This document shows, piece after piece, positions 1 through 64,000 of a stretch of DNA of 64,000 nt (position 1 is the first letter of the stretch; every line of letters begins with the position of its first letter). Source of the DNA: Arabidopsis thaliana (Eukaryota; Streptophyta; Magnoliopsida; Brassicales; Brassicaceae). A program made the position numbers and the translations under genes. The stretch is from positions 4,465,001 to 4,529,000 of the forward strand of contig NC_003075.7 in NCBI RefSeq assembly GCF_000001735.4. Reading direction: 5' to 3'. Under the pieces are notes generated by a model. The model saw only the letters and a list, made by a program, of their open reading frames with translations, did not search any database and was not told the origin of the DNA.

Positions 1-560
1 TTATTTTTCCTTGGTTGTGTCTGTTTATTGCAACATTCCGTTAAAATATTGACGGTTATTTTTTCGATTATTTCATTTTATCGCAACTTTCTGTTAAAAT
101 ATTGACAGTTATTATTTTCGATCATATTTTTTCATCGTAACTTTCCGTTAACATTAACTGTTATTTTTTTCGTTTTTGTTTTTTATTGCAATTGTTTTGT
201 AAAATTATGGACGGGTATTTTTCTTCAGTTATGTCTTTTTGTTGCAACTTTTCGATATATTATTGAGTCTTTTCATCGCACTTTTCCATTAAAATATTGT
301 CACTTAATTACCTTTTTCGTTCATATATTTTTATTGTTACTTTTGGTTACTTATTGACAGTTATTTTTCCTGTTTGTATATTTTCTTCGTTTATTTCCGT
401 TAAAACATTGATGATTATTTTATTAGTGTCTTTTTATCGTAGTTTTCCGTTAATATTGACGGGTTTTTTCTTTGATTGTATCTTTTTTTATTGGAATAGT
501 AAAAAAATTGACGGTTATTTTTCCGTTTATATATATCTTTTTTTCTTAAATAATTAATAA
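1..560. repeat. AT-rich minisatellite array, left copy
   Basis: Imperfect tandem units of about 40-55 bp share the blocks TTATCGCAACTTTCCGTTAA and ATATTGACGGTTATTTTT. The array runs off the left window edge. Positions 1-365 are nearly the same as 17202-17563 in the same orientation, so both arrays come from one ancestral sequence. Short ORFs in it, such as 297-557, are low-complexity readings and are not called as genes. The array lies just upstream of a candidate Helitron 3' end, so it may be the internal minisatellite of a Helitron; that link is inference. Confidence 0.85.
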
Positions 561-617
561 AATTTATAATATATGATTTATTTTAAAGAAATTATTATAT
601 AAATATATTTAAAATAT

Positions 618-653
618 TCCTCCCGCGATATCGAGGGGAGTCCGAGTCCTAGT
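618..653 (+). mobile_element. Candidate Helitron 3' terminus
   Basis: A hairpin-forming stretch (CTCCC, then palindromic CGATATCG, then GGGGAG) is followed seven bases later by CCTAGT, so the candidate ends in CTAGT at 653. A hairpin just ahead of a terminal CTRR is the known Helitron 3' signature. Its 5' end would lie left of the window. DNA from 654 to about 1010 is AT-rich and shows no gene. Confidence 0.45.
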
Positions 654-1012
654 AGTAACAAAAATTAAAAAATAAACAAATTATTTTCTAAATTAAATAT
701 TAAACAAACATGGACGTTGAGAATGAACAATTTGTTTTCCCGTTTATTCTTCATCAAATTTGGGAAGGAACAATTTTCTTTTACGATTCTTCAAAAAATA
801 AGGAATGATTAGGAGTAGTGTAGTGTTCACATGTTACAATTTGGAAAAAAAATTACTGCTGAATGGTGAAAAAAAAGAGAAACAATAATGCCTATTCCTT
901 TCCTAAAATGTGGTCACCAATCGGACCCAATATATATGAGATCTTATCCTCTCCCACTTTTTTCATTTTCATCGAACTGAGAAACGAAGCCAAAACATTG
1001 GGTGAAAAGATT

Positions 1013-1690
1013 TTAAGTACACTTTTGATTTATTAAATGTTGAGGTTGTTGTCCTCTCTGGAATTTTTGTTGCATCCTCTGTTGTTGATCTTCTAAATCT
1101 CTAGCGAATTGTTCAAGATTCGAGTCAGCACAACCGGTATCGTATCGTAGACCAGGAGGTTCTGATTGTGGTGTTTCAGCAAACGGTGATGGATTGATCA
1201 AAGAAGAAACTGTTTCTTCTATAGAAGCTAAATCATTAGACCCATTAATCCACTGATCACAACTTTGATCTTCATCATTAGGTTTCTGCACCTCTGTTAC
1301 TAAAAAAAAAACATAATTAAAAGACTAATCTTAACTAGAAAGAGAGTGGTTTCTTAAACGACGTACCTGGTGCATCAACCAGATCGCTTAAACAAAGGAA
1401 TGAATCTCTTATATTAGCAAAATCATCAGTCTCGAACCACTGATCAAAAGTTTGGTCTTCATCATGATGATGATCATTAGGTTCTTGCAACTTTGTTACT
1501 ACACAATACATAAATTCAAAAAAAACAATGTCTTCTTCATAAACAGATTTAAAGTAATAATAATCTTAAGGATACACAAAAGGGTTTATCTCTAATTAAG
1601 TACCTGGTGCAGTAGTACCAACATCAAGTTGGCTTGTTCCAAACTCATGTACTCTAGAATACACCTCCTCTCGATTTTTTCCTTGACCTG
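1013..1690 (-). CDS. Hypothetical multi-exon gene with a duplicated exon
   Basis: I do not recognise this gene. On the minus strand three exons can be read with proper splice borders. One spans about 1685-1605, ending CCAG|GTACTT. The next spans about 1490-1370, ending CCAG|GTACGT. The last spans about 1300-1013 and ends in a stop. Exons two and three both begin after an AG with related peptides, VTKLQEPND...DQTFDQW and VTEVQKPND...DQSCDQW, followed by an acidic stretch; this indicates an internal exon duplication. The last exon is Gln-rich (residues around QQQRMQQKFQRGQQ). Further coding sequence may lie upstream to about 1830, but no start codon could be fixed. No GGCTGAGTTAT words occur in its introns, so it is probably outside the large MULE-like block. 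Confidence 0.4.
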
Positions 1691-1959
1691 AAACACATGA
1701 ATTTTATTGTTTCTGAAAAGTCAAACACACAAACGAATTCTTAAATATTTATGGGAAAAGAATAAAGTCTAACATACATAATCTATTGTTCTCAGAATAT
1801 ACTGGTGTCTGCTCATAACTCAACAAAGAGAGATTGTTTTCACAAAAAAAAAAAGAGGAAGCAGCTTTTGGTTCAGATGAATAATGATGAACAAGGTCTC
1901 AGGTTTTTCATTAAAAAGCGGAAGATTGCGCGAATGAGAGAGAAAAGAACTAACTCTGT

Positions 1960-2480
1960 TGTTTAATATTCAGGTAGATTAAAAGATTCTCAGAATCTAA
2001 ATGATTTTTTTTTGTGAATATCTTTTTTCTTAACCACATTTATTTTAAAGTATCGAACTATTAAAATGTCTACAAATTAATTACATATCTTTAAAAGAAA
2101 ATATCTGTGTAAGATTTTTGAGAGAAAAAACCAAAAAAACCCGTCATCTACTTTTAATTTGAATATTTAATACCTGTAGTATTAAATTTTAAATAAAAAT
2201 GCTTAACTTAATTTGGATTGCTTTTAAAACCTTCATTTAATAAAAATGAAATAATTCTTAAGATAGAACACATTTGTATGTTTATTCCTAGAATAGAACA
2301 CATCTTTTTTTTATTACTCAGATGTTTTCAGTAATTGTGTAATTACAATTAACACCCCTAACTAGTCTTAATTAATTATTATTATTTAATTTGTTTTTAA
2401 CTAAAAATTAAATGAAAAAACAGTGATTATACATGTCATCATTCCATGTCATTACCATAATCCACGTCATTAATCATCTC
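1960..2480. other. AT-rich intergenic stretch, no gene seen
   Basis: The stretch is AT-rich, with homopolymer runs and no convincing ORF or repeat. It separates the hypothetical minus-strand gene from the putative leader of the Ulp1-like gene, so the left edge of the MULE-like block probably falls within it. No terminal inverted repeat or 9-bp target duplication could be recognised by eye. Confidence 0.4.
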
Positions 2481-2981
2481 CAAACCGCATAACGTTTGGG
2501 TTTCTTATTTCTTGGCGTTACTGTTCATCATCTCCCAAAAAAAAACTGTCGATTTCTTCCTCTTTCTCTCTCGACGGAACGAAATCGATATCTTTCGCCG
2601 TTTTGCTCTTTTCTCGTCTGTTCCGGCCGAAATTCAAAGCGAATGATGGTGAGGTACGGTTTCGGCTCTGTTATGTTCTGTTTTTATCAAATATTTATGT
2701 TACGGCTGAGTTAATGTTTTGTTTTTTTTGTCAAGTATGGTATGTGAAGGCTGAGTTATTTTCTGTGAAGGCTGAGTTATGTTCTCTTTTTTTTTGGCAA
2801 ATATGTTATGTGACGAACGAGTTATGTTCTATAATGGCTGAGTTATATTAAGTGACGACTGAGATATGTTCTGTAATGGCTGAGTTAGCTTAAGTGACGA
2901 CTGAAATATATTAAGTGATGGCTGAGTTAAACATACTGATGGGTTTTCTTATCTCTTGTGTTGTAGCTGCGTGTTCGTACA
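2480..2981 (+). promoter_or_regulatory. Putative 5' leader and first intron of the Ulp1-like gene
   Basis: A pyrimidine-rich leader with TCTTCCTCTTTCTCTC (around 2555-2570) leads to GCGAATGATGGTGAG and a possible donor near 2654. From about 2700 to 2960 there are repeated GGCTGAGTTA words (for example near 2704, 2750, 2774, 2838 and 2878). A possible acceptor, TGTTGTAG, ends near 2967, just before the ATG at 2982. Leader and intron status are inferred; the repeated word is directly visible. Confidence 0.45.
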
Positions 2982-3689
2982 ATGGTTGAAAAGGCTGAGT
3001 TAAGCGAGCTGTTTCATTCTTGGCCAGACCAATTAGAAGACCCAACACTGGATAACTTGATCCAAGACTTACACGAGGTTAAGCTTGTTAAAGGTTATTG
3101 GGATGTGAAGACGAGTGAGAAGAAGAAAAAACTCGTAAAAGATAAAGAAGCAGAGGTGTCTGAATCTCCCGCAAAGAAGCAGAAGGTCTCTCAGAGTGAG
3201 GATGTTGATTCTCTTGAGAAAGATGCAGAAAAGAAGAAGAAGAAGAAGAATAAGAAGAAGGAAGTAGCTGTCGAATCTGATGAGGACGAGGATGTTCGTT
3301 CTCGTGAGCAGGATGGTCAGGGAGAACTGGAGTCGCTCGTGGATGTGGTGTCCAACTTGATCTCTCCCTTAAACTCAAGGTTTGACACCGTTGATACTAG
3401 CATAAAAGAAATGTCCTCCCGTTTGGATGTGATTGGAGGTCAAATCGAATCGAGGGTTGAAGCAAAGTTTGAAGGAAGGTTTGGATCGATTGAGAACGAT
3501 GTCAAACAGATTAAAGAGCAGCTGAAGGCCATAGCTGACTCAAAATCAAGCAGTTATATTAGAGATATATTTTTAGCCAAACCACAGCCCCAAACGCAGG
3601 AAGACAATCCTAAGGCCCAAACTCAAAAGACACCAAACGTTCCAAAAAAAACTACAAATAACCAATCTGCTACTCCTAGTCCTCCTCCG

Positions 3690-4108
3690 GTAAACTTTTA
3701 GTTAGTTATGACCGAGTTATCTGAATATTATTCGGCTGCGTTATAACTTTTAGTTAGTTATGGCTGAGTTATCTGAATTATACGGTTGAGTTATCTGAAT
3801 ATTTTACGGCTGAGTTATCTAAATATTTTACGGCTGAGTTATAAACGCTTGTTAGTTATGGCTGAGTTGTTTTCATGTTATAAATTTAGTTAGTTATGGC
3901 TGAGTTATATGAATATTATACGGCTGAGTTATAAATTTAATTAGTCATGGCTGAGTTATATGAATATGATACGGCTGAGTTTAGTTAGTTATGGCTGAGG
4001 TATATGAATATGATACGACTGAGTTTAGTTAGTTATGGCTGAGTTATATTTATACATAGGTATGAGTTTTCGTTATTTAACGCCTGAGTTTTCGTTACGT
4101 TTATGCAG
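3690..4108 (+). repeat. GGCTGAGTTAT array in intron of the Ulp1-like gene
   Basis: This 419-bp intron (donor CCG|GTAAAC, acceptor TTATGCAG) contains about nine exact GGCTGAGTT words plus variants. They are spaced roughly 25-45 bp apart with a looser shared context (TTAGTTATGGCTGAGTTATATGAATATTATAC). All are in plus orientation. The flanking exons contain none. Confidence 0.85.
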
Positions 4109-4951
4109 TCGAAACAAGCTGATGTTGGGGTATGTAGGAATCTTGAAGGAGAATTTGATAAGGTCTCCATTGTGTCTGATTTTGATTTCGTTGAGACTGT
4201 TTCTCCTCTCAACTGCCGTTTACGCTCTAGGAAGCCACCAGTCCCAAATGTGCCAAAGCAGAAAAAGGAGAAAACATTAAATGAGCTAATCCAGAAACCG
4301 CCAGCGAGAAGAGGAAGAAAGCCTTCGCAGCAGCCTAAAAAGGTGCCTCCTACTGTGCCAAAGATTACAATAAAGAACCCAAAACCATCTGAGGAAGCTA
4401 AGGAAAAAGCTGAGGAAGCTAAGGAAAAAGCTGAGGAAGATTCGGATGTAGTTGATGTCACGGATAAGGTTGTATCCGAGTATAATGAAATGCTTCCTGA
4501 GTCTGATGAAGATGAGGAGGAAACCAAGAGGCTAAAGAGTGTAAAAGAAATTCGGCTCAAAACTGTTAAGCTGGCCCCGGATGGGAGCTCATTGATTAAC
4601 CCCGAAGCTATGCCCACTCACACTTTTCCAGTTACAGGAGACAACGGGCTGAGCTGCATGAGAAAGGGTTGTCTGCCTTCACGAGCAATCTATGATCCTT
4701 TGGCACCGGTTGATCCGGCCAAACTGCTGAAGCTTAAGGCTTATTTGACAAGTCCCGAATGGTATGGCCCTTTATACATTACTAAGTTGATAAATACGAC
4801 ATGCTTACACTATTTGTTTATATTAACTTTCTTTACTATTTGTTAGCAAACAACCTTTGGAATTGGGGTGGACGAGGTGCTGTTCTACTCTGTTCTCATG
4901 GCCGAAAGAAAGGACTGGCCAGACCCGAAACATGGATGGCTGGGTGATGAT

Positions 4952-5223
4952 GTAAGTTATTGTTATATTCTGTCTGAGTTTGGCTAATGTTATGGCTAAG
5001 TTATCGTGTCGTTCTGTCTGAGTTAAAGTAGATAATGGCTGACTTACGATGTAAGTTATTGTTATATTCTGTCTGAGTTTGTCTAAGGTTATGGCTGAGT
5101 TATCGTGTCGTTCTGTCTGAGTTAATTTAGGTAATGGCAGATTTATTTCGGTGTTAAGGCTGAGTTTTACTTGGTTACGGCTGAGTTAATGTTGTGTTTT
5201 GTCTTGGTTTTATTTTTGTCCAG
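4952..5223 (+). repeat. GCTGAGTT-type array in third intron of the Ulp1-like gene
   Basis: The intron begins GTAAGTTATTG and ends TTGTCCAG. It contains a tandemly repeated block of about 85 bp (TTATTGTTATATTCTGTCTGAGTTTG ... TATCGTGTCGTTCTGTCTGAGTTAA) occurring twice, with further GGCTGAGTTA words near 5094, 5159 and 5180. The words again stop at the exon borders. Confidence 0.75.
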
Positions 5224-6037
5224 CACATTGCTGGGTATATGAAAGTCCTCACCATGAGGCTCCTGCGAGATCTCACCCCATACTACAGCGAACACGTCAT
5301 GATTCTAGACCCGTGGTTCACGTCAATGTGGACTAGGGATTACACACAGTGGACTATGAAGCCGAAGAGGGTTTCTTTCAAAGGTACCGCGTATGAAAGT
5401 TGGATCAACGATACGGGTGGAGAAGACCCGACAAACAAGAAGTGGATAACAGATGTGGATCACTTGTATGCTATCCTCCATACCGGAGGTAATCATTGGG
5501 TGAGCATTCACGTGGACTTGCCTAGGGGTCACGTGGACTACTATGATTGCATCATCGGATGTCATACAAAAAAAAGCGATGGAAAAATCCTGGAACACTG
5601 TAGGCCGTTCACGAGGATGATTCCACAGATCATGAGCGAACTTATCCCTCCCGAAGTCCGTGTCCCGCAATACGACCAATTTTCATTCCAGCGAAGGAAC
5701 ATTACAAGGGTCCCGCAGAATACTATCACCGGGACTGCGGCGTTTACACGTTAAAGATTCTTGAATGTTTATTGCTTGGTGTTTCTTTTGATGGCATTAC
5801 TGATTCAAATATCCAGGGGCTACGGGTTAGGATGGCAACAGAGATCTACGATGAACTACCTCACAGAATGCCCATTCGTTTTTTTGAGACATGATTTGCT
5901 TTTTCGAACATGTCTGTGTCGTTTGGGATTTTTAGCATGTGATTGTACTAAATATTGACACTTTAGGATTGATAACCAGAATTATGTCTGTATGAATCTA
6001 TTATTATGTTAATTATAACAAAAACCAATGTAATGTC

Positions 6038-6439
6038 ATGGATGCATCAGGTTCAGGTTCAGGTTCAAACAAGCGGCGGTGTGTGGATGACGGTCCCAAC
6101 AAGTGGCCGTCTGTGGATGACAGCCCCACCCTAAAGCTGTATGAACAGGAGAAGCGTTTCAAATCCGTCATCTCTTACATCAGGAGCAACATAAGGGAGA
6201 CGGCGGAAGCACACTTGCTCGATATCAAACTGCATGAGAAGGAAGCGGAACTTAAGGTCTTAAGGAGAGTGCAGAGGATGGGGGACGGATTTAACGTGGA
6301 GGAGGAGATCGAGAAAGTGCTGGCGCAGGTTGGCAAGGCCTACAGAGAGCAGCGTGAACGCCCGGTGAGTAGTATTGATGGGGAGAAACTGGGGTATGGA
6401 TCGACCGGGCGTCCAATTTCGGAGTCCGATGAAGAATGA
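6038..6439 (+). CDS. Small charged coiled-coil protein of unknown function, 133 aa
   Basis: This is an uninterrupted ORF from an ATG. After a Ser/Gly-rich start (residues 4-10) and a short repeat (CVDDGPNKW / SVDDSPTLK) it becomes a predicted helix rich in Glu, Lys and Arg (about residues 35-110), ending in an acidic ESDEE. I recognise no family. It lies 144 bp downstream of the Ulp1-like gene in the same orientation and is followed by GGCTGAGTTA-type words from about 6640, so it belongs to the same element block. It could be an accessory gene of the MULE or a chance ORF. Its clean length and codon-like composition favour a gene. Confidence 0.5.
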   Translation: MDASGSGSGSNKRRCVDDGPNKWPSVDDSPTLKLYEQEKRFKSVISYIRSNIRETAEAHLLDIKLHEKEAELKVLRRVQRMGDGFNVEEEIEKVLAQVGKAYREQRERPVSSIDGEKLGYGSTGRPISESDEE

Positions 6440-6619
6440 AGATGGCGATTGATGTGATTGTATCTTCATTTTTTATTTTCAATTACATTATATGTATGTT
6501 ATTGGATTCCAGTACTCCTTATCCTATGTTATCATAAACTCTGTCTTTTCAATTTTCAAACTTCACTTTTTATTTTATACTCGCGTGTGTGATTCAAAAA
6601 CTTTGTCTTTCAGATTTAT

Positions 6620-6870
6620 CGTAGATTAACTTGATGTTTGGCTGAGTTAAACATGTGACTCAATCATTGTTATTCTAACGTTAAGGGGGACTTATCGTAG
6701 ATTAACTTGATGTATGGTTGAGTGAATCTAAAGTTACAGCTGAGTTATTATATTTTAATTCAACGTTGGTTGAGATAGTATTGAGTTGTGGATGAGTTAG
6801 TCTAACGTAACGGCCGAGTTATTATAAATTTAATCCGATTGTACGTTGTGGCAAAGTTATAATCGCACAA
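6620..6870 (+). repeat. GGCTGAGTTA words, intergenic
   Basis: TGGCTGAGTTAAAC, TGGTTGAGTGAATC, CAGCTGAGTTATTA, GGATGAGTTAGTC and CGGCCGAGTTATTA occur in 250 bp between the small coiled-coil ORF and the minus-strand zinc-finger gene. The context TTATCGTAGATTAACTTGATGT is duplicated at about 6616 and 6691. Confidence 0.7.
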
Positions 6871-6937
6871 TTCGCTGTCTTAATGATAATTGACAGTACA
6901 AAGACGTTCAAATTGAGAAAAACAGATTAAGCTAAGA

Positions 6938-7528
6938 TCACATATACTTGTTCAGGCTCTCATACTTCTTCTCTAGCGTTTCAAACTTCTTTTCCATAAG
7001 AAAGATCTTTTCCACCTGAGACTCGACGCGCTTATTGGCTGCTTCCAGATCCTTCTTCATCTCAGTCGTCTCCTCTTTTATCATGTCAAACTCGTCACAC
7101 AATGCAACAGTCCACCATCTCTTGAAACCGCATCATTGACCGGGACCCTTATAAAAAAACCAGGAGGTTGATTCATAGGGATACAAAATGAAAGAAATAA
7201 AATAAAGAACATTAACTCAAGAAAAGATGCTTACATTTGATATTTCGTACGGACAACTGGAAAAAAAAATCCGGTTGTAACAGGATCAAGAGAAGTGGCA
7301 ACGACAACCTTAGCATTGCAATCACACTCGATCGGAACGCCCTTATCGCGCCTCCTGTTTTCGCCGTACCTCGTTCGCATCCTTATTTCCATACGGTCGA
7401 GCTCCTACATTAACACAACCATGATATACTCGACGTTAGATGGGTAACGATTTGTACTATTCAGATGTGGAGATAAATACCTCATCAACACTAGATTCGC
7501 CTTGGAAAAGAGACCTCTGAGCCATCAT
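6938..7528 (-). pseudogene. GRF-type zinc-finger protein gene, At4g04775-like
   Basis: Three minus-strand exons are read. The first starts with an ATG at 7528 (MMAQRSLFQGESS) and ends VDE|GTATTT. A second at about 7405-7240 holds VPIECDCNAKVVV. The third at about 7135-6938 encodes the aromatic RWWTVALCDE segment and a C-terminal coiled coil ending YESLNKYM. The paired Cys, the following VVV stretch and the aromatic segment before a coiled coil match the plant GRF zinc-finger family of the At4g04775 type. The frame breaks in the poly-A run at 7261-7269 (poly-T on the coding strand), inside the zinc finger, so the copy is probably damaged. It lies within the GGCTGAGTTAT block and may be captured cargo or an element gene. 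Confidence 0.55.
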
Positions 7529-7732
7529 CTTCACTGTAATTAGTATGGTACTAAAGCACTGGTTCTATATAGTCGTGTCTGCCACAAAATGTACTAATCA
7601 AACGACGGCGTCTTTGTATTGGCTGAATAAATTTAGAAGTGGCTGACTTGTCATAGCATTGCGGCTGGGTTTTCACTGATTTGTGGCTGAGTTATGTCGT
7701 CATACAGTATGTTACTACTTAGCGTGTTGCTT

Positions 7733-9048
7733 AGGTTGAGTTTATCGAGATTATTTATTATATCATTATCGAGATAACAAACAACAACTTTATGGGGAAC
7801 CGCCAGTAATGATTTGGTCCACATGCACAGGTACACACGCCCGCAGTTAATATTCAAAATAATTCAAACGAGGTCGAAATTATTCCTTAACTAAACCCTC
7901 CAATAATCAAATAACGTTACGGCTGAGTTATGCAATAAGATTTCGTGTTTTGGCCGAGTTATGAGATACCATATGTTATTATGATATATCAAACCAGCCA
8001 CCAAATTGTTAGTTATATTGGTAGCGTGAAGATGTGCAATTTCAAAACAAAAAATAACTTTTATTTTCAGCAAGTGTCGATTGACAAAACATGGTCTGTC
8101 AAAACCTCTAGGAAGTATGTTGTTGGATATAGTATGATGTTGGACAAAGTAGGCTGTTGGATAAAGTTTATATGATATGATCTAGTTTCACGGTTCCACT
8201 AGTTGGAATGTGGTTATGATATGCTAATTACTTGATTTTCACAACTGTTGGCTCAAGAAAAGCACTTTCAGGGTTTGGCCGAGTTATAACAAAGTGATGG
8301 CTGAGTTATGCATGTGATGTGGCTGAGTTATATTAGAAGATTTCGATTGTTCGAACTACATAAGAGAAAACAAAATGTTATTATGAGATTTGAATACAAG
8401 CATTATTGTTGGTTCGATTGATGTCATCAAATCAGTCAGAATATTGCTGTGTTTTGCTTTTGTTGAGTTTATCGAGAAACAATTATTATGTTATTCTCGA
8501 GATTAAAAAAAAAAATGAGTTAATAGGGAACCGCGAATAATGATTGGTTTCATAGATGCATGAACACGTCAGTAGATGATAATTCAAACGAGTTCGAAAT
8601 TATTCCTTAACTAAACCCTCCAATAATCAAAATTTCTGTTTCGACGTGGAATATTATAACGTTACGGCTGAGTTATGCAATAAGATTTCGTGTTTTGGCC
8701 AAGTTATGAGATACCATATGTTATTATGATAAATCAAACCAGCCACCAAATTGTTGGTTATATTAGTAGCGTGAAGATGTACAATTTGAAAACAGAAAAT
8801 AACTTTTAGTTTCAGCAAGTGTCGATTGACAAAACATGGTCTGTCAAAACCTCTAGGAAGTATGTTGTTGGATATAGTATGATGTTGGACAAAGTAGGCT
8901 GTTGGATAAAGTTTATAGGATATGATCTAGCTTCACGGTTCCACTAGTTGGAATGTAGTTATGATATGTTAATTACTTGATTTTCACAACTGTTGGCTCA
9001 AGAAAAGCACTTTCAGGGTTTGGCCGAGTTATAACAAAGTGATGGCTT
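7733..9048. repeat. Tandem duplication of a 0.58-kb noncoding block
   Basis: Copy 1 (about 7733-8310) and copy 2 (about 8463-9048) are offset by about 720 bp and nearly the same across TTCCTTAACTAAACCCTCC, GTGTCGATTGACAAAACATGG and CTCAAGAAAAGCACTTTCAG. Copy 2 has about 25 extra bases near 8632. Both copies include GGCTGAGTTATGCAATAAG and GGCCGAGTTATAAC words, so the motifs were multiplied with the block. No intact protein is encoded; the ORFs 7651-7857, 7891-8073, 7945-8175 and 9013-9213 are chance readings. Confidence 0.9.
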
Positions 9049-9310
9049 AGTTATTCCTTTATTGTGGCTGAGTAATGTTAGATTGCAGAGAAAAATATTC
9101 TCCGCTATTGACCAGATACGACGTGAGTTTGTTACAGAGTCTCCGTTATTGACCAGATACGTCGTCGTTGTGACAAAAACCAAATGAACATGGACACACT
9201 TATAAATCCCCAAAACGAAACCCTAAGTTATAAAATTCCAATTTCTGATTTCAGATCCGGAGCTCCTTCTTGCTTTTCGTCTACGAATTTCCCAGCTAAA
9301 AAATAAATAA

Positions 9311-9759
9311 ATGAGTAGCAATTCCGAGAACTCGATTGCGAGTACGCAATCCGTCAGCCGTTTGGGACTGGGTTACCATCGAAGTGTCATTGCGGATTAG
9401 ACGTGGTCATCTGTACAATGACATCAGCAAAGAACCCTGGAAGACCATATTTCCGTTGTCCTATGCGTAAAGATGTAAGTATATAATTGATTTGAGGGTT
9501 TTATTGGTTTCGTTGTTAATTGCGGATGTGATTGAATATACTGGACCATTTGTTTAAATGGGTCGAAGATGGTACATACGAAGTGGTTGTAGACAGTTGG
9601 CCTAAATTGTCCGCCATGGATAGTGAGTTAAGCGCGGCCAAGTCCGAGGTTGCTGTCGAGCTAGAAGCGTTACAGGCGATGGTGAAAGGACTGAAGGAAG
9701 AAGTGATGAGGAGCGAAAGGGAAAACCAGAAATGGAAATTGATGATCAAACTTTGCTGA
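9311..9759 (+). pseudogene. Second GRF-type zinc-finger gene, At4g04775-like
   Basis: The ATG at 9311 opens a Ser-rich N-terminus. The zinc-finger reading, CHCGLDVVICTMTSAKNPGR then PYFRCPMRKD, follows at about 9385-9473 one frame over, so a single missing base near 9377 interrupts the gene. Exon 1 ends GAT|GTAAGT. The second exon, from about 9540, encodes HLFKWVEDG and a Glu/Lys-rich coiled coil ending MIKLC. The order of Cys pairs, NPGRPYFRCP, LFKWVED and coiled coil is typical of the plant GRF zinc-finger family. It lies opposite in strand to the copy at 6938-7528, and the two sequences differ enough that they are not a recent duplication. Confidence 0.6.
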
Positions 9760-9989
9760 TTTTGTCTTGCCTTTATTATCATTGTCATTGTTTTTGGTAT
9801 CTTAATGTTCCCAAAAATCAGCGAATAGAGGCTTTTTCTTGGCTAATAGTTTGTTTTATGTTTGTATGAATTGTTTGCTACTGGAATCCATTATATGTTT
9901 GATGTTTATCTCAGCGTATAGGGTTAATTCGTTTTTTTGGTTCAAGTAGTAGCTTGCAATGAAATGGAACTTTGTCTTCGGCCAAGCTA

Positions 9990-10170
9990 ATCCAGTATCG
10001 TTGACTGAGTTATACTGGTAATGTTGTGGCTGAGTTAATCATACGCTATGGCTGAGTTAATATCTGTTGTGTCTTCGGAAATATAGGTTATGGCTGAGTT
10101 ATTATAATGTTGTGGATGAGTTAATTATACGCTATGACTGAGTTAATCATACGCTATGACTGAGTTATGA
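9990..10170 (+). repeat. GGCTGAGTTA array downstream of the zinc-finger gene
   Basis: Words TGACTGAGTTATACTGG, TGGCTGAGTTAATC, TGGCTGAGTTAATA, TGGCTGAGTTATTA, TGGATGAGTTAATT and two TGACTGAGTTA copies lie within 180 bp. The unit AATCATACGCTATGRCTGAGTT recurs at about 10037 and 10145. Confidence 0.75.
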
Positions 10171-10331
10171 TAAAATTTAACAAGTAACCTCAAGCGATAA
10201 CAACTGACTTTACTGAGAAAGCGATCGTAGATAATATGAGATATAAAGCCATCACAAAAAAAAAAAGAGAGTAACATACTGAGTTCATAGGAATGAGATA
10301 AAGGGACGATAAGTAAGAGACACAAAAACAT

Positions 10332-10925
10332 TCAAGACATGAAACCGACATCATCTGGGCCAAATTCAGTAAACATGTCCACCAAATCATTCCAAACTGT
10401 TGTCGTCATCCACCTCGGCTTATCTAAACCACGCGCCCATCCCCGTTTCAGCGCCCGCATATTGTCCCGGTACAACGTTCTAGCCACCAAATTAAACTGC
10501 GTCCACACCGTCAGCGTGTGCCTTGAATCCCAGGTGTGCATACGCTACAAAGAGAGCAAATAGTAAGAATTTGGTCTACGGTTTACAGGAAGTGCTTTAT
10601 ATAAAAACTCGATGCTTACCGTGAGGAGTAAAAACCATCTTGCCTTGAAAAAAACGGGAATCATCCGGTACGTCGGCCACGCATGGTGAAAGTTGCGCTG
10701 GAGTATATCACCAATCGCGACAGATAGTTGGTGATTGAATTTGAACCACGTAACAGTGGTTTTGTCGACCCATGTACCCAATCCAGGGTTTAGAACTAAA
10801 GATCTGCACGATCAGGAGCGGTGAGCACGGCTTCGACATCTCTTAGAAACTGTCCGTCGATGTGAGGCACCATGTCGTTAAGATGTGAGGATGAGACGTC
10901 TAAATGATGCGTTCAAGTAACTGAT
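10332..10925 (-). CDS. Unrecognised gene, at least three minus-strand exons
   Basis: Minus-strand reading gives a segment around 10910-10805 (HLNDMVPHIDGQFLRDVEAV), then 10790-10615 (LGTWVDKTTVTWFKFNHQ ... WFLLLT) ending in a GTAAGC donor, then 10550-10332 after a TTTGTAG acceptor (MHTWDSRHTLTVWTQFN ... GPDDVGFMS, stop). The Trp-rich, basic composition and WMTTTVWNDLVD are mildly reminiscent of plant transposase-associated proteins (Transposase_24 type), but this is weak. The gene lies between GGCTGAGTTAT arrays and so belongs to the block. Exon limits are approximate and the first frame carries stops. Confidence 0.35.
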
Positions 10926-10940
10926 ATATAGAAAAGAAAA

Positions 10941-11347
10941 GACAGGTAGAGGAATGCGAAAGGTTCCGTGTTTGTTCGTTTGGCGGGAAAAATTTCCGTA
11001 CTACGGCTAAGTTTGGCGGCAAAATATATTGTTACGGCTGAGTTATACCCAAGACATGTAACTATTATACGGCTGAGTTGTCAAGAATTATTAAAAAGGA
11101 CAGGTAAAGGAATGCGAAAGGTTCCGTGTTTTGGCGGGAAAAATATTCCGTGCTACGGCTGTGTTTGGCGGCAAAATATATTCGTTACGGCTGAGTTACA
11201 CCCAAGACATGTAACAATGTTACGGCTGAGTTGTCAAGAATTATTAAAATAGACAAGTCAAGGAATACGAAAGGTTGCGTGTTACGGCTGAGTTTGGCGA
11301 CAAATCGTCCTTGTTATGGTTGATTTAAATCGTCAAGAATTATTCAA
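10941..11347. repeat. Three tandem copies of a ~155-bp unit with embedded motifs
   Basis: Units start at about 10941, 11099 and 11250 (the third shortened). Each has GACAGGTAAAGGAATGCGAA, GTTTGGCGGCAAAATATATT and TTGTCAAGAATTATTAAAA, and the first two also have CCCAAGACATGTAAC. Each carries up to three CGGCTGAGTT or CGGCTAAGTT words, so the motif is amplified as part of a larger unit. The ORF at 10968-11252 is an artefact of the repeat. Confidence 0.85.
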
Positions 11348-11516
11348 TTCGATTTACTGACTAACCGAGGTACGGTTATATCCGGCCCAATTACCAGCGG
11401 TTTAATACGCCTATAAAAACGGCTTTTCCCATAAACACCAGAAGGCTAAACTCTCACAAACAGAAGCTAACGAGTTCAAAATATTTCTTTAATTTTCAAC
11501 GACTCGGAATTTCACC

Positions 11517-12534
11517 ATGGGTTACAACGGCCTCCGCGACTTGAATCCTTCCATAACTTGCTGGACGATTTGTGTTATGGTTCTTAGGAAGTACGTCTCG
11601 TTTTTCACAGATAACTCATTCGAACTACGGGTCGTCTTTGTCGAAGAGTGGGTAATAGAATCTTCACTCGTGATACAAGTCATATTTAACCTTGTGCTTG
11701 TCTTATTCCCTATATAACTCACCCTCCAATGTTGTTTTCATAGGGTATCCAAATTGAAGCTATAATCGGAAGTCGGTTTTCTCAACGTTACTACGACATG
11801 CTTGAAGAGAATCAGTGGAAAGAAATCAGAACTTTTGGTGTCATTGAAAACTGTGGTTTTGTCCGATCAACAACCCACAAATACATGATTGAGTTCATGA
11901 ATGCAATTGAGGTAACTCATTCCGACCCAAGGGAAACTGTATTATTTAACAGATTCACACCTTTTGACTACATTATTGAAGACACCGCTCATACTGAATA
12001 TTTGGTCGGTAAATAATACGTATCTAATGCAAATTTCATACTTTCACAAATCACATGCCTGTTTTTAATCTTTATTTCATACTCCCAGATTTGGTTGGTG
12101 CACTCGTCGATGTCGGATGTCTGAGAAATATTACAGAAGATGGTTGGGAGATGGACGGATTCAGACTTACCTTCGAGATTATGGACAAATAGTATAATTT
12201 CTTTTGTTTCTTTACTTCTAAATTTCTTTCTTTTCATCATGTATTTTTCTTGAGAGGGGTATAATTGTAACACTGTTTTATATGTTTCAGTAAGGAGAGG
12301 TTGAAATGTGAGGCTCTTGGCGAATTGGCGGTTGACTTGCATAGGAAATTTCGATCTTTTCGCAATGACAATATTGTTATTGACAATATATTTGTTGCAC
12401 TCACATGGTGGAAGATCTTTAGGTATCATACTGGCCCCAAACATGTGAAGATCCAAAATTATGCCGGGATATCAGATGTGACTGTCGACCCCAATATCGA
12501 AGAAGTGCAAGAGTTAAAAATGGTCCTCGAGTAA
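11517..12534 (+). CDS. OB-fold (RPA70-like/DUF223) protein, four exons, intact
   Basis: Exons 11517-11651, 11744-12008, 12089-12191 and 12291-12534 join in phase at GT..AG borders to an uninterrupted protein of 248 residues. It starts MGYNGLRDLNPSI and ends EELKMVLE-like (VQELKMVLE). The N-terminal half reads as a single-strand DNA-binding OB fold of the kind in plant replication protein A large-subunit paralogues (SFELRVV ... YYDMLEENQW ... FNRFTPFDYI). The C-terminal half (RLTFEIMDK ... VALTWWKIFR) matches the second OB fold of the same Brassicaceae family. In this family the protein is nuclear and binds single-stranded DNA; that role is carried over by family, not shown here. Motif arrays flank it on both sides. 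It is the only clearly intact multi-exon gene in the block, and a decayed paralogue lies at 17945-18947. RPA-like genes are also known as Helitron cargo, so it could have been captured. Confidence 0.75.
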
Positions 12535-12649
12535 TGCAAGATGGAAGGAATTGGGTTATTACCATTGTTTACTTTTCATTTCCTCCTATGTATCCTTCAA
12601 ACAACTATTTCTGGGAACTTCATTTTGTCTTTGCCTTCAAAATTCAGTT

Positions 12650-12990
12650 TGATAACTCAGTCGTATTATAATTAAATAACTCAGCCACTAAATAACATAA
12701 TACGAATATAACTCAGTCGTAAGTTAACATAGTTTATCTATAACTCAGCCGTAACAGGTAAAATGAACTCAACTCGGCCGTAACATGTAAAATAACCGAA
12801 CCTTTCCACTTCCCTAATTATATAACTCGGCCATAACATGTAAAATGACCGAACCTTTCGACTTCCCTAATTATATAACTCGGCCATAACATGTAAAATG
12901 ACCGAACCTTTTGACCTCCCTATTTAAATAACTCAGACGTAACATGAAAAACGGCCAGAATATTTTGGCAAATAACTCAGTCGGGATGTT
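12650..12990 (-). repeat. Minus-orientation motif array after the OB-fold gene
   Basis: Words of the form ATAACTCAGCCGTAAC and TAACTCGGCCATAACATG occur here, the reverse complement of GGCTGAGTTAT. A unit of about 58 bp (ATAACATGTAAAATGACCGAACC ... CCCTAATTATATAACTCGGCC) is repeated about three times between 12780 and 12960. Orientation switches relative to arrays at 2.7-11.3 kb. Confidence 0.85.
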
Positions 12991-13093
12991 AAATAAATAG
13001 CAATATTATAGTGCTGAGAGTCTACAATGTCACGAAATACATACCACGGTTGCCAAACAAGGGAAAGAAGACACATACGGAGTACAAACAGTA

Positions 13094-14838
13094 CTATGCA
13101 CGGCAAGTTTTAACATTGTGCCCTGTTTCTTTACATCGAGAACATGCGTGTTCCTTCCTAGGGCGTTTAGTCTCAACGGCGACTTCTAGTGCTGATTTCA
13201 TCCTTAGTTTCTTGGGCCTGCCTGGCTGGTTCGCAACAATCGGAGGCAAACACGGTTGGTCAATTACAATTTGAGGAACAGGGACTTCTGTATCTGAAGG
13301 CATGATTGCACCAGCGTACGCATTGACCAAATGACTGCTCTTATAATAAGGACTGCACAGGGATATACGAGACACACCCATATGCTCTACAGCTGCGATT
13401 GCATGGATGCATGGTAATTTCTCTTTGTCGAAAAGACGACATGTGCATTTTTTTCATCCACATTTACATCATGCAAAGATGCTCCATAAGTTACTTGAAC
13501 GCTGGAAGCATCAATCGTTTGTACATCTAGAAGTCTTGACGAGGTGACGCGGGTCTATTAGAGAGAAGAGACAAGAAACAAAACAAATACGTTATGGCTA
13601 AGTTATTCCCTTTATGGCTGAGTTATTCTCGTTATGACTGGGTTATCGTTATTCGACGACTGAGTTATGCACTAGTTACAGCTGAGTTACCTGTAAGAGT
13701 TTCTCAACACCACGTGTGAGCTGAGTATGCTGTTTGCTCGCATCATCTCTCCGTTCAGCAAATCATCTTGTCATCATCTGTCTTATCGCTTCTAACAGTC
13801 GAACTATGGGAAGATTTCTGCCTTGTGACAGTGCTCTCTTCATTGATTTCGCTATATTCGTAGTCATTAAATTGTATATTCGTAAACATGAAAATTAGGA
13901 TCATTTCCTTGTCTAGATGCACGAACCCTCCAAAGACATCTATCCACCCAGCACTCGTAAGATACTGTAGTCTTATTAGAAGTTGGTACATCAAAATCAA
14001 ATCCATCCCTTATCGCAAGAAGTTTGAGTCGATACTCCAACTCGAATTTGCTACGGTATTGTTGGCCTACCGCGAGTGTTAGCGTAGACAGCTCCAGCTT
14101 TAAATCAGTCAGGCTCCCAGCAGATCCTATCATTTCCATGGTCTGAGTTCTCTTCGAAGGAGAAGGTTTCGGTGAATCTTCGTCATTATTCTTAGGCTCG
14201 CCGTATACAGCAAAGTCTTCATCATCAGATGAGGCACCATCGGAGTCGTCAAAAAAATCAAACCGGCTAGAAAATTCATCATCTTCTTCGTCGTCACTTG
14301 CTTCTTTGTCAGATGCTTCATCGACACCTGATTCATCGTCCCCTGCTTCATCGTCCCCTGCTTCATCGTCTTGATAATCATAACAGACACCTTCAAACCC
14401 GCAACTATGAACTTCGAATCTAGATTCTGCTCTTGAGTCAGATTCAATAGGGCGTTTCGAACCCCTTCCTCTTGATCCGTCCTTCCGACTAATATCACTT
14501 GAATCTTTCGCCGTAAACTCCACATAGAGACGTAGCTGCTCGAATTTCGTCAAACCTAGATAACATTGCAACTGTCGATCATTGGAGATATAAACTGGTG
14601 GAGTATCGAAGGGCATATTTTTCAGAGTCTTGTTGGAGAACATGTAACTCAGCCGTAACTGATGGGTCGACTGATTCAATCCGTAATCATCGACCACCAT
14701 CTTCAAAAGACTATCGTAAACTGCTCTTTCCACTTCTAGCTGCACAACTTTACACCCTCTTTCGTCGGGGTTAAATACGAATCTCTGTTTCTTTACCCAC
14801 GAACCGGAAACAACTATGACCGTAGCGGGACCAGCCAT
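13094..14838 (-). pseudogene. MURA-type (MULE) transposase gene lacking its catalytic core
   Basis: The first part (start ATG about 14838, to 13755) encodes MAGPATVIVVSGSWVKKQRF, an acidic stretch with DDEAGDDEAGDDES repeats, and a MuDR-type DNA-binding region (FELEYRLKLLAIRDGFDFDV ... CLWRVRASRQ). The last part (about 13450-13094) encodes a SWIM zinc finger (CTCRLFDKEKLPCIH), the PGRPKKLRMKSA linker and a CCHC knuckle (CSRCKETGHNVKTC). The DDE catalytic domain expected between them is absent. About 180 bp of motif-bearing DNA (13560-13740) sits there instead. A one-base shift also lies in the poly-A just ahead of the SWIM finger. This is an internal deletion derivative: DNA-binding ends are kept and the catalytic core is lost. 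Its N-terminus matches that of the MULE at 32661. Confidence 0.8.
13590..13695 (+). repeat. GGCTGAGTTAT words inside the deleted transposase gene
   Basis: TGGCTAAGTTATTCC, TGGCTGAGTTATTCTC, TGACTGGGTTATCG, CGACTGAGTTATGC and CAGCTGAGTTACC stand in about 100 bp where the transposase catalytic core would be. They are in plus orientation, antisense to the gene. Confidence 0.75.
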
Positions 14839-15059
14839 ATCAAGAGAAAGATGAAAGAAATTGAAGATGTATGAGAAGATGAATGAAGACAAGAAAGTTC
14901 CGGTGATGTTGTAACGTTCAGGCGGTGAACACAGTCTGGGAAAACGAGTTAAAGAAGCAAGGGACGTTTCGTATTTCCGTCGAGGATGCTGACATGGAAT
15001 GATGAGATGGATTATTACAGCCGACGTCGTTTTGAAGTGATGACGTGGCAAGTCAGCCA

Positions 15060-15665
15060 CCAAACGAACAGTTCATAACACAGCCATGAAGCAAATCTTT
15101 AAGTCAGCCGCAACATGAATACTATTACAGTAATTAAAACAGGAAAAAAAACAAAGTTAATTCAGTCGTGGTATGTCGTAACTCAACTAACTCAACCGTA
15201 ACATTCAACAACTCGGCCATAACTGCATGATATTATAGTAATTAATCTTTTGAAAATAAGTCAGCCATAACATGGCTGAGTTATATCGTAATCCAGTTAT
15301 TAGCGGCTGATTTGTAACACTCGACCATAACTCAGCCGTCACATTGTTCCATAACTAAGCCGTTCAAAACTATAACTCGGCCGTGTCGAGGAAATAAGTC
15401 AGCCTTTTTCTCATAACTCAGCCATATTGTTGCCCGGTTATCGTATAACTTCTTATAACTCGGCCGACCATCCTTAACTCAACCATACCGTTGCCTGAGT
15501 TATACTATAACTCAGTCAACATTTTACAACTCAGCCGTAACGTCTGGCTGAGTTATACTCATACTTCGCCGTTTTGTTATGACTCATATATTTTTGACGT
15601 AAGTCAGCGGCAACATACCGTAACTCAGCCGTAACTGCCGCTGTATCGCGTTACGGCTGAGTTCA
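15060..15665. repeat. Dense GGCTGAGTTAT/ATAACTCAGCC array, mixed orientation
   Basis: At least fifteen words such as AACTCAGCCGTAAC, AACTCGGCCATAAC and AAGTCAGCCATAAC lie in about 600 bp upstream of the MURA-like gene. Most are in minus orientation, with plus copies near 15274, 15544 and 15653. Adjacent opposed copies, as at 15266-15281, could pair as short hairpins. The array stops near 15665, then a short AT-rich stretch leads to the minisatellite. Confidence 0.85.
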
Positions 15666-15879
15666 TTTAATCCACGTCAGCAAATTCTGACGTGGCAGTG
15701 GCATTCCCTGTAATTACGTTTTTTCCGGTAACGTTTAGTAGGGGCACGTTGGGTAATAAAAAAAAGTCAAAAATATAACAGTTATTAAAAAAAGTTCTGT
15801 CGTGTTCTGGTAATAACACCTAATTTCTTACCCATCACAGTTAATCTCCCAATAAAAATTCATAAAATCACATACCCGA

Positions 15880-17565
15880 GTTAACGGTTGTTAATGTCTT
15901 TTTATCGCAATTTCTCGTAAAACTGTATTTTACTCGTAAATAGTTATGTCCGTTAAAATATTGACGGTTACTTTTTTACATTCGTGTCTTTCATCGTAAA
16001 TAGGTGTGTCTGTTAAAATATTAACGGTTATTCTTTTATATTCGTGTCTTTTATCGTAACTTTTGGTTAACATTGACAGTTACTTTTCTGTTAGTATTTT
16101 TTATCGCAACTTCTCGTAAAACTGTATTTTTATCGTAAACAGTTGTATCTGTTAAAATATTGACGAGTTACTTTTTGACATTCATGTCTTTTTATCTTAA
16201 CTTTTTGATATATGATTATTTTTCCATTAGTTTCTTTTTACTGCAATTTTCTGTAAAAATATTTAAGGTTATTTTTTTTGTTGTTGTGTCTCTTTATTAC
16301 AACTTTCCGTTATAATATTGACAGTTATTTTTTTTTTTTTGTGTCTGTTTATCGTATATTTCCTTATGAATAGTTTTCTACTTAAATATTTATAACTGTT
16401 GAACTCTATATATTCGTCTTTCTTCTTAGGTAATTTTAAAAATTTTGTTCTTTATCACATATTATTTGTTTCATGATGAATCCAAAATTAATGTCTTTTG
16501 CATTTCTGAACGGTTGTATTTTTTTTTTATCTCAACATCTAGTTAAAATGTTGACGGTTATTTTTTTGTTCATGTCTTTTCATCGTAACTTTCCGCTAAC
16601 AATGACGGTTATTTTTTCCGTTACTACATTTTTATCGCAACTTTTTGTTTATATCTTTGTCATTTTAATATTGACGGTTATTTTTTTGTTGTGTTTTCTT
16701 TTCGCAACATTTCGTTAAATTATTTACAATTACTTTTTTAGTTAGTTTATTTTCATCGTAACTTTCTATTTATATTGACGGTTATGTTTTCCTTTAGTTT
16801 CTTCGTATCACACCTTTTTGTTTGTTTCTTTTTATCGTAACTTTCTGTTATTATTGACGGTTATTTTTCCGTTTGTTTTTTTTATCGTCACTTTGTAAAA
16901 ATATTGACGGTTATTTTTTCTTGGTTGTGTCTCTTTATTGTAACTTTCTGTTATAATAGTGACGGTTATTTTTTGGTTGTGTCTCTTTTATCGCAACTTT
17001 CCGTTAAATATTGACGGTTATTTTTTTATTCGTATCTTTTCATCGTAGCTTTCCATTAATATTGACGATTCAATTTTTCGTTAGTGTTTTCTTAATCGCA
17101 ACTTTTTGTTAGTGACTTTTCATCATAACTTTTCATTAATATTGACTGTTATTTTTCCTTTAGTATTTTTTATAGCAAATTTTCATAAAAATATTGAAAG
17201 TTATTTTTCCTTGGTTGTGTCTGTTTATTGCAACATTCCGTTAAAATATTGACGGTTATTTTTTTTGATTATTTTATTTTATCGCAACTTTCCATTAAAA
17301 TATTGACAGTTATTATTTTCGATCATATTTTTTCATCGTAACTTTCTGTTTACATTAACTGTTATTTTTTTCGTTTTGTTTTTTATTGCAATTTTTTTGT
17401 AAAATTATGGACGGTTATTTTTCTTCGGTTATGTCTTTTTGTTGCAACTTTTCGTTATATTATCGAGTCTTTTCATCGCACTTTTTCATTAAAATATTGA
17501 CACTTACCTTTTTTCGTTCATATATTTTTATTGTTACTTTTGGTTATTTATTGACAATTATTTTA
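15880..17565. repeat. AT-rich minisatellite array, right copy
   Basis: The units are the same type of 40-55 bp as at 1-560 (ATATTGACGGTTATTTTT, TTTATCGCAACTTTCCGTTA) and number roughly thirty. The last part, 17202-17563, repeats 1-365 almost base for base. The match ends abruptly at about 17565, where DNA without this repeat begins, so the array is truncated there. Short ORFs inside (16473-16718, 17386-17580) are low-complexity readings. The stretch from 17566 to 17944 shows no gene. Confidence 0.9.
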
Positions 17566-17944
17566 TGTGAAACAATATAGAGAAGTCATTAATAAGAGTT
17601 CATATAACCCAGAATTATATCATTATAGAAACACCTAGAACTAGAAACAGGACCTTCTAATTCGCAGTTATCTAGAAAATCAATTTTCCACAATAAGTCT
17701 TGACACCCATGATTTCATTAATATTTTCACTATAATTCTTTCCCTATCTTCAAACAAACTTCTGTTTGTGACCTAACAGAAGAGACATCTTGCAAGCTCA
17801 GCAACTCAACACATAAATATAGCATTCCGGTTTCAATTTTCCCTTAAATTCATATTCAAGGCTTGCAGTATTCAAAACACAATTATCTAACTTAAATACT
17901 TGACAGCATCACATGACTTCATTACATATACTAATTAGTTATTA

Positions 17945-18947
17945 TCATATGTGAACCATACGTGTAAATCTAAGATGAGTTCTTACCATTTTGATTTCTT
18001 CAACTTCTTTAATCGATGGTTCCGGGTAAACAGATGAAACTGTACCATAACTCACGATTTTAACCTTGTTTTTGCGCACACCAACCAGTTCAGGCTCCCT
18101 AACCACCCTCCACCAAGCAAGTGCCACAACAATTTTTGGATGACCATAGCGCCGGTAACAGGTATCAAATTCCAATGCCTTTCTCCCAGTGGCCTCACAG
18201 TCTAGAACCTCTTTGTTGCAGAAGGAAAACATCTAACAATTTTAAACACACGAAATTATAATATTTTTTTGGGAATTTAAGCCGGAAAACTTACTATCTG
18301 TCCATTAATTTAAAAGGAACGATCATCCCCTCAACGCCGACGTCGGGATCACCGGAATGAGACAGAATTCCAACTTCAACAACAGAACACGAGATCTGTA
18401 CGTTCAGTGTAAATTTAGATCAAACCCTACCTTCAAATATGTTGTCTCTAAGAATCAATTGATAAAGTTAATAAACATAGACTTACCGACTAACTGGTCG
18501 GTATCGAAAGTCCCCTCCAATATGTTGTCGAAGGAAGTGAAATTGTTGAACTTGATAGCGGTGTTCGGATCCACCGATGTTACAACCGTCTCGTCCATCA
18601 AGTAAATCCCATATTCAGGCCTCGTAGTCTTGACTGGATCAGAATTAGGTATAACCTTGAAGTTAGTTAACCCGATCCACTTATTTTCATAGATCTTGTC
18701 GAAGTAGAAGGCAGAAAAGGGTCGGTGGATTGTAATCTCCATCCTCATCCCCTATTCAGAAACTCAAAAATTGTTAAAATCAGGAACATGCAAAGAAAAA
18801 GAAAAAAAAATTATTACCGTTTCATATAACTCTTAGTTCGAATGAATCGCCCCTTTGGAATATTTTATACTTTTTCAAGACAATGACTCGTACAGTCCAG
18901 CCGGTGATTAGAGGGGAGAGCTCGTTGAGAAGATGGTAGTTGAACAT
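17945..18947 (-). pseudogene. OB-fold (RPA70-like/DUF223) paralogue, decayed
   Basis: Minus-strand exons correspond one by one to the intact gene at 11517-12534. Exon 1 is at 18947-18830 (MFNYHLLNELSPLITGWTVR). Exon 2 runs from about 18751 to 18485, ending LVG|GTAAGT. Exon 3 is at 18400-18302 and ends in a GTAAGT donor. Exon 4 is at about 18232-17945 (VALAWWRVVREPELVG, against VALTWWKIFR in the other gene). Exon 1 ends in a TGA right after FELRVI and lacks several residues present in the paralogue. Exon 3 is one base out of frame at its start. The copy lies outside the motif arrays and its introns carry no GGCTGAGTTAT, so it is probably an ordinary or differently captured family member. The family call is strong and loss of function is likely. 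Confidence 0.7.
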
Positions 18948-19130
18948 TTTTTTTCATTCGTTTCAGTGATTTTATGGTCAACTAATGGGTTAAGCAACTT
19001 CCTTAAATAGCATTTCACATAACCAATAACTCAATCGTTTAGAATACCGACCGGTTAGTAATAACTATTCGAATTAACTGGATATCGTTTAGGTATCATT
19101 ACATTATGGACTCAAAAATTATTTTTAAAA

Positions 19131-19620
19131 CGTGTATCCATAGCAACAAATCCACAAAATTTGGGTTATTGCCATGTATTACATAAATATATATGTGAAT
19201 CCATCAGTAAACGTCTGAAGATCCACGTGGATAACAACAAATTTATTTAGCTTGTTTAGTATTTTCGAATATTAAATTGAAATATTTGAACCGGGAAGAT
19301 GGGGAGCTCTCATTCGGAAGCGAGTGAAATTTGCCGCCAAAACACATTCAAAAATCATCTTGTTTTACCTTGGATAAATACGTATTTATACTTGTATCCA
19401 TAGTAACAAATCCACATACAAGATATAATGACAAACAATAATTCACTATTTTTGAGGATCCATGACATGTCAAACATTTCAATAACCACATGGATTACAA
19501 CAAATGTTTAGAAATGATTAAAATAGTAAAATAATACATCAAAAATATTTGAACCGGGAAGATGGGGAAATCTAATTCGGATGAGAGGGAAAATTGCCGC
19601 CAAAACACAACAAATATCAA
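19131..19620. repeat. Tandem duplication of a ~260-bp noncoding unit
   Basis: Two units start near 19133 and 19393. Both contain TATCCATAGYAACAAATCCAC, GGATYACAACAAATKTTTAG, ATTTGAACCGGGAAGATGGG and TTGCCGCCAAAACACA. No ORF of note lies in them; the minus-strand reading 19495-19737 is a chance one. They lie 0.2-0.7 kb upstream of an F-box-like gene start. Confidence 0.8.
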
Positions 19621-19803
19621 CTTTTTTTTTGGGAAACAAATATCCACGCGGATTGTAATTTTTTTATTACTACACTGATGTAAAAAAATTAAATAAATTT
19701 TATACAAAAAAATCAAAACCAACGAGAGAGTTGCCAATATTATACATAGACCAAACCGGTTCTATACCACCCATCGATGTCTAAGTTATTGGTATAATAA
19801 AGT

Positions 19804-19812
19804 CTATAAATA
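19804..19812 (+). promoter_or_regulatory. TATA box ahead of F-box-like fragment
   Basis: CTATAAATAG lies about 40 bp upstream of the ATG at 19844, with AT-rich leader DNA between. Spacing and sequence fit a plant core promoter. Confidence 0.4.
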
Positions 19813-19843
19813 GAACAAAACCTTTAAACATTCTTATAAAAAG

Positions 19844-20065
19844 ATGAATCGTTTAACTGAAGATAAGGTGGGCGATTTACGGGAAAGCAAGGTTTATAAT
19901 AATGTTAATTTATATAATGATTGTGAGTAAATTTCTTTATTTAATATGTAGGAGATTCCAACGATGGATATACACATTCCTCAGCCGTTGATGGAGATCG
20001 TCGTTAGTAAAGTTGCTGAAGATGGTGTTGATGCTTTAAAGAACTGGTTGCTAGCTGGGAGATAG
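19844..20065 (+). pseudogene. F-box-like gene, 5' fragment
   Basis: Exon 1 from ATG 19844 reads MNRLTEDKVGDLRESK. After an intron ending near 19951 (ATATGTAG) a second segment reads MDIHIPQPLMEIVVSKVAED then GVDALKNWLLAGR before a TAG at 20063-20065. PLxxEIVxxVA followed by an ordered helix resembles the N-terminal F-box of the Brassicaceae At2g35280-like family. The rest of that family's protein is absent; gypsy-related sequence begins within 30 bp. It is probably a broken host gene. A possible C-terminal piece of a similar family lies at 36911-37300, but the two cannot be joined from this window. Confidence 0.4.
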
Positions 20066-20091
20066 GATCAAACCAAGAAGAAGCTTCAACA

Positions 20092-21371
20092 ATGGAGAAA
20101 GTGTTCTCGGATAAAAGTCAAAGCCAAGGAGAACCAACACTGGGCGAAGTTGCTGTGAACAAAGATGAGAGTGTCAATGCAACTATTCAGATCAAAGAAG
20201 AACCACCAGCTGTTCAACCCATCGGCCAAACTCAATGTAAGCTTCTAAACCCCTATACACTTCAATGGACTAACTTGACTTATCTATGTGTAGGTAAACA
20301 AGTTTTGAGGACAAAACCTCTAGAAGAGGGAGGGGATGATGTAAGAATCAATACCAACATTGATCTTACTGGAACTGACAAACTTGCTGATGGACTCACT
20401 AAAGGACTTACTGAAGGTTTCGCTGAAGGACTCCCTGAAGGACTTGCTGAAGTACTTTTCGTACAAGATTATTCGATGCCAAATAAGGAAAGGGACATTA
20501 CCCTTATTAATGATCCGTCTAAGGGAATCAAGAAGAAACTCCAAACTTTCCATAAGGTTCCCCACCCGAGTTATGCTACACCTCACCTCACCCAAGACCC
20601 GTTGAGTCACTTCTTTCCTATTTTGGATTCGCATGAGTTCACACCTCAACGACTCTTTCCTTTTCTAAAAGCTTGCGTGTTTAAGAGCATCCAAGTGATC
20701 CTAAAGCTTCCAAGAAACCGCACATTTCTTCCCAAGTTATCTAGATACAAATTAAGGCTCTACTTGCCTTATTTGGCTGATTACACCATAAAGCCTCTAA
20801 CGGCTCTATTCGTTTATTGTTTGCGATTTGTTTCCTTTGTTTTGGCATATAGCCGTTGTACTAGAGCTTCTATATAACTCTCGATTTCATTTCTATTCAC
20901 CAATTATTTTAGAAATTATCTCAATAAACTTTAAGTTTGTTTTACAAAGAATTGTCTTTGTGTTTTGTCATTTCAAGTTGAGTGTGGATTCACTTCTCTT
21001 GGGTGATTTGCGGGCTGAATAACTTGTGGATTCAAGTTGTTTAATTTGTGTGTTGATTGTGGATTCATTCAACAACCCCTCCATCTACCATCTCTGTCAT
21101 CACTCATAGACCATCAAAGTTTCGAACCTTTGCTTCTGTTGATAAAATCATTGGGTGGACTCCCGTGTTTTTATCAACTTCACAAGCTTGTCGAGCTGAC
21201 TATGTTTCAAAAATCACCATCTTGATAAAGAAAGGACCGCCATATGTATCCCAACCAGTTCTAAACCGAGATTTACCTAAAGAAGAACCACGTCAATTAG
21301 AAAGATTCACTCAAGTTGAGGCTGTCATGGTCCACAAACAATCACCTAGAGCTGAATGCAATATTTTTTAG
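20092..21371 (+). pseudogene. Gypsy-retroelement mosaic with IKEEPP-type repeats, first part
   Basis: The ORF 20092-20877 opens with a Glu/Lys-rich region holding TIQIKEEPPAVQP. Next comes KPLEEGGDDVR, a motif of the gypsy pol C-terminus in Brassicaceae, and then a Gly/Leu ladder of 11-12-bp repeats (DGLTKGLTEGFAEGLPEGLAE). Its last third reads through what looks like LTR-type DNA: a TATA-like TATATAA at about 20870 followed by U5-like sequence to about 21080. A further piece at 21057-21371 carries ILIKKGPPYVSQP. I do not recognise a single ancestor; it is a composite of retroelement segments ahead of the gag of element A. Confidence 0.4.
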
Positions 21372-21437
21372 GATAAACCACCAAATGCTACACCACCATT
21401 TAAAACTCGAGGTATTTATCTAAACTCCCAAAATCGA

Positions 21438-22661
21438 ATGAAAGCTAATTTGCTTTCTCTTGGTGAAGGTTGTACACTTTTGAGGCCAATCAAGAAGACT
21501 AGTGATCGGGAGATAAGCACTCATCATATGAGTCAATCAAGAGATCCTCGTGAAGATTATCAAAATCAACTTCGGCTAAAACACATGGAAGAATGCATAG
21601 AGGAGCCTGAAATGGATATTTCTTCATTTAGTACTTTCCATACCTATCAGTGGCGACCTGGAGAGTTGTTAGATAGCTCTAGAGAGGAGGAGTTGGTGAC
21701 CAACAATGCCTTGATCCAAAAAGAACCCCCGGATCCAACGCCACTTCCATTTGTCATGATGATACCAAACACCGAACACACTGTGAACCTTACTCAGGTA
21801 CGTAACTCTTTAACTTGATTTGTTTCTCCTGTTTCAAGAACTGTTACTATGAGTTTATCATATTTAGGAAACATTGAGAAAGAGTTAGATTTATTTAAAG
21901 ATCATTTGGAATCAAACTCTTGTCTTAGGATAAAAGTAAAACATGAACATTTCAAGAATGGTGCATTGATTAAAGCTGAGCCATGTTTACTTATTTATTG
22001 TGATTTCATGACTATGATAACGCATTTGCTTTTTGCCAAAGGTGTTGACAAAATTGCATGTATAAAAGAGGAGCCACTAGACTTAAAATTTCTCTCGTCA
22101 AATCTCTTTAAGAGGACTGGAATTGGAGTTGTTTTGAAGCCAAAGATCGATTGTCCATTCAATCGAACAAGAAGAAAAAGCGACAATGCTTATGAACTTG
22201 AGCTGCAAGGTAAGTATAATGTGATTTCCAATTTCAATGATTCTTACTTGGTTATTTTCATTGTAGGTGAATTGGATTTGAGGTCAAATCCTTTTCAAGT
22301 GGGAGAGGATGATGTGATCATGGAAAGCACAAAGGACTTGGAATTTGATCAAGAGCGTGTAGCCGAGGAAGAGCTTGAAGCAAATGAGCAGCTTGAACCT
22401 GAGGAGCATTTCGAAGCAGAAAATGAACTTATAACGGAGAAAGAGTATGAGAAAGATGTTATCTTAACCTCATTGGTTTTGATACATGATCATCAAATGG
22501 ACATGTGTCTCATTTGTACTTGGAAAGAAATAGAGGTTGCTTTTCTCAACAACTTTTATAATGATGCAAGGTCTGAGGAGCTGAGAATGAAGATCTCTAC
22601 CTTCTCTCAAGAAGCAGTTGAAGCATTTAAAGCCGCTTGGATCAGATTTAGAGGATATTAG
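21438..22661 (+). pseudogene. Gypsy-type upstream region leading into gag
   Basis: The segments 21438-21818 and 21849-22661 contain spaced motifs of one kind: LIQKEPPDPTPLPFVMM, LIKAEPCL and CIKEEPLDL. LRSNPFQVGEDDVIM, like the pol C-terminus of other Brassicaceae gypsy elements, follows at about 22280, then an acidic stretch. From about 22520 the reading becomes Athila-type gag (FLNNFYNDARSEELRMKIST then FSQEAVEAFKAAWIRF) and runs into a TAG at 22659. Beyond the stop the gag continues (DCPHHSFSEVQLLG then IFFRGVDWHYQMALDAA) until it is cut by an inserted solo LTR at 22760. Confidence 0.5.
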
Positions 22662-22759
22662 AGAGATTGTCCGCATCATAGTTTCAGTGAGGTTCAACTG
22701 TTAGGTATCTTCTTCAGAGGAGTTGATTGGCATTATCAGATGGCTTTGGATGCAGCTAG

Positions 22760-24418
22760 TGATAAGTAGGTCTTTTAGGCCTACTTATGCTAAATGTGTG
22801 AGGTTCAGTTCAATTCCCGTAAAACACAAACATGTCGATGCAGCTATAGGGGGTGTCAATCAAGTCCACTGTTATTGCTAGCAATCAAGACGTGTACAGA
22901 AGCAATTAAGTCAAGCCAGATTATAATGATGGTGGGTTTCTAGTAACAATCATAGGTCAGGATTCAAACAAGTAAAAATGAGAACTTAAGAGCCCTACTC
23001 GATCATTGGGTCGAGTAGAACCAACAGGTGTCGAAATTAAGTAACTAAAATGCAATCAACAGGGGATACAAATAACAGGTAAATAAAAGTGCAATCAACA
23101 GGGGATACAAATATATCTAATAGGAGTCCTAAGGATGGATTCATTGATAAGGGCAACTCTAGGGTTCATCAGATAGCTAATAGGTGAAAGGTAGATACCC
23201 TTGACGATAAATTCAAAAACTGGGTGAATCCACTGTCGTGATAGAGACCCCCAGAACTCTACCACTTCCTAATCTCAACTGTCATTGATGAAACATAGCA
23301 GAGCAGGGTTTAAGAAACAATCTACCAAATCCAATAAGCAGACAAGCCAATGTCTTGGTCGAGTCTACAAATCTCTGGAATTCGTAGATCAGACATCCAT
23401 TTGAACGTCTTTTGGACGTTGGACGGCAATGATCGAATCTCCACATTAGCCAGCGAAAACCACATAGGGGTCAAGCGAAGTCAGAAGGGTTCTAACCTAA
23501 TCTTTACCACTTGGCTAACCTAGAGATTACCCTAATCTAATCCATCCTCAAGAACCCTAATCACTACTCAAGCAACATTCTCAAGAACACAAACCCAGAA
23601 ATTACTGAAATCATACCAAAATGTAGATCTAAACAAGCTAAACAACTTTACTTAAACAACTAAATGCAAAACAAAATAGATTAAGAGTAATTAAGTTTTG
23701 AAGATTCATAAACACAAAGAAAAACTAAAGGATAAAAGCTCGATCCTTTGGACAAACTCCAAAGTGATCTATTTATAGTAAAACGTTAAAACCCTAGATT
23801 CACTAGAAGACAAGAGACTTGAGGCGGTTTGGGTGAATGCTCGATCTTGGGGATCAAGTAAGGAGGGTGCTGCAAAGTCTGCGCCTTTGTGTCTATGCTC
23901 CGAGTGATCAATTGGTCGAGTAGATGCTTCTTCCTCTCCTATCTGTATGCTCAGATGTCTGTTTGAGTGGGGAATGAAGAGGATCCGAAGACGCTTTGAT
24001 AGCTCAACAAGTCTTGTAAAGTTGGTCACCCTTGGTCGAGTAAATGGGTCGAGTAGAGGATCGAGTAGGAGGGGCGAGTAGATCAATCTGCTGCTTCATC
24101 AGAGGCTGCCTTGATCGAGTAAGAGGGTCGAGTGAATTGCAGCCTCCTCTGTAGCTGCCTGGATTGAGTAAAGAGGTCGAGTGAAATGATGCCTCTTCTG
24201 TAGCTGCCTGGATCGAGTGAATGGATCGAGTAGAGTCCTTTTTAGCTCCTTCCGCACCTGAAAACACACTGAAACATGCAATGCAAATGCAAGATGATCC
24301 TAGAGCCTAAGTATGCAAAATAAGCTAAAATGGTGCAAAATGATACGATACAATGAGCATATGCACAGCTAAATGATGATAAACATACACCTAAAATGAG
24401 TAAAATACAATGTTATCA
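22760..24418 (-). mobile_element. Solo LTR, 1,659 bp, TSD GCTAG
   Basis: The segment begins TGATAAG and ends TTATCA and is flanked by the direct repeat GCTAG (22755-22759 and 24419-24423). Removing it rejoins the gag reading frame (MALDAA|SNGNF), which proves insertion. A TATA box reads on the minus strand (CTATAAATAG, 23770-23779), so the LTR points left. It carries many GGTCGAGTA words between about 23880 and 24230. No internal coding region is present, so recombination between two LTRs is the likely origin. ORFs at 23769-24281 are chance readings of the repeats. Confidence 0.9.
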
Positions 24419-24423
24419 GCTAG

Positions 24424-24713
24424 TAATGGGAATTTCATGTCAAGATATCCAGAAAATGCAACAATGTTGATTGACAGCTAGCTTCCAGCATTAGTACCAA
24501 AAGCGTTGACATTGCAAGGAAAACGCAAGTTCAGTATGTTGCACAGGTTGACAGTTTAGCCACTTCAGAGAAGATGAATCAATAGAGATACATGAGCTTC
24601 AATCAACAATCTACACATCAGAAATTTGTTCAGCAAACTAAAAGCTTCATTCAAGATTATGCTTCTTCAACCCAAGCCCACCCTCCACCCGACACCACTA
24701 AGACGATGAATCA
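24424..24713 (+). pseudogene. Athila-type gag, C-terminal part of element A
   Basis: Directly after the solo LTR the gag frame resumes (NGNFMSRYPENATMLID) but meets a TAG within about 55 bp. Degenerate sequence with Gln-rich readings (QQSTHQKFVQQ) then leads to the protease-containing ORF at 24714. It corresponds to the linker between the capsid region and protease in Athila elements. Confidence 0.5.
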
Positions 24714-25994
24714 ATGCTCGAACAGTTTCTCAAAGGTCAAATGAAGCAAACAACCGATATTGATCACAAACTGGTTGCTTTATCTGAAGATTTGTATGGG
24801 AAGATTCAAATATTTAACAATCAAATAAAGCAGTTGAGTATGGATAGAGAAGATGTTTGTGCTATTGAGTTAAGGAGTGGAAAAGAGCTAAATCCAGTGC
24901 TTCAACGAGAGCTTCTTGCAGCCAAAATCGTCAATTTGGAAGAAAATGATGTTGCAGTTTTTGCAAACCAGACACCAGTGTCGACCGCCACTGCTGGGTG
25001 TCGATCGACACCAGCCATGGCATACACTACAGAACGCTACAGTGTCGACCGACACCAACCCAGCCCAAACATGCGAATTCTCCAAAACCCGATTTTAGTT
25101 GCAGAAAAGGCTACCAAACCCAAGGTTCCGTTTCCCAAGAGTCCTAGGAGGTCCAAACAAGAGCTTGATGATGCTAGATGCAAAGCTATGATGGATAAGT
25201 TGATTGTAGAGATACCACTTATAGATGTTGTGAAGTCTTCTCCTATGATTAGACAGTATGTGAAGAGGATGGTTACTAAGGATTTGCTTACTGAAAAAGC
25301 TGTGATGATGATGTCTACACAGGTTAGCGACATTATTCAGAACAAGATTCCAAAGAAACTTCCAGATCCAGGTAGCTTTGCTCTCAATTGTGGTATCCTT
25401 AACGAGAGTTTTGAGCGACGCTTGTGCGATCTTGGTTCTAGTGTCAACTTGATGCCACGTTCCGTTGCGCTCCGGCTTGGTTTGACCGATTTTGAGCCTA
25501 CGAAAATCACTCTTGTTCTTGCTGATCGATCTGTCTGTAGACCCGATGGTATCCTATGCGATGTCCCTGTACAAGTCGGTACTAGCTACTTTCCTACATA
25601 TTTTATGGTTTTATCTTATGAGAAAGAACCTAAAGATCCTCTAATCTTGGGAAGACCTTTCTTAGCCACAACTGGTGCCATTATTTATGTAAGAAAGGGA
25701 AGAATACGATTGAATGTAGGTGATCTTACAATGCAGTTTGACATGAATAAGGTGGTTAAGAAGCCTACCATCGATGGGCAGACTTTCTATGTGGATACTG
25801 TCTCATCTCTGGCTGATGAATTTCTCATGAAGATGACACCTGCTGATCCTTTGAAGCATGCTCTGATTCCCTCAATTGACAAAGTTCCCAACGGGTATAG
25901 TAAGCTGCTGGATAGGACTGAGCATGTGATGCAATTGGTTGCTCAAGATGAGTTAATTGGCACATCTTCCCAAGCAGCAACAATTGGCAATTGA
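24714..25994 (+). CDS. Element A gag C-terminus and aspartic protease
   Basis: This open frame of 426 codons starts with a helical gag tail (LEQFLKGQMKQTTDIDHKL) and continues with ELRSGKEL. A region follows in which the palindromic GTGTCGATCGACACC words are translated in frame (CRSTP, VDRHQP, residues about 96-121). After that come a conserved KVPFPKSPRRSKQ block and the retroviral-type protease core: CDLGSSVNLMPRSV (DLG in place of the usual DTG/DSG, as is common in Athila), then [13 protein letters not shown] as the C-terminal flap motif. It ends in a TGA just before the RT region. This is the longest clean ORF in the window, although the element is otherwise decayed. Confidence 0.8.
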   Translation: MLEQFLKGQMKQTTDIDHKLVALSEDLYGKIQIFNNQIKQLSMDREDVCAIELRSGKELNPVLQRELLAAKIVNLEENDVAVFANQTPVSTATAGCRSTPAMAYTTERYSVDRHQPSPNMRILQNPILVAEKATKPKVPFPKSPRRSKQELDDARCKAMMDKLIVEIPLIDVVKSSPMIRQYVKRMVTKDLLTEKAVMMMSTQVSDIIQNKIPKKLPDPGSFALNCGILNESFERRLCDLGSSVNLMPRSVALRLGLTDFEPTKITLVLADRSVCRPDGILCDVPVQVGTSYFPTYFMVLSYEKEPKDPLILGRPFLATTGAIIYVRKGRIRLNVGDLTMQFDMNKVVKKPTIDGQTFYVDTVSSLADEFLMKMTPADPLKHALIPSIDKVPNGYSKLLDRTEHVMQLVAQDELIGTSSQAATIGN

Positions 25995-26045
25995 AGCCCA
26001 GAAAAAGCTCATAAAGTTGATCTAAAACCGCTTCCAGCAGGGCTA

Positions 26046-26889
26046 AGATACACATTTCTTGGTAAAAACTCTACTTACCCTGTCATTGTTAATGCTTCTT
26101 TAAACAAGGCAGAGCTCCCTAATAAGTATCGCAAAGCTCTTGGCTATTCTCTTGATGATATTACAGGTATCTCTCCAGACTTGTGTATGCATAGGATTCA
26201 CCTCAAGGATGAGTCTAAGCCCTCAGTTGAGCATCATAGGAGACTAAACCCGAATCTCAAGGATGCTGTTAAGAAGAAGATCATGAAATTGTTGGAAGCT
26301 GGGATCATCTATCCTATTTCAGATAGTGATTGGGTTAGTCTAGTGCATGTGGTTCCTAAGAAAGGAGGTGTTACAGTGGTTAAGAATGACAAGAATGAGC
26401 TGATTCCTACACGGACTATTACCGGCCACAGAATGTGTATTGACTACAGGAAGCTGAACGCTGCAACAAGAACGAATCATTTTCCTCTACTATTCATTGA
26501 TCAAATGCTGGAAAGGTTAGCTAATCATAAGTACTACTGCTTTCTTGATGGATACTCAGGATTCTTTCAGATACCAATCCATCCAGATGATCAGGAGAAG
26601 ACCACGTTCACTATCCCTATGGTACTTTAGCCTATCGCAGAATGCCATTTGGTTTATGCAATGCTCCTGCGACATTCTAGAGATGTATGATGTCAATCTT
26701 CACGGACATGATGAGAATTTCATGGAAGTCTTTATGGATGACTTTTCTGTTTATGGGTCTTCATTTGAAGCATGCTTGGAGAACCTTTGCAAAGTTTTAG
26801 CGAGATGTGAAGAGAAGAATTTGATTCTTAATTGGGAGAAGTGCCATTTCATGGTTCAGGAAGGTATAGTTCTTGGTCACAAAGTTTAA
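26046..26889 (+). pseudogene. Element A reverse transcriptase
   Basis: RT motifs appear in order: the N-terminal DESKPSVEHHRRLNP, MCIDYRKLNAATRTNHFPLL, YYCFLDGYSGFFQIPI, a +1 shift near 26628 after the FTIP region, RRMPFGLCNAPA in the other frame, and the catalytic box FMDDFSVYGSSFE (about 26730-26770), which has FMDD in place of the more usual YxDD. A TAA follows VLGHKV at 26887. Frameshift and stops make it inactive. Confidence 0.8.
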
Positions 26890-26989
26890 GGTGCTGGTAT
26901 TGAGGTTGATAAAGCCAAGATACAGGTTATGACAAGTCTACAGGCACCAAATAACGTGAAATCAGTGAGGAGTTTTCTTGGACATGCTG

Positions 26990-27828
26990 GCTTTTAGTGG
27001 AGATTCGTCAAGGATTTCAGTAAGATTGCCAGACCACTAACAGCTTTGCTTTGTAAGCATGTGAAGTTTGACTTCAATGCTGAGTGTCATGCTGCTTTTA
27101 ATCAGATTAAGAATGCCTTAGTGAGTGCTCCAATAGTTCAACCTCCGGACTGGAATTTATCTTTTGAGATCATGTGTGATGCAAGTGATTATGTCGTTGG
27201 AGCTGTTTTGGGACAGAGGAAAGGCAATAAACTACATGTTATCCACTATGCAAGTAGAACACTTGATGATGCATAGCAGAATTATGCGACAACAGAGAAA
27301 GAATTGTTAGCTGTGGTTTTTGCTTTTGAGAAGTTTCGCTCTTATCTGGTTGGTTCAAAGGTAATTGTGCATACAATTCATTCAGCACTCAAGTACCTTA
27401 TGCAGAAAAAGGATGCTAAGCCAAGATTACTACGATGGATTCTTCTTCTTCAAGAGTTTGACATCGAAGTACGGGATAGGAAAGGGATTGAAAATGGAGT
27501 TGCTAATCATTTGTCAAGGATCAAGGTTGAAGATGACGTTCCTATCAATGATTTTCTACCTGAAGAGAGTATCTACTTGGTTGAGACAAGTTTGCAGGAA
27601 AATCATGGCAATGTCAATTCAAGCGCAGATGAGATCTGTAGAGAATCAGTGTCGATCCAAACCACACCCCCTGTCAATCGACACCATCGAGCTTCACAGA
27701 CAGATGGTTCTGCACCTCTTTCCCAACCCACATCTATTTCAGTTCCCTATGATAGGTACTCCTCCATCTCTTCTCCTACTTATCCTTTGATTACTTCTTT
27801 AAAATCTTCGAAGTGTGCTTCACGGTAA
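26990..27828 (+). pseudogene. Element A RNase H region and truncated pol end
   Basis: FKDFSKIARPLTALL leads into the RNase H fold (MCDASDYVVGAVLGQRKGN, then a TAG at about 27275, then [20 protein letters not shown] and [18 protein letters not shown]). The family's DAS-type Asp and Glu of EKEL are present. From about 27600 the frame leaves pol and encodes Ser/Thr/Pro-rich sequence that reads [14 protein letters not shown] from the palindromic word. The integrase that should follow is missing. Confidence 0.75.
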
Positions 27829-28428
27829 ACAAGCATCGAGTTTCTCAAGAGCTTGTTTCCTCTACTGATTTTGCAGGTAACAAAGTAAGTACCGATCGAC
27901 ACCACCACCAGTGTCGATCGACACCAAATGCTGCATAGAGACGATCTGTTTACACACCGCCTTGGAAGGCGAGATTGAAACACAGATCCTATGTTCCCCC
28001 ATCCAAGTCGTCAACTCTATCAAGTCAGGCTATTGACTATAAACAAGCGCTTAGTGGGAGGCAACCCACTGGTATGGTGTTTCGTTTTGTCTTTTTCCTT
28101 TATTTGTGTTTTTCTTTTAATTTTCTAAATGAATCTAGTACACGTATAGTACAGGAATGTGTCTAAAAGGTTCTTAAACGTTAACTTGATTGATGAGACC
28201 CATCGATGAGAACCTAATGGATATAGTTGAGAACTTGGGTATGAATTCTAGGATGTTGTGTGGGCTAGAAGAGAATTACATAGTGGTCAGGATTTGACTA
28301 GAACTGTTTAGTGCATGGATTTGGTTTGTATGATCAAGGTAATAAGCTAGAGAGATTGGAAGTTTCTGTGTTTTTAAACCTCTTCCACGGGTTCGGCTTT
28401 TGTGTTTTGCTTGAGGGCAAGGAAAAGC

Positions 28429-28443
28429 TAAGTCTGGGGAAGT
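28429..28443 (+). other. Polypurine tract of element A
   Basis: AGTCTGGGGAAGT abuts the LTR start TGATATACC, the usual position of the plus-strand primer. The equivalent sequence of element B (AAGTGTGGGGGAGT on the minus strand) supports the assignment. Confidence 0.7.
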
Positions 28444-29608
28444 TGATATACCTCGATTTTTACTGCTTTTAGTTATGATTTAGGTATAGTTTTTAGAGTC
28501 CTTTTGTTATTTGTAGAGTCTTTTCTACTCTTTTTCAGGTCTTTACATGTTTGGGATGCATTTGGAGATTATGGAGCATTCTGGAGCAACACAGACAACT
28601 TAAGCTTCAGAAGCTATTCGGAGACGGAAATTGACGTAGGTGTCGATCGACACAACCCCTGGTATTGAGCAAAACCAATACCTGACGGTAATTCAATTGC
28701 GCAACTTATTCGTGTTTTGAAGATTTCCAAATTCGGCCCAGAACTTTCCCTGATTTCCACAGAAGGCCCAGACGTTTTTAGGATTTATGTATTGATTTTT
28801 ATGGTAATTGTTTAGACCTAACTCTTATTATCTCTTTTATTCTTGGGAGCAAAACCCTGTGGAGACTCCCTTTAGAGAAGATTCTTCTAAACTCTTTTCT
28901 CTTCTTAATTTAATTATTGATTTCTTATTCAATCATGGTTTGTTCTTCTATGATCATGCTTGAGTAGTTCTCTTGTTGGGTTTAGGGATTCTCATTAGGG
29001 ATTTGGATGAATTAGTAGATCGAATACACTGTTAGGATAATATACTTAGAATTCTTCATCTTAGATTGTTCTTAATGCTAGTTTTAGAGTAACTAACTAG
29101 AACTTGATTTTAGATTATTAGGTATGCCCACCATAGGTATCTATTACTCGAACTATCTTAGATGAGCCTAGTATTTAGATGCGTGCTAGCGTCCATTATT
29201 TATGTGAACTTATGAAACCTGATTATAATGCTTGCTTAGTTCTAGGGATTTACAAGAGAGTTGGGATCAATACTATTAAGCATAGTGAGCTTCGCAGAAC
29301 ACCACCGGTTACTCTATATTAGTGATTTGTGTTCTAGAATGGTTTGATAATAACCCTAATTTACTGCAAGATCTACTATTCATATATTTCCTGAGAATTT
29401 CCTTAAACCCGACATCTTAATCATCTGAATCTAAAACCAACTTTTAACTTTTTTCTTGTCTTTTACTTTTATAATATTTTCTGTTTAGCTTTATTCAAAA
29501 CAGTTAGTCTATTGTGTGATCCAAGAACTTTGTGGAATTCGATCCCTAAGTGCTATAACAACCTCTTTATTTGAGAGAGTAGTCATTAGGATAATTTGAC
29601 TCTAATCA
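28444..29608 (+). repeat. 3' LTR of element A (1,165 bp)
   Basis: It runs from TGATATACCTCG to GACTCTAATCA. It has the same length as the solo LTR at 60268-61432 and is almost the same sequence throughout, and it is homologous to the minus-strand LTRs of element B. It holds one GGTGTCGATCGACAC word near 28638. Confidence 0.9.
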
Positions 29609-30540
29609 TAGAGAAACAAAATGATAGATGAAATCAAATACGGAATCTGAATAACTTTGGAAAAAACTCGAATTACAGGTTGCAGAAGCAAAATGGCGCA
29701 GCCACAGTAAAAACAAAGAATAAAACTGAAGTAAAAACTCAATGTTGACTAGATGTCCTAGGAGAAAACCCTCAGACACCTATTTATACAAAACGAAATA
29801 AAATGATAGTAGATAGGTCGGGAACCCAATCGACCGGCCTATAGACTGATAATGGGCCGAGATGGGCTTCGCGATTAGATGAAGCTCTGGACCGCTTCCA
29901 AACACTTCTTCTACTCCTCTTCTCTTCCTTGTGTTCAGCTTGTCTGGTTGAGTGCAGATTCGAGTAAACTCTGAAGATGTGGTCGAGTGCTTGGTCGAGT
30001 GATGGTGTTGGGTGGTGACAGCTTTACTCAACCAGGGGGTTGAGTACGGTGGCCGAGTGAACGGCCAAGTGGTGGTCAGTTGGTATGACGAAGTGTTACT
30101 CGACCAAATGGTCGAGTGGTGTCATCAAGTGGCCTGGAGTGTGGTTACTCGACCAGGGGGTCGAATGATTGGTAAGAATGGCTCCAATGTTACTCGACCA
30201 GGGGGTCGAGTGTGCTGCTGGAGTTACTCAACCAGGTGGTCGAGTAACTCTTCTGGTTCCGGCTTGCTTCATCCAATTTGCTTGCCAACAGCTCCAAATC
30301 ACCTAAAACATCTCAGAAATGCAATATGTATGCAAACCTATCCTAATCATGCAAAGTATGCAAGAATGTTGAGGAATGATATAAAACAGTGATGAATGAT
30401 ATGAAACTAAACTCAAATCGATGATGAATGAACACTGAAATCATGCAAATTGTAGACATTTCAAAAGTAACCATATCTGGGAGCTCTCATGTCACCTCAT
30501 CACGCTAAACAGTTCTGAAACACAAACAAGTCATTATAGA
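29609..30540. mobile_element. LTR-like fragment with GGTCGAGTA/TACTCGACCA words
   Basis: The sequence resembles the second half of the solo LTR at 22760-24418: CTATTTATA near 29780, clusters of GGTCGAGT and TTACTCGACCAGGGGGTCGAGT between 29950 and 30250, then CATGCAAAGTATGCAAGAATG-type sequence. The palindromic TTACTCGACCAGGGGGTCGAGTG arrangement occurs several times. No TSD was found. The ORF 30012-30392 only reads these words. Confidence 0.55.
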
Positions 30541-30565
30541 AAACTTTGACTGAATTTGATAGAAA

Positions 30566-31381
30566 CTATATGGTATGCAAATAATAATACAAAATTACCA
30601 TCTCTTCTCTTCTCCGGACATATGGCATTGACCCACATATGTGCTTTGCTATCCCTAAGCCACCACGATCGCTCTTCTTATTTTTGGAGTTGGTTTTGCT
30701 TCTCTTGATGCTTTTCTCGTTTTCCCATAAAGCAATAAGACCAATCCAAACAGAGTTCATCATCTTTTGGGACTTCCCCTTGTCAACACAATCCTCCGAT
30801 AATTTATACTCTATTTTTATATTCATCATCCGTGTTGCAGCAGATAAATGAGAGTGACCCTCTTTACAACCATCATAAATCGGTTTCTTCGCTGCATCTA
30901 ACATATCAAAATACTTTTTCGCTTCTAAGTTTGGTTCTTCAGTTCCACCTTTAGTCGTTTCGTGAAAAGCATCTGTTACCATCTATATTACACCGGCTTG
31001 AGCTCTAGTTATATTCTCTTCCTCTTCATTACTATTATTATCTCCAAGTTCCAACCCATGATTTTCATCATCTCCACTGTTTTGATCAGTACTACTATTT
31101 GCTAAAGTTTCAAAATCATTCACATGAGAAAACCATATGTATTATCCAGGCGTAAATCTTCTATATAAATGCTTCCAAATAGTATCTACTGAGAGAAATT
31201 TCTCATTACCACAAGAAGAACAAGGACAATATATCTTACCACACTCCAATAGAATCTCTTGATTTGCAGCAAAACACATAAAATCAACAAGAAATTCTTT
31301 ATATTCGTTTGTTAATTATTCGGTACCTTCATCTATATAATTATACATCCACTTACGATTTTTGTTTTTTGTTCTTGTCAT
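30566..31381 (-). pseudogene. CACTA (En/Spm) transposase-related fragment
   Basis: From an ATG at 31381 the minus strand reads KWMYNYIDEGTE, stop, then YKEFLVDFMCFAANQ, CGKIYCPCSSCGNEKF and TIWKHLYRRFTPGYY, matching the transposase-associated domain of CACTA proteins (CPCxxC finger). After an acidic linker, 30982-30566 continues with MVTDAFHETTKG ... FDMLDAAKKPIYDGCKEGH and ends RGGLGIAKHICGSMPYVRRR, which resembles the Transposase_24 tail. The main catalytic region is missing between about residue 70 of this ORF and that tail, so two CACTA domains are fused by a deletion. The minus-strand end CACTATAAAA at 31769 may be the element terminus. Confidence 0.65.
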
Positions 31382-31767
31382 TGACAACAATTTTCAATTT
31401 TTTCAGAAGTAAAGTTTCACAGAAAAAAAAAAGAGAAAAGGGGAAGACTATGAATCTTATATAACCTAGATTTGTCTCCCTCTTTTTTTTTTGGTTTTTT
31501 CGTTTCTTTTTTTCGATTTTCGTTTTTTTTTCCACTTTTCCAACAAATATTTTGTCATCAACTTGTTAGAAATAATTTCCCACAAACAAATTTGTTTCTA
31601 ACAAATATTTTGTTAATAATTTCCAATAACTTAAAATGTTAATTTGCAACGATATCATAGTTGTTGGCAAATTACAAAAATTTTCCTACGACATTTATGA
31701 TAAATTTACCATAACTAACATTAATTGGAAATTTGCATTAAATAAAATATTTGATGCAATTTTATAG

Positions 31768-31950
31768 TGATATATCCCTATTTTTACCTGTTTTAGCTAT
31801 GATTTAAGTATTAGTTTTAGAGTTTATTTGTTATTTCCAGAGTCTTTTCTAGTTCTTTTCAGGTCTTTACATGTTTGAGATTCATTTGGAGATAATGGAG
31901 CATTCTGAAGGAAAAAAGAGAACTTATGTTGCAGAAGAAATCTGAAGACT
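31768..31950 (+). repeat. Truncated Athila-type LTR fragment
   Basis: TGATATATCCCTATTTTTACC through GGAGATAATGGAGCATTCTG matches the first 180 bp of the LTR at 28444. The rest is missing. Its start coincides with the putative CACTA end, and MULE-associated sequence follows it. Confidence 0.75.
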
Positions 31951-31959
31951 AAAAATCGC

Positions 31960-32480
31960 GTGGTAGACATAATTTTTTGATAGATATATCAAATATAGTT
32001 ATGTACATAGATAGACTTATTGAATAGACATATTTGTAGTTATGGTAAAGATACACTAATCTGGTATAGTTAGACTTTACGATAGAGTTGTTGGGTATAG
32101 TTACATTATGTGATGGTAGAGTTAGTGTCGTGACAGATTTAATGGATAGAGATGATGTATTTGATATAGTTAAACTATATGTGGTGATAGAGATTCTTGA
32201 CAGAGTTAGTTTGTTGAAAGAGTTATTAGTAATGGTAGTAGATTTAAGCGAGTATGACAGATATATCTGTTAGAGTTATCTCTAGTTACGATAGAGATAT
32301 TCGGACTGACAGGCTTAAGGTACTTAAATGTATGAGACAGTGGTGATAGACATATTTACTTGACAGTAGAGTTAAAGTCAAATTTCATGTGACGAAAGAC
32401 ATATTGTTGCTATGTGATGGTAGAGTTATACTGTATTTAATTACTAGAATAGCACTCAAATTTCTGACTTATGAATGGTG
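31960..32480 (+). repeat. GATAGAGTTA-type motif array upstream of the second MULE transposase
   Basis: Words GATAGAGTTG (32081), GGTAGAGTTAGT (about 32114), GACAGAGTTAGT (about 32198), GAAAGAGTTATT (about 32217), GTTAGAGTTATC (about 32270), GTAGAGTTAAAG (about 32365) and GGTAGAGTTATAC (about 32419) occur in 500 bp, with many looser GATAGAxAT forms. The core GAGTTA is shared with GGCTGAGTTAT, but the first half differs. Confidence 0.65.
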
Positions 32481-32660
32481 TGGTAATAGAATTACGAATT
32501 TAATGATTTTTTAGACATGTCATTTTTCTAGGTTAAGCATATGTTCTAAGAATGGAAGATACTATTTTTATTCTTATCCGAATAAGAGGATCTTTTGTGG
32601 ATCAGGCAAGTAGAGGTCGTAAACTGCAGAAAACAATTGAATCATCTGCTCTATTTGGCG

Positions 32661-34932
32661 ATGGAAGAGATAATATTAGTGTGTGGAAAGTGGAATTTCA
32701 ACAACATGCGGTGGGTATTTAGTGTTGATGAACGAGGCAGATGTAGGGTTCTAAGTTCGAATCAAATTAAAGGGTATGAAGATCTTGTTGAAATGGTATA
32801 TGAGGATTTCAGTTTGGATAGTAGGGATTGTAAGGTTAGTCTGAGTTATAAAATTTGTATATCGATGCTTATTCCCGACGATACACCTCCGGTAATAGAT
32901 TGTAACGGAAGATAATTTGAAGGTTTTCTCCGTCATTGTAAAACGGGAAGCACACAACTATGTGTTACGGTACAAGCTACAAGTTGTTTGGTTGGCGAAC
33001 AAGAAGTTGAAATTGTCGATCAGGGTTGTCGGATAACTGAGGATGTTCTTGGGTTTAGTCGGCGGAAAATCCACAAAAACTCTGATGAATCGAGGATAAA
33101 GAAAGCGGAGCCAATTATAGATGAGGAGTATGTCGATATGAAGGGAGCTTCGATAGAGGAGGGGGATGGTAATCAAGATATGGATGAAGACGAGGATGTT
33201 AATGCAGAGGAGGATTCAAATGAAGAGAAGGATGAAGACGAGATGTACTGATTTGATTGTTTCGATGATGCTGATGGAGCGAGTGACAGGGATGAGGAGT
33301 CAAGTGTATACGCAACGTATTTGAAAGATAAAAACCAGTCTGGATTTGATAATGGATTTGGTGACAATATGTTTGAACTATTCAAAAGTACATCAGGAGG
33401 ACAACATGTTTATAGTAGAAAAAATGAGTTTGTGAACCTTGATTTCGGCTATGTATTAGATTTAGAAGTTGGTCAAATATTTGATTCAAAAGATGATTTG
33501 GAGTATAGACTGAAGATACTGAGTGTATTTCAGAAGTTTGACTTCAATGTTGGTCGATCACTTCCGGAATTATATAGTGTCAAGTGGTGGGTGCCTGGTT
33601 GTAAATAGAGAGTTCGAGCGACACCCACAAGGGTTGGTTCATGTTTTAAAATTTGGGTCTATATATCAGACCATACGTGCTCTGTGAAATTCGGGTCTAT
33701 AATTCGGGTCTAAATTCGGATTCCCATTTATGAGAAAACTAATTGTGGTGGACGGGATATTTTTGAAAGGGAAATACTTAGGTACGCTATTATTAGCAAC
33801 AACCCAAGACGGAAATTTCAATATATTTCCTTTAGCATTTGCTATTGTTGACACTGAGAACGATGCGTCGTGGGAGTGGTTGTTTAGACAACTAAGCTGT
33901 GTGATTCCGGATGATGATGGGCTAGCGATAATATCTGATAGGCATAAATCTATAGGGAAAGCTATAAGAAATGTGTATCCTCTAGATAGCCGTGGTATTT
34001 GCACATACCACTTACATAAGAATATTTTGCTTAGATTCAAGGGGAGTGAATCATTTGGGTTATTGAAGAAGGCAGCTACAGCTTTTCAACTGTCAGACTT
34101 TACTGTTTTGTTTCAGCAGATCCATGAACTAAATCTAGAGCTACATAGCTTTTTGGTACGAACTGATTTAAGTATGTGGACTAGGCTACACTTTCCGGGC
34201 GATAGATACAACTTCACAACAAGCAACAATGCTGAGACAATAAACAAAGTTCTTAGGCCCTACAGATACTATCCTATTGTTGCATTGCTTGATGAAGTGA
34301 GGATGATGCTAACCCGTTGGTTTGCCACTAAGCATAAACAAGCATGTGGAATGACAACAACTCTGACCACTGGTGTTGAAAAACTATTACGGGTTCAAAT
34401 TCTATTTAAACTCTCCATAATAGATAACTTTACTACTTATGTTATTGAATGACTCTCCTTTATATGTGGTCAGAGCCGCGTGTTAAGAGCTAGTGTTCTA
34501 AAAGTGCAAGAGATAGATCCTCATCAATACGAAGTGAAAAGCTTTTCAACAATAAATGTTGTCAATCTATCCCAAAAGAAATGTACGTGTCGTATGTTTG
34601 ACCTCGAGAACTTACCTTGCATTCATGCAATCGCTGCTGCAGAAAAGGCCAAAGTATCAAGGATCACAGATTGTCACACTTACTACCGTAAAGACTACCT
34701 TTGCAACGAATATGGCAATTCGGTAATGCCACCTGAATCATGCACTTTGGCCGACATCGTTTTGCAGAAAATATGCCACCCGCCTGACGTGAGGCCCCAA
34801 CCTGGTAGGCGTAAAATAACAAGAGTGAAACCTACATTACAGGTTGCATTGGATAGAGAAAGACCAAGAAAATTGCATGCGTGTTCCCAATGTTGTAATG
34901 GTGGCCATAATCGAACAATATGGAAAAACTAA
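32661..34932 (+). pseudogene. MURA-type (MULE, VANDAL-like) transposase
   Basis: From ATG 32661 the reading starts MEEIILVCGKWNFNNMRW, homologous to the N-terminus of the gene at 14838. An acidic stretch follows, and then the DNA-binding region (DLEYRLKILSVFQKFDFNV, about 33500). The catalytic domain is 33730-34452: first Asp in VVDGIFLKGKY, second Asp in IISDRHKSIGKAI, CTYHLHKN, and the Glu in SNNAETINK. A SWIM finger (CTCRMFDLENLPCIH) and a knuckle with its last Cys replaced (CSQCCNGGHNRTIW) close it at 34932. In-frame stops at 32913, 33249 and about 33606, plus a short deletion before 33730 and a stop at 34450, inactivate it. The catalytic triad itself is preserved. Transposases of this kind cut and rejoin element ends in the nucleus. 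Confidence 0.85.
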
Positions 34933-34939
34933 TCTACTG

Positions 34940-36576
34940 TGTTAAAGGGTACAATCTAGTTATACAGTTTTTGGTAAAGCTTTTATAAAAAATCCTTTAT
35001 ATAAATACTATTTAGTTTTGAATCCCTACAAAAAAATATCTAAACAAAATATTTTAAAATACAAAACTTATAAATCATCAATCAACATTAAATACTTACA
35101 TAAATACTTTCCTTTCTTAACATCCTATTTGTGAATAACTACAATTGAGTTATTGCATAAAATATCTTCCAGCGAATGTTTTTGTCCAAAAGTAAAAAAT
35201 ATTTATTTTTTAGTCGCTACAAAATCTATTCTAAGAAGATATTATCTTAAATTTATATCCTTAATTAAATTTTATCTTTATTGCACTATATTCAATTAAT
35301 TGCTAATTTCTTAAACTCTCTTTACCTACATTAAATATAAATATATAAATTCTTCTTTCACTTTTATTTGTTCTTATTTCTAATTTATTTTGATTTTATA
35401 TAAAAATACATATAGTTAATAAATGTTAGATTTTTTTCTGCATATGATGTAATTCAAATTTTAAAAAACTGACATACATTACTCAATCGATGAAGAAAAT
35501 AAAATCTGTTTACAAGGTCCCACAATGCTTAAAAAACTTGGCAATGGTTCAAATTTATACTATAAAAAAGATCAAAATGATTCTTAATACGAATGAGTAG
35601 GAAGCTTGATTTATCAGGCATGCAAAATTAAGAATATTAACCGGTTAACTCCGGTATTTTTTTTTAAGGATTGAAACTTTAAAAAGTTTCAAAATATTAT
35701 AAATACTTAACTTTTTAAAAGTTAAGCTTTATAAAACATTTTAAATAATTTAAAACGTTTATAAAAATTTAAATATTATAAATATTTGAACGTTATAAGA
35801 AGTTTAAATATTATAAAATTAAATGTTATAAATACTTTAAAAAGATGTTAATATGGGACGATATACCACATGTAAAATTTTAGATATAACAATCAAATGA
35901 AGTTTGGATCAAAATAATTTTTTTTTGAAGTTCTATTATTATAAATATTTGAAGTTTATAAAACTATGACAAAATGATGTTTAATTTCATAGAATAAGTT
36001 ATATGGTAAGACGGATTTGGGTCGATATTAATACGGGATGATATTCTACAGGTTAAATCTTAGATATAACAATCAAAATACAACTATAACGTTTAGATCA
36101 ATATTAAAATTTTTCTTGAAGTTTCAAATATTTATAGTATATTAATTTTATAAGAAAATAATAAAATGATGTTAATTTTCACGGGACATGGTTATATGGG
36201 ACATGTTTGGATCAATATTATTATGGGATGGTATATTAGCTATGGGTGAAACCCAAGAATTCACAATCAAAATATAATTATACAATTGTAAACACTAAAC
36301 AAAACAAATAATATTAACACAACAAATACAATTTAAAATTAAATATTATTTTTAGTTATAAATATTGTCACAAGGTGTATCATACATTGAAAAAACAATA
36401 GCCTATATATATAAATCATTTTAAAGACAAAAATCAATATTTTATTTAATAAAATTATAGACCCGTAATGTATCTCTTGAATATGTTATTTATATATAAA
36501 TAATATTAATTAAAATAAAAAATTAACTTTTTAAAGAAAATATCAACCCGCGGTGTATCACGGGTCAATATCTAGT
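34940..36576 (+). mobile_element. AT-rich Helitron-like segment with 3' end at 36576
   Basis: No protein is encoded. A block containing ATGGGACGATATACCACATG, TTAGATATAACAATCAAA and GTTTGGATCAA recurs three times (about 35850, 36030 and 36200). The 3' end reads ACCCG-CGGTGTATCA-CGGGT followed by CAATAT and CTAGT at 36572-36576, the Helitron hairpin-CTRR signature. The 5' end was not fixed; 34940 is only the end of the MULE gene. Confidence 0.6.
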
Positions 36577-36910
36577 GGATATTAATTCTGTATTTTAAAA
36601 CCAGCTGTTCAATGATATTCGCATATTTAGTTGACTTTAATTCTGTAAGACTCTATAATATCATACATTTCCAAGTATTTGAAGTTTAAGACTACATATA
36701 ATGGAGCATAAGGAAGAGTATTTTCATACAATACATGGGTCTACGGCCCACTTAACTTATATTACACTCTAAATCAATCTTACTACGGCCCATTTAACTT
36801 AAATTACACTCTAAATCAAGCATACTACTACGACTGATTACTCTTATAGTACAATAAAAATAGGCTTCCTAGACTTATCATTCTTACAACTCTTACTCCT
36901 CTTACGACTA

Positions 36911-37300
36911 TCAATACAGCATACAAAATCTAGTACCAAACGAGTAAGCAAAACAATGTTTGCACATAGAGCCGGCGGGAGGATGTTGTTGGTAGCATGG
37001 AGGCCTGATATCGAATTTAAAAGAAGTAACGAAAAAACGATACCCTAGAATTCCCTTTGAGCTTACTTGTTTTACCACTACATTCTCGACAATCACCGAT
37101 GTTTCTAGATCGGGGACCAAGCTTAAAAAACGTTTTGTGATATGCATTCTTTTTCTGAAATGGCCACAGCCTATGAGGAGTATTCCATACGCAAAATGGG
37201 CAAACAATGAATGTACCACACATAAACGTAGCATATGAAGAGCTTCTTTTGAGGATGGACTATCTTGAGTCAATATCCTCAACGATTCTACTTACCTTGC
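36911..37300 (-). pseudogene. Host gene 3' exon split by element D
   Basis: The minus strand encodes LTQDSPSSKEALHMLRLCVV ... CKHCFAYSFGTRFCMLY with two tandem AYGILLI-type helical segments. The matching upstream exon is on the far side of element D at 49087-49162 (ANVESSYRVFLLKCIEERNM). There its end GCAAG meets GTAAGTAG across the CTTGC target site, so D inserted at the splice donor. I do not know the protein; Cys-ending helical repeats recall the C-terminus of Brassicaceae F-box At2g35280-like proteins. A GT|AG intron may lie near 37265-37295. Confidence 0.45.
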
Positions 37301-37803
37301 TGTGGATGTCAGATTCACACACTCAAGTATTTATTTATTTAGTGAGAAGGATTATTCTTGAGGACAAATGTACTGGAAAATAGATTGATGATTATAGAGA
37401 AAACTATGAGTTTTGTAAGAAAATGTGTATAAGAAGTTTGCACAAAAATGCGTGTGTCTCTCTACATGGTCTTTGACCCACAATTTATACTCAATGAATA
37501 CATTTAATTACCATTTATACACAATTATTCTATATTAAATGTGTCTGTTTCAGTCTTCAAATTAACTATTCGAACGTTCGAATTTGAATTGATTCCAAAA
37601 TTTCTGGGCTTCGTCCTCTGGCCCACCCGACTCTCCAATCCGGGCAGTTCTGACATCGATGTCCAGTCCACCTCGCTGATCAATCACCTCACGTATACTT
37701 TTACTCAGAAAAGCCCATGGGCCTTTCCTCTTTTAGATCATTCCCTCTTACGTGGCGATCTTTGACCGGTCCCGAGCCCACGGTGCGGGATCCGACACCA
37801 ACA
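37301..37803 (-). repeat. 3' LTR of element D (503 bp)
   Basis: Nearly the same as the LTR at 48611-49086. It carries 27 extra bases (about 37542-37568) between two ATTAA copies that the other lacks. The minus-strand TATA is at 37483-37490. The adjoining sequence to 37820 (GCCCCCCAAGTC) is the minus-strand polypurine tract. Confidence 0.9.
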
Positions 37804-38179
37804 ATTAGCCCCCCAAGTCTTTCGAAGTGATACTCCAATTCGGAAGACTTTAATACCTCAATGGGCAAAGATTGCTCCAAATGACTCTCTGACTTCCCGC
37901 CAACATCACATTACTCATATGATTTTGGAATCACCCATAATTACTCTCGTGACATCTGTCACAGTTATGACCACATATCAATTATCTACTATTAAAGCGG
38001 GAAAAACTCTTCCACTTCCTCCATGACTCCCAAGGCTGTTTCGTCATCATCACTAGCTTGCGTAAGGTAAATTCACTTTACTTATCACTTTTTACGCTTC
38101 ATCTTTTTTTTAGAACAAAGCCCCTTTCTTCTTCCTCTCTAAACTCTCTCTCCTCTGAACCCTCAGACTATCCATTTTT

Positions 38180-39604
38180 ATGATGAATTCGGAAAGTGAA
38201 AGGCCTGAATCTCCGTCTTTCGAAGAAAGCGGATCTAATAACGACATTTGCACCCGACCGAATGATATCGCCGGTCCACATTATCAATCCACATGCACCC
38301 TTCAATCCCTCAATCGATTGGGAGAGCTCTGTCGGATTTCAACCGATATTATGAGGGATTCCCAGATGCCCAAACCCATAGAGTCGCCGAAAGACCACCG
38401 TCCCGGGTTCTTCTGCGTGTACGAGATCTACTTCAAGGGTTGCGGTTTGACCTTTCCTCTTCCCGGAGCCCTTGTTCGGTACTTAGCAGCCCTTGAAATT
38501 GCCTTGCCCCAACTAACCCCTAACCTCCTCCGGACTATTTTAGAGATTATTACAATCGCGGCAAAGGCCGGATATGTTATCGGGGTTCCCGAACTGAATG
38601 AACTTCTCAGCGTGAGGAGTTCTTCGAAGAAAGCCGAATACTTCTAGGCTTATCCGAACGCCAACAGGAACCTCATCTCGCATCTTCCTAACAAGGACGA
38701 GAACTGGCATCACCCGTGGTTCTTAATTAAAAAGACCCCTGCTTCAGTTGAAAATCTTTCCGACTTGCTCCCCTCGAAGCCCGGTAGACCTTAGGTCATG
38801 CATATGATTTTTATATATATATTGCCCTATCTGACAAACTTTTAATTTCCACTCGCAGCTTTCATCGCTCTAATTCTTCCGACTATTGAGTTCGTTAAAT
38901 TCTTCAGGATCGTTATCGAGGGGGAAACTCTTTGGAATTCCTTCACCCTTGACCGGTTCATAGAGGCTAACCACAAGCTCAGGATGAGTCCCCCTGGACA
39001 ACTTCTTCAACTTCCGTTGCCTCCTCCTTTACCTCATGGAACCTCTGCTCGAGCCATCGCCTCCCGACGCAAGACGTTGTCCAAATCGATCGTGGAGGCT
39101 TGTGAGGTGAACAAGTTGTTCTTTACGTTGGCTGTCGACAAGAAGGAGTACAGCAGAACCCTGCTAATCGACGATGGCAGTACCGAAGGGGCTAGATCTG
39201 CTGGTGCCTTCAGACCCACACCTCATCGTGAAGGTCATGGTGGCCGATCACCTCGCCGAGACCGATCACCTCGTCGTGATTCACCTCGGCCTTCTTCTCG
39301 GAATAGGTTGAGCAGCGAACCAATCGCGGATTTGTTTCGGAAGAAAAGGGAAAGACCATCCCGTTGCAGTTCTTCTCCTAAGAGGGATAAGACAAAAGCC
39401 CGAACCGATCGTTCTCCTCGATCATCTCCCCCACCTCGCTTGATGGGTCCCCCTCCTCTAGTCGTCATGTCCCCTTCCTCAAGATCTGGGGTTGAAAAGG
39501 CTGGCCGGAGTGCAAATCCTCGACAGGAAGATGTCGAGCCCCGAGATTCTAACCCTAAACCCAAGGCCACTCTGGTTCCTCAAACCAAATCACTCACTGG
39601 TTAG
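38180..39604 (+). CDS. Antisense ORF of element D, gypsy-type transposon protein domain (PF04195-like)
   Basis: It is read opposite to gag-pol. The segment 38180-38647 contains FYEGFPDAQTHRVAE in a shifted frame and the conserved VYEIYFKGCGLTFPLPGALV, typical of the 'putative gypsy type transposon' domain. It ends in a TAG at 38645. A continuing frame (NANRNLISHLPNKDENWHHP) leads to an intron around 38790-38860. The next exon (FIALILPTIEFVKFF) runs into 38984-39604, an Arg/Ser-Pro-rich tail (RSPRRDRSPRRDSPRPSS), probably disordered and nuclear. A pyrimidine-rich leader (38110-38165) precedes the ATG. The function of such antisense ORFs is unknown. Confidence 0.65.
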
Positions 39605-39879
39605 AAACTCTTGTTTATTCTTCGTATTCGCCACGTCGTTTGAATCCTTAGTAACGCGTCCTTCACCCCTTACTTTGACAGCGATGGAAACAGAGGGAAA
39701 CGTCTATTGATGCTTCAAGACTAGGAAAGACACGATCTAGCCAACCTTTGACAGGTGGCGTCCTGCGATTCGCGAGCGATTCCTACTTCACGCTCATCAC
39801 TCATCTCGGGTTAGTTCTTTTTATTTGCGATCTTTTAGCTCTACTCTTTCGCTTATACGCTAACTCACCTTTGTAACCC

Positions 39880-40927
39880 TTGGTTCAGGCAAACAGCGAA
39901 CTCAATGACATGATTGAGTATTACGAAAGGTTGTTGCTTGACAGGGAACGACGTTATGGCCTGGAAAGATAAGTTTTCTTCTCTTGAGTCCGATCTCTAC
40001 TCTTCCTCTGAAGTCAAGCAAAAACTGGAAGACCAATTGGACAATCTTTCTTCCGAACTCATGAAGTTGATTGCGAGTTGTAGGATCAGTATCAGAGGTA
40101 TGACAAGATCCAGGAGGAACTCTCGAATGCTCGGGGCAGACTCTCAGAATTTGAATCCAATGTTTACGACTTGTCCAACCAGCTATCCAAATTGCAGGCC
40201 AAGTACAAAGCAATCGCCAAACTTCGAGATGTTGAGTTAGCGAGATCAGCATCAAAAGCCAGGAAAGAAGTAAAAGGTCGCGGGATGGAATTGATTCAAG
40301 GGGCGATCGTGTTCATCCAAACCGAGAAAACTAGGACGGAGCTGGAATCAGACATCAAGGAATATGAAATCAACCTCCTCCTTCTGGGCCAAACCCATGA
40401 CGAAGATTTTTCCGAAGATCAAGAAAGGTCCGAATTGGAAGCAGTTCTAACAGAGAAACGAAATCGTCTGGCCGCTCTTCCCTCTTCATCATTCAACCCT
40501 CAATAGTTCAAAGAGTTCTTGACCGAGTCGCCTCCTTTGAGCGAGTCTGGTTTAGATTGGGCTGGTAAGTTTTAAAACCTCAAATTTCGATACCGAACAA
40601 GAATATTTTATACTTGCGTTTTCCTGATTCGAGATGATTGTCTCAGGTTCCAGTGATCCCGTGGAACCCGAGGTATCCATCATGCCGTTGGAAACTCCTA
40701 CGCTGGTAGCCATCCCAACAGAAATTCCTCCACCCACGAACACTGAAACAGTGGTTATCGAGGATGATGATGGTTCGGACCCTAGAATTCCTACCGAACA
40801 GCCCGTTGCTAACAAATCGGATGAGACTGAGATGGCTGCCGTGGACCCGGTCAATCCTGAGCCAACCCAAACTGTCTATTTTCTGACAAACTTGAAGTTT
40901 ATTTTTCAAACTATTTTCATCGCCTAA
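39880..40927 (+). CDS. Antisense ORF block of element D, coiled-coil continuation
   Basis: Exon-like segments encode a long coiled coil (LNDMIEYYERLL; SLESDLYSSSEVKQKLEDQL; SNQLSKLQAKYKAIAKLRDV then ELARSASKARKEVKG) to a TAG at about 40506, then an acidic Pro/Glu-rich tail (40634-40927: VVIEDDDGSDPRIPTEQ). Frames change within the first segment, so it is decayed or contains an unrecognised intron. It probably belongs to the same transcription unit as 38180-39604. Similar coiled-coil tails follow PF04195 in other plant gypsy elements. Confidence 0.45.
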
Positions 40928-41416
40928 GTTGGCTTTCTATTTTCTGAACAAGTATTTTGCCTGAGGAGGCTTTTAAACCTTTAAAGATTATGGTCCCGAG
41001 AGGGCTTTTTGCTATTAAGTTGTGGGTTTGCAAAATCCACTTTTTGGAAATAGCTTCTGTTAACCATGTGGTCAAGTTATGAGATTCATAGGCTGATCAG
41101 ACCTATCTCTTTAAATGTGAGTCTGAACTCGCTTTAACTCCGCGAATTCCCCAACTCGGGTTCAGTCAATTCGACTTATTTACTGGGCTTGGGCCTTAAT
41201 TGTTTTTCTTTTATTTAATTAACCGTTTGTCTTTAATGCGACGGTTGCCATTTCCTTCCTCGGGAAATAGGAAAAGCCTCACGCCTTTAAGGCAATAATT
41301 GTCTTTTCCTCTATTTCCAAAAATGGTTTAAACCATTTGGACACGCCACAATTATTAATTTTGTGGTTTCAAGAAAAACCCTAACTCTCTATAAATAAGA
41401 GCACAAACTGTCATTT

Positions 41417-42072
41417 ATGTCTCAAAAAATGATCTCAGAAATTTACTTGGTAAACACTTCAAGAAAGGAAAACGAAAGAGCCTCCACCGTATGTCCTCTT
41501 GACCCCGTTAGCCCACTGTTTCTGTCCGGCGATGGCTTTGAGCCCGCCAGCGTTCTCTTTCCTCACGCCGTCTTTCACTTCCCCGCGAAGGACAAGAAAG
41601 AGGTATACGATTTTATGGAAAAGGTAGGTCTTTTACCCTTTTCCTTACCGAAACGACTCCTTCTCATACTAAATGGTTCTTGTACTAGGTTGTCGACAAG
41701 CACCGCCGCCTATGCGATGAGAGGTAGCGGTTGGGCCTCAAGAGGCAAACGCTCGAGGCCCGAATTGCCCGTATCGAAAGGAAGGTGAGGGCCATGGAGA
41801 GCGATCCCTTCCAATGGAGGAACTTCGACTGTGTGGCGAAGATCCTGCACATGCTTCGGATGTACCTCTGTGCTCGAGGTCAAGTCCCCGGTGCCGTAAA
41901 CGCTTTGGTCCAAGTGATCCCGTCTGACAGAAAAGAGGATGACGACGAGGAAGAGGACAACAACCCTTGGAAGCGTGTGAAGAATGAACCCAAAGTGGAC
42001 ATCAAGAACGAGGCATCCACCTCAAACCCAGAACCGGCGATGAAGGAGCATGTTCCCGAGCCCCTTCCCTAA
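41417..42072 (+). CDS. Second antisense gene of element D, unknown function
   Basis: TATA-like CTATAAATAAG at about 41390 precedes an ATG at 41417. Exon 1 (MSQKMISEIYLVNTSRKEN ... AKDKKEVYDFMEKV) ends near 41622 at a GTAGGT donor. After an intron ending TACTAG (about 41690) the frame continues VVDKHRRLCDERQRLGLKRQ, MESDPFQWRNFDCVAKILHM and an acidic tail EDDDEEEDNNPW, to a stop at 42072. I recognise no enzyme motif. The promoter-like spacing and clean splice suggest it was once expressed separately from the upstream antisense unit. Confidence 0.5.
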
Positions 42073-42360
42073 ATGTCCCCCGAATTCGAATATTTTCCCT
42101 TTTTTTTAATTTTTGTTTGGACTTACTTTTGGGCCCTGGCCCACTTTTACTTAAGGAAACTTTCTAATTTCCCTTGATTTTTTAAATATTCGTTTCCGAG
42201 ATACTCTTTGAATGCAGGGCGATTAGGACGACGTGAATGCTTCCGCGAATCACTCCAGCCTTTAATGGAATCACATCTTTGAAAGTTACGAGTCCTTATA
42301 AATTGCATCTTTTATGTTTTCTTTATTCCTCATCTAACTTTTGTTTTTCCCTTTGTGCAG

Positions 42361-42800
42361 TTATGGCTTTTAACCTTCGATGCTCGGAGTCCATGCCAAA
42401 CTTTTCCAAGGTCGGGATGATCGATGAGGATATTCTGAATGTGCCGGACAGAGGACGCTACCCACTTCGCAACTTTAGATCCCAAACCCGAGCTCCGTTT
42501 GCACTAATCAAGGATCTTTCAAGCAGAGATCAAGAAATTGCGATGGCCTTCATCAAAGCTCTCGCGGCTCAACACCAAAAGCGTTCATCAGAAAAGAAGA
42601 AACTTTGAAAGAAGATCAACCAGATGCTGCGGAGAGTCGCCATGATATCAAGGGAGTTACACACCCTCAACTCTCATCCCGGGGACTGGATCGAACTCGA
42701 AATCGCTGAATTTGCCCGTATCCCGGATTGTTTAATGCCCATTCTTGATCTTGCCAACCAAGGAGTCAAAGTGTTTTGCAAGACGAGAAGGATTTTCTAA
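42361..42800 (+). pseudogene. Third antisense ORF of element D
   Basis: After a TTTGTGCAG acceptor near 42360 the frame reads MAFNLRCSESMPNFSKVGM then IDEDILNVPDRGRYPLR and is Lys-rich to a TGA at 42606-42608. The same frame stays open afterwards (KINQMLRRVAMISREL ... CKTRRIF) to a TAA at 42800, so the TGA is likely a mutation. No family is recognised. The stretch 42801-43063 is untranslated DNA common to the end of the antisense block and integrase end. Confidence 0.45.
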
Positions 42801-43063
42801 TCCGAAGTGTGTTTAAGACTTCAGCATCATTTTATCGTTTTCGCCTTTGAATAAATGTAACTTTGCTTCCTGCTTTGTATGTTCGAACAGTCGAACTCCT
42901 TTCCTTTATTTGTTCGTATAATCGAACTCCTCTTCAAATGAATAAAACAAATTTTAGTAATAGCTGAACTCGTTTTCGAGCTGCCTACGTACCCATTTAG
43001 GGATCAAGCCACACCGTAGTTCATGTACAAAAAATGCGTGTTTTTTTAAACATAAAATTTCTT

Positions 43064-44090
43064 TTAGTTCACCACATTCCAAAGACGTTGGACTGGTCTG
43101 TCTTCTAAATCTTTCAATCTATAAACACCATTTCGGACCACCTCGGTAACTATGTAAGGACCTTCGCAATTAATGCCAAGCTTGCCTGCTCCTTCCTCCT
43201 TCTTGTTATCGAACACACGTTTTAAAACATAATCACCCACAAAGAAAGTTCTGCTTTTGATTTTCCAATTGTAATATCGAGCAGCAGTTTGTTGATAATT
43301 TTGAATTCAGATCAAAGCCTGATCTCGCCTCTCGTTGATGGTATATAGCGGATCGTCTAGCATTGCGGAATTCTCTTCCTCGTTTAAAGGAGCTTCTGTT
43401 CGACGAAGTCCTTGCACATTGAGCTCGGCTGGAACAACTGCCACCATTCCGTACACCAATGAGAACATGGTTTCTCCGGTCGAGCGCCTAGGAGTTGTGC
43501 GATATGCCCATAAGACCGGTTGAAGTTCCTCATACCATCCTCCTCTCAAATGACTTAGACGTTTCTTAAGATTGCTTAGAATTATCTTGTTCGCAGCTTC
43601 GGCTTGACCGTTCCTTTGTGGGTATCGCGGAGTAGAATAACTAACTTTGATCCCCAATCCGAGCAGAAAGCTTCGAACTCGTGTGAGATGAATTGTGGTC
43701 TGTTGTCCGAAACTATCTCGTATGGGACGCCGTGCCTACAAATGATATTCTTCCAAATAAAGGTTTTTACCACCGAATCTTTGAAAATTTACATATGCTT
43801 CGGCTTCAATCCACTTCGAAAAGTAATCCGTTAGGACCAAGAGATATTGTACATCCCGGGTTGACTTGTGCAATCGTCCAATGATATCCATCGACCACCT
43901 CATGAACGGGTACGGTACAGAGATCGAAGAGAATAACTTCGAAGGTTGATGGATGAGAGGCGTGTGGAGTTGGCAACGTTCGCATCGCTGGGCATAGTAG
44001 GCCAATAGTACCCCATCCTCTTAATATTGAAAGCCATAGCCCTACCTGAAAAATGACTGCCACACAAACCTTCGTGCACTTCACTCATAA
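43064..44090 (-). pseudogene. Element D integrase
   Basis: From 44090 downward, the zinc-binding region ([20 protein letters not shown] then [12 protein letters not shown]) and the catalytic core appear in alternating frames: Asp in [14 protein letters not shown], Asp in [18 protein letters not shown], Glu in [13 protein letters not shown]. The C-terminal segment ([20 protein letters not shown] ... QRLWNVVN) stops at 43064-43066. The catalytic residues can all be read, but frame breaks near 43610, 43765 and 43990 split the gene into at least four pieces. Confidence 0.8.
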
Positions 44091-44499
44091 CGATCTCGAC
44101 TTCGGGCCCAAAAATGCAAAGTAAATAGGGATTGCTTACACCTCATCTATACAAAAAATCCTTCGATAGACAAAATTTCGCGCTAACGATTCTCATTTTC
44201 CTAGCCTGCCATCTATTCTTTGGGAGCTCTCATGTAACAATGTAATGTTTTATTGGCTCCCTCCAATCAGCCCCCCAATCTTTAGCCGGAATTTGGTCGA
44301 TTTCATGAAATATTGAGCTTCTGGCTCGGGATGCTCATTTGGTTCGAAGACGTCTTCGTCAACCCATGGTTCGGTCTTGGCTTCAACAGTGTTTTCCGGG
44401 GCTATATCTTCTAATGGTTCGACAATTTCTTTGACCCTATTACCTTCTTGCACGGCTGGCTTATGTACGGCTGCCCCTTTTGACTTTCGTCTCTTGACA

Positions 44500-45441
44500 G
44501 GTGGTAATTCAATTGCGGGTTCACCGCGATCCCGGGCTGCAGCTCGAGACCTTATAGTGACGAGTGTTTTTTTTCTTCCTTAATGCTTCTATTCGAAATA
44601 CATTCTACCGGAATGATTCTCTTGACTTTGGGATCTGACGTTGAAGCCAGAGCCGCGAGTGCATCCGCGGTTGTCTTTTCTCCTCGTGGTATGTGAATGA
44701 GTTCAAACTTCTTGAAATTTGTAGTCAAATCTTTGACCACCTCAAGATATGCCTCCATTCTTGAATCTTTGGCTTCATAGTCTCCATTGAATTGGTTAAC
44801 AACCAGTTGTGAATCACATTAGGTGATCACTTCATCAGCTCCAACTCCCTGTGCCAACCTGAGTCCGGCGATTAATGCTTCATATTCTGCGTCATTGTTA
44901 GATGCAAAGAATAATAACCGGAATGATTGCTCAAGGATTTTTGAGGTGGGAGACTCCAATTTGATCCCCACCCCGGATCCATTTTTTGATGAAGACCCAT
45001 CGACGTGTAACTTCCAAGTCTGATATTCTGGTTGCTCCCGTCCGCCAAGTACCTGCAACTCTGTTAAAAAATCAGCTAGAACTTAAGTCTCATGGCGACT
45101 CGGCTCTTGTACTCTATATCATACTCACTTAACTCCACCGCCCACTTCGCCAACCTCCCAGATTGGTTCTGACTATGAAGGATTGTTCGAAGCGGTTGAT
45201 TTGATAACACTTCGATTGGGTGAGATTAAAAATACGGGTGAAGCTTCCGAGCTGAAGTTACTACCGCAAGTGCAAGCTTTTCCATCATCGTATACTTGGT
45301 CTCCGGATCCGTCATGGATTTGCTTATGTAGTAAATTGGTTTTTGTTCTCCTCGGTCTTCTCGGATCAAGACTCTGCTAACTGCATGGCCCGAGACCAAG
45401 ACATATAGATAAAGTTTCTCATCCGCTTTTGGTTTCGACAA
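44500..45441 (-). pseudogene. Element D RNase H regions
   Basis: The segment 45441-45226 has the first RNase H tail (YLYVLVSGHAVSRVLIREDR then GEQKPIYYISKSMTDPETKY). A second RNase H domain follows at 45058-44552 (LHVDGSSSKNGSGVGI; NDAEYEALIAGLRLAQ; a stop; [27 protein letters not shown]). A second, plant-type RNase H after the first is characteristic of the Tat lineage. One TAA lies at 44819-44821. A Pro/Glu-rich spacer (44453-44250) leads to integrase. Confidence 0.75.
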
Positions 45442-46321
45442 TATAGGTGGAGTGGTCAGATATGCTTTGAGCTGTCCGAATGCTTCTTCTATGATAAAAA
45501 GGCAATGATTTGTCGGTCGATCTTGAAATAAAACGATTCAGTGCCGCAATCGGACCGGTTAACCGCTGTACTTCCTTGAAGTTTCTTGGAGATGGCATGT
45601 TGAGAAAGGCGTTAATTAGGTTTGAATTTGCCTCAATTCCTCGCTTTGTAACAATATAACCGAGGAATTCCCAGGATGGGACTCCAAACGTACACTTCGC
45701 CGGGTTTAGCTTCATTCGATATGGGTTAAGGATCGTGAAACATTCTTCTAAATGCTTAATATGATCTTCCTTTTTCAATGATTTCACTAGCCTATCATCG
45801 ATATAGACTTCCATTGTCTTTCCGAGGTACTCGTTGAACATTTTGTTAATCAGACGTTCATAAGTCGCTCCCACGTTCTTTAATCCAAAAGGCATTACCT
45901 TATAACAATAGATGCCTCTGTCCGTGATAAATGACGTTTTCTCTTGATTTTCTAGACTCATCATGATCTGGTTGTATCCCGAAAAGGCATCCATGAAAGT
46001 TAGCAATTCGTTTCCGGTAGTTGATTCCACAAGACGATCTATATGTGGGAGATAGAAACTGTCTTTTGGACAAGCTTTGTTAAGATATGTAAAATGGATG
46101 CACACTCTATCCTTTCCATTCTTCTTTTTGACCACAACGGTATTCGCCACCCAATCCGGATACTGCACTTCTCTTATAGATCCTATTATTAAAAGTTTAT
46201 CCACTTCGTCGTTTACCGCTTTTGCTCGTTCCACTCCGAGTTTCCTTCTTTTCTGTTTTACAGGCTTGAAGCTCGGATCCACATTCAACTCGTGACAAAT
46301 TATACTTGGGTCTATGACCAA
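45419..46321 (-). CDS. Element D reverse transcriptase
   Basis: An open frame of 300 codons holds RT motifs in order: KKKNGKDRVCIHFTYLNKAC, FMDAFSGYNQIMM, YKVMPFGLKNVGATYERLIN, then the catalytic YIDDRLVKS (Arg where Met is usual) and LGYIVTKRGIE. It reads into the connection region (NFKEVQRLTGPIAALNRFIS) before shifting frame near 45500. The core residues of the YxDD box are present. Confidence 0.85.
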   Translation of the reverse strand: MVIDPSIICHELNVDPSFKPVKQKRRKLGVERAKAVNDEVDKLLIIGSIREVQYPDWVANTVVVKKKNGKDRVCIHFTYLNKACPKDSFYLPHIDRLVESTTGNELLTFMDAFSGYNQIMMSLENQEKTSFITDRGIYCYKVMPFGLKNVGATYERLINKMFNEYLGKTMEVYIDDRLVKSLKKEDHIKHLEECFTILNPYRMKLNPAKCTFGVPSWEFLGYIVTKRGIEANSNLINAFLNMPSPRNFKEVQRLTGPIAALNRFISRSTDKSLPFYHRRSIRTAQSISDHSTYIVETKSG

Positions 46322-46512
46322 GCAAATGATTCCTTGTTCCTCCTTAACAGCTCGATTAAAGCTTCTTTTATTTCGCCGGGTAAAGTAGCTCTAATCCGCA
46401 CTTTCCGATCCGGTTTATCTCCTTCTAGAATTACTTCGACCACAACATCGTCAACCTTCTGCCCGCTAGGAAACCTCGGGACTACTCCTTTCTTTGCGGG
46501 CTTCGTTAATTG

Positions 46513-46960
46513 CTATTGGATTTTCAATCGGTGGCTAGCTAAATAACAAGTTCTCCAAGCTTCTTGGTCTCCCCGGATAGTTTCCACTCCGTTTGGGGTT
46601 GGAAATTTGAGGCACTGATGATACGTAGAGGGGACCGCTTTCATCTGGTAGATCCATGGAGTTCCGAGGATGATGTTATAAGCTGCTGGTTTATCAAAGA
46701 CGACAAAGTCTACAATCTTTGATATCTTTCCCGCCAAAACTGGTAGCTTGATTGTTCCGAGAGACATTGCTGATTCACTTGTGAAAGCTTCTAAAGGAGA
46801 TGGCGGTCCTACTACATCCGCCCTGCTTATCCCCATCCTTTCCAAGGTGTTTAGAAAGCTTAGACCTACCGAACTACCGGTGTCGACGAGGATTCTTGAA
46901 ACCTCGAAGTTAGCTACATCCAGCGTAATTACTAGTGCATCATCGTGAGGTCTTTTGAGG
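46513..46960 (-). pseudogene. Element D aspartic protease
   Basis: On the minus strand [20 protein letters not shown] then [16 protein letters not shown] carries the DTGS active site (about 46870-46885). The ORF 46845-46513 continues to [17 protein letters not shown], the C-terminal motif, and ends in a stop after LKIQ. It joins gag in another frame. Confidence 0.75.
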
Positions 46961-47289
46961 TGCTGCGTTTCCTTTTCCTCGAATGATATTGAAGCGCCTT
47001 GAAAATCTATCTCTTCACTTAACTTGACTTTAGAGGAACATTCCGTTTATGCTTTTTGATTGTCCTGATGGAATCACGGCAAAGTTTGGAACCTCCAAGA
47101 ATTACGTTAATTTTACCTTTTGAACTTCTTGGTTCTTCTTCGCTAGTCGGTCTTGGTCTCTTAGAGTTTTGAGCTTTGAAATTATCCCTTGATTCATGGT
47201 ATTGCTTGACGAAATCCTCCATGTTGAATTTTGAAAGACCTCCGCTTGCCCATAGTTCTGCGAGATGCCTTTTGAGTACATTGCAGTCT

Positions 47290-48530
47290 TTGGTCAGATG
47301 CCCGGTGACTCTATGTATATCACAATACAGGCTTTCATCTCGAATCCAAGTATTTGACCTTCCTTTTCCCTGAAACTATTTCCCGACGTTATTGTTGAAT
47401 GTTTGTGAACCAAACTTCCTCGGTCCTTGATTCTCCCGAGGTTCGAACTTCTTGGGTGGAAAAGTGACTGATGGTTTTGCTTGCTTATTTCTCTTCGCAA
47501 AACTTTCTTTTTCATCTTCGACTTCCATCCAATTGTTTGCTCGGAATAACGCATCTTGAATAGTATCAGGTTTGTGTAGTATCAAATCTTCTTTGAATCT
47601 CGAATCATGCCATAATCCTTTTCGCAAAGCTGATAAAGTTGACTGTTGTGAGATCCTTGGGAGCTTTGAGAGTACGTTCTTGAATTTGGTGATGAAAGTC
47701 CGAAGTGTTTCGTTCGGCCCTTGAGATAAATTTCAAAGGTTGGTATCCGAAATGCTTTTATCCATAAGAATTGAGTATTGTTTCAAAAATACTGCTAAAA
47801 GCTCGTTGAAGTTGCTGATCGACCCTGGTTCCAATTGAGTGAACCACATTAGGGCTTGTCCACACAGATTCTCAAAGAAAAGCTTGTAGTATCCTGCATC
47901 TTCATCGGCTTCGTTCAGATCAACTCACCCAGCAACAATTAGGAAAGTTGCGAGATAGCCTTGCGGATCTTCCAAACCGTTGTACGGTTCTAAGTTAAGT
48001 TTTCGAGAATCTCTGATTCTCAAGCTAGCAATTTGCAGGGTGAAAGGTGTTCGCCTAGCTTTTTCAATGACCCGGTTGATATCCGATTCCGAGCTTTTAG
48101 CTTGGTGGAATTTTGACCTCATTTCTTTCAGTTCCCGGCTTACTTCTCTCATGGTTTTGAACTGGTTGAAGTTCTCTTGCTCGTGTTGATTAACGAACTG
48201 GTTGTAGTCTTCGGGATGCGTTTCTCCATCTTCCGGTTGGATGTCCGCGTTTGTACCATCCGGGGTCGTTTGATCACTTGCTGCATTTCGCGGAAGGGAA
48301 TTTGGGGAACCGAAGATAGTTCTTCGAACTCCAGAGGAATTGCCTGGATTCAAAGAATGAACGCGAGATTGAATAGTAATAACATTTTGACTGAGTGATA
48401 TCTGGGTTGTTTGCAGTATTTTGACGGTTCTTTCCACATTCGAAAACTTCTGCGCCATTTCCGCCATAGTTTGCTGCATGGTCTTGAGAGTTTCGGCTAG
48501 TGAAGCGTTGGTAGCATCTTCTCCATACAT
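47290..48530 (-). pseudogene. Element D gag
   Basis: From ATG 48530 (MYGEDATNASLAETLKTMQQ) a coiled coil leads to the capsid-like segment (LNLEPYNGLEDPQGYLATFL). After a stop at 47925 the same sequence continues with [36 protein letters not shown] and the basic, Gln/Asn-rich C-terminal tail (47627-47376). A CCHC knuckle is not clear. Two stops and one shift interrupt it. Confidence 0.75.
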
Positions 48531-48590
48531 TGTCGCTCACTTCGGAAATGTCGTGTATAGAAAAAATCTGATGACTCAAGAATTCTTTGT

Positions 48591-48610
48591 CCCCACAGAC
48601 GGCGCCAAAA
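48591..48610 (-). other. Primer binding site of element D
   Basis: Minus-strand TGGCGCCGTCTGTGGGGA starts three bases inside the 5' LTR end. TGGCGCCGT is the common 3'-tRNA complement in plant gypsy elements (tRNA-Asp-like). Confidence 0.7.
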
Positions 48611-49086
48611 TGTGGATGTCGGATTCACACACTCAAGTATTTATTTATTTAGTGAGAAGGATTATTCTTGAGGACAAATGTACTAGAAAATAGATTGATG
48701 CTTATAGAGAAAACTATGAGTTTTGTAAGAAAATGTGTATAGTAAGTTTGCACAAAAATGTGTGTGTCTCTACATGGCCTTTGACCCACAATTTATACTC
48801 AAAGAATACATTTAATTCCCATTTACACACAATTATTCTATATTAACTATTCGAATGTTCAAATTTGAATTGATTCCGAACTTTCTGGGCTTCGTCCTCT
48901 GGCCCACCCGACTCTCCAATCCGGGCAGTTCTGACATCGATGTCCAGTCCACCTCGCTGATCAATCACCTCACGTATACTTTTTTACTCAGAAAAGCCCA
49001 TGGGCCTTTCCTCTTTTAGACCCTTCCCTCTTACGTGGCGATCTTTGACCAGTCCCGACCCCACGGTGCGGGATCCGACACCAACA
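48611..49086 (-). repeat. 5' LTR of element D (476 bp)
   Basis: Its partner lies at 37301-37803. It is flanked on the right by CTTGC, equal to the five bases left of the other LTR. Few substitutions separate the pair besides the 27-bp length difference, so insertion is fairly recent. Confidence 0.9.
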
Positions 49087-49162
49087 CTTGCTATCATATT
49101 CCGCTCCTCGATGCACTTTAATAAGAACACTCTATAACTCGACTCTACGTTGGCATGTGTAT
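49087..49162 (-). pseudogene. Host exon fragment between elements D and C
   Basis: The minus strand reads HANVESSYRVFLLKCIEERN then MIAR and runs into the splice donor restored across the CTTGC site with 37300. Only 76 bp survive before the LTR of C begins, so the rest of the host gene lies beyond C, outside the window, or is lost. Confidence 0.5.
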
Positions 49163-50331
49163 TGTTGGTGCAGGAATTAGCACCTCCGACAATACCGGCT
49201 TAAACCGGAGGAATTGTGAATAAAATAGGGAATTCGATTAAACCGGGGTATCCCGGTTAATGGGCCGAAGTCATGAGGTCGTCAGAAGATCTAATTCAAC
49301 AATTGGAGATCGCCCAGCCGACTTCCTAAATCTAAGAAAGAGGAGACTTCCATTTTCAGAGAGGAGTATCTCGCGAAGAATAGAAGGAATGAAGATTCAA
49401 GCCTTAGATAATTAGAAGTTTTGCATATTCTTAGACGGTCAAAGTATTGTATAAATAGAGGGATTTGTCCTCTATTCAATCCATCTTGAACTCAATACAA
49501 TAACCCTACTTTTCCTATAGCAAAACCCTAACTTCATCATTAAGCAACCTTGTTCTTCTTTTCTTACAGTTTCCGATTATCTTAGAGCTAAAAGAGAAGT
49601 GAATTTATATAACCCCTTAGTATAAATTCATTGTTTGGTTTACAGAATCAACATGTACCATGTAAAATAAACTCATCCATATCTAGGCTAGCTTTGTTTG
49701 AGGATTTCTATCACGGGAGTGAATTGATCTGTTGTTGAACATATTGTCTAGGGATAGCTTAATTGCGCTTGTTAACCATTCGAATAGGCTAGGATACCAC
49801 TCCATTCGATTACCCCATCCTTAAGAATTTCTCGTCTATCTGATTTCTCTGTTTTATCGTTAACGCTTAATCGTTCTCATTGCCTGTTTCTTAGTTTTTG
49901 CAATTACTCAACCAACTTACTCGACCACACCCAGTGTCCGACAACAGACTATGCAAACGAGTATAGTTGTCTCATTTCCTGTCTATTACTCGACCAACAT
50001 ACTCGACCACACCCAGTGTCTTGCAACAGACTGTGCAGTCAAGTATAGTTGTTTCATTTCCTGCCTTTTACTCGATCTATTACTCGACCACATCCTACTT
50101 CTGGCATCAACCAGTTGTGGTCGACTGATTTTAGTAATTCTGTTAAAATTTCTGTTTTCTACATGTTCGCTTAGGATTGTTAGAAACCTCAAAACCGTTA
50201 TTGCTTGGCTTCACTTAGTGACTTCAGATCACATCTTATCTGTTTGCATCACAGCTAATTGGATTGACACCTAAAATACTACAACGACAAGATTAGTGTT
50301 TTAGGATTAATTGACTAAAATCCTAATATCA
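49163..50331 (+). repeat. 5' LTR of element C
   Basis: It starts TGTTGGTGCAGG and ends CCTAATATCA, next to a primer site TGGCGTCATTGCC (50335-50347), a degenerate tRNA-Asp complement. TATAAATAG is at 49450-49458. TACTCGACC words cluster between 49910 and 50110, inside two copies of a unit with CACACCCAGTGTC. The left border is set by the TG start only, since the right LTR is outside the window. Confidence 0.7.
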
Positions 50332-50507
50332 ATTTGGCGTCATTGCCAATTGGGTGTTTGTTTGCTATATTTGAGATTTCAGAATTGTTAAGATCAAGTT
50401 TGTTTTTGTTATAAGAGATACGAACATTGTGTCTTTTCAGACTTTGTATTTCAGGTACCTAGCAAACAAGTTTAATCGTCTGTTATAGCCATGTTGCTAC
50501 TTGTTGC

Positions 50508-52080
50508 ATGCATACACGGTCACAAGGGAATCAGAACGTCCTATTCAACGATAACATCTACCGTATTGCTCGCCAATTGAGAGAACAGACAGAAACAGAA
50601 ACAATGGCTAACGTTGTAGATGAACAAGAGCAACCTAACAACATTGGTGCTAGTCACTTTCCAATAACCACAACGAGCGTCATGGCATTGTTCCTCCGCC
50701 GTTTCAAAACAATAATTTTGAGATCAAGAGAGGTCTCATTGCTATGGTTCAGGGGAACAAGTTTCATGGCCTTCCAATGGAGGATCCTCTAGATCACCTT
50801 GACGAGTTTGAAAGGTTTTATAGCCTAACTAAAATCAATGGAGTCATTGAAGATGGTTTCAAGCTTCACTTGTTTCCCTTCTCACTTGGAGACAAAGCCC
50901 ATCTGTGGGAAAAGACGCTACCCCAGGGATCAGTCACAACCTGGGATGACTACAAGAAAACCTTCCTGGCTAAATTTTTCTCTAACTCTAGAATTGCTAG
51001 ACTCCGGAATGAGATATCCGGATTCACACAGACGAATGCTTAAACCTTCTGTGAAGCATGAAAGCGCTTCAAAGGCTATCAGACGAAATGCCCTCATCAC
51101 GGGTTTAAAAAAGCTTCACTTCCCGGCACTCTATACATAGGTGTCCTTCCCAAGATCAGGATGCTTCTTGATACCGCTTCCAACGAGAACTTCCTCAACA
51201 AAGACATTGAAGAAAGATGAGAGCTGGTAGAGAACTTGGCTCAATCGGATGGTAACTACAATGAAGATTACGATAGAAGCATCCGCACCAGCTCTGATTC
51301 TGATGAGAAGCATCGCAGGGAAATGAAAGCTATGAATGACAAGCTAGACAAGTTACTCCTTGTGCAATAGAAGCACGTTCATTTTCTGGGTGATGATGAG
51401 ACGTTCCAAGTCCAGGATGGGGAGACTCTGCAATCAGAAGAAGTGAGCTATGTGTAGAACCAAGGAGGTTACAATAAGGGTTTCAACAACTTCAAGCACA
51501 ACCATCCGAACCTGTCTTATAGAAGTACCAATGTCTACCCTTCACAGAAGCAGAATCAACCCAAGCCCTTTGTTCCATACAACCAAGGTCCAGGGTATGT
51601 TCCTAAGCAGCAGTATCAGGGAAGCTATCAACAGCAACTTCCACCACCGTGGTTCACACAGCAGGAAAATCAACAACCTTCACCAACTCCAGATTCAGAC
51701 TTGAAGAACATGTTACAGCAGATTCTCCAGGGACAAGCAGCAGGAGCAATGAATCTCGCCAAAAAGATGGCAGAAATCCACAACAAGGTTGATTGCACTT
51801 TTAACGATCTGAACATCAAACTTGAGGCACTTACCTCTAATGTCAGATACATGGAAGGCCAAACTGGGTCGACCTCTGCTCCCAAAGTAACAGGACTTCT
51901 CTACAGGACTTCCAGGGAAGTCTATACAGAACCCGTAGGAATACGCCACCGCTCACGCTATCACTATCTGCCATGATCCAGAGCTGCCAACTCGACATGT
52001 CTCCAACTTAGTCACTGAGGACAATGATGTTCAAGAAGGGGAGGCTTCTACTGAGATTGAAATTTAAGTTGTTGGACTCG
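50508..52080 (+). pseudogene. Element C gag
   Basis: It starts with an Athila-like [15 protein letters not shown], shifts frame near 50700, and continues [37 protein letters not shown] and [20 protein letters not shown] (shift near 51040). A Gln/Asn-rich stretch ([16 protein letters not shown]) and a coiled coil follow, with a last conserved block [20 protein letters not shown] in another frame. Several stops (for example 51219, 51369 and 51456) show decay. Confidence 0.75.
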
Positions 52081-52191
52081 GCCATTCAGCTGGATCTCGC
52101 TTTTAAACTAAGTCCACCTTCGACGAGAAAGCAGTAATCATTGAGAGGATGGTTAAACGATTCAAGCCAGCACCATTACCTTCACGTGCTC

Positions 52192-53101
52192 TTATATAGC
52201 TCAAATTGCCTTAAGTTTACTCCCTCAAATAAGAGATCGTTGTTACCACTTAAGGGTCAAATTCCACTGAGCTCTCAATAGACTTATGATGTTATTGTTC
52301 ACACAATAGACTTATGATGTTATTTAATAAGCTAGACGAAGTAATTGAATGTAAACGACAAATAAGCAAGTAAACGAGGTGTAGATTCAAGTGATTAAAG
52401 CGTCGGATCTAAGGAATTATCTCGGAAGATAGATAAGTTGTAGATCTAGCTAATATTAGGATTGTTATCGCACCGTTCTCGAACTCAAACTATGATTCTA
52501 GAGTAACCGGTGGCGTTCCGCGAAACTCTCTATACTTAAAGCTAAGATAACCAGAGAAGGCGAGAAATCCTATGCTAAAGCATGCATTGTTAATAAGCTT
52601 GATTAGTTCACCTAGTGTCTAAACCAGAGCCCTTCTATGAGCCTACCTTTTCTTTCTTAAATGCCTAGGCTCATCTGTGATAGTTCAAATAACAAGTACC
52701 TATGGCGGGCATACCTATTATCTAATATCAAGTTCTAGGTGATCAATCTAAAACTAGCAATAAGAATAAACAAGATGAAGAAGTCTAAGAATAATCATAA
52801 GGGGTTTCCGATCTACTAATCCATCTCAATCCCTATTGAGACTCCCTATACTATAACGACCGCGTCCGGGACGGGGTCTCACATAAACCCAACAAGGTGA
52901 TTACTCAGACATGAAAATAGAAACACAAATCATAATCTGAATAGTTTCCATTGATGAATTAAGAATAATTCTTATTGTGCTCCATAGTTCCCAGATGTGT
53001 AAGTGTACCTGAAATGACTCAAAACATTCGAAAAAGAATAGAAAGACTCTAAAAACCATTCTGAAACTATGTTAGAAATCAGTAAAAACTAGGACATATC
53101 A
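52192..53101 (-). repeat. 3' LTR of element B (910 bp, deleted)
   Basis: It pairs with the 5' LTR but lacks about 300 bp that are present there (61509-61815), and has about 38 extra bases (near 52850-52890, including ACGACCGCGTCCGGGACGGG). The purine tract AAGTGTGGGGGAGT, read on the minus strand, adjoins 53102. Confidence 0.85.
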
Positions 53102-54530
53102 ACTCCCCCACACTTAGCTTTTGCTTGCCTCAAGCAAAACAAAAGGTTGAATCTGTGAAAGAGGTTTGAAAAACATAGAAACTCTCAATCTCTCTAGTTT
53201 ATTACCTTGATCATACAAACCAAATCCATGCACTAAATAGTTCTAATAAAATCCTGACAACCATGTAATTCTCCGCTAGCCCACACAACATCCTAGATTC
53301 CATACCAAAGCACTCAACTATATCCACTAGGCTATCATCGATGGGTCTCATCAATCAAGTAAATGCTTAAGAACCTGCTAGACACATTCATGTACTGTAC
53401 GATGATAAATTGACCATTCTTTATATATTTTTTTTGGTGTTCTTTCTCTCCCCCAGACTTATTCTTTTTAGAGAGTAAACAAAGGGTCGACACCTTCGAC
53501 ATTTTTCCAACATTTGTAATTGATCGTTCCAAATAATGTATAATAATGGGATCATAGGAAATATTCCTACCCCTATACACTATCTGAAAGTCTTCTCAAT
53601 CTCTCACTATCTATTTTTTTTTTTTATTATTTGGGGAGAGGAACACTTTCTTTTTGTCACATTAGTCGACTTATCAGGTATGAACAATGGGTCAAGTCCT
53701 GTTAACACTAACCGTTTTGATGAGAAGAGTAGTGAGATTAGCTCCAGCCTTTGTGGATTATGTTGGGAATGGATGTCCTTAAGTTTGTTGATTGGCTTTA
53801 TGAATTTTCCATTAGTCAGATTGATTTGAATCTGCAGTACTTAAGCAATCTAGGCAATAACTCGAGAGATAGATCATAATTTCAGGCAAAAGTTTTGACT
53901 CAATAAAACAACTATCTAAGTTAAAATGACACAACTGACTCATAAGAAAAGAAAAGATGAAGTTAGTTACTGACTCCCCCAGACTTAGATAACACAGTCC
54001 CAAGAGTTATTAAGCTAGAGGAATTGAAAGAGAAATAATCAAAAGTTAAAAGTTAGGAAACGTGAGTTGCCACCTGAGAGTGGTGTCGATCGATTCTATG
54101 TTGGTGTCGATCGACACTCTGGTCGTTTCGCTAGGCTTTGTGAATTCTGCTCATTGTTGTAGAGCCTTGGTTAGTGTTTTCACATGGATCCTCTAGTTAG
54201 ACTGTTAAATCACTAAAACACACATCAATAGTTCCAACAAAGCATAAGAAAATAAGTGCAACAAGTTTCAAAACAAATAACCAATAGTCTGAAATAAAGC
54301 ATAAACAAAGTCAGAGAACAAAGCAAGATAAGGAGGATGGCTAGTCCTCATGCTTTGAGTCGGAGGTGGATGCGGGAGAGCGACGACGACGACGAGTGGG
54401 AGCAATACAACTGCAACGAGAAAGTGTAGCTATGGCGTTCCAGACGCTCTTGAAACTGTCGACAACGTACTGCTGAAAGACCTGTGGCTCCATCGGGATG
54501 GGTGGAGGAGAAGGCAGTTGATATGGAAGA
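53102..54530. other. 3' untranslated region of element B
   Basis: This lies between the 3' LTR and the ATHILA ORF. It holds the CAAGCAAAAGCTAAG-type tail shared with element A, poly-T stretches and two GGTGTCGATCGA words near 54083-54116. No supported ORF; 53335-53829 readings are chance. Confidence 0.6.
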
Positions 54531-54532
54531 GC

Positions 54533-55560
54533 TTATGAGGAAGATCCAACTCTCGGACCCCCAGCAGGGTCAATGAACTTGTCCTCGGTCTGTGTAGGTG
54601 CAGATCCTGAAGCTGAACCTCTCTGTCGCCTGGAGCATGGTGCGGTATGCAGAAGAGAAGGATCGGGATGAAAGCCTATCTCCTCATGCTCTCCTGTAAT
54701 CTCTATAAGTGCAGGGCGAGGTAACTGAATCATGTGCTGCCCTGTATCATCTCTAAAACACAACAGTAAGTTGCCCTTAAGCCAGTGAGAGTTCTTTAGG
54801 TAAATCTCATCCATAGTGACACGCGTGGTGTTGACTTCTTCGCCCTCAAAGCTGTTGCGGAAATGCTCGAATACGGGAGTGAGAAGACTGCCAACTCTCT
54901 AAGATTTCTGTCCTCTACCTGTAAAGGGCTTGGTCTTGAGCGAGACCAAGTGATGAGCGAACACAGCACCAAAGTTGATATTACGGTCAACCTGCTCAAA
55001 TCCAAGGTTGTCTGGAAAGAAGTCATGAAGAGCGTGATAGAGCAACAACAACTCAGAAAGTCTCATCTTACCAGGCTCCATCTTGCACAACAGTGTGCTA
55101 CTAATCAGCCTAACCAAATATCGCAGAACAGGGTGACGGATCTCTGAGTGTACTGCGTCCTTGGAATCATAGATTCCCTTACCAAACCTACTCCAGAAAA
55201 TCTTAGAATCCTTAAACTGACCAGGCAGGAATACTTCAGTGAGATCATTGTCAAACCCATAGATGTCACACAAATGAGTGGTAGACTGTATCTGACACCG
55301 CGAATGAAGAAGATAAGAGCTCCTTCCTTAGCATTGAGTTTCCTGTCATTCACATAAGAAACCGTAATAGAACCCATGAATTGTCTCACCAGCTCAGGAT
55401 ACAAATCGTACTGCCTACAACAAATGGTTCCCAAACCTATGTCATCTAGTAGTCCTAAAACAAATTTCTCTATCTACAAACGCTGCATCAAACCGAAATC
55501 CGCAAACCGAGTAGGCAAAATTTCTACACTCATTCAAGTATTATAGAACAAGTATCATAA
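54533..55560 (-). pseudogene. ATHILA ORF (PF03078-like) of element B
   Basis: In several minus-strand frames it reads LVRQFMGSITVSYVNDRKLN, IRGVRYSLPLICV, then ICDIYGF-like and PGQFKDSKIFWSRFGKG, LRYLVRLISSTLLCKMEPGK then MRLSELLLLYHALHDFFPDN, and VDRNINFGAVFAHHLVSLKT then KPFTGRG. The tail is DDTGQHMIQLPRPALIEITG. This matches the conserved ATHILA ORF found 3' of pol. A link to envelope function has been proposed for this position in Athila but is not shown here. Frames break near 55250 and 54990. Confidence 0.75.
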
Positions 55561-55570
55561 TCATCCCAAT

Positions 55571-55904
55571 CTAGAGAAAAAGGGCGATTGATATAGTCAC
55601 CTTTAGTGAATTCCCTGTTGACATCTTTCTCCCAAACCCTTTGAGAAGGTATTCTCTCATTTGGAAGCTTTGGCCATGGAAATCGATAAAAAGGTGGTTG
55701 AGGGGCTGCAGCTTGGGATTGCGGTTGGGATGGTCGGAGACAGGCGGCGGTGGAGAAGCGCTGGCGGTGGTGAGGGGCGGCGGTGGAGAAGCGCTGGCGG
55801 TGGTGAGGGGCGGCAGAGGAGGAGGAAGGTCCAACGCTCTTCCTCGCCTTCTTTTCTGCCCTGTCATCTTGTCGGTCGATGGAATTGGCACTTGGGGAAG
55901 ATAG
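55571..55904 (-). pseudogene. N-terminal part of the ATHILA ORF with a duplicated 33-bp repeat
   Basis: From ATG 55891 the reading is basic (KMTGQKRRRGRAL) and then Pro/Ser-rich. A perfect 33-bp duplication (about 55743-55808) gives PPPLTTASASP twice. It is GC-rich unlike its surroundings and likely the start of the same gene as 54533-55560. Confidence 0.5.
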
Positions 55905-56251
55905 AGGATGATATTCTAATGAGTTTAGAGCCTGAAATCACAAGAAACGGTGAAGAATCGAAGGATTAGAGTAGTTTTAGTGAATTCAGCGGTTTTAGAG
56001 AGAAATGAAATGAAAAAGATGAAGTTTTAGGTTAAAACGACTTACTTGGAAAATGCGGGTGTCGATCGACACCATCACGTTTTTGGTCGACATATTTTTT
56101 TTTTATTTTTTTTAATCTGAATAGTCCTATAAAATAAAAATCCTAAGTTAAGAATCAAATGAATAAAATAAATAAAAAGGAAAAATACTTACCACTGGGT
56201 TGCCTCCCACTAAGCGCTTGTTTATAGTCAATAGCTTGACTCAATAGTTGC

Positions 56252-57501
56252 TTAATCAAAAGGTGGGTCCTGAAGATCCAAAGGCTTTTCTACTGGAATC
56301 TCGGCTTCAGCCCAATAGTGTTTGACTCTCTGTCCATTCACAGCAAATGGCTTTCGATTGTTGTTTTTGAGAATGACTGTTCCATATGGCCTAACCGAGT
56401 GGACTATGTAGGGACCTGTCCAACGAGAAGACAATTTTCCAGGAAATATTGTCAATCTAGAATCATAAAGAAGTACATGGTCATTAGGCTCAAAGGTCCG
56501 AGTGAGGATCTTCTTGTCGTGGTAAGCTTTTGTGCGTTCCTTGTAGAGCTTCGAGTTGTCATAGGCGTGAATTCGTATTTCATCAAGCTCATTCAACTGA
56601 ATAAGTCTCCTTTCTCCACCTGGTTTGATGTCGAAATTCATCATCTTGACTGCCCAAGCTGCTTTGTGCTCTAATTCCACTGGAAGATGACAAGTTTTAC
56701 CATATAGAAGATGAAAAGGTGTGGTACCAAGCGGAGTTTTGAAAGATGTCCTGTAGGCCCACAGTGATCTAACTTATAGGACCACTCCTTTTTCGCCTTA
56801 CCCACTGTTTTCTCAAGAATTTCTTTGATTTGCCTGTTGAAAACTTCAACTTGGCCGCTCGTTTATGGATGGTAGGGAGTAGCAACCCGATGCTGAACTC
56901 CATACTGTAAAAGCAATTTCGTAACAATCTTGTTCATGAAATGCTTACCTCCGTCACTAATGACTATGCGTGGCACTCCAAAACGAGGGAAGATGATAGA
57001 CTTGAAGAGTTTCATGACAACCGCTGAATCTTTCTTCGGACTAGCTATAGCTTCTACCCATTTGGAGACATAATCCACAGCTAATAGGATGTAGAGATTC
57101 TTGTTGGAAGGTGGGAAGGTCCCATGAAATCTATACCCCAACAATCGAAGACTTCGACTTCGAGTATAAATTTCTGAGGCATCTCATTACGCTTGCTGAT
57201 CATTCTCCTTCTCTGACAAGGGTCACATTGCGATATGAACTTCTGAGCATCCCGAAACATTGTAGGCCACAAAAGCCTTCTTCAAGAACTTTGGATACTG
57301 TCTTGAAGGTTGCAAAATGACCACCATAGCTAGAGCTGTGACAATGCGATAGCATATCAGGAACCTCTGTTGCAGCAATGCATCTCCTGCACACTCAATC
57401 AGAACAATGCTTATAGAGATATGGTTCATCCCAATAATATCGCCTAATCTCTCATAGGAATCTCTTCTTGTTGTAATATGTGAAATTATCAGGTTCCACA
57501 T
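56252..57501 (-). pseudogene. Element B integrase
   Basis: The minus strand gives the zinc region (CIAATEVPDMLSHCHSSSYG then GHFATFKT; QFISQCDPCQRRR-like at about 57230), then the core [13 protein letters not shown] (Asp), [13 protein letters not shown] (Asp), then the region to PYHP at 56863. The C-terminal part is 56680-56252 (ELEHKAAWAVKMMNFD ... SRWTGPYIVHSVRPYGTVIL). The Glu of the DDE triad should lie near 56855, where frames break (HPSINERPS-like reading). Frame changes near 57270 and 56860 inactivate it. Confidence 0.8.
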
Positions 57502-57736
57502 CTGCAGCTAGGTAATTAACAATATTAGCATACCAGGGGTAATCTTTCTCGACCGCTGTGACGGCGCTATTCTCAGTTGGTGACCAATTTCTTTTCGATT
57601 CAGAAGGGTGTCGATCGACAAGTGCAATGGTGTTGATCGACACCATCGCACAACTTTGACTGTCTACTTCCTCTGAAATGTGAGTGTCGATCGACATAAT
57701 GGGAGTGTCGATCGACACTGAAGCTCGATTCTGCAA
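57452..57736 (-). pseudogene. Remnant of pol C-terminus of RNase H with translated palindromes
   Basis: Reads SVSIDTPIMSIDTHISEE, VDSQSCAMVSINTIALVDRH and DYPWYANIVNYLAADVEPDN, the last being the conserved linker ahead of integrase in Athila. SIDT and VDRH come from four TGTCGATCGACA words at 57609-57719. RT and most of RNase H, which should precede it, are gone. Confidence 0.6.
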
Positions 57737-57752
57737 CCTATCAACTTTGGCG

Positions 57753-58370
57753 CTATTTTTGGGTAGAACGATCTACCAACACAAGAGTGATAAAGGTAGG
57801 CTCAAGATTGGAATACCCAAGACGCATAGCAACTGAACGAGGCATCAGATTCACACTAGAACAGAGATCATATAAAGCTCTTGGGAAGGAGTCATGATTA
57901 ATGGTGACACTAAGTACAAAAGTTCCAGGATCAGGTAGCTTTCTTGGGATTTGTTCCTGAATGATGTTGCTGCCCTGCTCTGAAATCATCATAACACTGC
58001 ATTCTTTTGTCAAATTCTTAGTGACCATTGTCTTAACATACCTTCTGATTTTGAAAGATAGATGAATAGCTTCAACTAGAGGCATCTCAACAATCAGCTT
58101 ATCAATCATAGTCTTGCATCTAACATCATCTAAGGCTTGTCTTGACTTTTTAGGACTCTTGGGGAAGGGAATTCGCCGATTTGCTGACTTGGTTGCAGCT
58201 GGAATTTGCACATTGTCTAAACGAACTGGGTGTCGATCGACAGGAGCTGGGTGTCGATCGACACCATCGGGAATAGTTTCCTCCTCCTCCACGAAATTGT
58301 CTATTCCACTCGACAAAGGGAAAACAGAGTCGTCAACAGTATTTGGATACACCAGGGTGTCGATCGACAC
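57753..58370 (-). CDS. Element B gag linker and aspartic protease
   Basis: An open minus-strand frame of 205 codons. In frame it reads GVDRHPAPVDRHPVRLD from palindromic words (58233-58264), the conserved RRIPFPKSPKKSRQALDDVR and CKTMIDKLIVEMPLVEA blocks shared with element A (25130-25240), and the protease core YDLCSSVNLMPRSVAMRLG. Cys replaces the Gly of DLG, so the active site is altered. It ends abruptly after LVDRSTQK at the deletion junction. Confidence 0.75.
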   Translation of the reverse strand: MSIDTLVYPNTVDDSVFPLSSGIDNFVEEEETIPDGVDRHPAPVDRHPVRLDNVQIPAATKSANRRIPFPKSPKKSRQALDDVRCKTMIDKLIVEMPLVEAIHLSFKIRRYVKTMVTKNLTKECSVMMISEQGSNIIQEQIPRKLPDPGTFVLSVTINHDSFPRALYDLCSSVNLMPRSVAMRLGYSNLEPTFITLVLVDRSTQK

Positions 58371-58403
58371 TGATTCGTTTTCTGCAATTAGGAAAGATGA
58401 AGG

Positions 58404-59454
58404 CTAAGCTGATCGTTCGCGCTGAAGTATTTGGTTGAGCTGCTTTCCGCTGCATAGTGTGACTACATTGATAGAAGCTGATGTAGGTGAGAGATTGGAG
58501 AATTGAGAGCGTAGATTCTCAATCTTGCTATTGATATCTTTGGAGAGAGAATCATAGTTGCTATCAAGCTTTGTGGAGAGAGATTCATATTTGCTATCAA
58601 GCTTTGTTAGGCCTCTAAGAAGTTGCGCAAACATAGACTCCATTCTGGTCTCTTATGAGGGTGGAGGGGGGCTTGGATAGGAGCAGAAATTGCTGAAATA
58701 GGAGTCTTTTTGCTCGCGGTAGCTATCTCAGCTGAAATTTGTCGTTCTTTGTCAAATCCCTGCGTCGAGAGACAAGTTAAAGCATTGGTGATGAGAAGTA
58801 AAGCTTCACTAGTGGTTCTTGTCATGAAGTTACAGGAGCTTGCTGTATCAAGTTGATTCTAGTATGGCTTGTCTATCCCTTTGTAGAATAGGTTGATGAG
58901 TTGGCTCTCTTCGAAGCCATGGTGGGGACATTCACGCTGATAAGACATGAATCGGAGCCAAGATGCTCTAAGGGACTCTGCTGGAGCTTGAGTGAACGAA
59001 GAAATTTGCAAACAAATTACCTCTGTCACGGACTCATCGAAGAAGTGATTCATGAATGCATTCTTTGTATTAGTCCAATTGGTTAAGGAACTTTGTTCCA
59101 GTTGACGCAACCATGATGTTCCTCTGCTCGCGTGAGGGTGGGGGAAGAGTTTGCAAAGAATGTAATCAGCTGGTACACCTTCTGCTTTAATAGAGGAAAC
59201 AATGTCTTCGAAGGCTTCCAAATGATCTAATGGTGATTCATTGGGGGCTCAAACTTTCCTCTAGATACAAGATCATAATAGGCAGGGTGTATAGCAAAGT
59301 CATATCTTTCAAATGGAGGTAGCTTGAATGCTGATCGGTTTGTGTAGAAGAGATCAGTTCTGTTAAAATCGCCTATTGTAGCTGTCTGGTTCTACAGAGG
59401 GTGTCGATCGACACCCTGATGTTGTCGGTCGACACAACCGTGAAAGTCTGCCAT
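58404..59454 (-). pseudogene. Element B gag
   Basis: ATG 59454 opens MADFHGCVDRQHQGVDRHPL, which contains two palindrome-derived VDRxH blocks, then a stop. DLFYTNRSAFKLPPFERYDF continues to a frame break near 59225. The ORF 59221-58859 is a clear Athila gag (AFEDIVSSIKAEGVPADY then ILCKLFPHPHA; SSFTQAPAESLRASWLRFMS then YQRECPHHGF). Linker segments to 58404 contain two KLDSxYxSLS repeats in a coiled coil. Confidence 0.75.
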
Positions 59455-59590
59455 GGAAACGTGATTTTCAATCTGAAGGTACCTGAAACACAAGAGACCA
59501 ATAGACAAAGAAACACGTGAATAGGTGGTAGAAAAGTAGTATCTAGACTTAAAATGACACCTAGTCTAATGATGAACTAAAAGAGAATTT

Positions 59591-59608
59591 CGGCAACGGC
59601 GCCAAATT
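59591..59608 (-). other. Primer binding site of element B
   Basis: Minus-strand AATTTGGCGCCGTTGCCG directly follows the LTR end (TGATATAGC at 59609 as read on plus). TGGCGCCGTTGCCG is complementary to the plant tRNA-Asp 3' end, the usual Athila primer. Confidence 0.85.
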
Positions 59609-61939
59609 TGATATAGCTCAAATTGCCTTAAGCTTACTCCCTCAAATAAGAGATCATCGTTAGCACTTAAGGGTCAAATTCCACTGAGCTCTCGATGTTC
59701 ACGCAACAAACTTATGAAGTTGTTTAATAAGCTAAATGAAGTAATTGAATGTTAAAGACAAATAAGCAAGTAAATGAGTTGTAGATTCAAGTGATTAAAG
59801 CGTCGGGTCTAAGGAATTGTCTAGGGAGAGAGATAAATTGTAGAGCTAGCTAATATTATTAGGATTGTTATCGCACCGTTCTCGAACTCAAACTATGATT
59901 CAAGAGTAACCGGTGGCGTTCCGCAAAACTCTCTATACTTAAAGATAAGATAACCAGAGAAGCCGAGAAATCCTATGCTAAAGCATGCATTGTTAATAAG
60001 CTTGATTAGTTCACCTAGTGTCTAAACCAGAGCCCTTCTATGAGTTTACCTGTTCTTTCTTAAATGCCTAGGCTTATCTGTGATAGTTCAAATAACAAGT
60101 ACCTATGGCGGGCATACCTATTATCTAATATCAAGTTCTAGGTGATCAATCTAAAACTAACAATAAGAATAAACAAGATGAAGAAGTCTAAGAATAATCC
60201 TAAGGGATTTCCGATCTACTAATCCATCTCAATCCCTATTGAGACTCCCTAAACCCAACAAGGTGATTGATATACCTCGATTTTCACTGCTTTTAGCTAT
60301 GATTTAGGTATAGTTTTAAGAGTCCTTTTGTTATTTGTAGAGTCTGTTCTACTTTTTTCAGGTATTTACATGTTTTGGATGCATTTGGAGATTATGGAGC
60401 ATTCTGGAGCAAAACAGACAACTTAAGCTGCGTCAGCAATTCGGAGACGGAAATTGACGTAGGTGTCGATCGACACAATCCCTGGTGTCGAGAAACACCA
60501 ATACCTAACGACAATTCAATTGCGCAACTTATTGATGTTTTGAAAATTTCCAAATATGGCCCAGAACTTTCCCTTATTTTCAAAGAAGGCTCAAACATTT
60601 TTAGGACTTATATATTGATTTTTATGGTCATTGTTTAGACCAAACTCTTCTTATCTCTTTTATTCTTGGGAGCAAAACCATGTGGAGACTCCGTTTAGAG
60701 AAGATTCTTCTAAACTCTTTTCTCTTCTTAATTTCATCATTGATTTCTTATTCAATCATGTTTTGTTCTTCTATGATCATGCTTGAGTAGTTCTCTTGTT
60801 AGGTTTAGGAATTCTCATTAGGGATTTGGATAAATTAGTAGATCGAAAACCATATTAGGATATTATAATTAGAATTCTTCATCTTAGATTGTTCTTAATG
60901 CTAGTTTTAGAGTAACTAACTAGAACTTGATTTTAGGTTATTCGGTATGCCCACCATAGGTATCTATTACTGGAACTATCTTAGATGAGCCTAGTATTTA
61001 GATGCGTGCTAGCGTCCATTACTTAGGTGAACTTATCAAACCTGATTATAATGCTTGCTTAGTTTTAGGGATTTACAAGAGAGTTGGGATCAATACTATT
61101 AAGCATAGTGAGTTTCGCGAAACACCACCGGTTACTTTATATTAGTGATTGGTGTTCTAGAATGGTTCAATAATAATCCTAATTTACTGCTAGATCTACT
61201 ATTCCGATACTTCCTGAGAATTTCTCTAAACCCGACATCTTAATCATCTGAATCTACAACCAATCTCTTTATTGCTTTCTTGTCTTTTACTCTTATAATA
61301 TTTTATGTTTAGCTTTATTCAAAACTGTTAATCTACTGTGTGATCCGAGAACTTTGTGGAATTCGATCCTTAAGTGCTATAACAACCTCTTTATTTGAGA
61401 GAGTAGTCATTAGGGTAATTTGACTCATATCAGTGATTACTCAGACATGATAATAGAAACACAAATCATAATCTGAATAGTTTCCATTGATGAATTAAGA
61501 ATAATAGCAAAGGAGTTCAGAATCCTCTCTCAAAGGATTGGATTCTTCTCTCAAAATGTATAACAAACTATAAAAACAAAACTTAGGTCTAACAATGACC
61601 AAATAATTAGGTATATTCGTGACTAAAAACGTGCAAGGACTACTTTGCAAATAAGGAAGACTTCAGGGCTTCTCAAAGACTTGGTAGAAAACGAGAATTC
61701 CCTTGGCAGCAATAAGGGTGTCGATCGATATAGGTGTGGTGTCGATCGACACCAGCTTCTGAAAAACGTTATTCAAGATCTTCATTGCTGAAAAGCTTCC
61801 AAAATTCCTTATTGTGCTCCATAGTTCCCAGAAGTGTAAGTGTACCTGAAATGACTCAAAACATACGAAAAAGAGTAGAAAGATTCTAAAAACCATTCTG
61901 AAACTATGTTAGAAATCAGTAAAAACCAGGACATATCAT
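59609..61939 (-). repeat. 5' LTR of element B, interrupted by a solo LTR
   Basis: The LTR reads from 61939 (TGATATGTCCTGG on minus) to 59609. The insert at 60268-61437 (LTR plus one target copy) removes to leave about 1.16 kb, the usual size of this family. It holds palindromic words near 61718-61760. Confidence 0.85.
60268..61432 (+). mobile_element. Solo LTR (1,165 bp) inside LTR of B, TSD GTGAT
   Basis: TGATATACCTCG ... GACTCATATCA is flanked by GTGAT at 60263-60267 and 61433-61437. It is the same length as, and by eye nearly the same as, the 3' LTR of element A (28444-29608) along its entire length. It is opposite in orientation to the LTR it splits. GGTGTCGATCGACAC occurs near 60461. 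Confidence 0.95.
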
Positions 61940-61944
61940 GCTTT

Positions 61945-62579
61945 TCCATGGAAATTCAAGAAAGCATGGATAGAAAGATACAATTCTCTTGCAGAGAAGC
62001 AGCTTGATGAGATGGAAGCGGTGATGCCTCTGATAGAAGTTCTCAAACTTATCATGGATCCTCACAAAGATGTGAGAAATTCATTCTGGAAAGGATCAAG
62101 TTGTATCAAGATTCAGATGATGAATGTGATGCTAATCCGTCTAGAGCTACTGTTAAGAGGAGCGTTCAAGAAAAGCTGGAAGATCCCGGATCTTTCACTC
62201 TACCATTTTCCATTGGGCAATTGGCTTTCATCAATTGTCTATGTGATTTAGGAGCTTCAGTAAGCTTAATGCCACTCTCTGTGGCAAGGAAGCTAGAATT
62301 CACTCAGTACAAGCCTTGCGACCTGGCTTCGATCCTTGCTGATAGGTCTTCAAGAAAACCCTTCGGCCTGCTAAAATATCTGCCGGTAATGATTAATGGA
62401 GTGGAAATGCCTACGGATTTCGTTGTGCTTGAGATGGAAGCAGAACCTAAGGATCCTCTAATCCTGGGAAGACCTTTCTTAGCCTAAGTGGGAGCGATGA
62501 TAGATGTCAAAGATGGGAGAATAAATCTCAACCTTGGGAAGCACATCAAGCTGCAGTGTGACATCAACGAAACTTCGTA
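61945..62579 (+). pseudogene. Element C aspartic protease
   Basis: The coding of C resumes right after the target copy: [20 protein letters not shown], then in another frame [18 protein letters not shown], the active-site block [15 protein letters not shown] (62245-62290) and [11 protein letters not shown] at 62455-62485. A TAA at 62485-62487 stands where the frame should go on (VGAMIDVKDGRINLNLG, visible after it). The frame ends at a TAA, 62577-62579. DLG is the common Athila active-site form. Confidence 0.8.
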
Positions 62580-62599
62580 AAGGTCAACTGTAGAAGAAA

Positions 62600-62985
62600 A
62601 GATCATAGCTCAACCTCAGCCTTCGAATTTGATCACCCGATCAAGCAAAACCTCTGCACCTAACTTGTGAGAACTCAGAAAGAAATCTGATGAGCAAGAA
62701 GAAACCATAGAGAAGCTAGCCCACACGGTTGAAGAACTTAAGAGTAAACTGAATCAGATGCAAGAAGAAGCTCAACCAAACGCGGGATTGATACTATCCC
62801 AAGAAAAAAGTTTACTTCACGATGGTCTGAGGAGATAGATTATCCACCAGAAGATAAAGAGGCCTATTTCGAGGAAAGAAGAATTGAGTATTCTGCTGCA
62901 CAACTCTCAAGAGAGGATGCTGAATATGATGATGAGATCAGAGAGGACTACGCAGATCCTCTCTATTACTCATTTTCTTCCTAAT
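62600..62985 (+). pseudogene. Element C terminal coiled-coil segment
   Basis: LRKKSDEQEETIEKLAHTVE then ELKSKLNQMQEE forms a coiled coil. In another frame, WSEEIDYPPEDKEAYFEERR then REDAEYDDEIREDYADPLYY ends at a TAA in 62983-62985. It is likely the C-terminal end of the ATHILA ORF, brought next to protease by deletion of pol. Confidence 0.5.
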
Positions 62986-63119
62986 GAGTGTGAGGAGTCA
63001 AGATAGAGATTTTAAACAAGCTCACTTGGGAGGAAGTCCCATGTTTATCTTTGTACATATTTTTAATATTCCTTGTTGTTTTTGATGCATTTTGTTAGTG
63101 TTTTCAGGAGATAAGTATG

Positions 63120-63790
63120 AAGAGCTGAGGGAAATGGATTTAGGCTTTGACGGAACAGCAATACACTTGACCACCAAGCAATCAAAGACACTCAACCTTG
63201 TTTTGGCTACTCCATGCCAGGAAATTACTCGACCGCCTTGCTGGCCGCAATAGAAGAAGAGAGCAGTATATTCGACCACACCCTACAGGGATCGAAAAAA
63301 ATGTGATCGAGTACAGTTGATGCAATCATGACTTCCACATGTCAGGAATTCACTCGAGGGCGGTGCTGGCTGCCACGAAGGAGAAGAGATCGAGCCTCCT
63401 CTGGACATGCCCTCGAGGAGATATGACGAGCCTGAGCCAAGTCAGCACAGGCCTAAGCCTAGTGAGCAATGAGTCTCACAAGTCCCTGCGAGGCATTCAT
63501 CATTCGAGCCTCGGGAGCACGGGAGAAAGAAGAATGCTGCACTCGTTCGATCAAGCAGTAGGAGTACACGACTTCTCCAATCTAGAAGTTTACGTGACCG
63601 CGGTGTTGGCCAGAGCAGAAGGAGAGAGGTCGAGTATCATCAAGGCGGTGCTGTTTGCCACGAAGGAGAAGAGATCGAGTACCCACAGGGCAGAGGTGAG
63701 ACACAACAGGAAGATTCTTCAATGGCCTGGGAGCAATCACAGGCAGCTATTGACGACCAACTCCGCTCTTTCTTCACCTGAGGTAAGCAC
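63120..63790 (+). repeat. GGTCGAGTA-type words in 3' region of element C
   Basis: ACTCGACCGCC, TTCGACCACACCC, GATCGAGTA, AGGTCGAGTATC and AGATCGAGTACC recur, embedded in two copies of GCGGTGYTGGCYGCCACGAAGG-like sequence (63360 and 63645). A noncoding 3' region is likely; the ORF 63339-63842 lacks family features. Confidence 0.55.
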
Positions 63791-63894
63791 CTCACTTCAC
63801 CATTGTAATATACCATCACCTGTTTTTATTTTGTTTCTGTGATGTGTTTTGTCCTGAGTACTGTCTTCCAAATTTGGTCACACAGTAGACTGTG

Positions 63895-63915
63895 TGATTT
63901 AAGTTTGGGGGAAGG
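63895..63915 (+). other. Polypurine tract-like sequence of element C
   Basis: AAGTTTGGGGGAAGG resembles the tracts of elements A and B. The 3' LTR should begin soon after, beyond 64000. Confidence 0.4.
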
Positions 63916-64000
63916 CTCAGGAAGTGTGTGTTGCATTGTATATAGTCTTGATTCTGTATTCATCTAAGGCATAGAAAAAACCAAAAAAATCGAAACATTT

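Follow-up and report, generated by a model that had tools for sequence, protein, structure and literature searches.

A helically phased, family-specific word in the non-coding DNA of a VANDAL-type element of Arabidopsis thaliana as a probable target of a VANC-type protein with DUF1985 and Ulp1 domains

In a 64,000-nucleotide window of the Arabidopsis thaliana genome (NC_003075.7, positions 4,465,001 to 4,529,000), the short word GGCTGAGTTAT is repeated in the non-coding DNA of a Mutator-like element. Relatives of the element encode a candidate VANC-type anti-silencing protein, containing DUF1985 and Ulp1, for which this word is probably the family-specific binding site. The words form arrays, are nearly absent from exons, are specific to one family, follow a helical phase and are retained in derivatives that lack long open reading frames; moreover, DUF1985 and Ulp1 exons co-occur in the same relatives. 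The initial annotation had proposed that a product of the element or of an intact relative reads the word. The VANC-type exons of the relatives agree with this proposal, in which word binding, its cooperativity, the ensuing demethylation and the choice of the DNA-reading domain are predictions from sequence.

The element is 13,603 bp long and is a non-TIR Mutator-like element of the VANDAL type (Table 1); the block previously placed at 2480..15790 is real, with a span that was slightly short. Its right end, at 15850, is where the C2 and C5 relatives lose homology, as do further loci, and its left end, at 2248, is given by the target-site duplication and by the same start base in four short derivatives. 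The left 253 bp had 40 matches in the genome, which alone cannot define the end since the query began at 2248. VANDAL elements are described as having a MULE transposase with SWIM and CCHC, a 9-bp target-site duplication, and terminal inverted repeats that are absent or short and degenerate (PMC6446971). Such a transposase is obtained when the window copy and relative L040 are combined, 9-bp duplications lie on both flanks, and the two ends match at only 10 of the first 24 positions, with short inverted matches (best 16/17) inside them. The earlier assignment to VANDAL is supported by the MuDR DNA-binding domain, SWIM and the duplication of the window copy, the MULE domain coming from the relative.

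Table 1. Features of the element, its candidate VANC-type gene (VANC) and its word arrays, in window coordinates.
Feature	Position	Strand	Basis or remark
Left 9-bp target-site duplication, AATAAAAAT	2239..2247		identical to 15851-15859
Entire non-TIR Mutator-like (VANDAL-type) element	2248..15850		homology stop (right), target duplication (left)
Junction: intron and DUF1985 exon of relatives absent	2626..2634		comparison with relatives
Word array, VANC intron; final word barely inside next exon	2704..3003	+	word scan
VANC exon, Lys-rich, no domain found	2967..3690	+	open frame, splice sites by eye
Word array, VANC intron	3734..4047	+	word scan
VANC variable-region exon, 3' border approximate	4108..4753	+	open frame
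Coding tandem repeat, EEAKEKA peptide, in variable region	4389..4439	+	21-bp repeat
Short VANC exon	4848..4951	+	by eye
Word array, VANC intron	4994..5189	+	word scan
Ulp1 (Peptidase_C48) exon	5223..5895	+	PF02902 E 2.2e-47
Intergenic words	6640..6822	+	word scan
Words within/beside tandemly duplicated ~745-bp unit	7685..9076	+	word scan and repeat comparison
Small GRF zinc-finger-like gene	9311..9759	+	PF06839 E 3.5e-5, 24.2 bits, below cut-off 25.9
Intergenic word array	10003..10168	+	word scan
Words inside 153-bp repeat units	11036..11234	+	word scan and repeats
OB-fold-like gene (DUF223)	11518..12533	+	PF02721 E 1.1e-19
Word array, partly as 53-bp units	12652..12982	-	word scan and repeats
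Transposase C-terminal part, SWIM and sub-threshold zinc knuckle	13094..13555	-	domain scan
Words separating two transposase pieces (presumed intron)	13596..13668	+	word scan
Transposase N-terminal exon, MuDR DNA-binding domain	13700..14840	-	domain scan
Word array 5' of transposase, both orientations	15075..15630	-	word scan
Right copy of 9-bp target-site duplication	15851..15859		AATAAAAAT

At up to one mismatch, GGCTGAGTTAT is matched 72 times across the window, and all but one of these matches (71) lie at 2704-15630, compared with a mean of 0.74 and a maximum of 3 in 100 shuffles; its conserved context widens to GTTAYGGCTGAGTTAT. When two mismatches were allowed, 99 of the 112 window matches fell in 2480-15790 (73 on the plus and 26 on the minus strand). 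That the word saturates the non-coding DNA of a MULE-like block in both orientations, as had been noticed initially, was thus confirmed. Based on exons drawn by hand with approximate borders (6141 bp, leaving 7462 bp of non-coding DNA), 2 of the 71 matches were exonic and 69 non-coding, i.e. 0.33 versus 9.25 per kb rather than equal densities. None of the 25 exact words and 4 of the 99 two-mismatch matches fell in exons. The previous statement that exons lack the word is therefore nearly, and not strictly, true. In the whole genome, the exact 11-mer was found 562 times (284 + 278) against 22 (13 + 9) for the reversed word, and the 16-mer form 152 times against 0, in line with the suggestion that the family has its own recognition word. 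A family-specific word enriched in non-coding DNA is also a feature of Ulp1-type VANC systems.

The spacing of the words is periodic. De-duplicated distances between words of the same orientation gave a best period of 10.4-10.6 bp (n=142, nR2 35.8), and stricter de-duplication retained it (n=85, nR2 16.7); none of 2000 jittered sets reached the observed value in either case, and 8 of 2000 attained it in the strictest set, restricted to spacings of at least 37 bp. The spacings follow multiples of some 10.5 bp, which puts most sites on the same side of the helix. Distances of 24 and 28 bp are frequent and, taken singly, off-phase, although in L015 they alternate and add up to 52. For the block's further recurrent 8-mers, 21 spacings gave an nR2 of 2.96 at 10.5 bp with a different phase. 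Phasing could not be detected in small comparator sets, including VANDAL21, which hold too few spacings. The positional conservation of the word across copies is modest: in 21 non-independent copy pairs, substitutions amounted to 6.1% in words, 8.6% in the flanking 11 bp, 6.7% in other non-coding DNA and 7.8% in exons.

The window copy itself is crippled. It has lost the DUF1985 exon, which is why no VANC could be named from it initially, together with the catalytic part of the transposase, where a deletion at 13870-13877 has removed about 1.05 kb including the MULE domain. Its PF03108 and SWIM domains score above the cut-off and its zinc knuckle below, and the Ulp1 frame is broken just 5' of the presumed catalytic Cys. 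Compared by sequence with a structure library, the Ulp1 exon gave a single match (E 0.0034) that was judged spurious, and the structure predicted by AlphaFold for the DUF1985 exon, with a mean pLDDT of 39, was discarded.

The missing parts are present in relatives. The relative at C2:5191k carries both DUF1985 (E 1.5e-22) and Ulp1 (E 8.7e-61), the combination expected of Ulp1-type VANC genes, and the two exons are presumably spliced into one protein; L069 has DUF1985 at 760-1683, and L040 has PF10551 (E 4.3e-22) in the part deleted from the window copy. Peptide repeats in the variable region, another feature of Ulp1-type VANCs, were found as the 21-bp coding repeat of the window copy and as EEAKEKAEEAKEKAEE in L069. 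DUF287 was not found in the window copy's exons or in those of L069 and L071, although the same scan detects it in L074. Among 11 family places, assigned by position from 150 matches, nine have a DUF1985 frame of at least 275 aa, two of which break off shortly before the exon end. The presumed His, Asp, Gln and Cys of Ulp1 are readable in several copies. Pooled over 55 pairs, the DUF1985 exon had a pN/pS of 0.63; the N-terminal exon of the transposase, pooled over 21 pairs, had 0.54. For the Ulp1 exon, the 10 pairs formed by five copies gave dN/dS values of 0.76-1.66, which counts against the proposed reader.

Four derivatives of 2359-2386 bp keep both element ends and the arrays, with a longest open frame of 135 codons. 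Their target duplications agree at 9/9 bp in L057 and L066 and at 8/9 in L067 and L068. Word density (at most two mismatches) is 13.1-14.3 per kb, close to the 12.7 per kb of the large element's non-coding part.

For comparison with known systems, we take L073, from its position, to be the VANDAL21 locus and L074 to be the VANDAL6 locus; L075 is guessed, from element numbering, to be of VANC1 type. L073 carries DUF1985, and L074 carries DUF1985 and DUF287 (DUF287 E 4.3e-25). As a positive control, the same k-mer scan ranked AGTATTAC first in L073, matching the published VANC21 motif (PMC5735166). That paper (Hosaka 2017) describes YAGTATTAY, the word of VANC21 (Hiun), as dense in the non-coding DNA of VANDAL21, mainly outside exons, gives AGTTGTCC/AGTTGTAC for VANC6, and places DUF287 beside DUF1985 as a second domain in both proteins (PMC5735166). 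In the VANC6 control, AGTTGTMC occurred six times in L074, yet outside its top eight 8-mers. The present family resembles VANDAL21 in a short, partly tandem-repeated word that is dense in non-coding DNA and mainly outside exons, in a DUF1985 protein with peptide repeats in its variable region, and in the further genes of the element. It shares with VANDAL6 the same anatomy and targets common to related families. On the other hand, its exons combine DUF1985 with Ulp1 instead of DUF287, and YAGTATTAY and AGTTGTMC occur 0 and 1 times in the element; identity of GGCTGAGTTAT with either published word was rejected. The comparison called for in the initial annotation supports a word of the family's own. 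Related families have other words, AAATCTGT in L058-L060 and TACGTACA in L038; the latter also ranks next after plain TA repeats in L075, which has no copy of GGCTGAGTTAT. In the article texts searched, VANDAL and the string CTGAGTTA did not occur together.

Three other explanations of the words were considered. In CACTA elements, subterminal repeats serve transposition, and the words might likewise be bound by the transposase or by some other protein of the element. Consistent with this, they are dense 5' of the transposase and in the short derivatives' right half. However, VANC introns lying kilobases away from the ends are filled with them as well, none occurs within the first 709 bp in any of the four derivatives, and a different word is used by related families with transposases of 45-46% identity (over about 150 aa), which makes this explanation improbable. 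Passive growth of tandem repeats by slippage, possibly tolerated as a source of siRNA and involving no reader protein, appears slightly less probable still. Many words do occupy tandem repeats, whose units come in various lengths from 20 to 153 bp, and the modest positional conservation would be expected. But origin from a single simple tandem repeat was rejected because the word is common to spacers that do not resemble one another. The 10.5-bp phase is common to these spacers as well; the occurrence in both orientations, the near-absence from exons and the retention in short derivatives also argue against slippage.

bZIP proteins read TGAGTCA-like sites, and TGAGTTA is one base away; they, or another host transcription factor, could bind the word. 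This is very unlikely, considering that the element has 62 copies of TGAGTTA and only four of TGAGTCA, that two exact words on one strand start 18-48 bp from each other 91 times in the genome versus 0 for the reversed control, and that 89 of the 100 16-mers listed sit in or near family copies.

Under the preferred explanation, a DUF1985-Ulp1 VANC would occupy numerous words located in introns, between genes and in upstream regions, largely on a single helix face and probably cooperatively, and would clear DNA methylation together with other silent marks from the copies that bear arrays. The crippled window copy and the gene-less derivatives could be served too, via their arrays. A more specific version, which we regard as rather unlikely, makes the reader a SUMO protease with sequence specificity: DUF1985 or the variable region would align VANC on the phased words and Ulp1 would de-SUMOylate silencing factors locally, so that the family's anti-silencing would operate through targeted de-SUMOylation.

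The general kind of system is already known. According to a review, KIU (Kaonashi) VANDALs encode a VANC with an Ulp1 domain that acts on its own motifs in non-coding DNA (PMC13317346), a likeness to the present family at the level of that description. Because such systems are in print, the novelty of the present one is lower than initially estimated. For a further sequence-specific anti-silencing system, it supplies a clearly defined word together with a candidate for the protein that reads it. The helical phasing is directly testable, and the short derivatives amount to array-only constructs made by nature. An active Ulp1 domain, if confirmed, would suggest a mechanism for the step from binding to the loss of silencing.

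Counted over 119.7 Mb in seven contigs, an 11-mer word was found to characterize a family of VANDAL-type elements, one copy of which lies in the window (C4:4465001-4529000). Among the window matches to the word with at most one mismatch, 71 of 72 fall inside this non-TIR Mutator-like element, and only two of these 71 are located in exons, whose borders were drawn by hand. The conserved context of the word is GTTAYGGCTGAGTTAT, in which GTTAY-GTTAT forms a direct repeat at a distance of 11 bp. Genome-wide, 562 exact words were detected vs 22 for the reversed word used as control, and its extended 16-mer form (152 vs 0) and close exact word pairs (91 vs 0) were entirely missing from the reversed control. 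Of 100 16-mers listed among the 152, 78 have a family marker no more than 5 kb away, and the other 22 comprise 11 within long family copies, 10 in a block at C3:12.176-12.187 Mb and one on C1. C1 holds 48 exact 11-mers, 14 of which stand alone; of the latter, 11 are away from any family marker, approximately twice the number predicted by the reversed control for this contig; thus, scattered single words exist.

The element could be delimited as a single unit with a AATAAAAAT copy on either side, and was classified using VANDAL features from PMC6446971. Homology with two relatives ends at the right border. The left 253 bp have 40 genomic matches, 26 of which start at the first base; since the query itself started at 2248, the left border is based on the target duplications of the element and of four derivatives. 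The latter (approximately 2.4 kb, with no long open frame) have retained both ends and contain 31-34 words each (at most two mismatches). The minus strand of the element encodes a MuDR-type DNA-binding domain and a SWIM finger and the plus strand an Ulp1 exon; further domains include an OB-fold-like DUF223 and a GRF finger that scored below threshold.

Features of the window and their positions
Position	Feature	Details
2248-15850	VANDAL-type element	13,603 bp
7724-9082	~745-bp unit with words	~2 copies vs ~10 in the C2:5191k relative
1-560; 15958-17560	AT-rich repeat ATATTGACGGTTATTTTT, both flanks of the element	mostly 52-55 bp; 26 exact genomic copies of its 18-mer
23009-24182; 29981-30245; 49919-50089	clustered copies of a different short word, ACTCGACC	22 in window vs 0.95 expected, one of the 22 within the element; also dense in loci L020 and L030
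32667-33638	remnant of a second MULE transposase	32% identity, three stops
52000-64000	words CGATCGAC/GATCGACA/ATCGACAC	22-25 copies each vs <1 expected

Pieces of the word are the top 8-mers in most family loci, even in L019, whose Ulp1 identity is 53%; the exceptions, where a different 8-mer ranks first or shares first place, are L006-L008, L020, L030, L033, L035, L053, and L055. Word arrays occur 3' of Ulp1 in L019 and L017, a region with few words in the window copy.

Spacing was examined using 891 distances between neighbouring same-orientation words from the window and 33 loci, cut to 164, 142, or 85 as similar spacers were filtered out with growing stringency. Peaks were observed at 22, 31, 42-44, 53, 62, 71-73, 82-85, and 94 bp. 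The best period was 10.4-10.6 bp in the full sets, reaching at most 10.8 bp without short spacings, with a phase near 0; for spacings of at least 37 bp in the strictest set, the observed value was reached by 8 of 2000 sets with jittered spacing. The 91 exact pairs, which include homologous copies, have start-to-start distances of 20-24 (62 pairs), 27-33 (13), 34-40 (none), and 41-48 bp (16). Taken singly, neither 24 nor 28 fits this phase. The abstract of Sasaki 2022 reportedly mentions helical periodicity, domains that were gained or lost, and at least ten systems.

Compared with the C2 (5191k) and C5 (13286k) relatives, which show 93-96% identity in most main aligned pieces, the window copy has lost approximately 1.05 kb of the transposase, including the MULE domain, as well as approximately 480 bp near 6035 and one intron together with an exon that corresponds to DUF1985 in the relatives. 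Its Ulp1 reading frame is interrupted directly before the presumed catalytic Cys. This copy can serve as a target, and a full VANC (the anti-silencing protein of VANDAL elements) or transposase could hardly be produced from it.

The candidate reader in the family would be a protein encoded by DUF1985 and Ulp1 exons. Of the 150 matches of a genome scan, 11 could be placed in the family from where they lie, and in nine of these a frame of at least 275 aa spans the DUF1985 domain. As judged by eye, splicing from DUF1985 into the following exon keeps a consistent phase. The variable region contains a peptide repeat and, again by eye, a stretch resembling an AT-hook (RRGRGRKP). A domain scan that detects DUF287 in L074 did not find it in the family. 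The presumed Ulp1 catalytic positions are readable in the C5, C2 (5195k), C2 (10604k), and C4 (3163k) copies, and the C2 (3069k) copy has DCS where DCG stands.

Two loci taken to be VANDAL21 (L073, from its position) and VANDAL6 (L074) both contain DUF1985 and served as controls for the k-mer scan. The top-ranked word in L073 was AGTATTAC, the published VANC21 word, and the VANC6 word occurred six times in L074, outside the top eight. Two related families have dense words of their own, AAATCTGT in L058-L060 and TACGTACA in L038 and L075. According to the literature, the VANC21 and VANC6 words are enriched outside exons (Hosaka 2017, PMC5735166), the mobility of VANDAL21 and VANDAL6 is the subject of PMC12312487, and VANC1 targets VANDAL1, 2, 22, 1N1, and 2N1 (Sasaki 2023), no word for these targets being found in the excerpts of the last study. 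Some VANC genes carry Ulp1 and target motifs of their own kind (PMC13317346). Given these published VANC systems and their words, the kind of system, in which a VANC acts on the motifs of its family, is already known.
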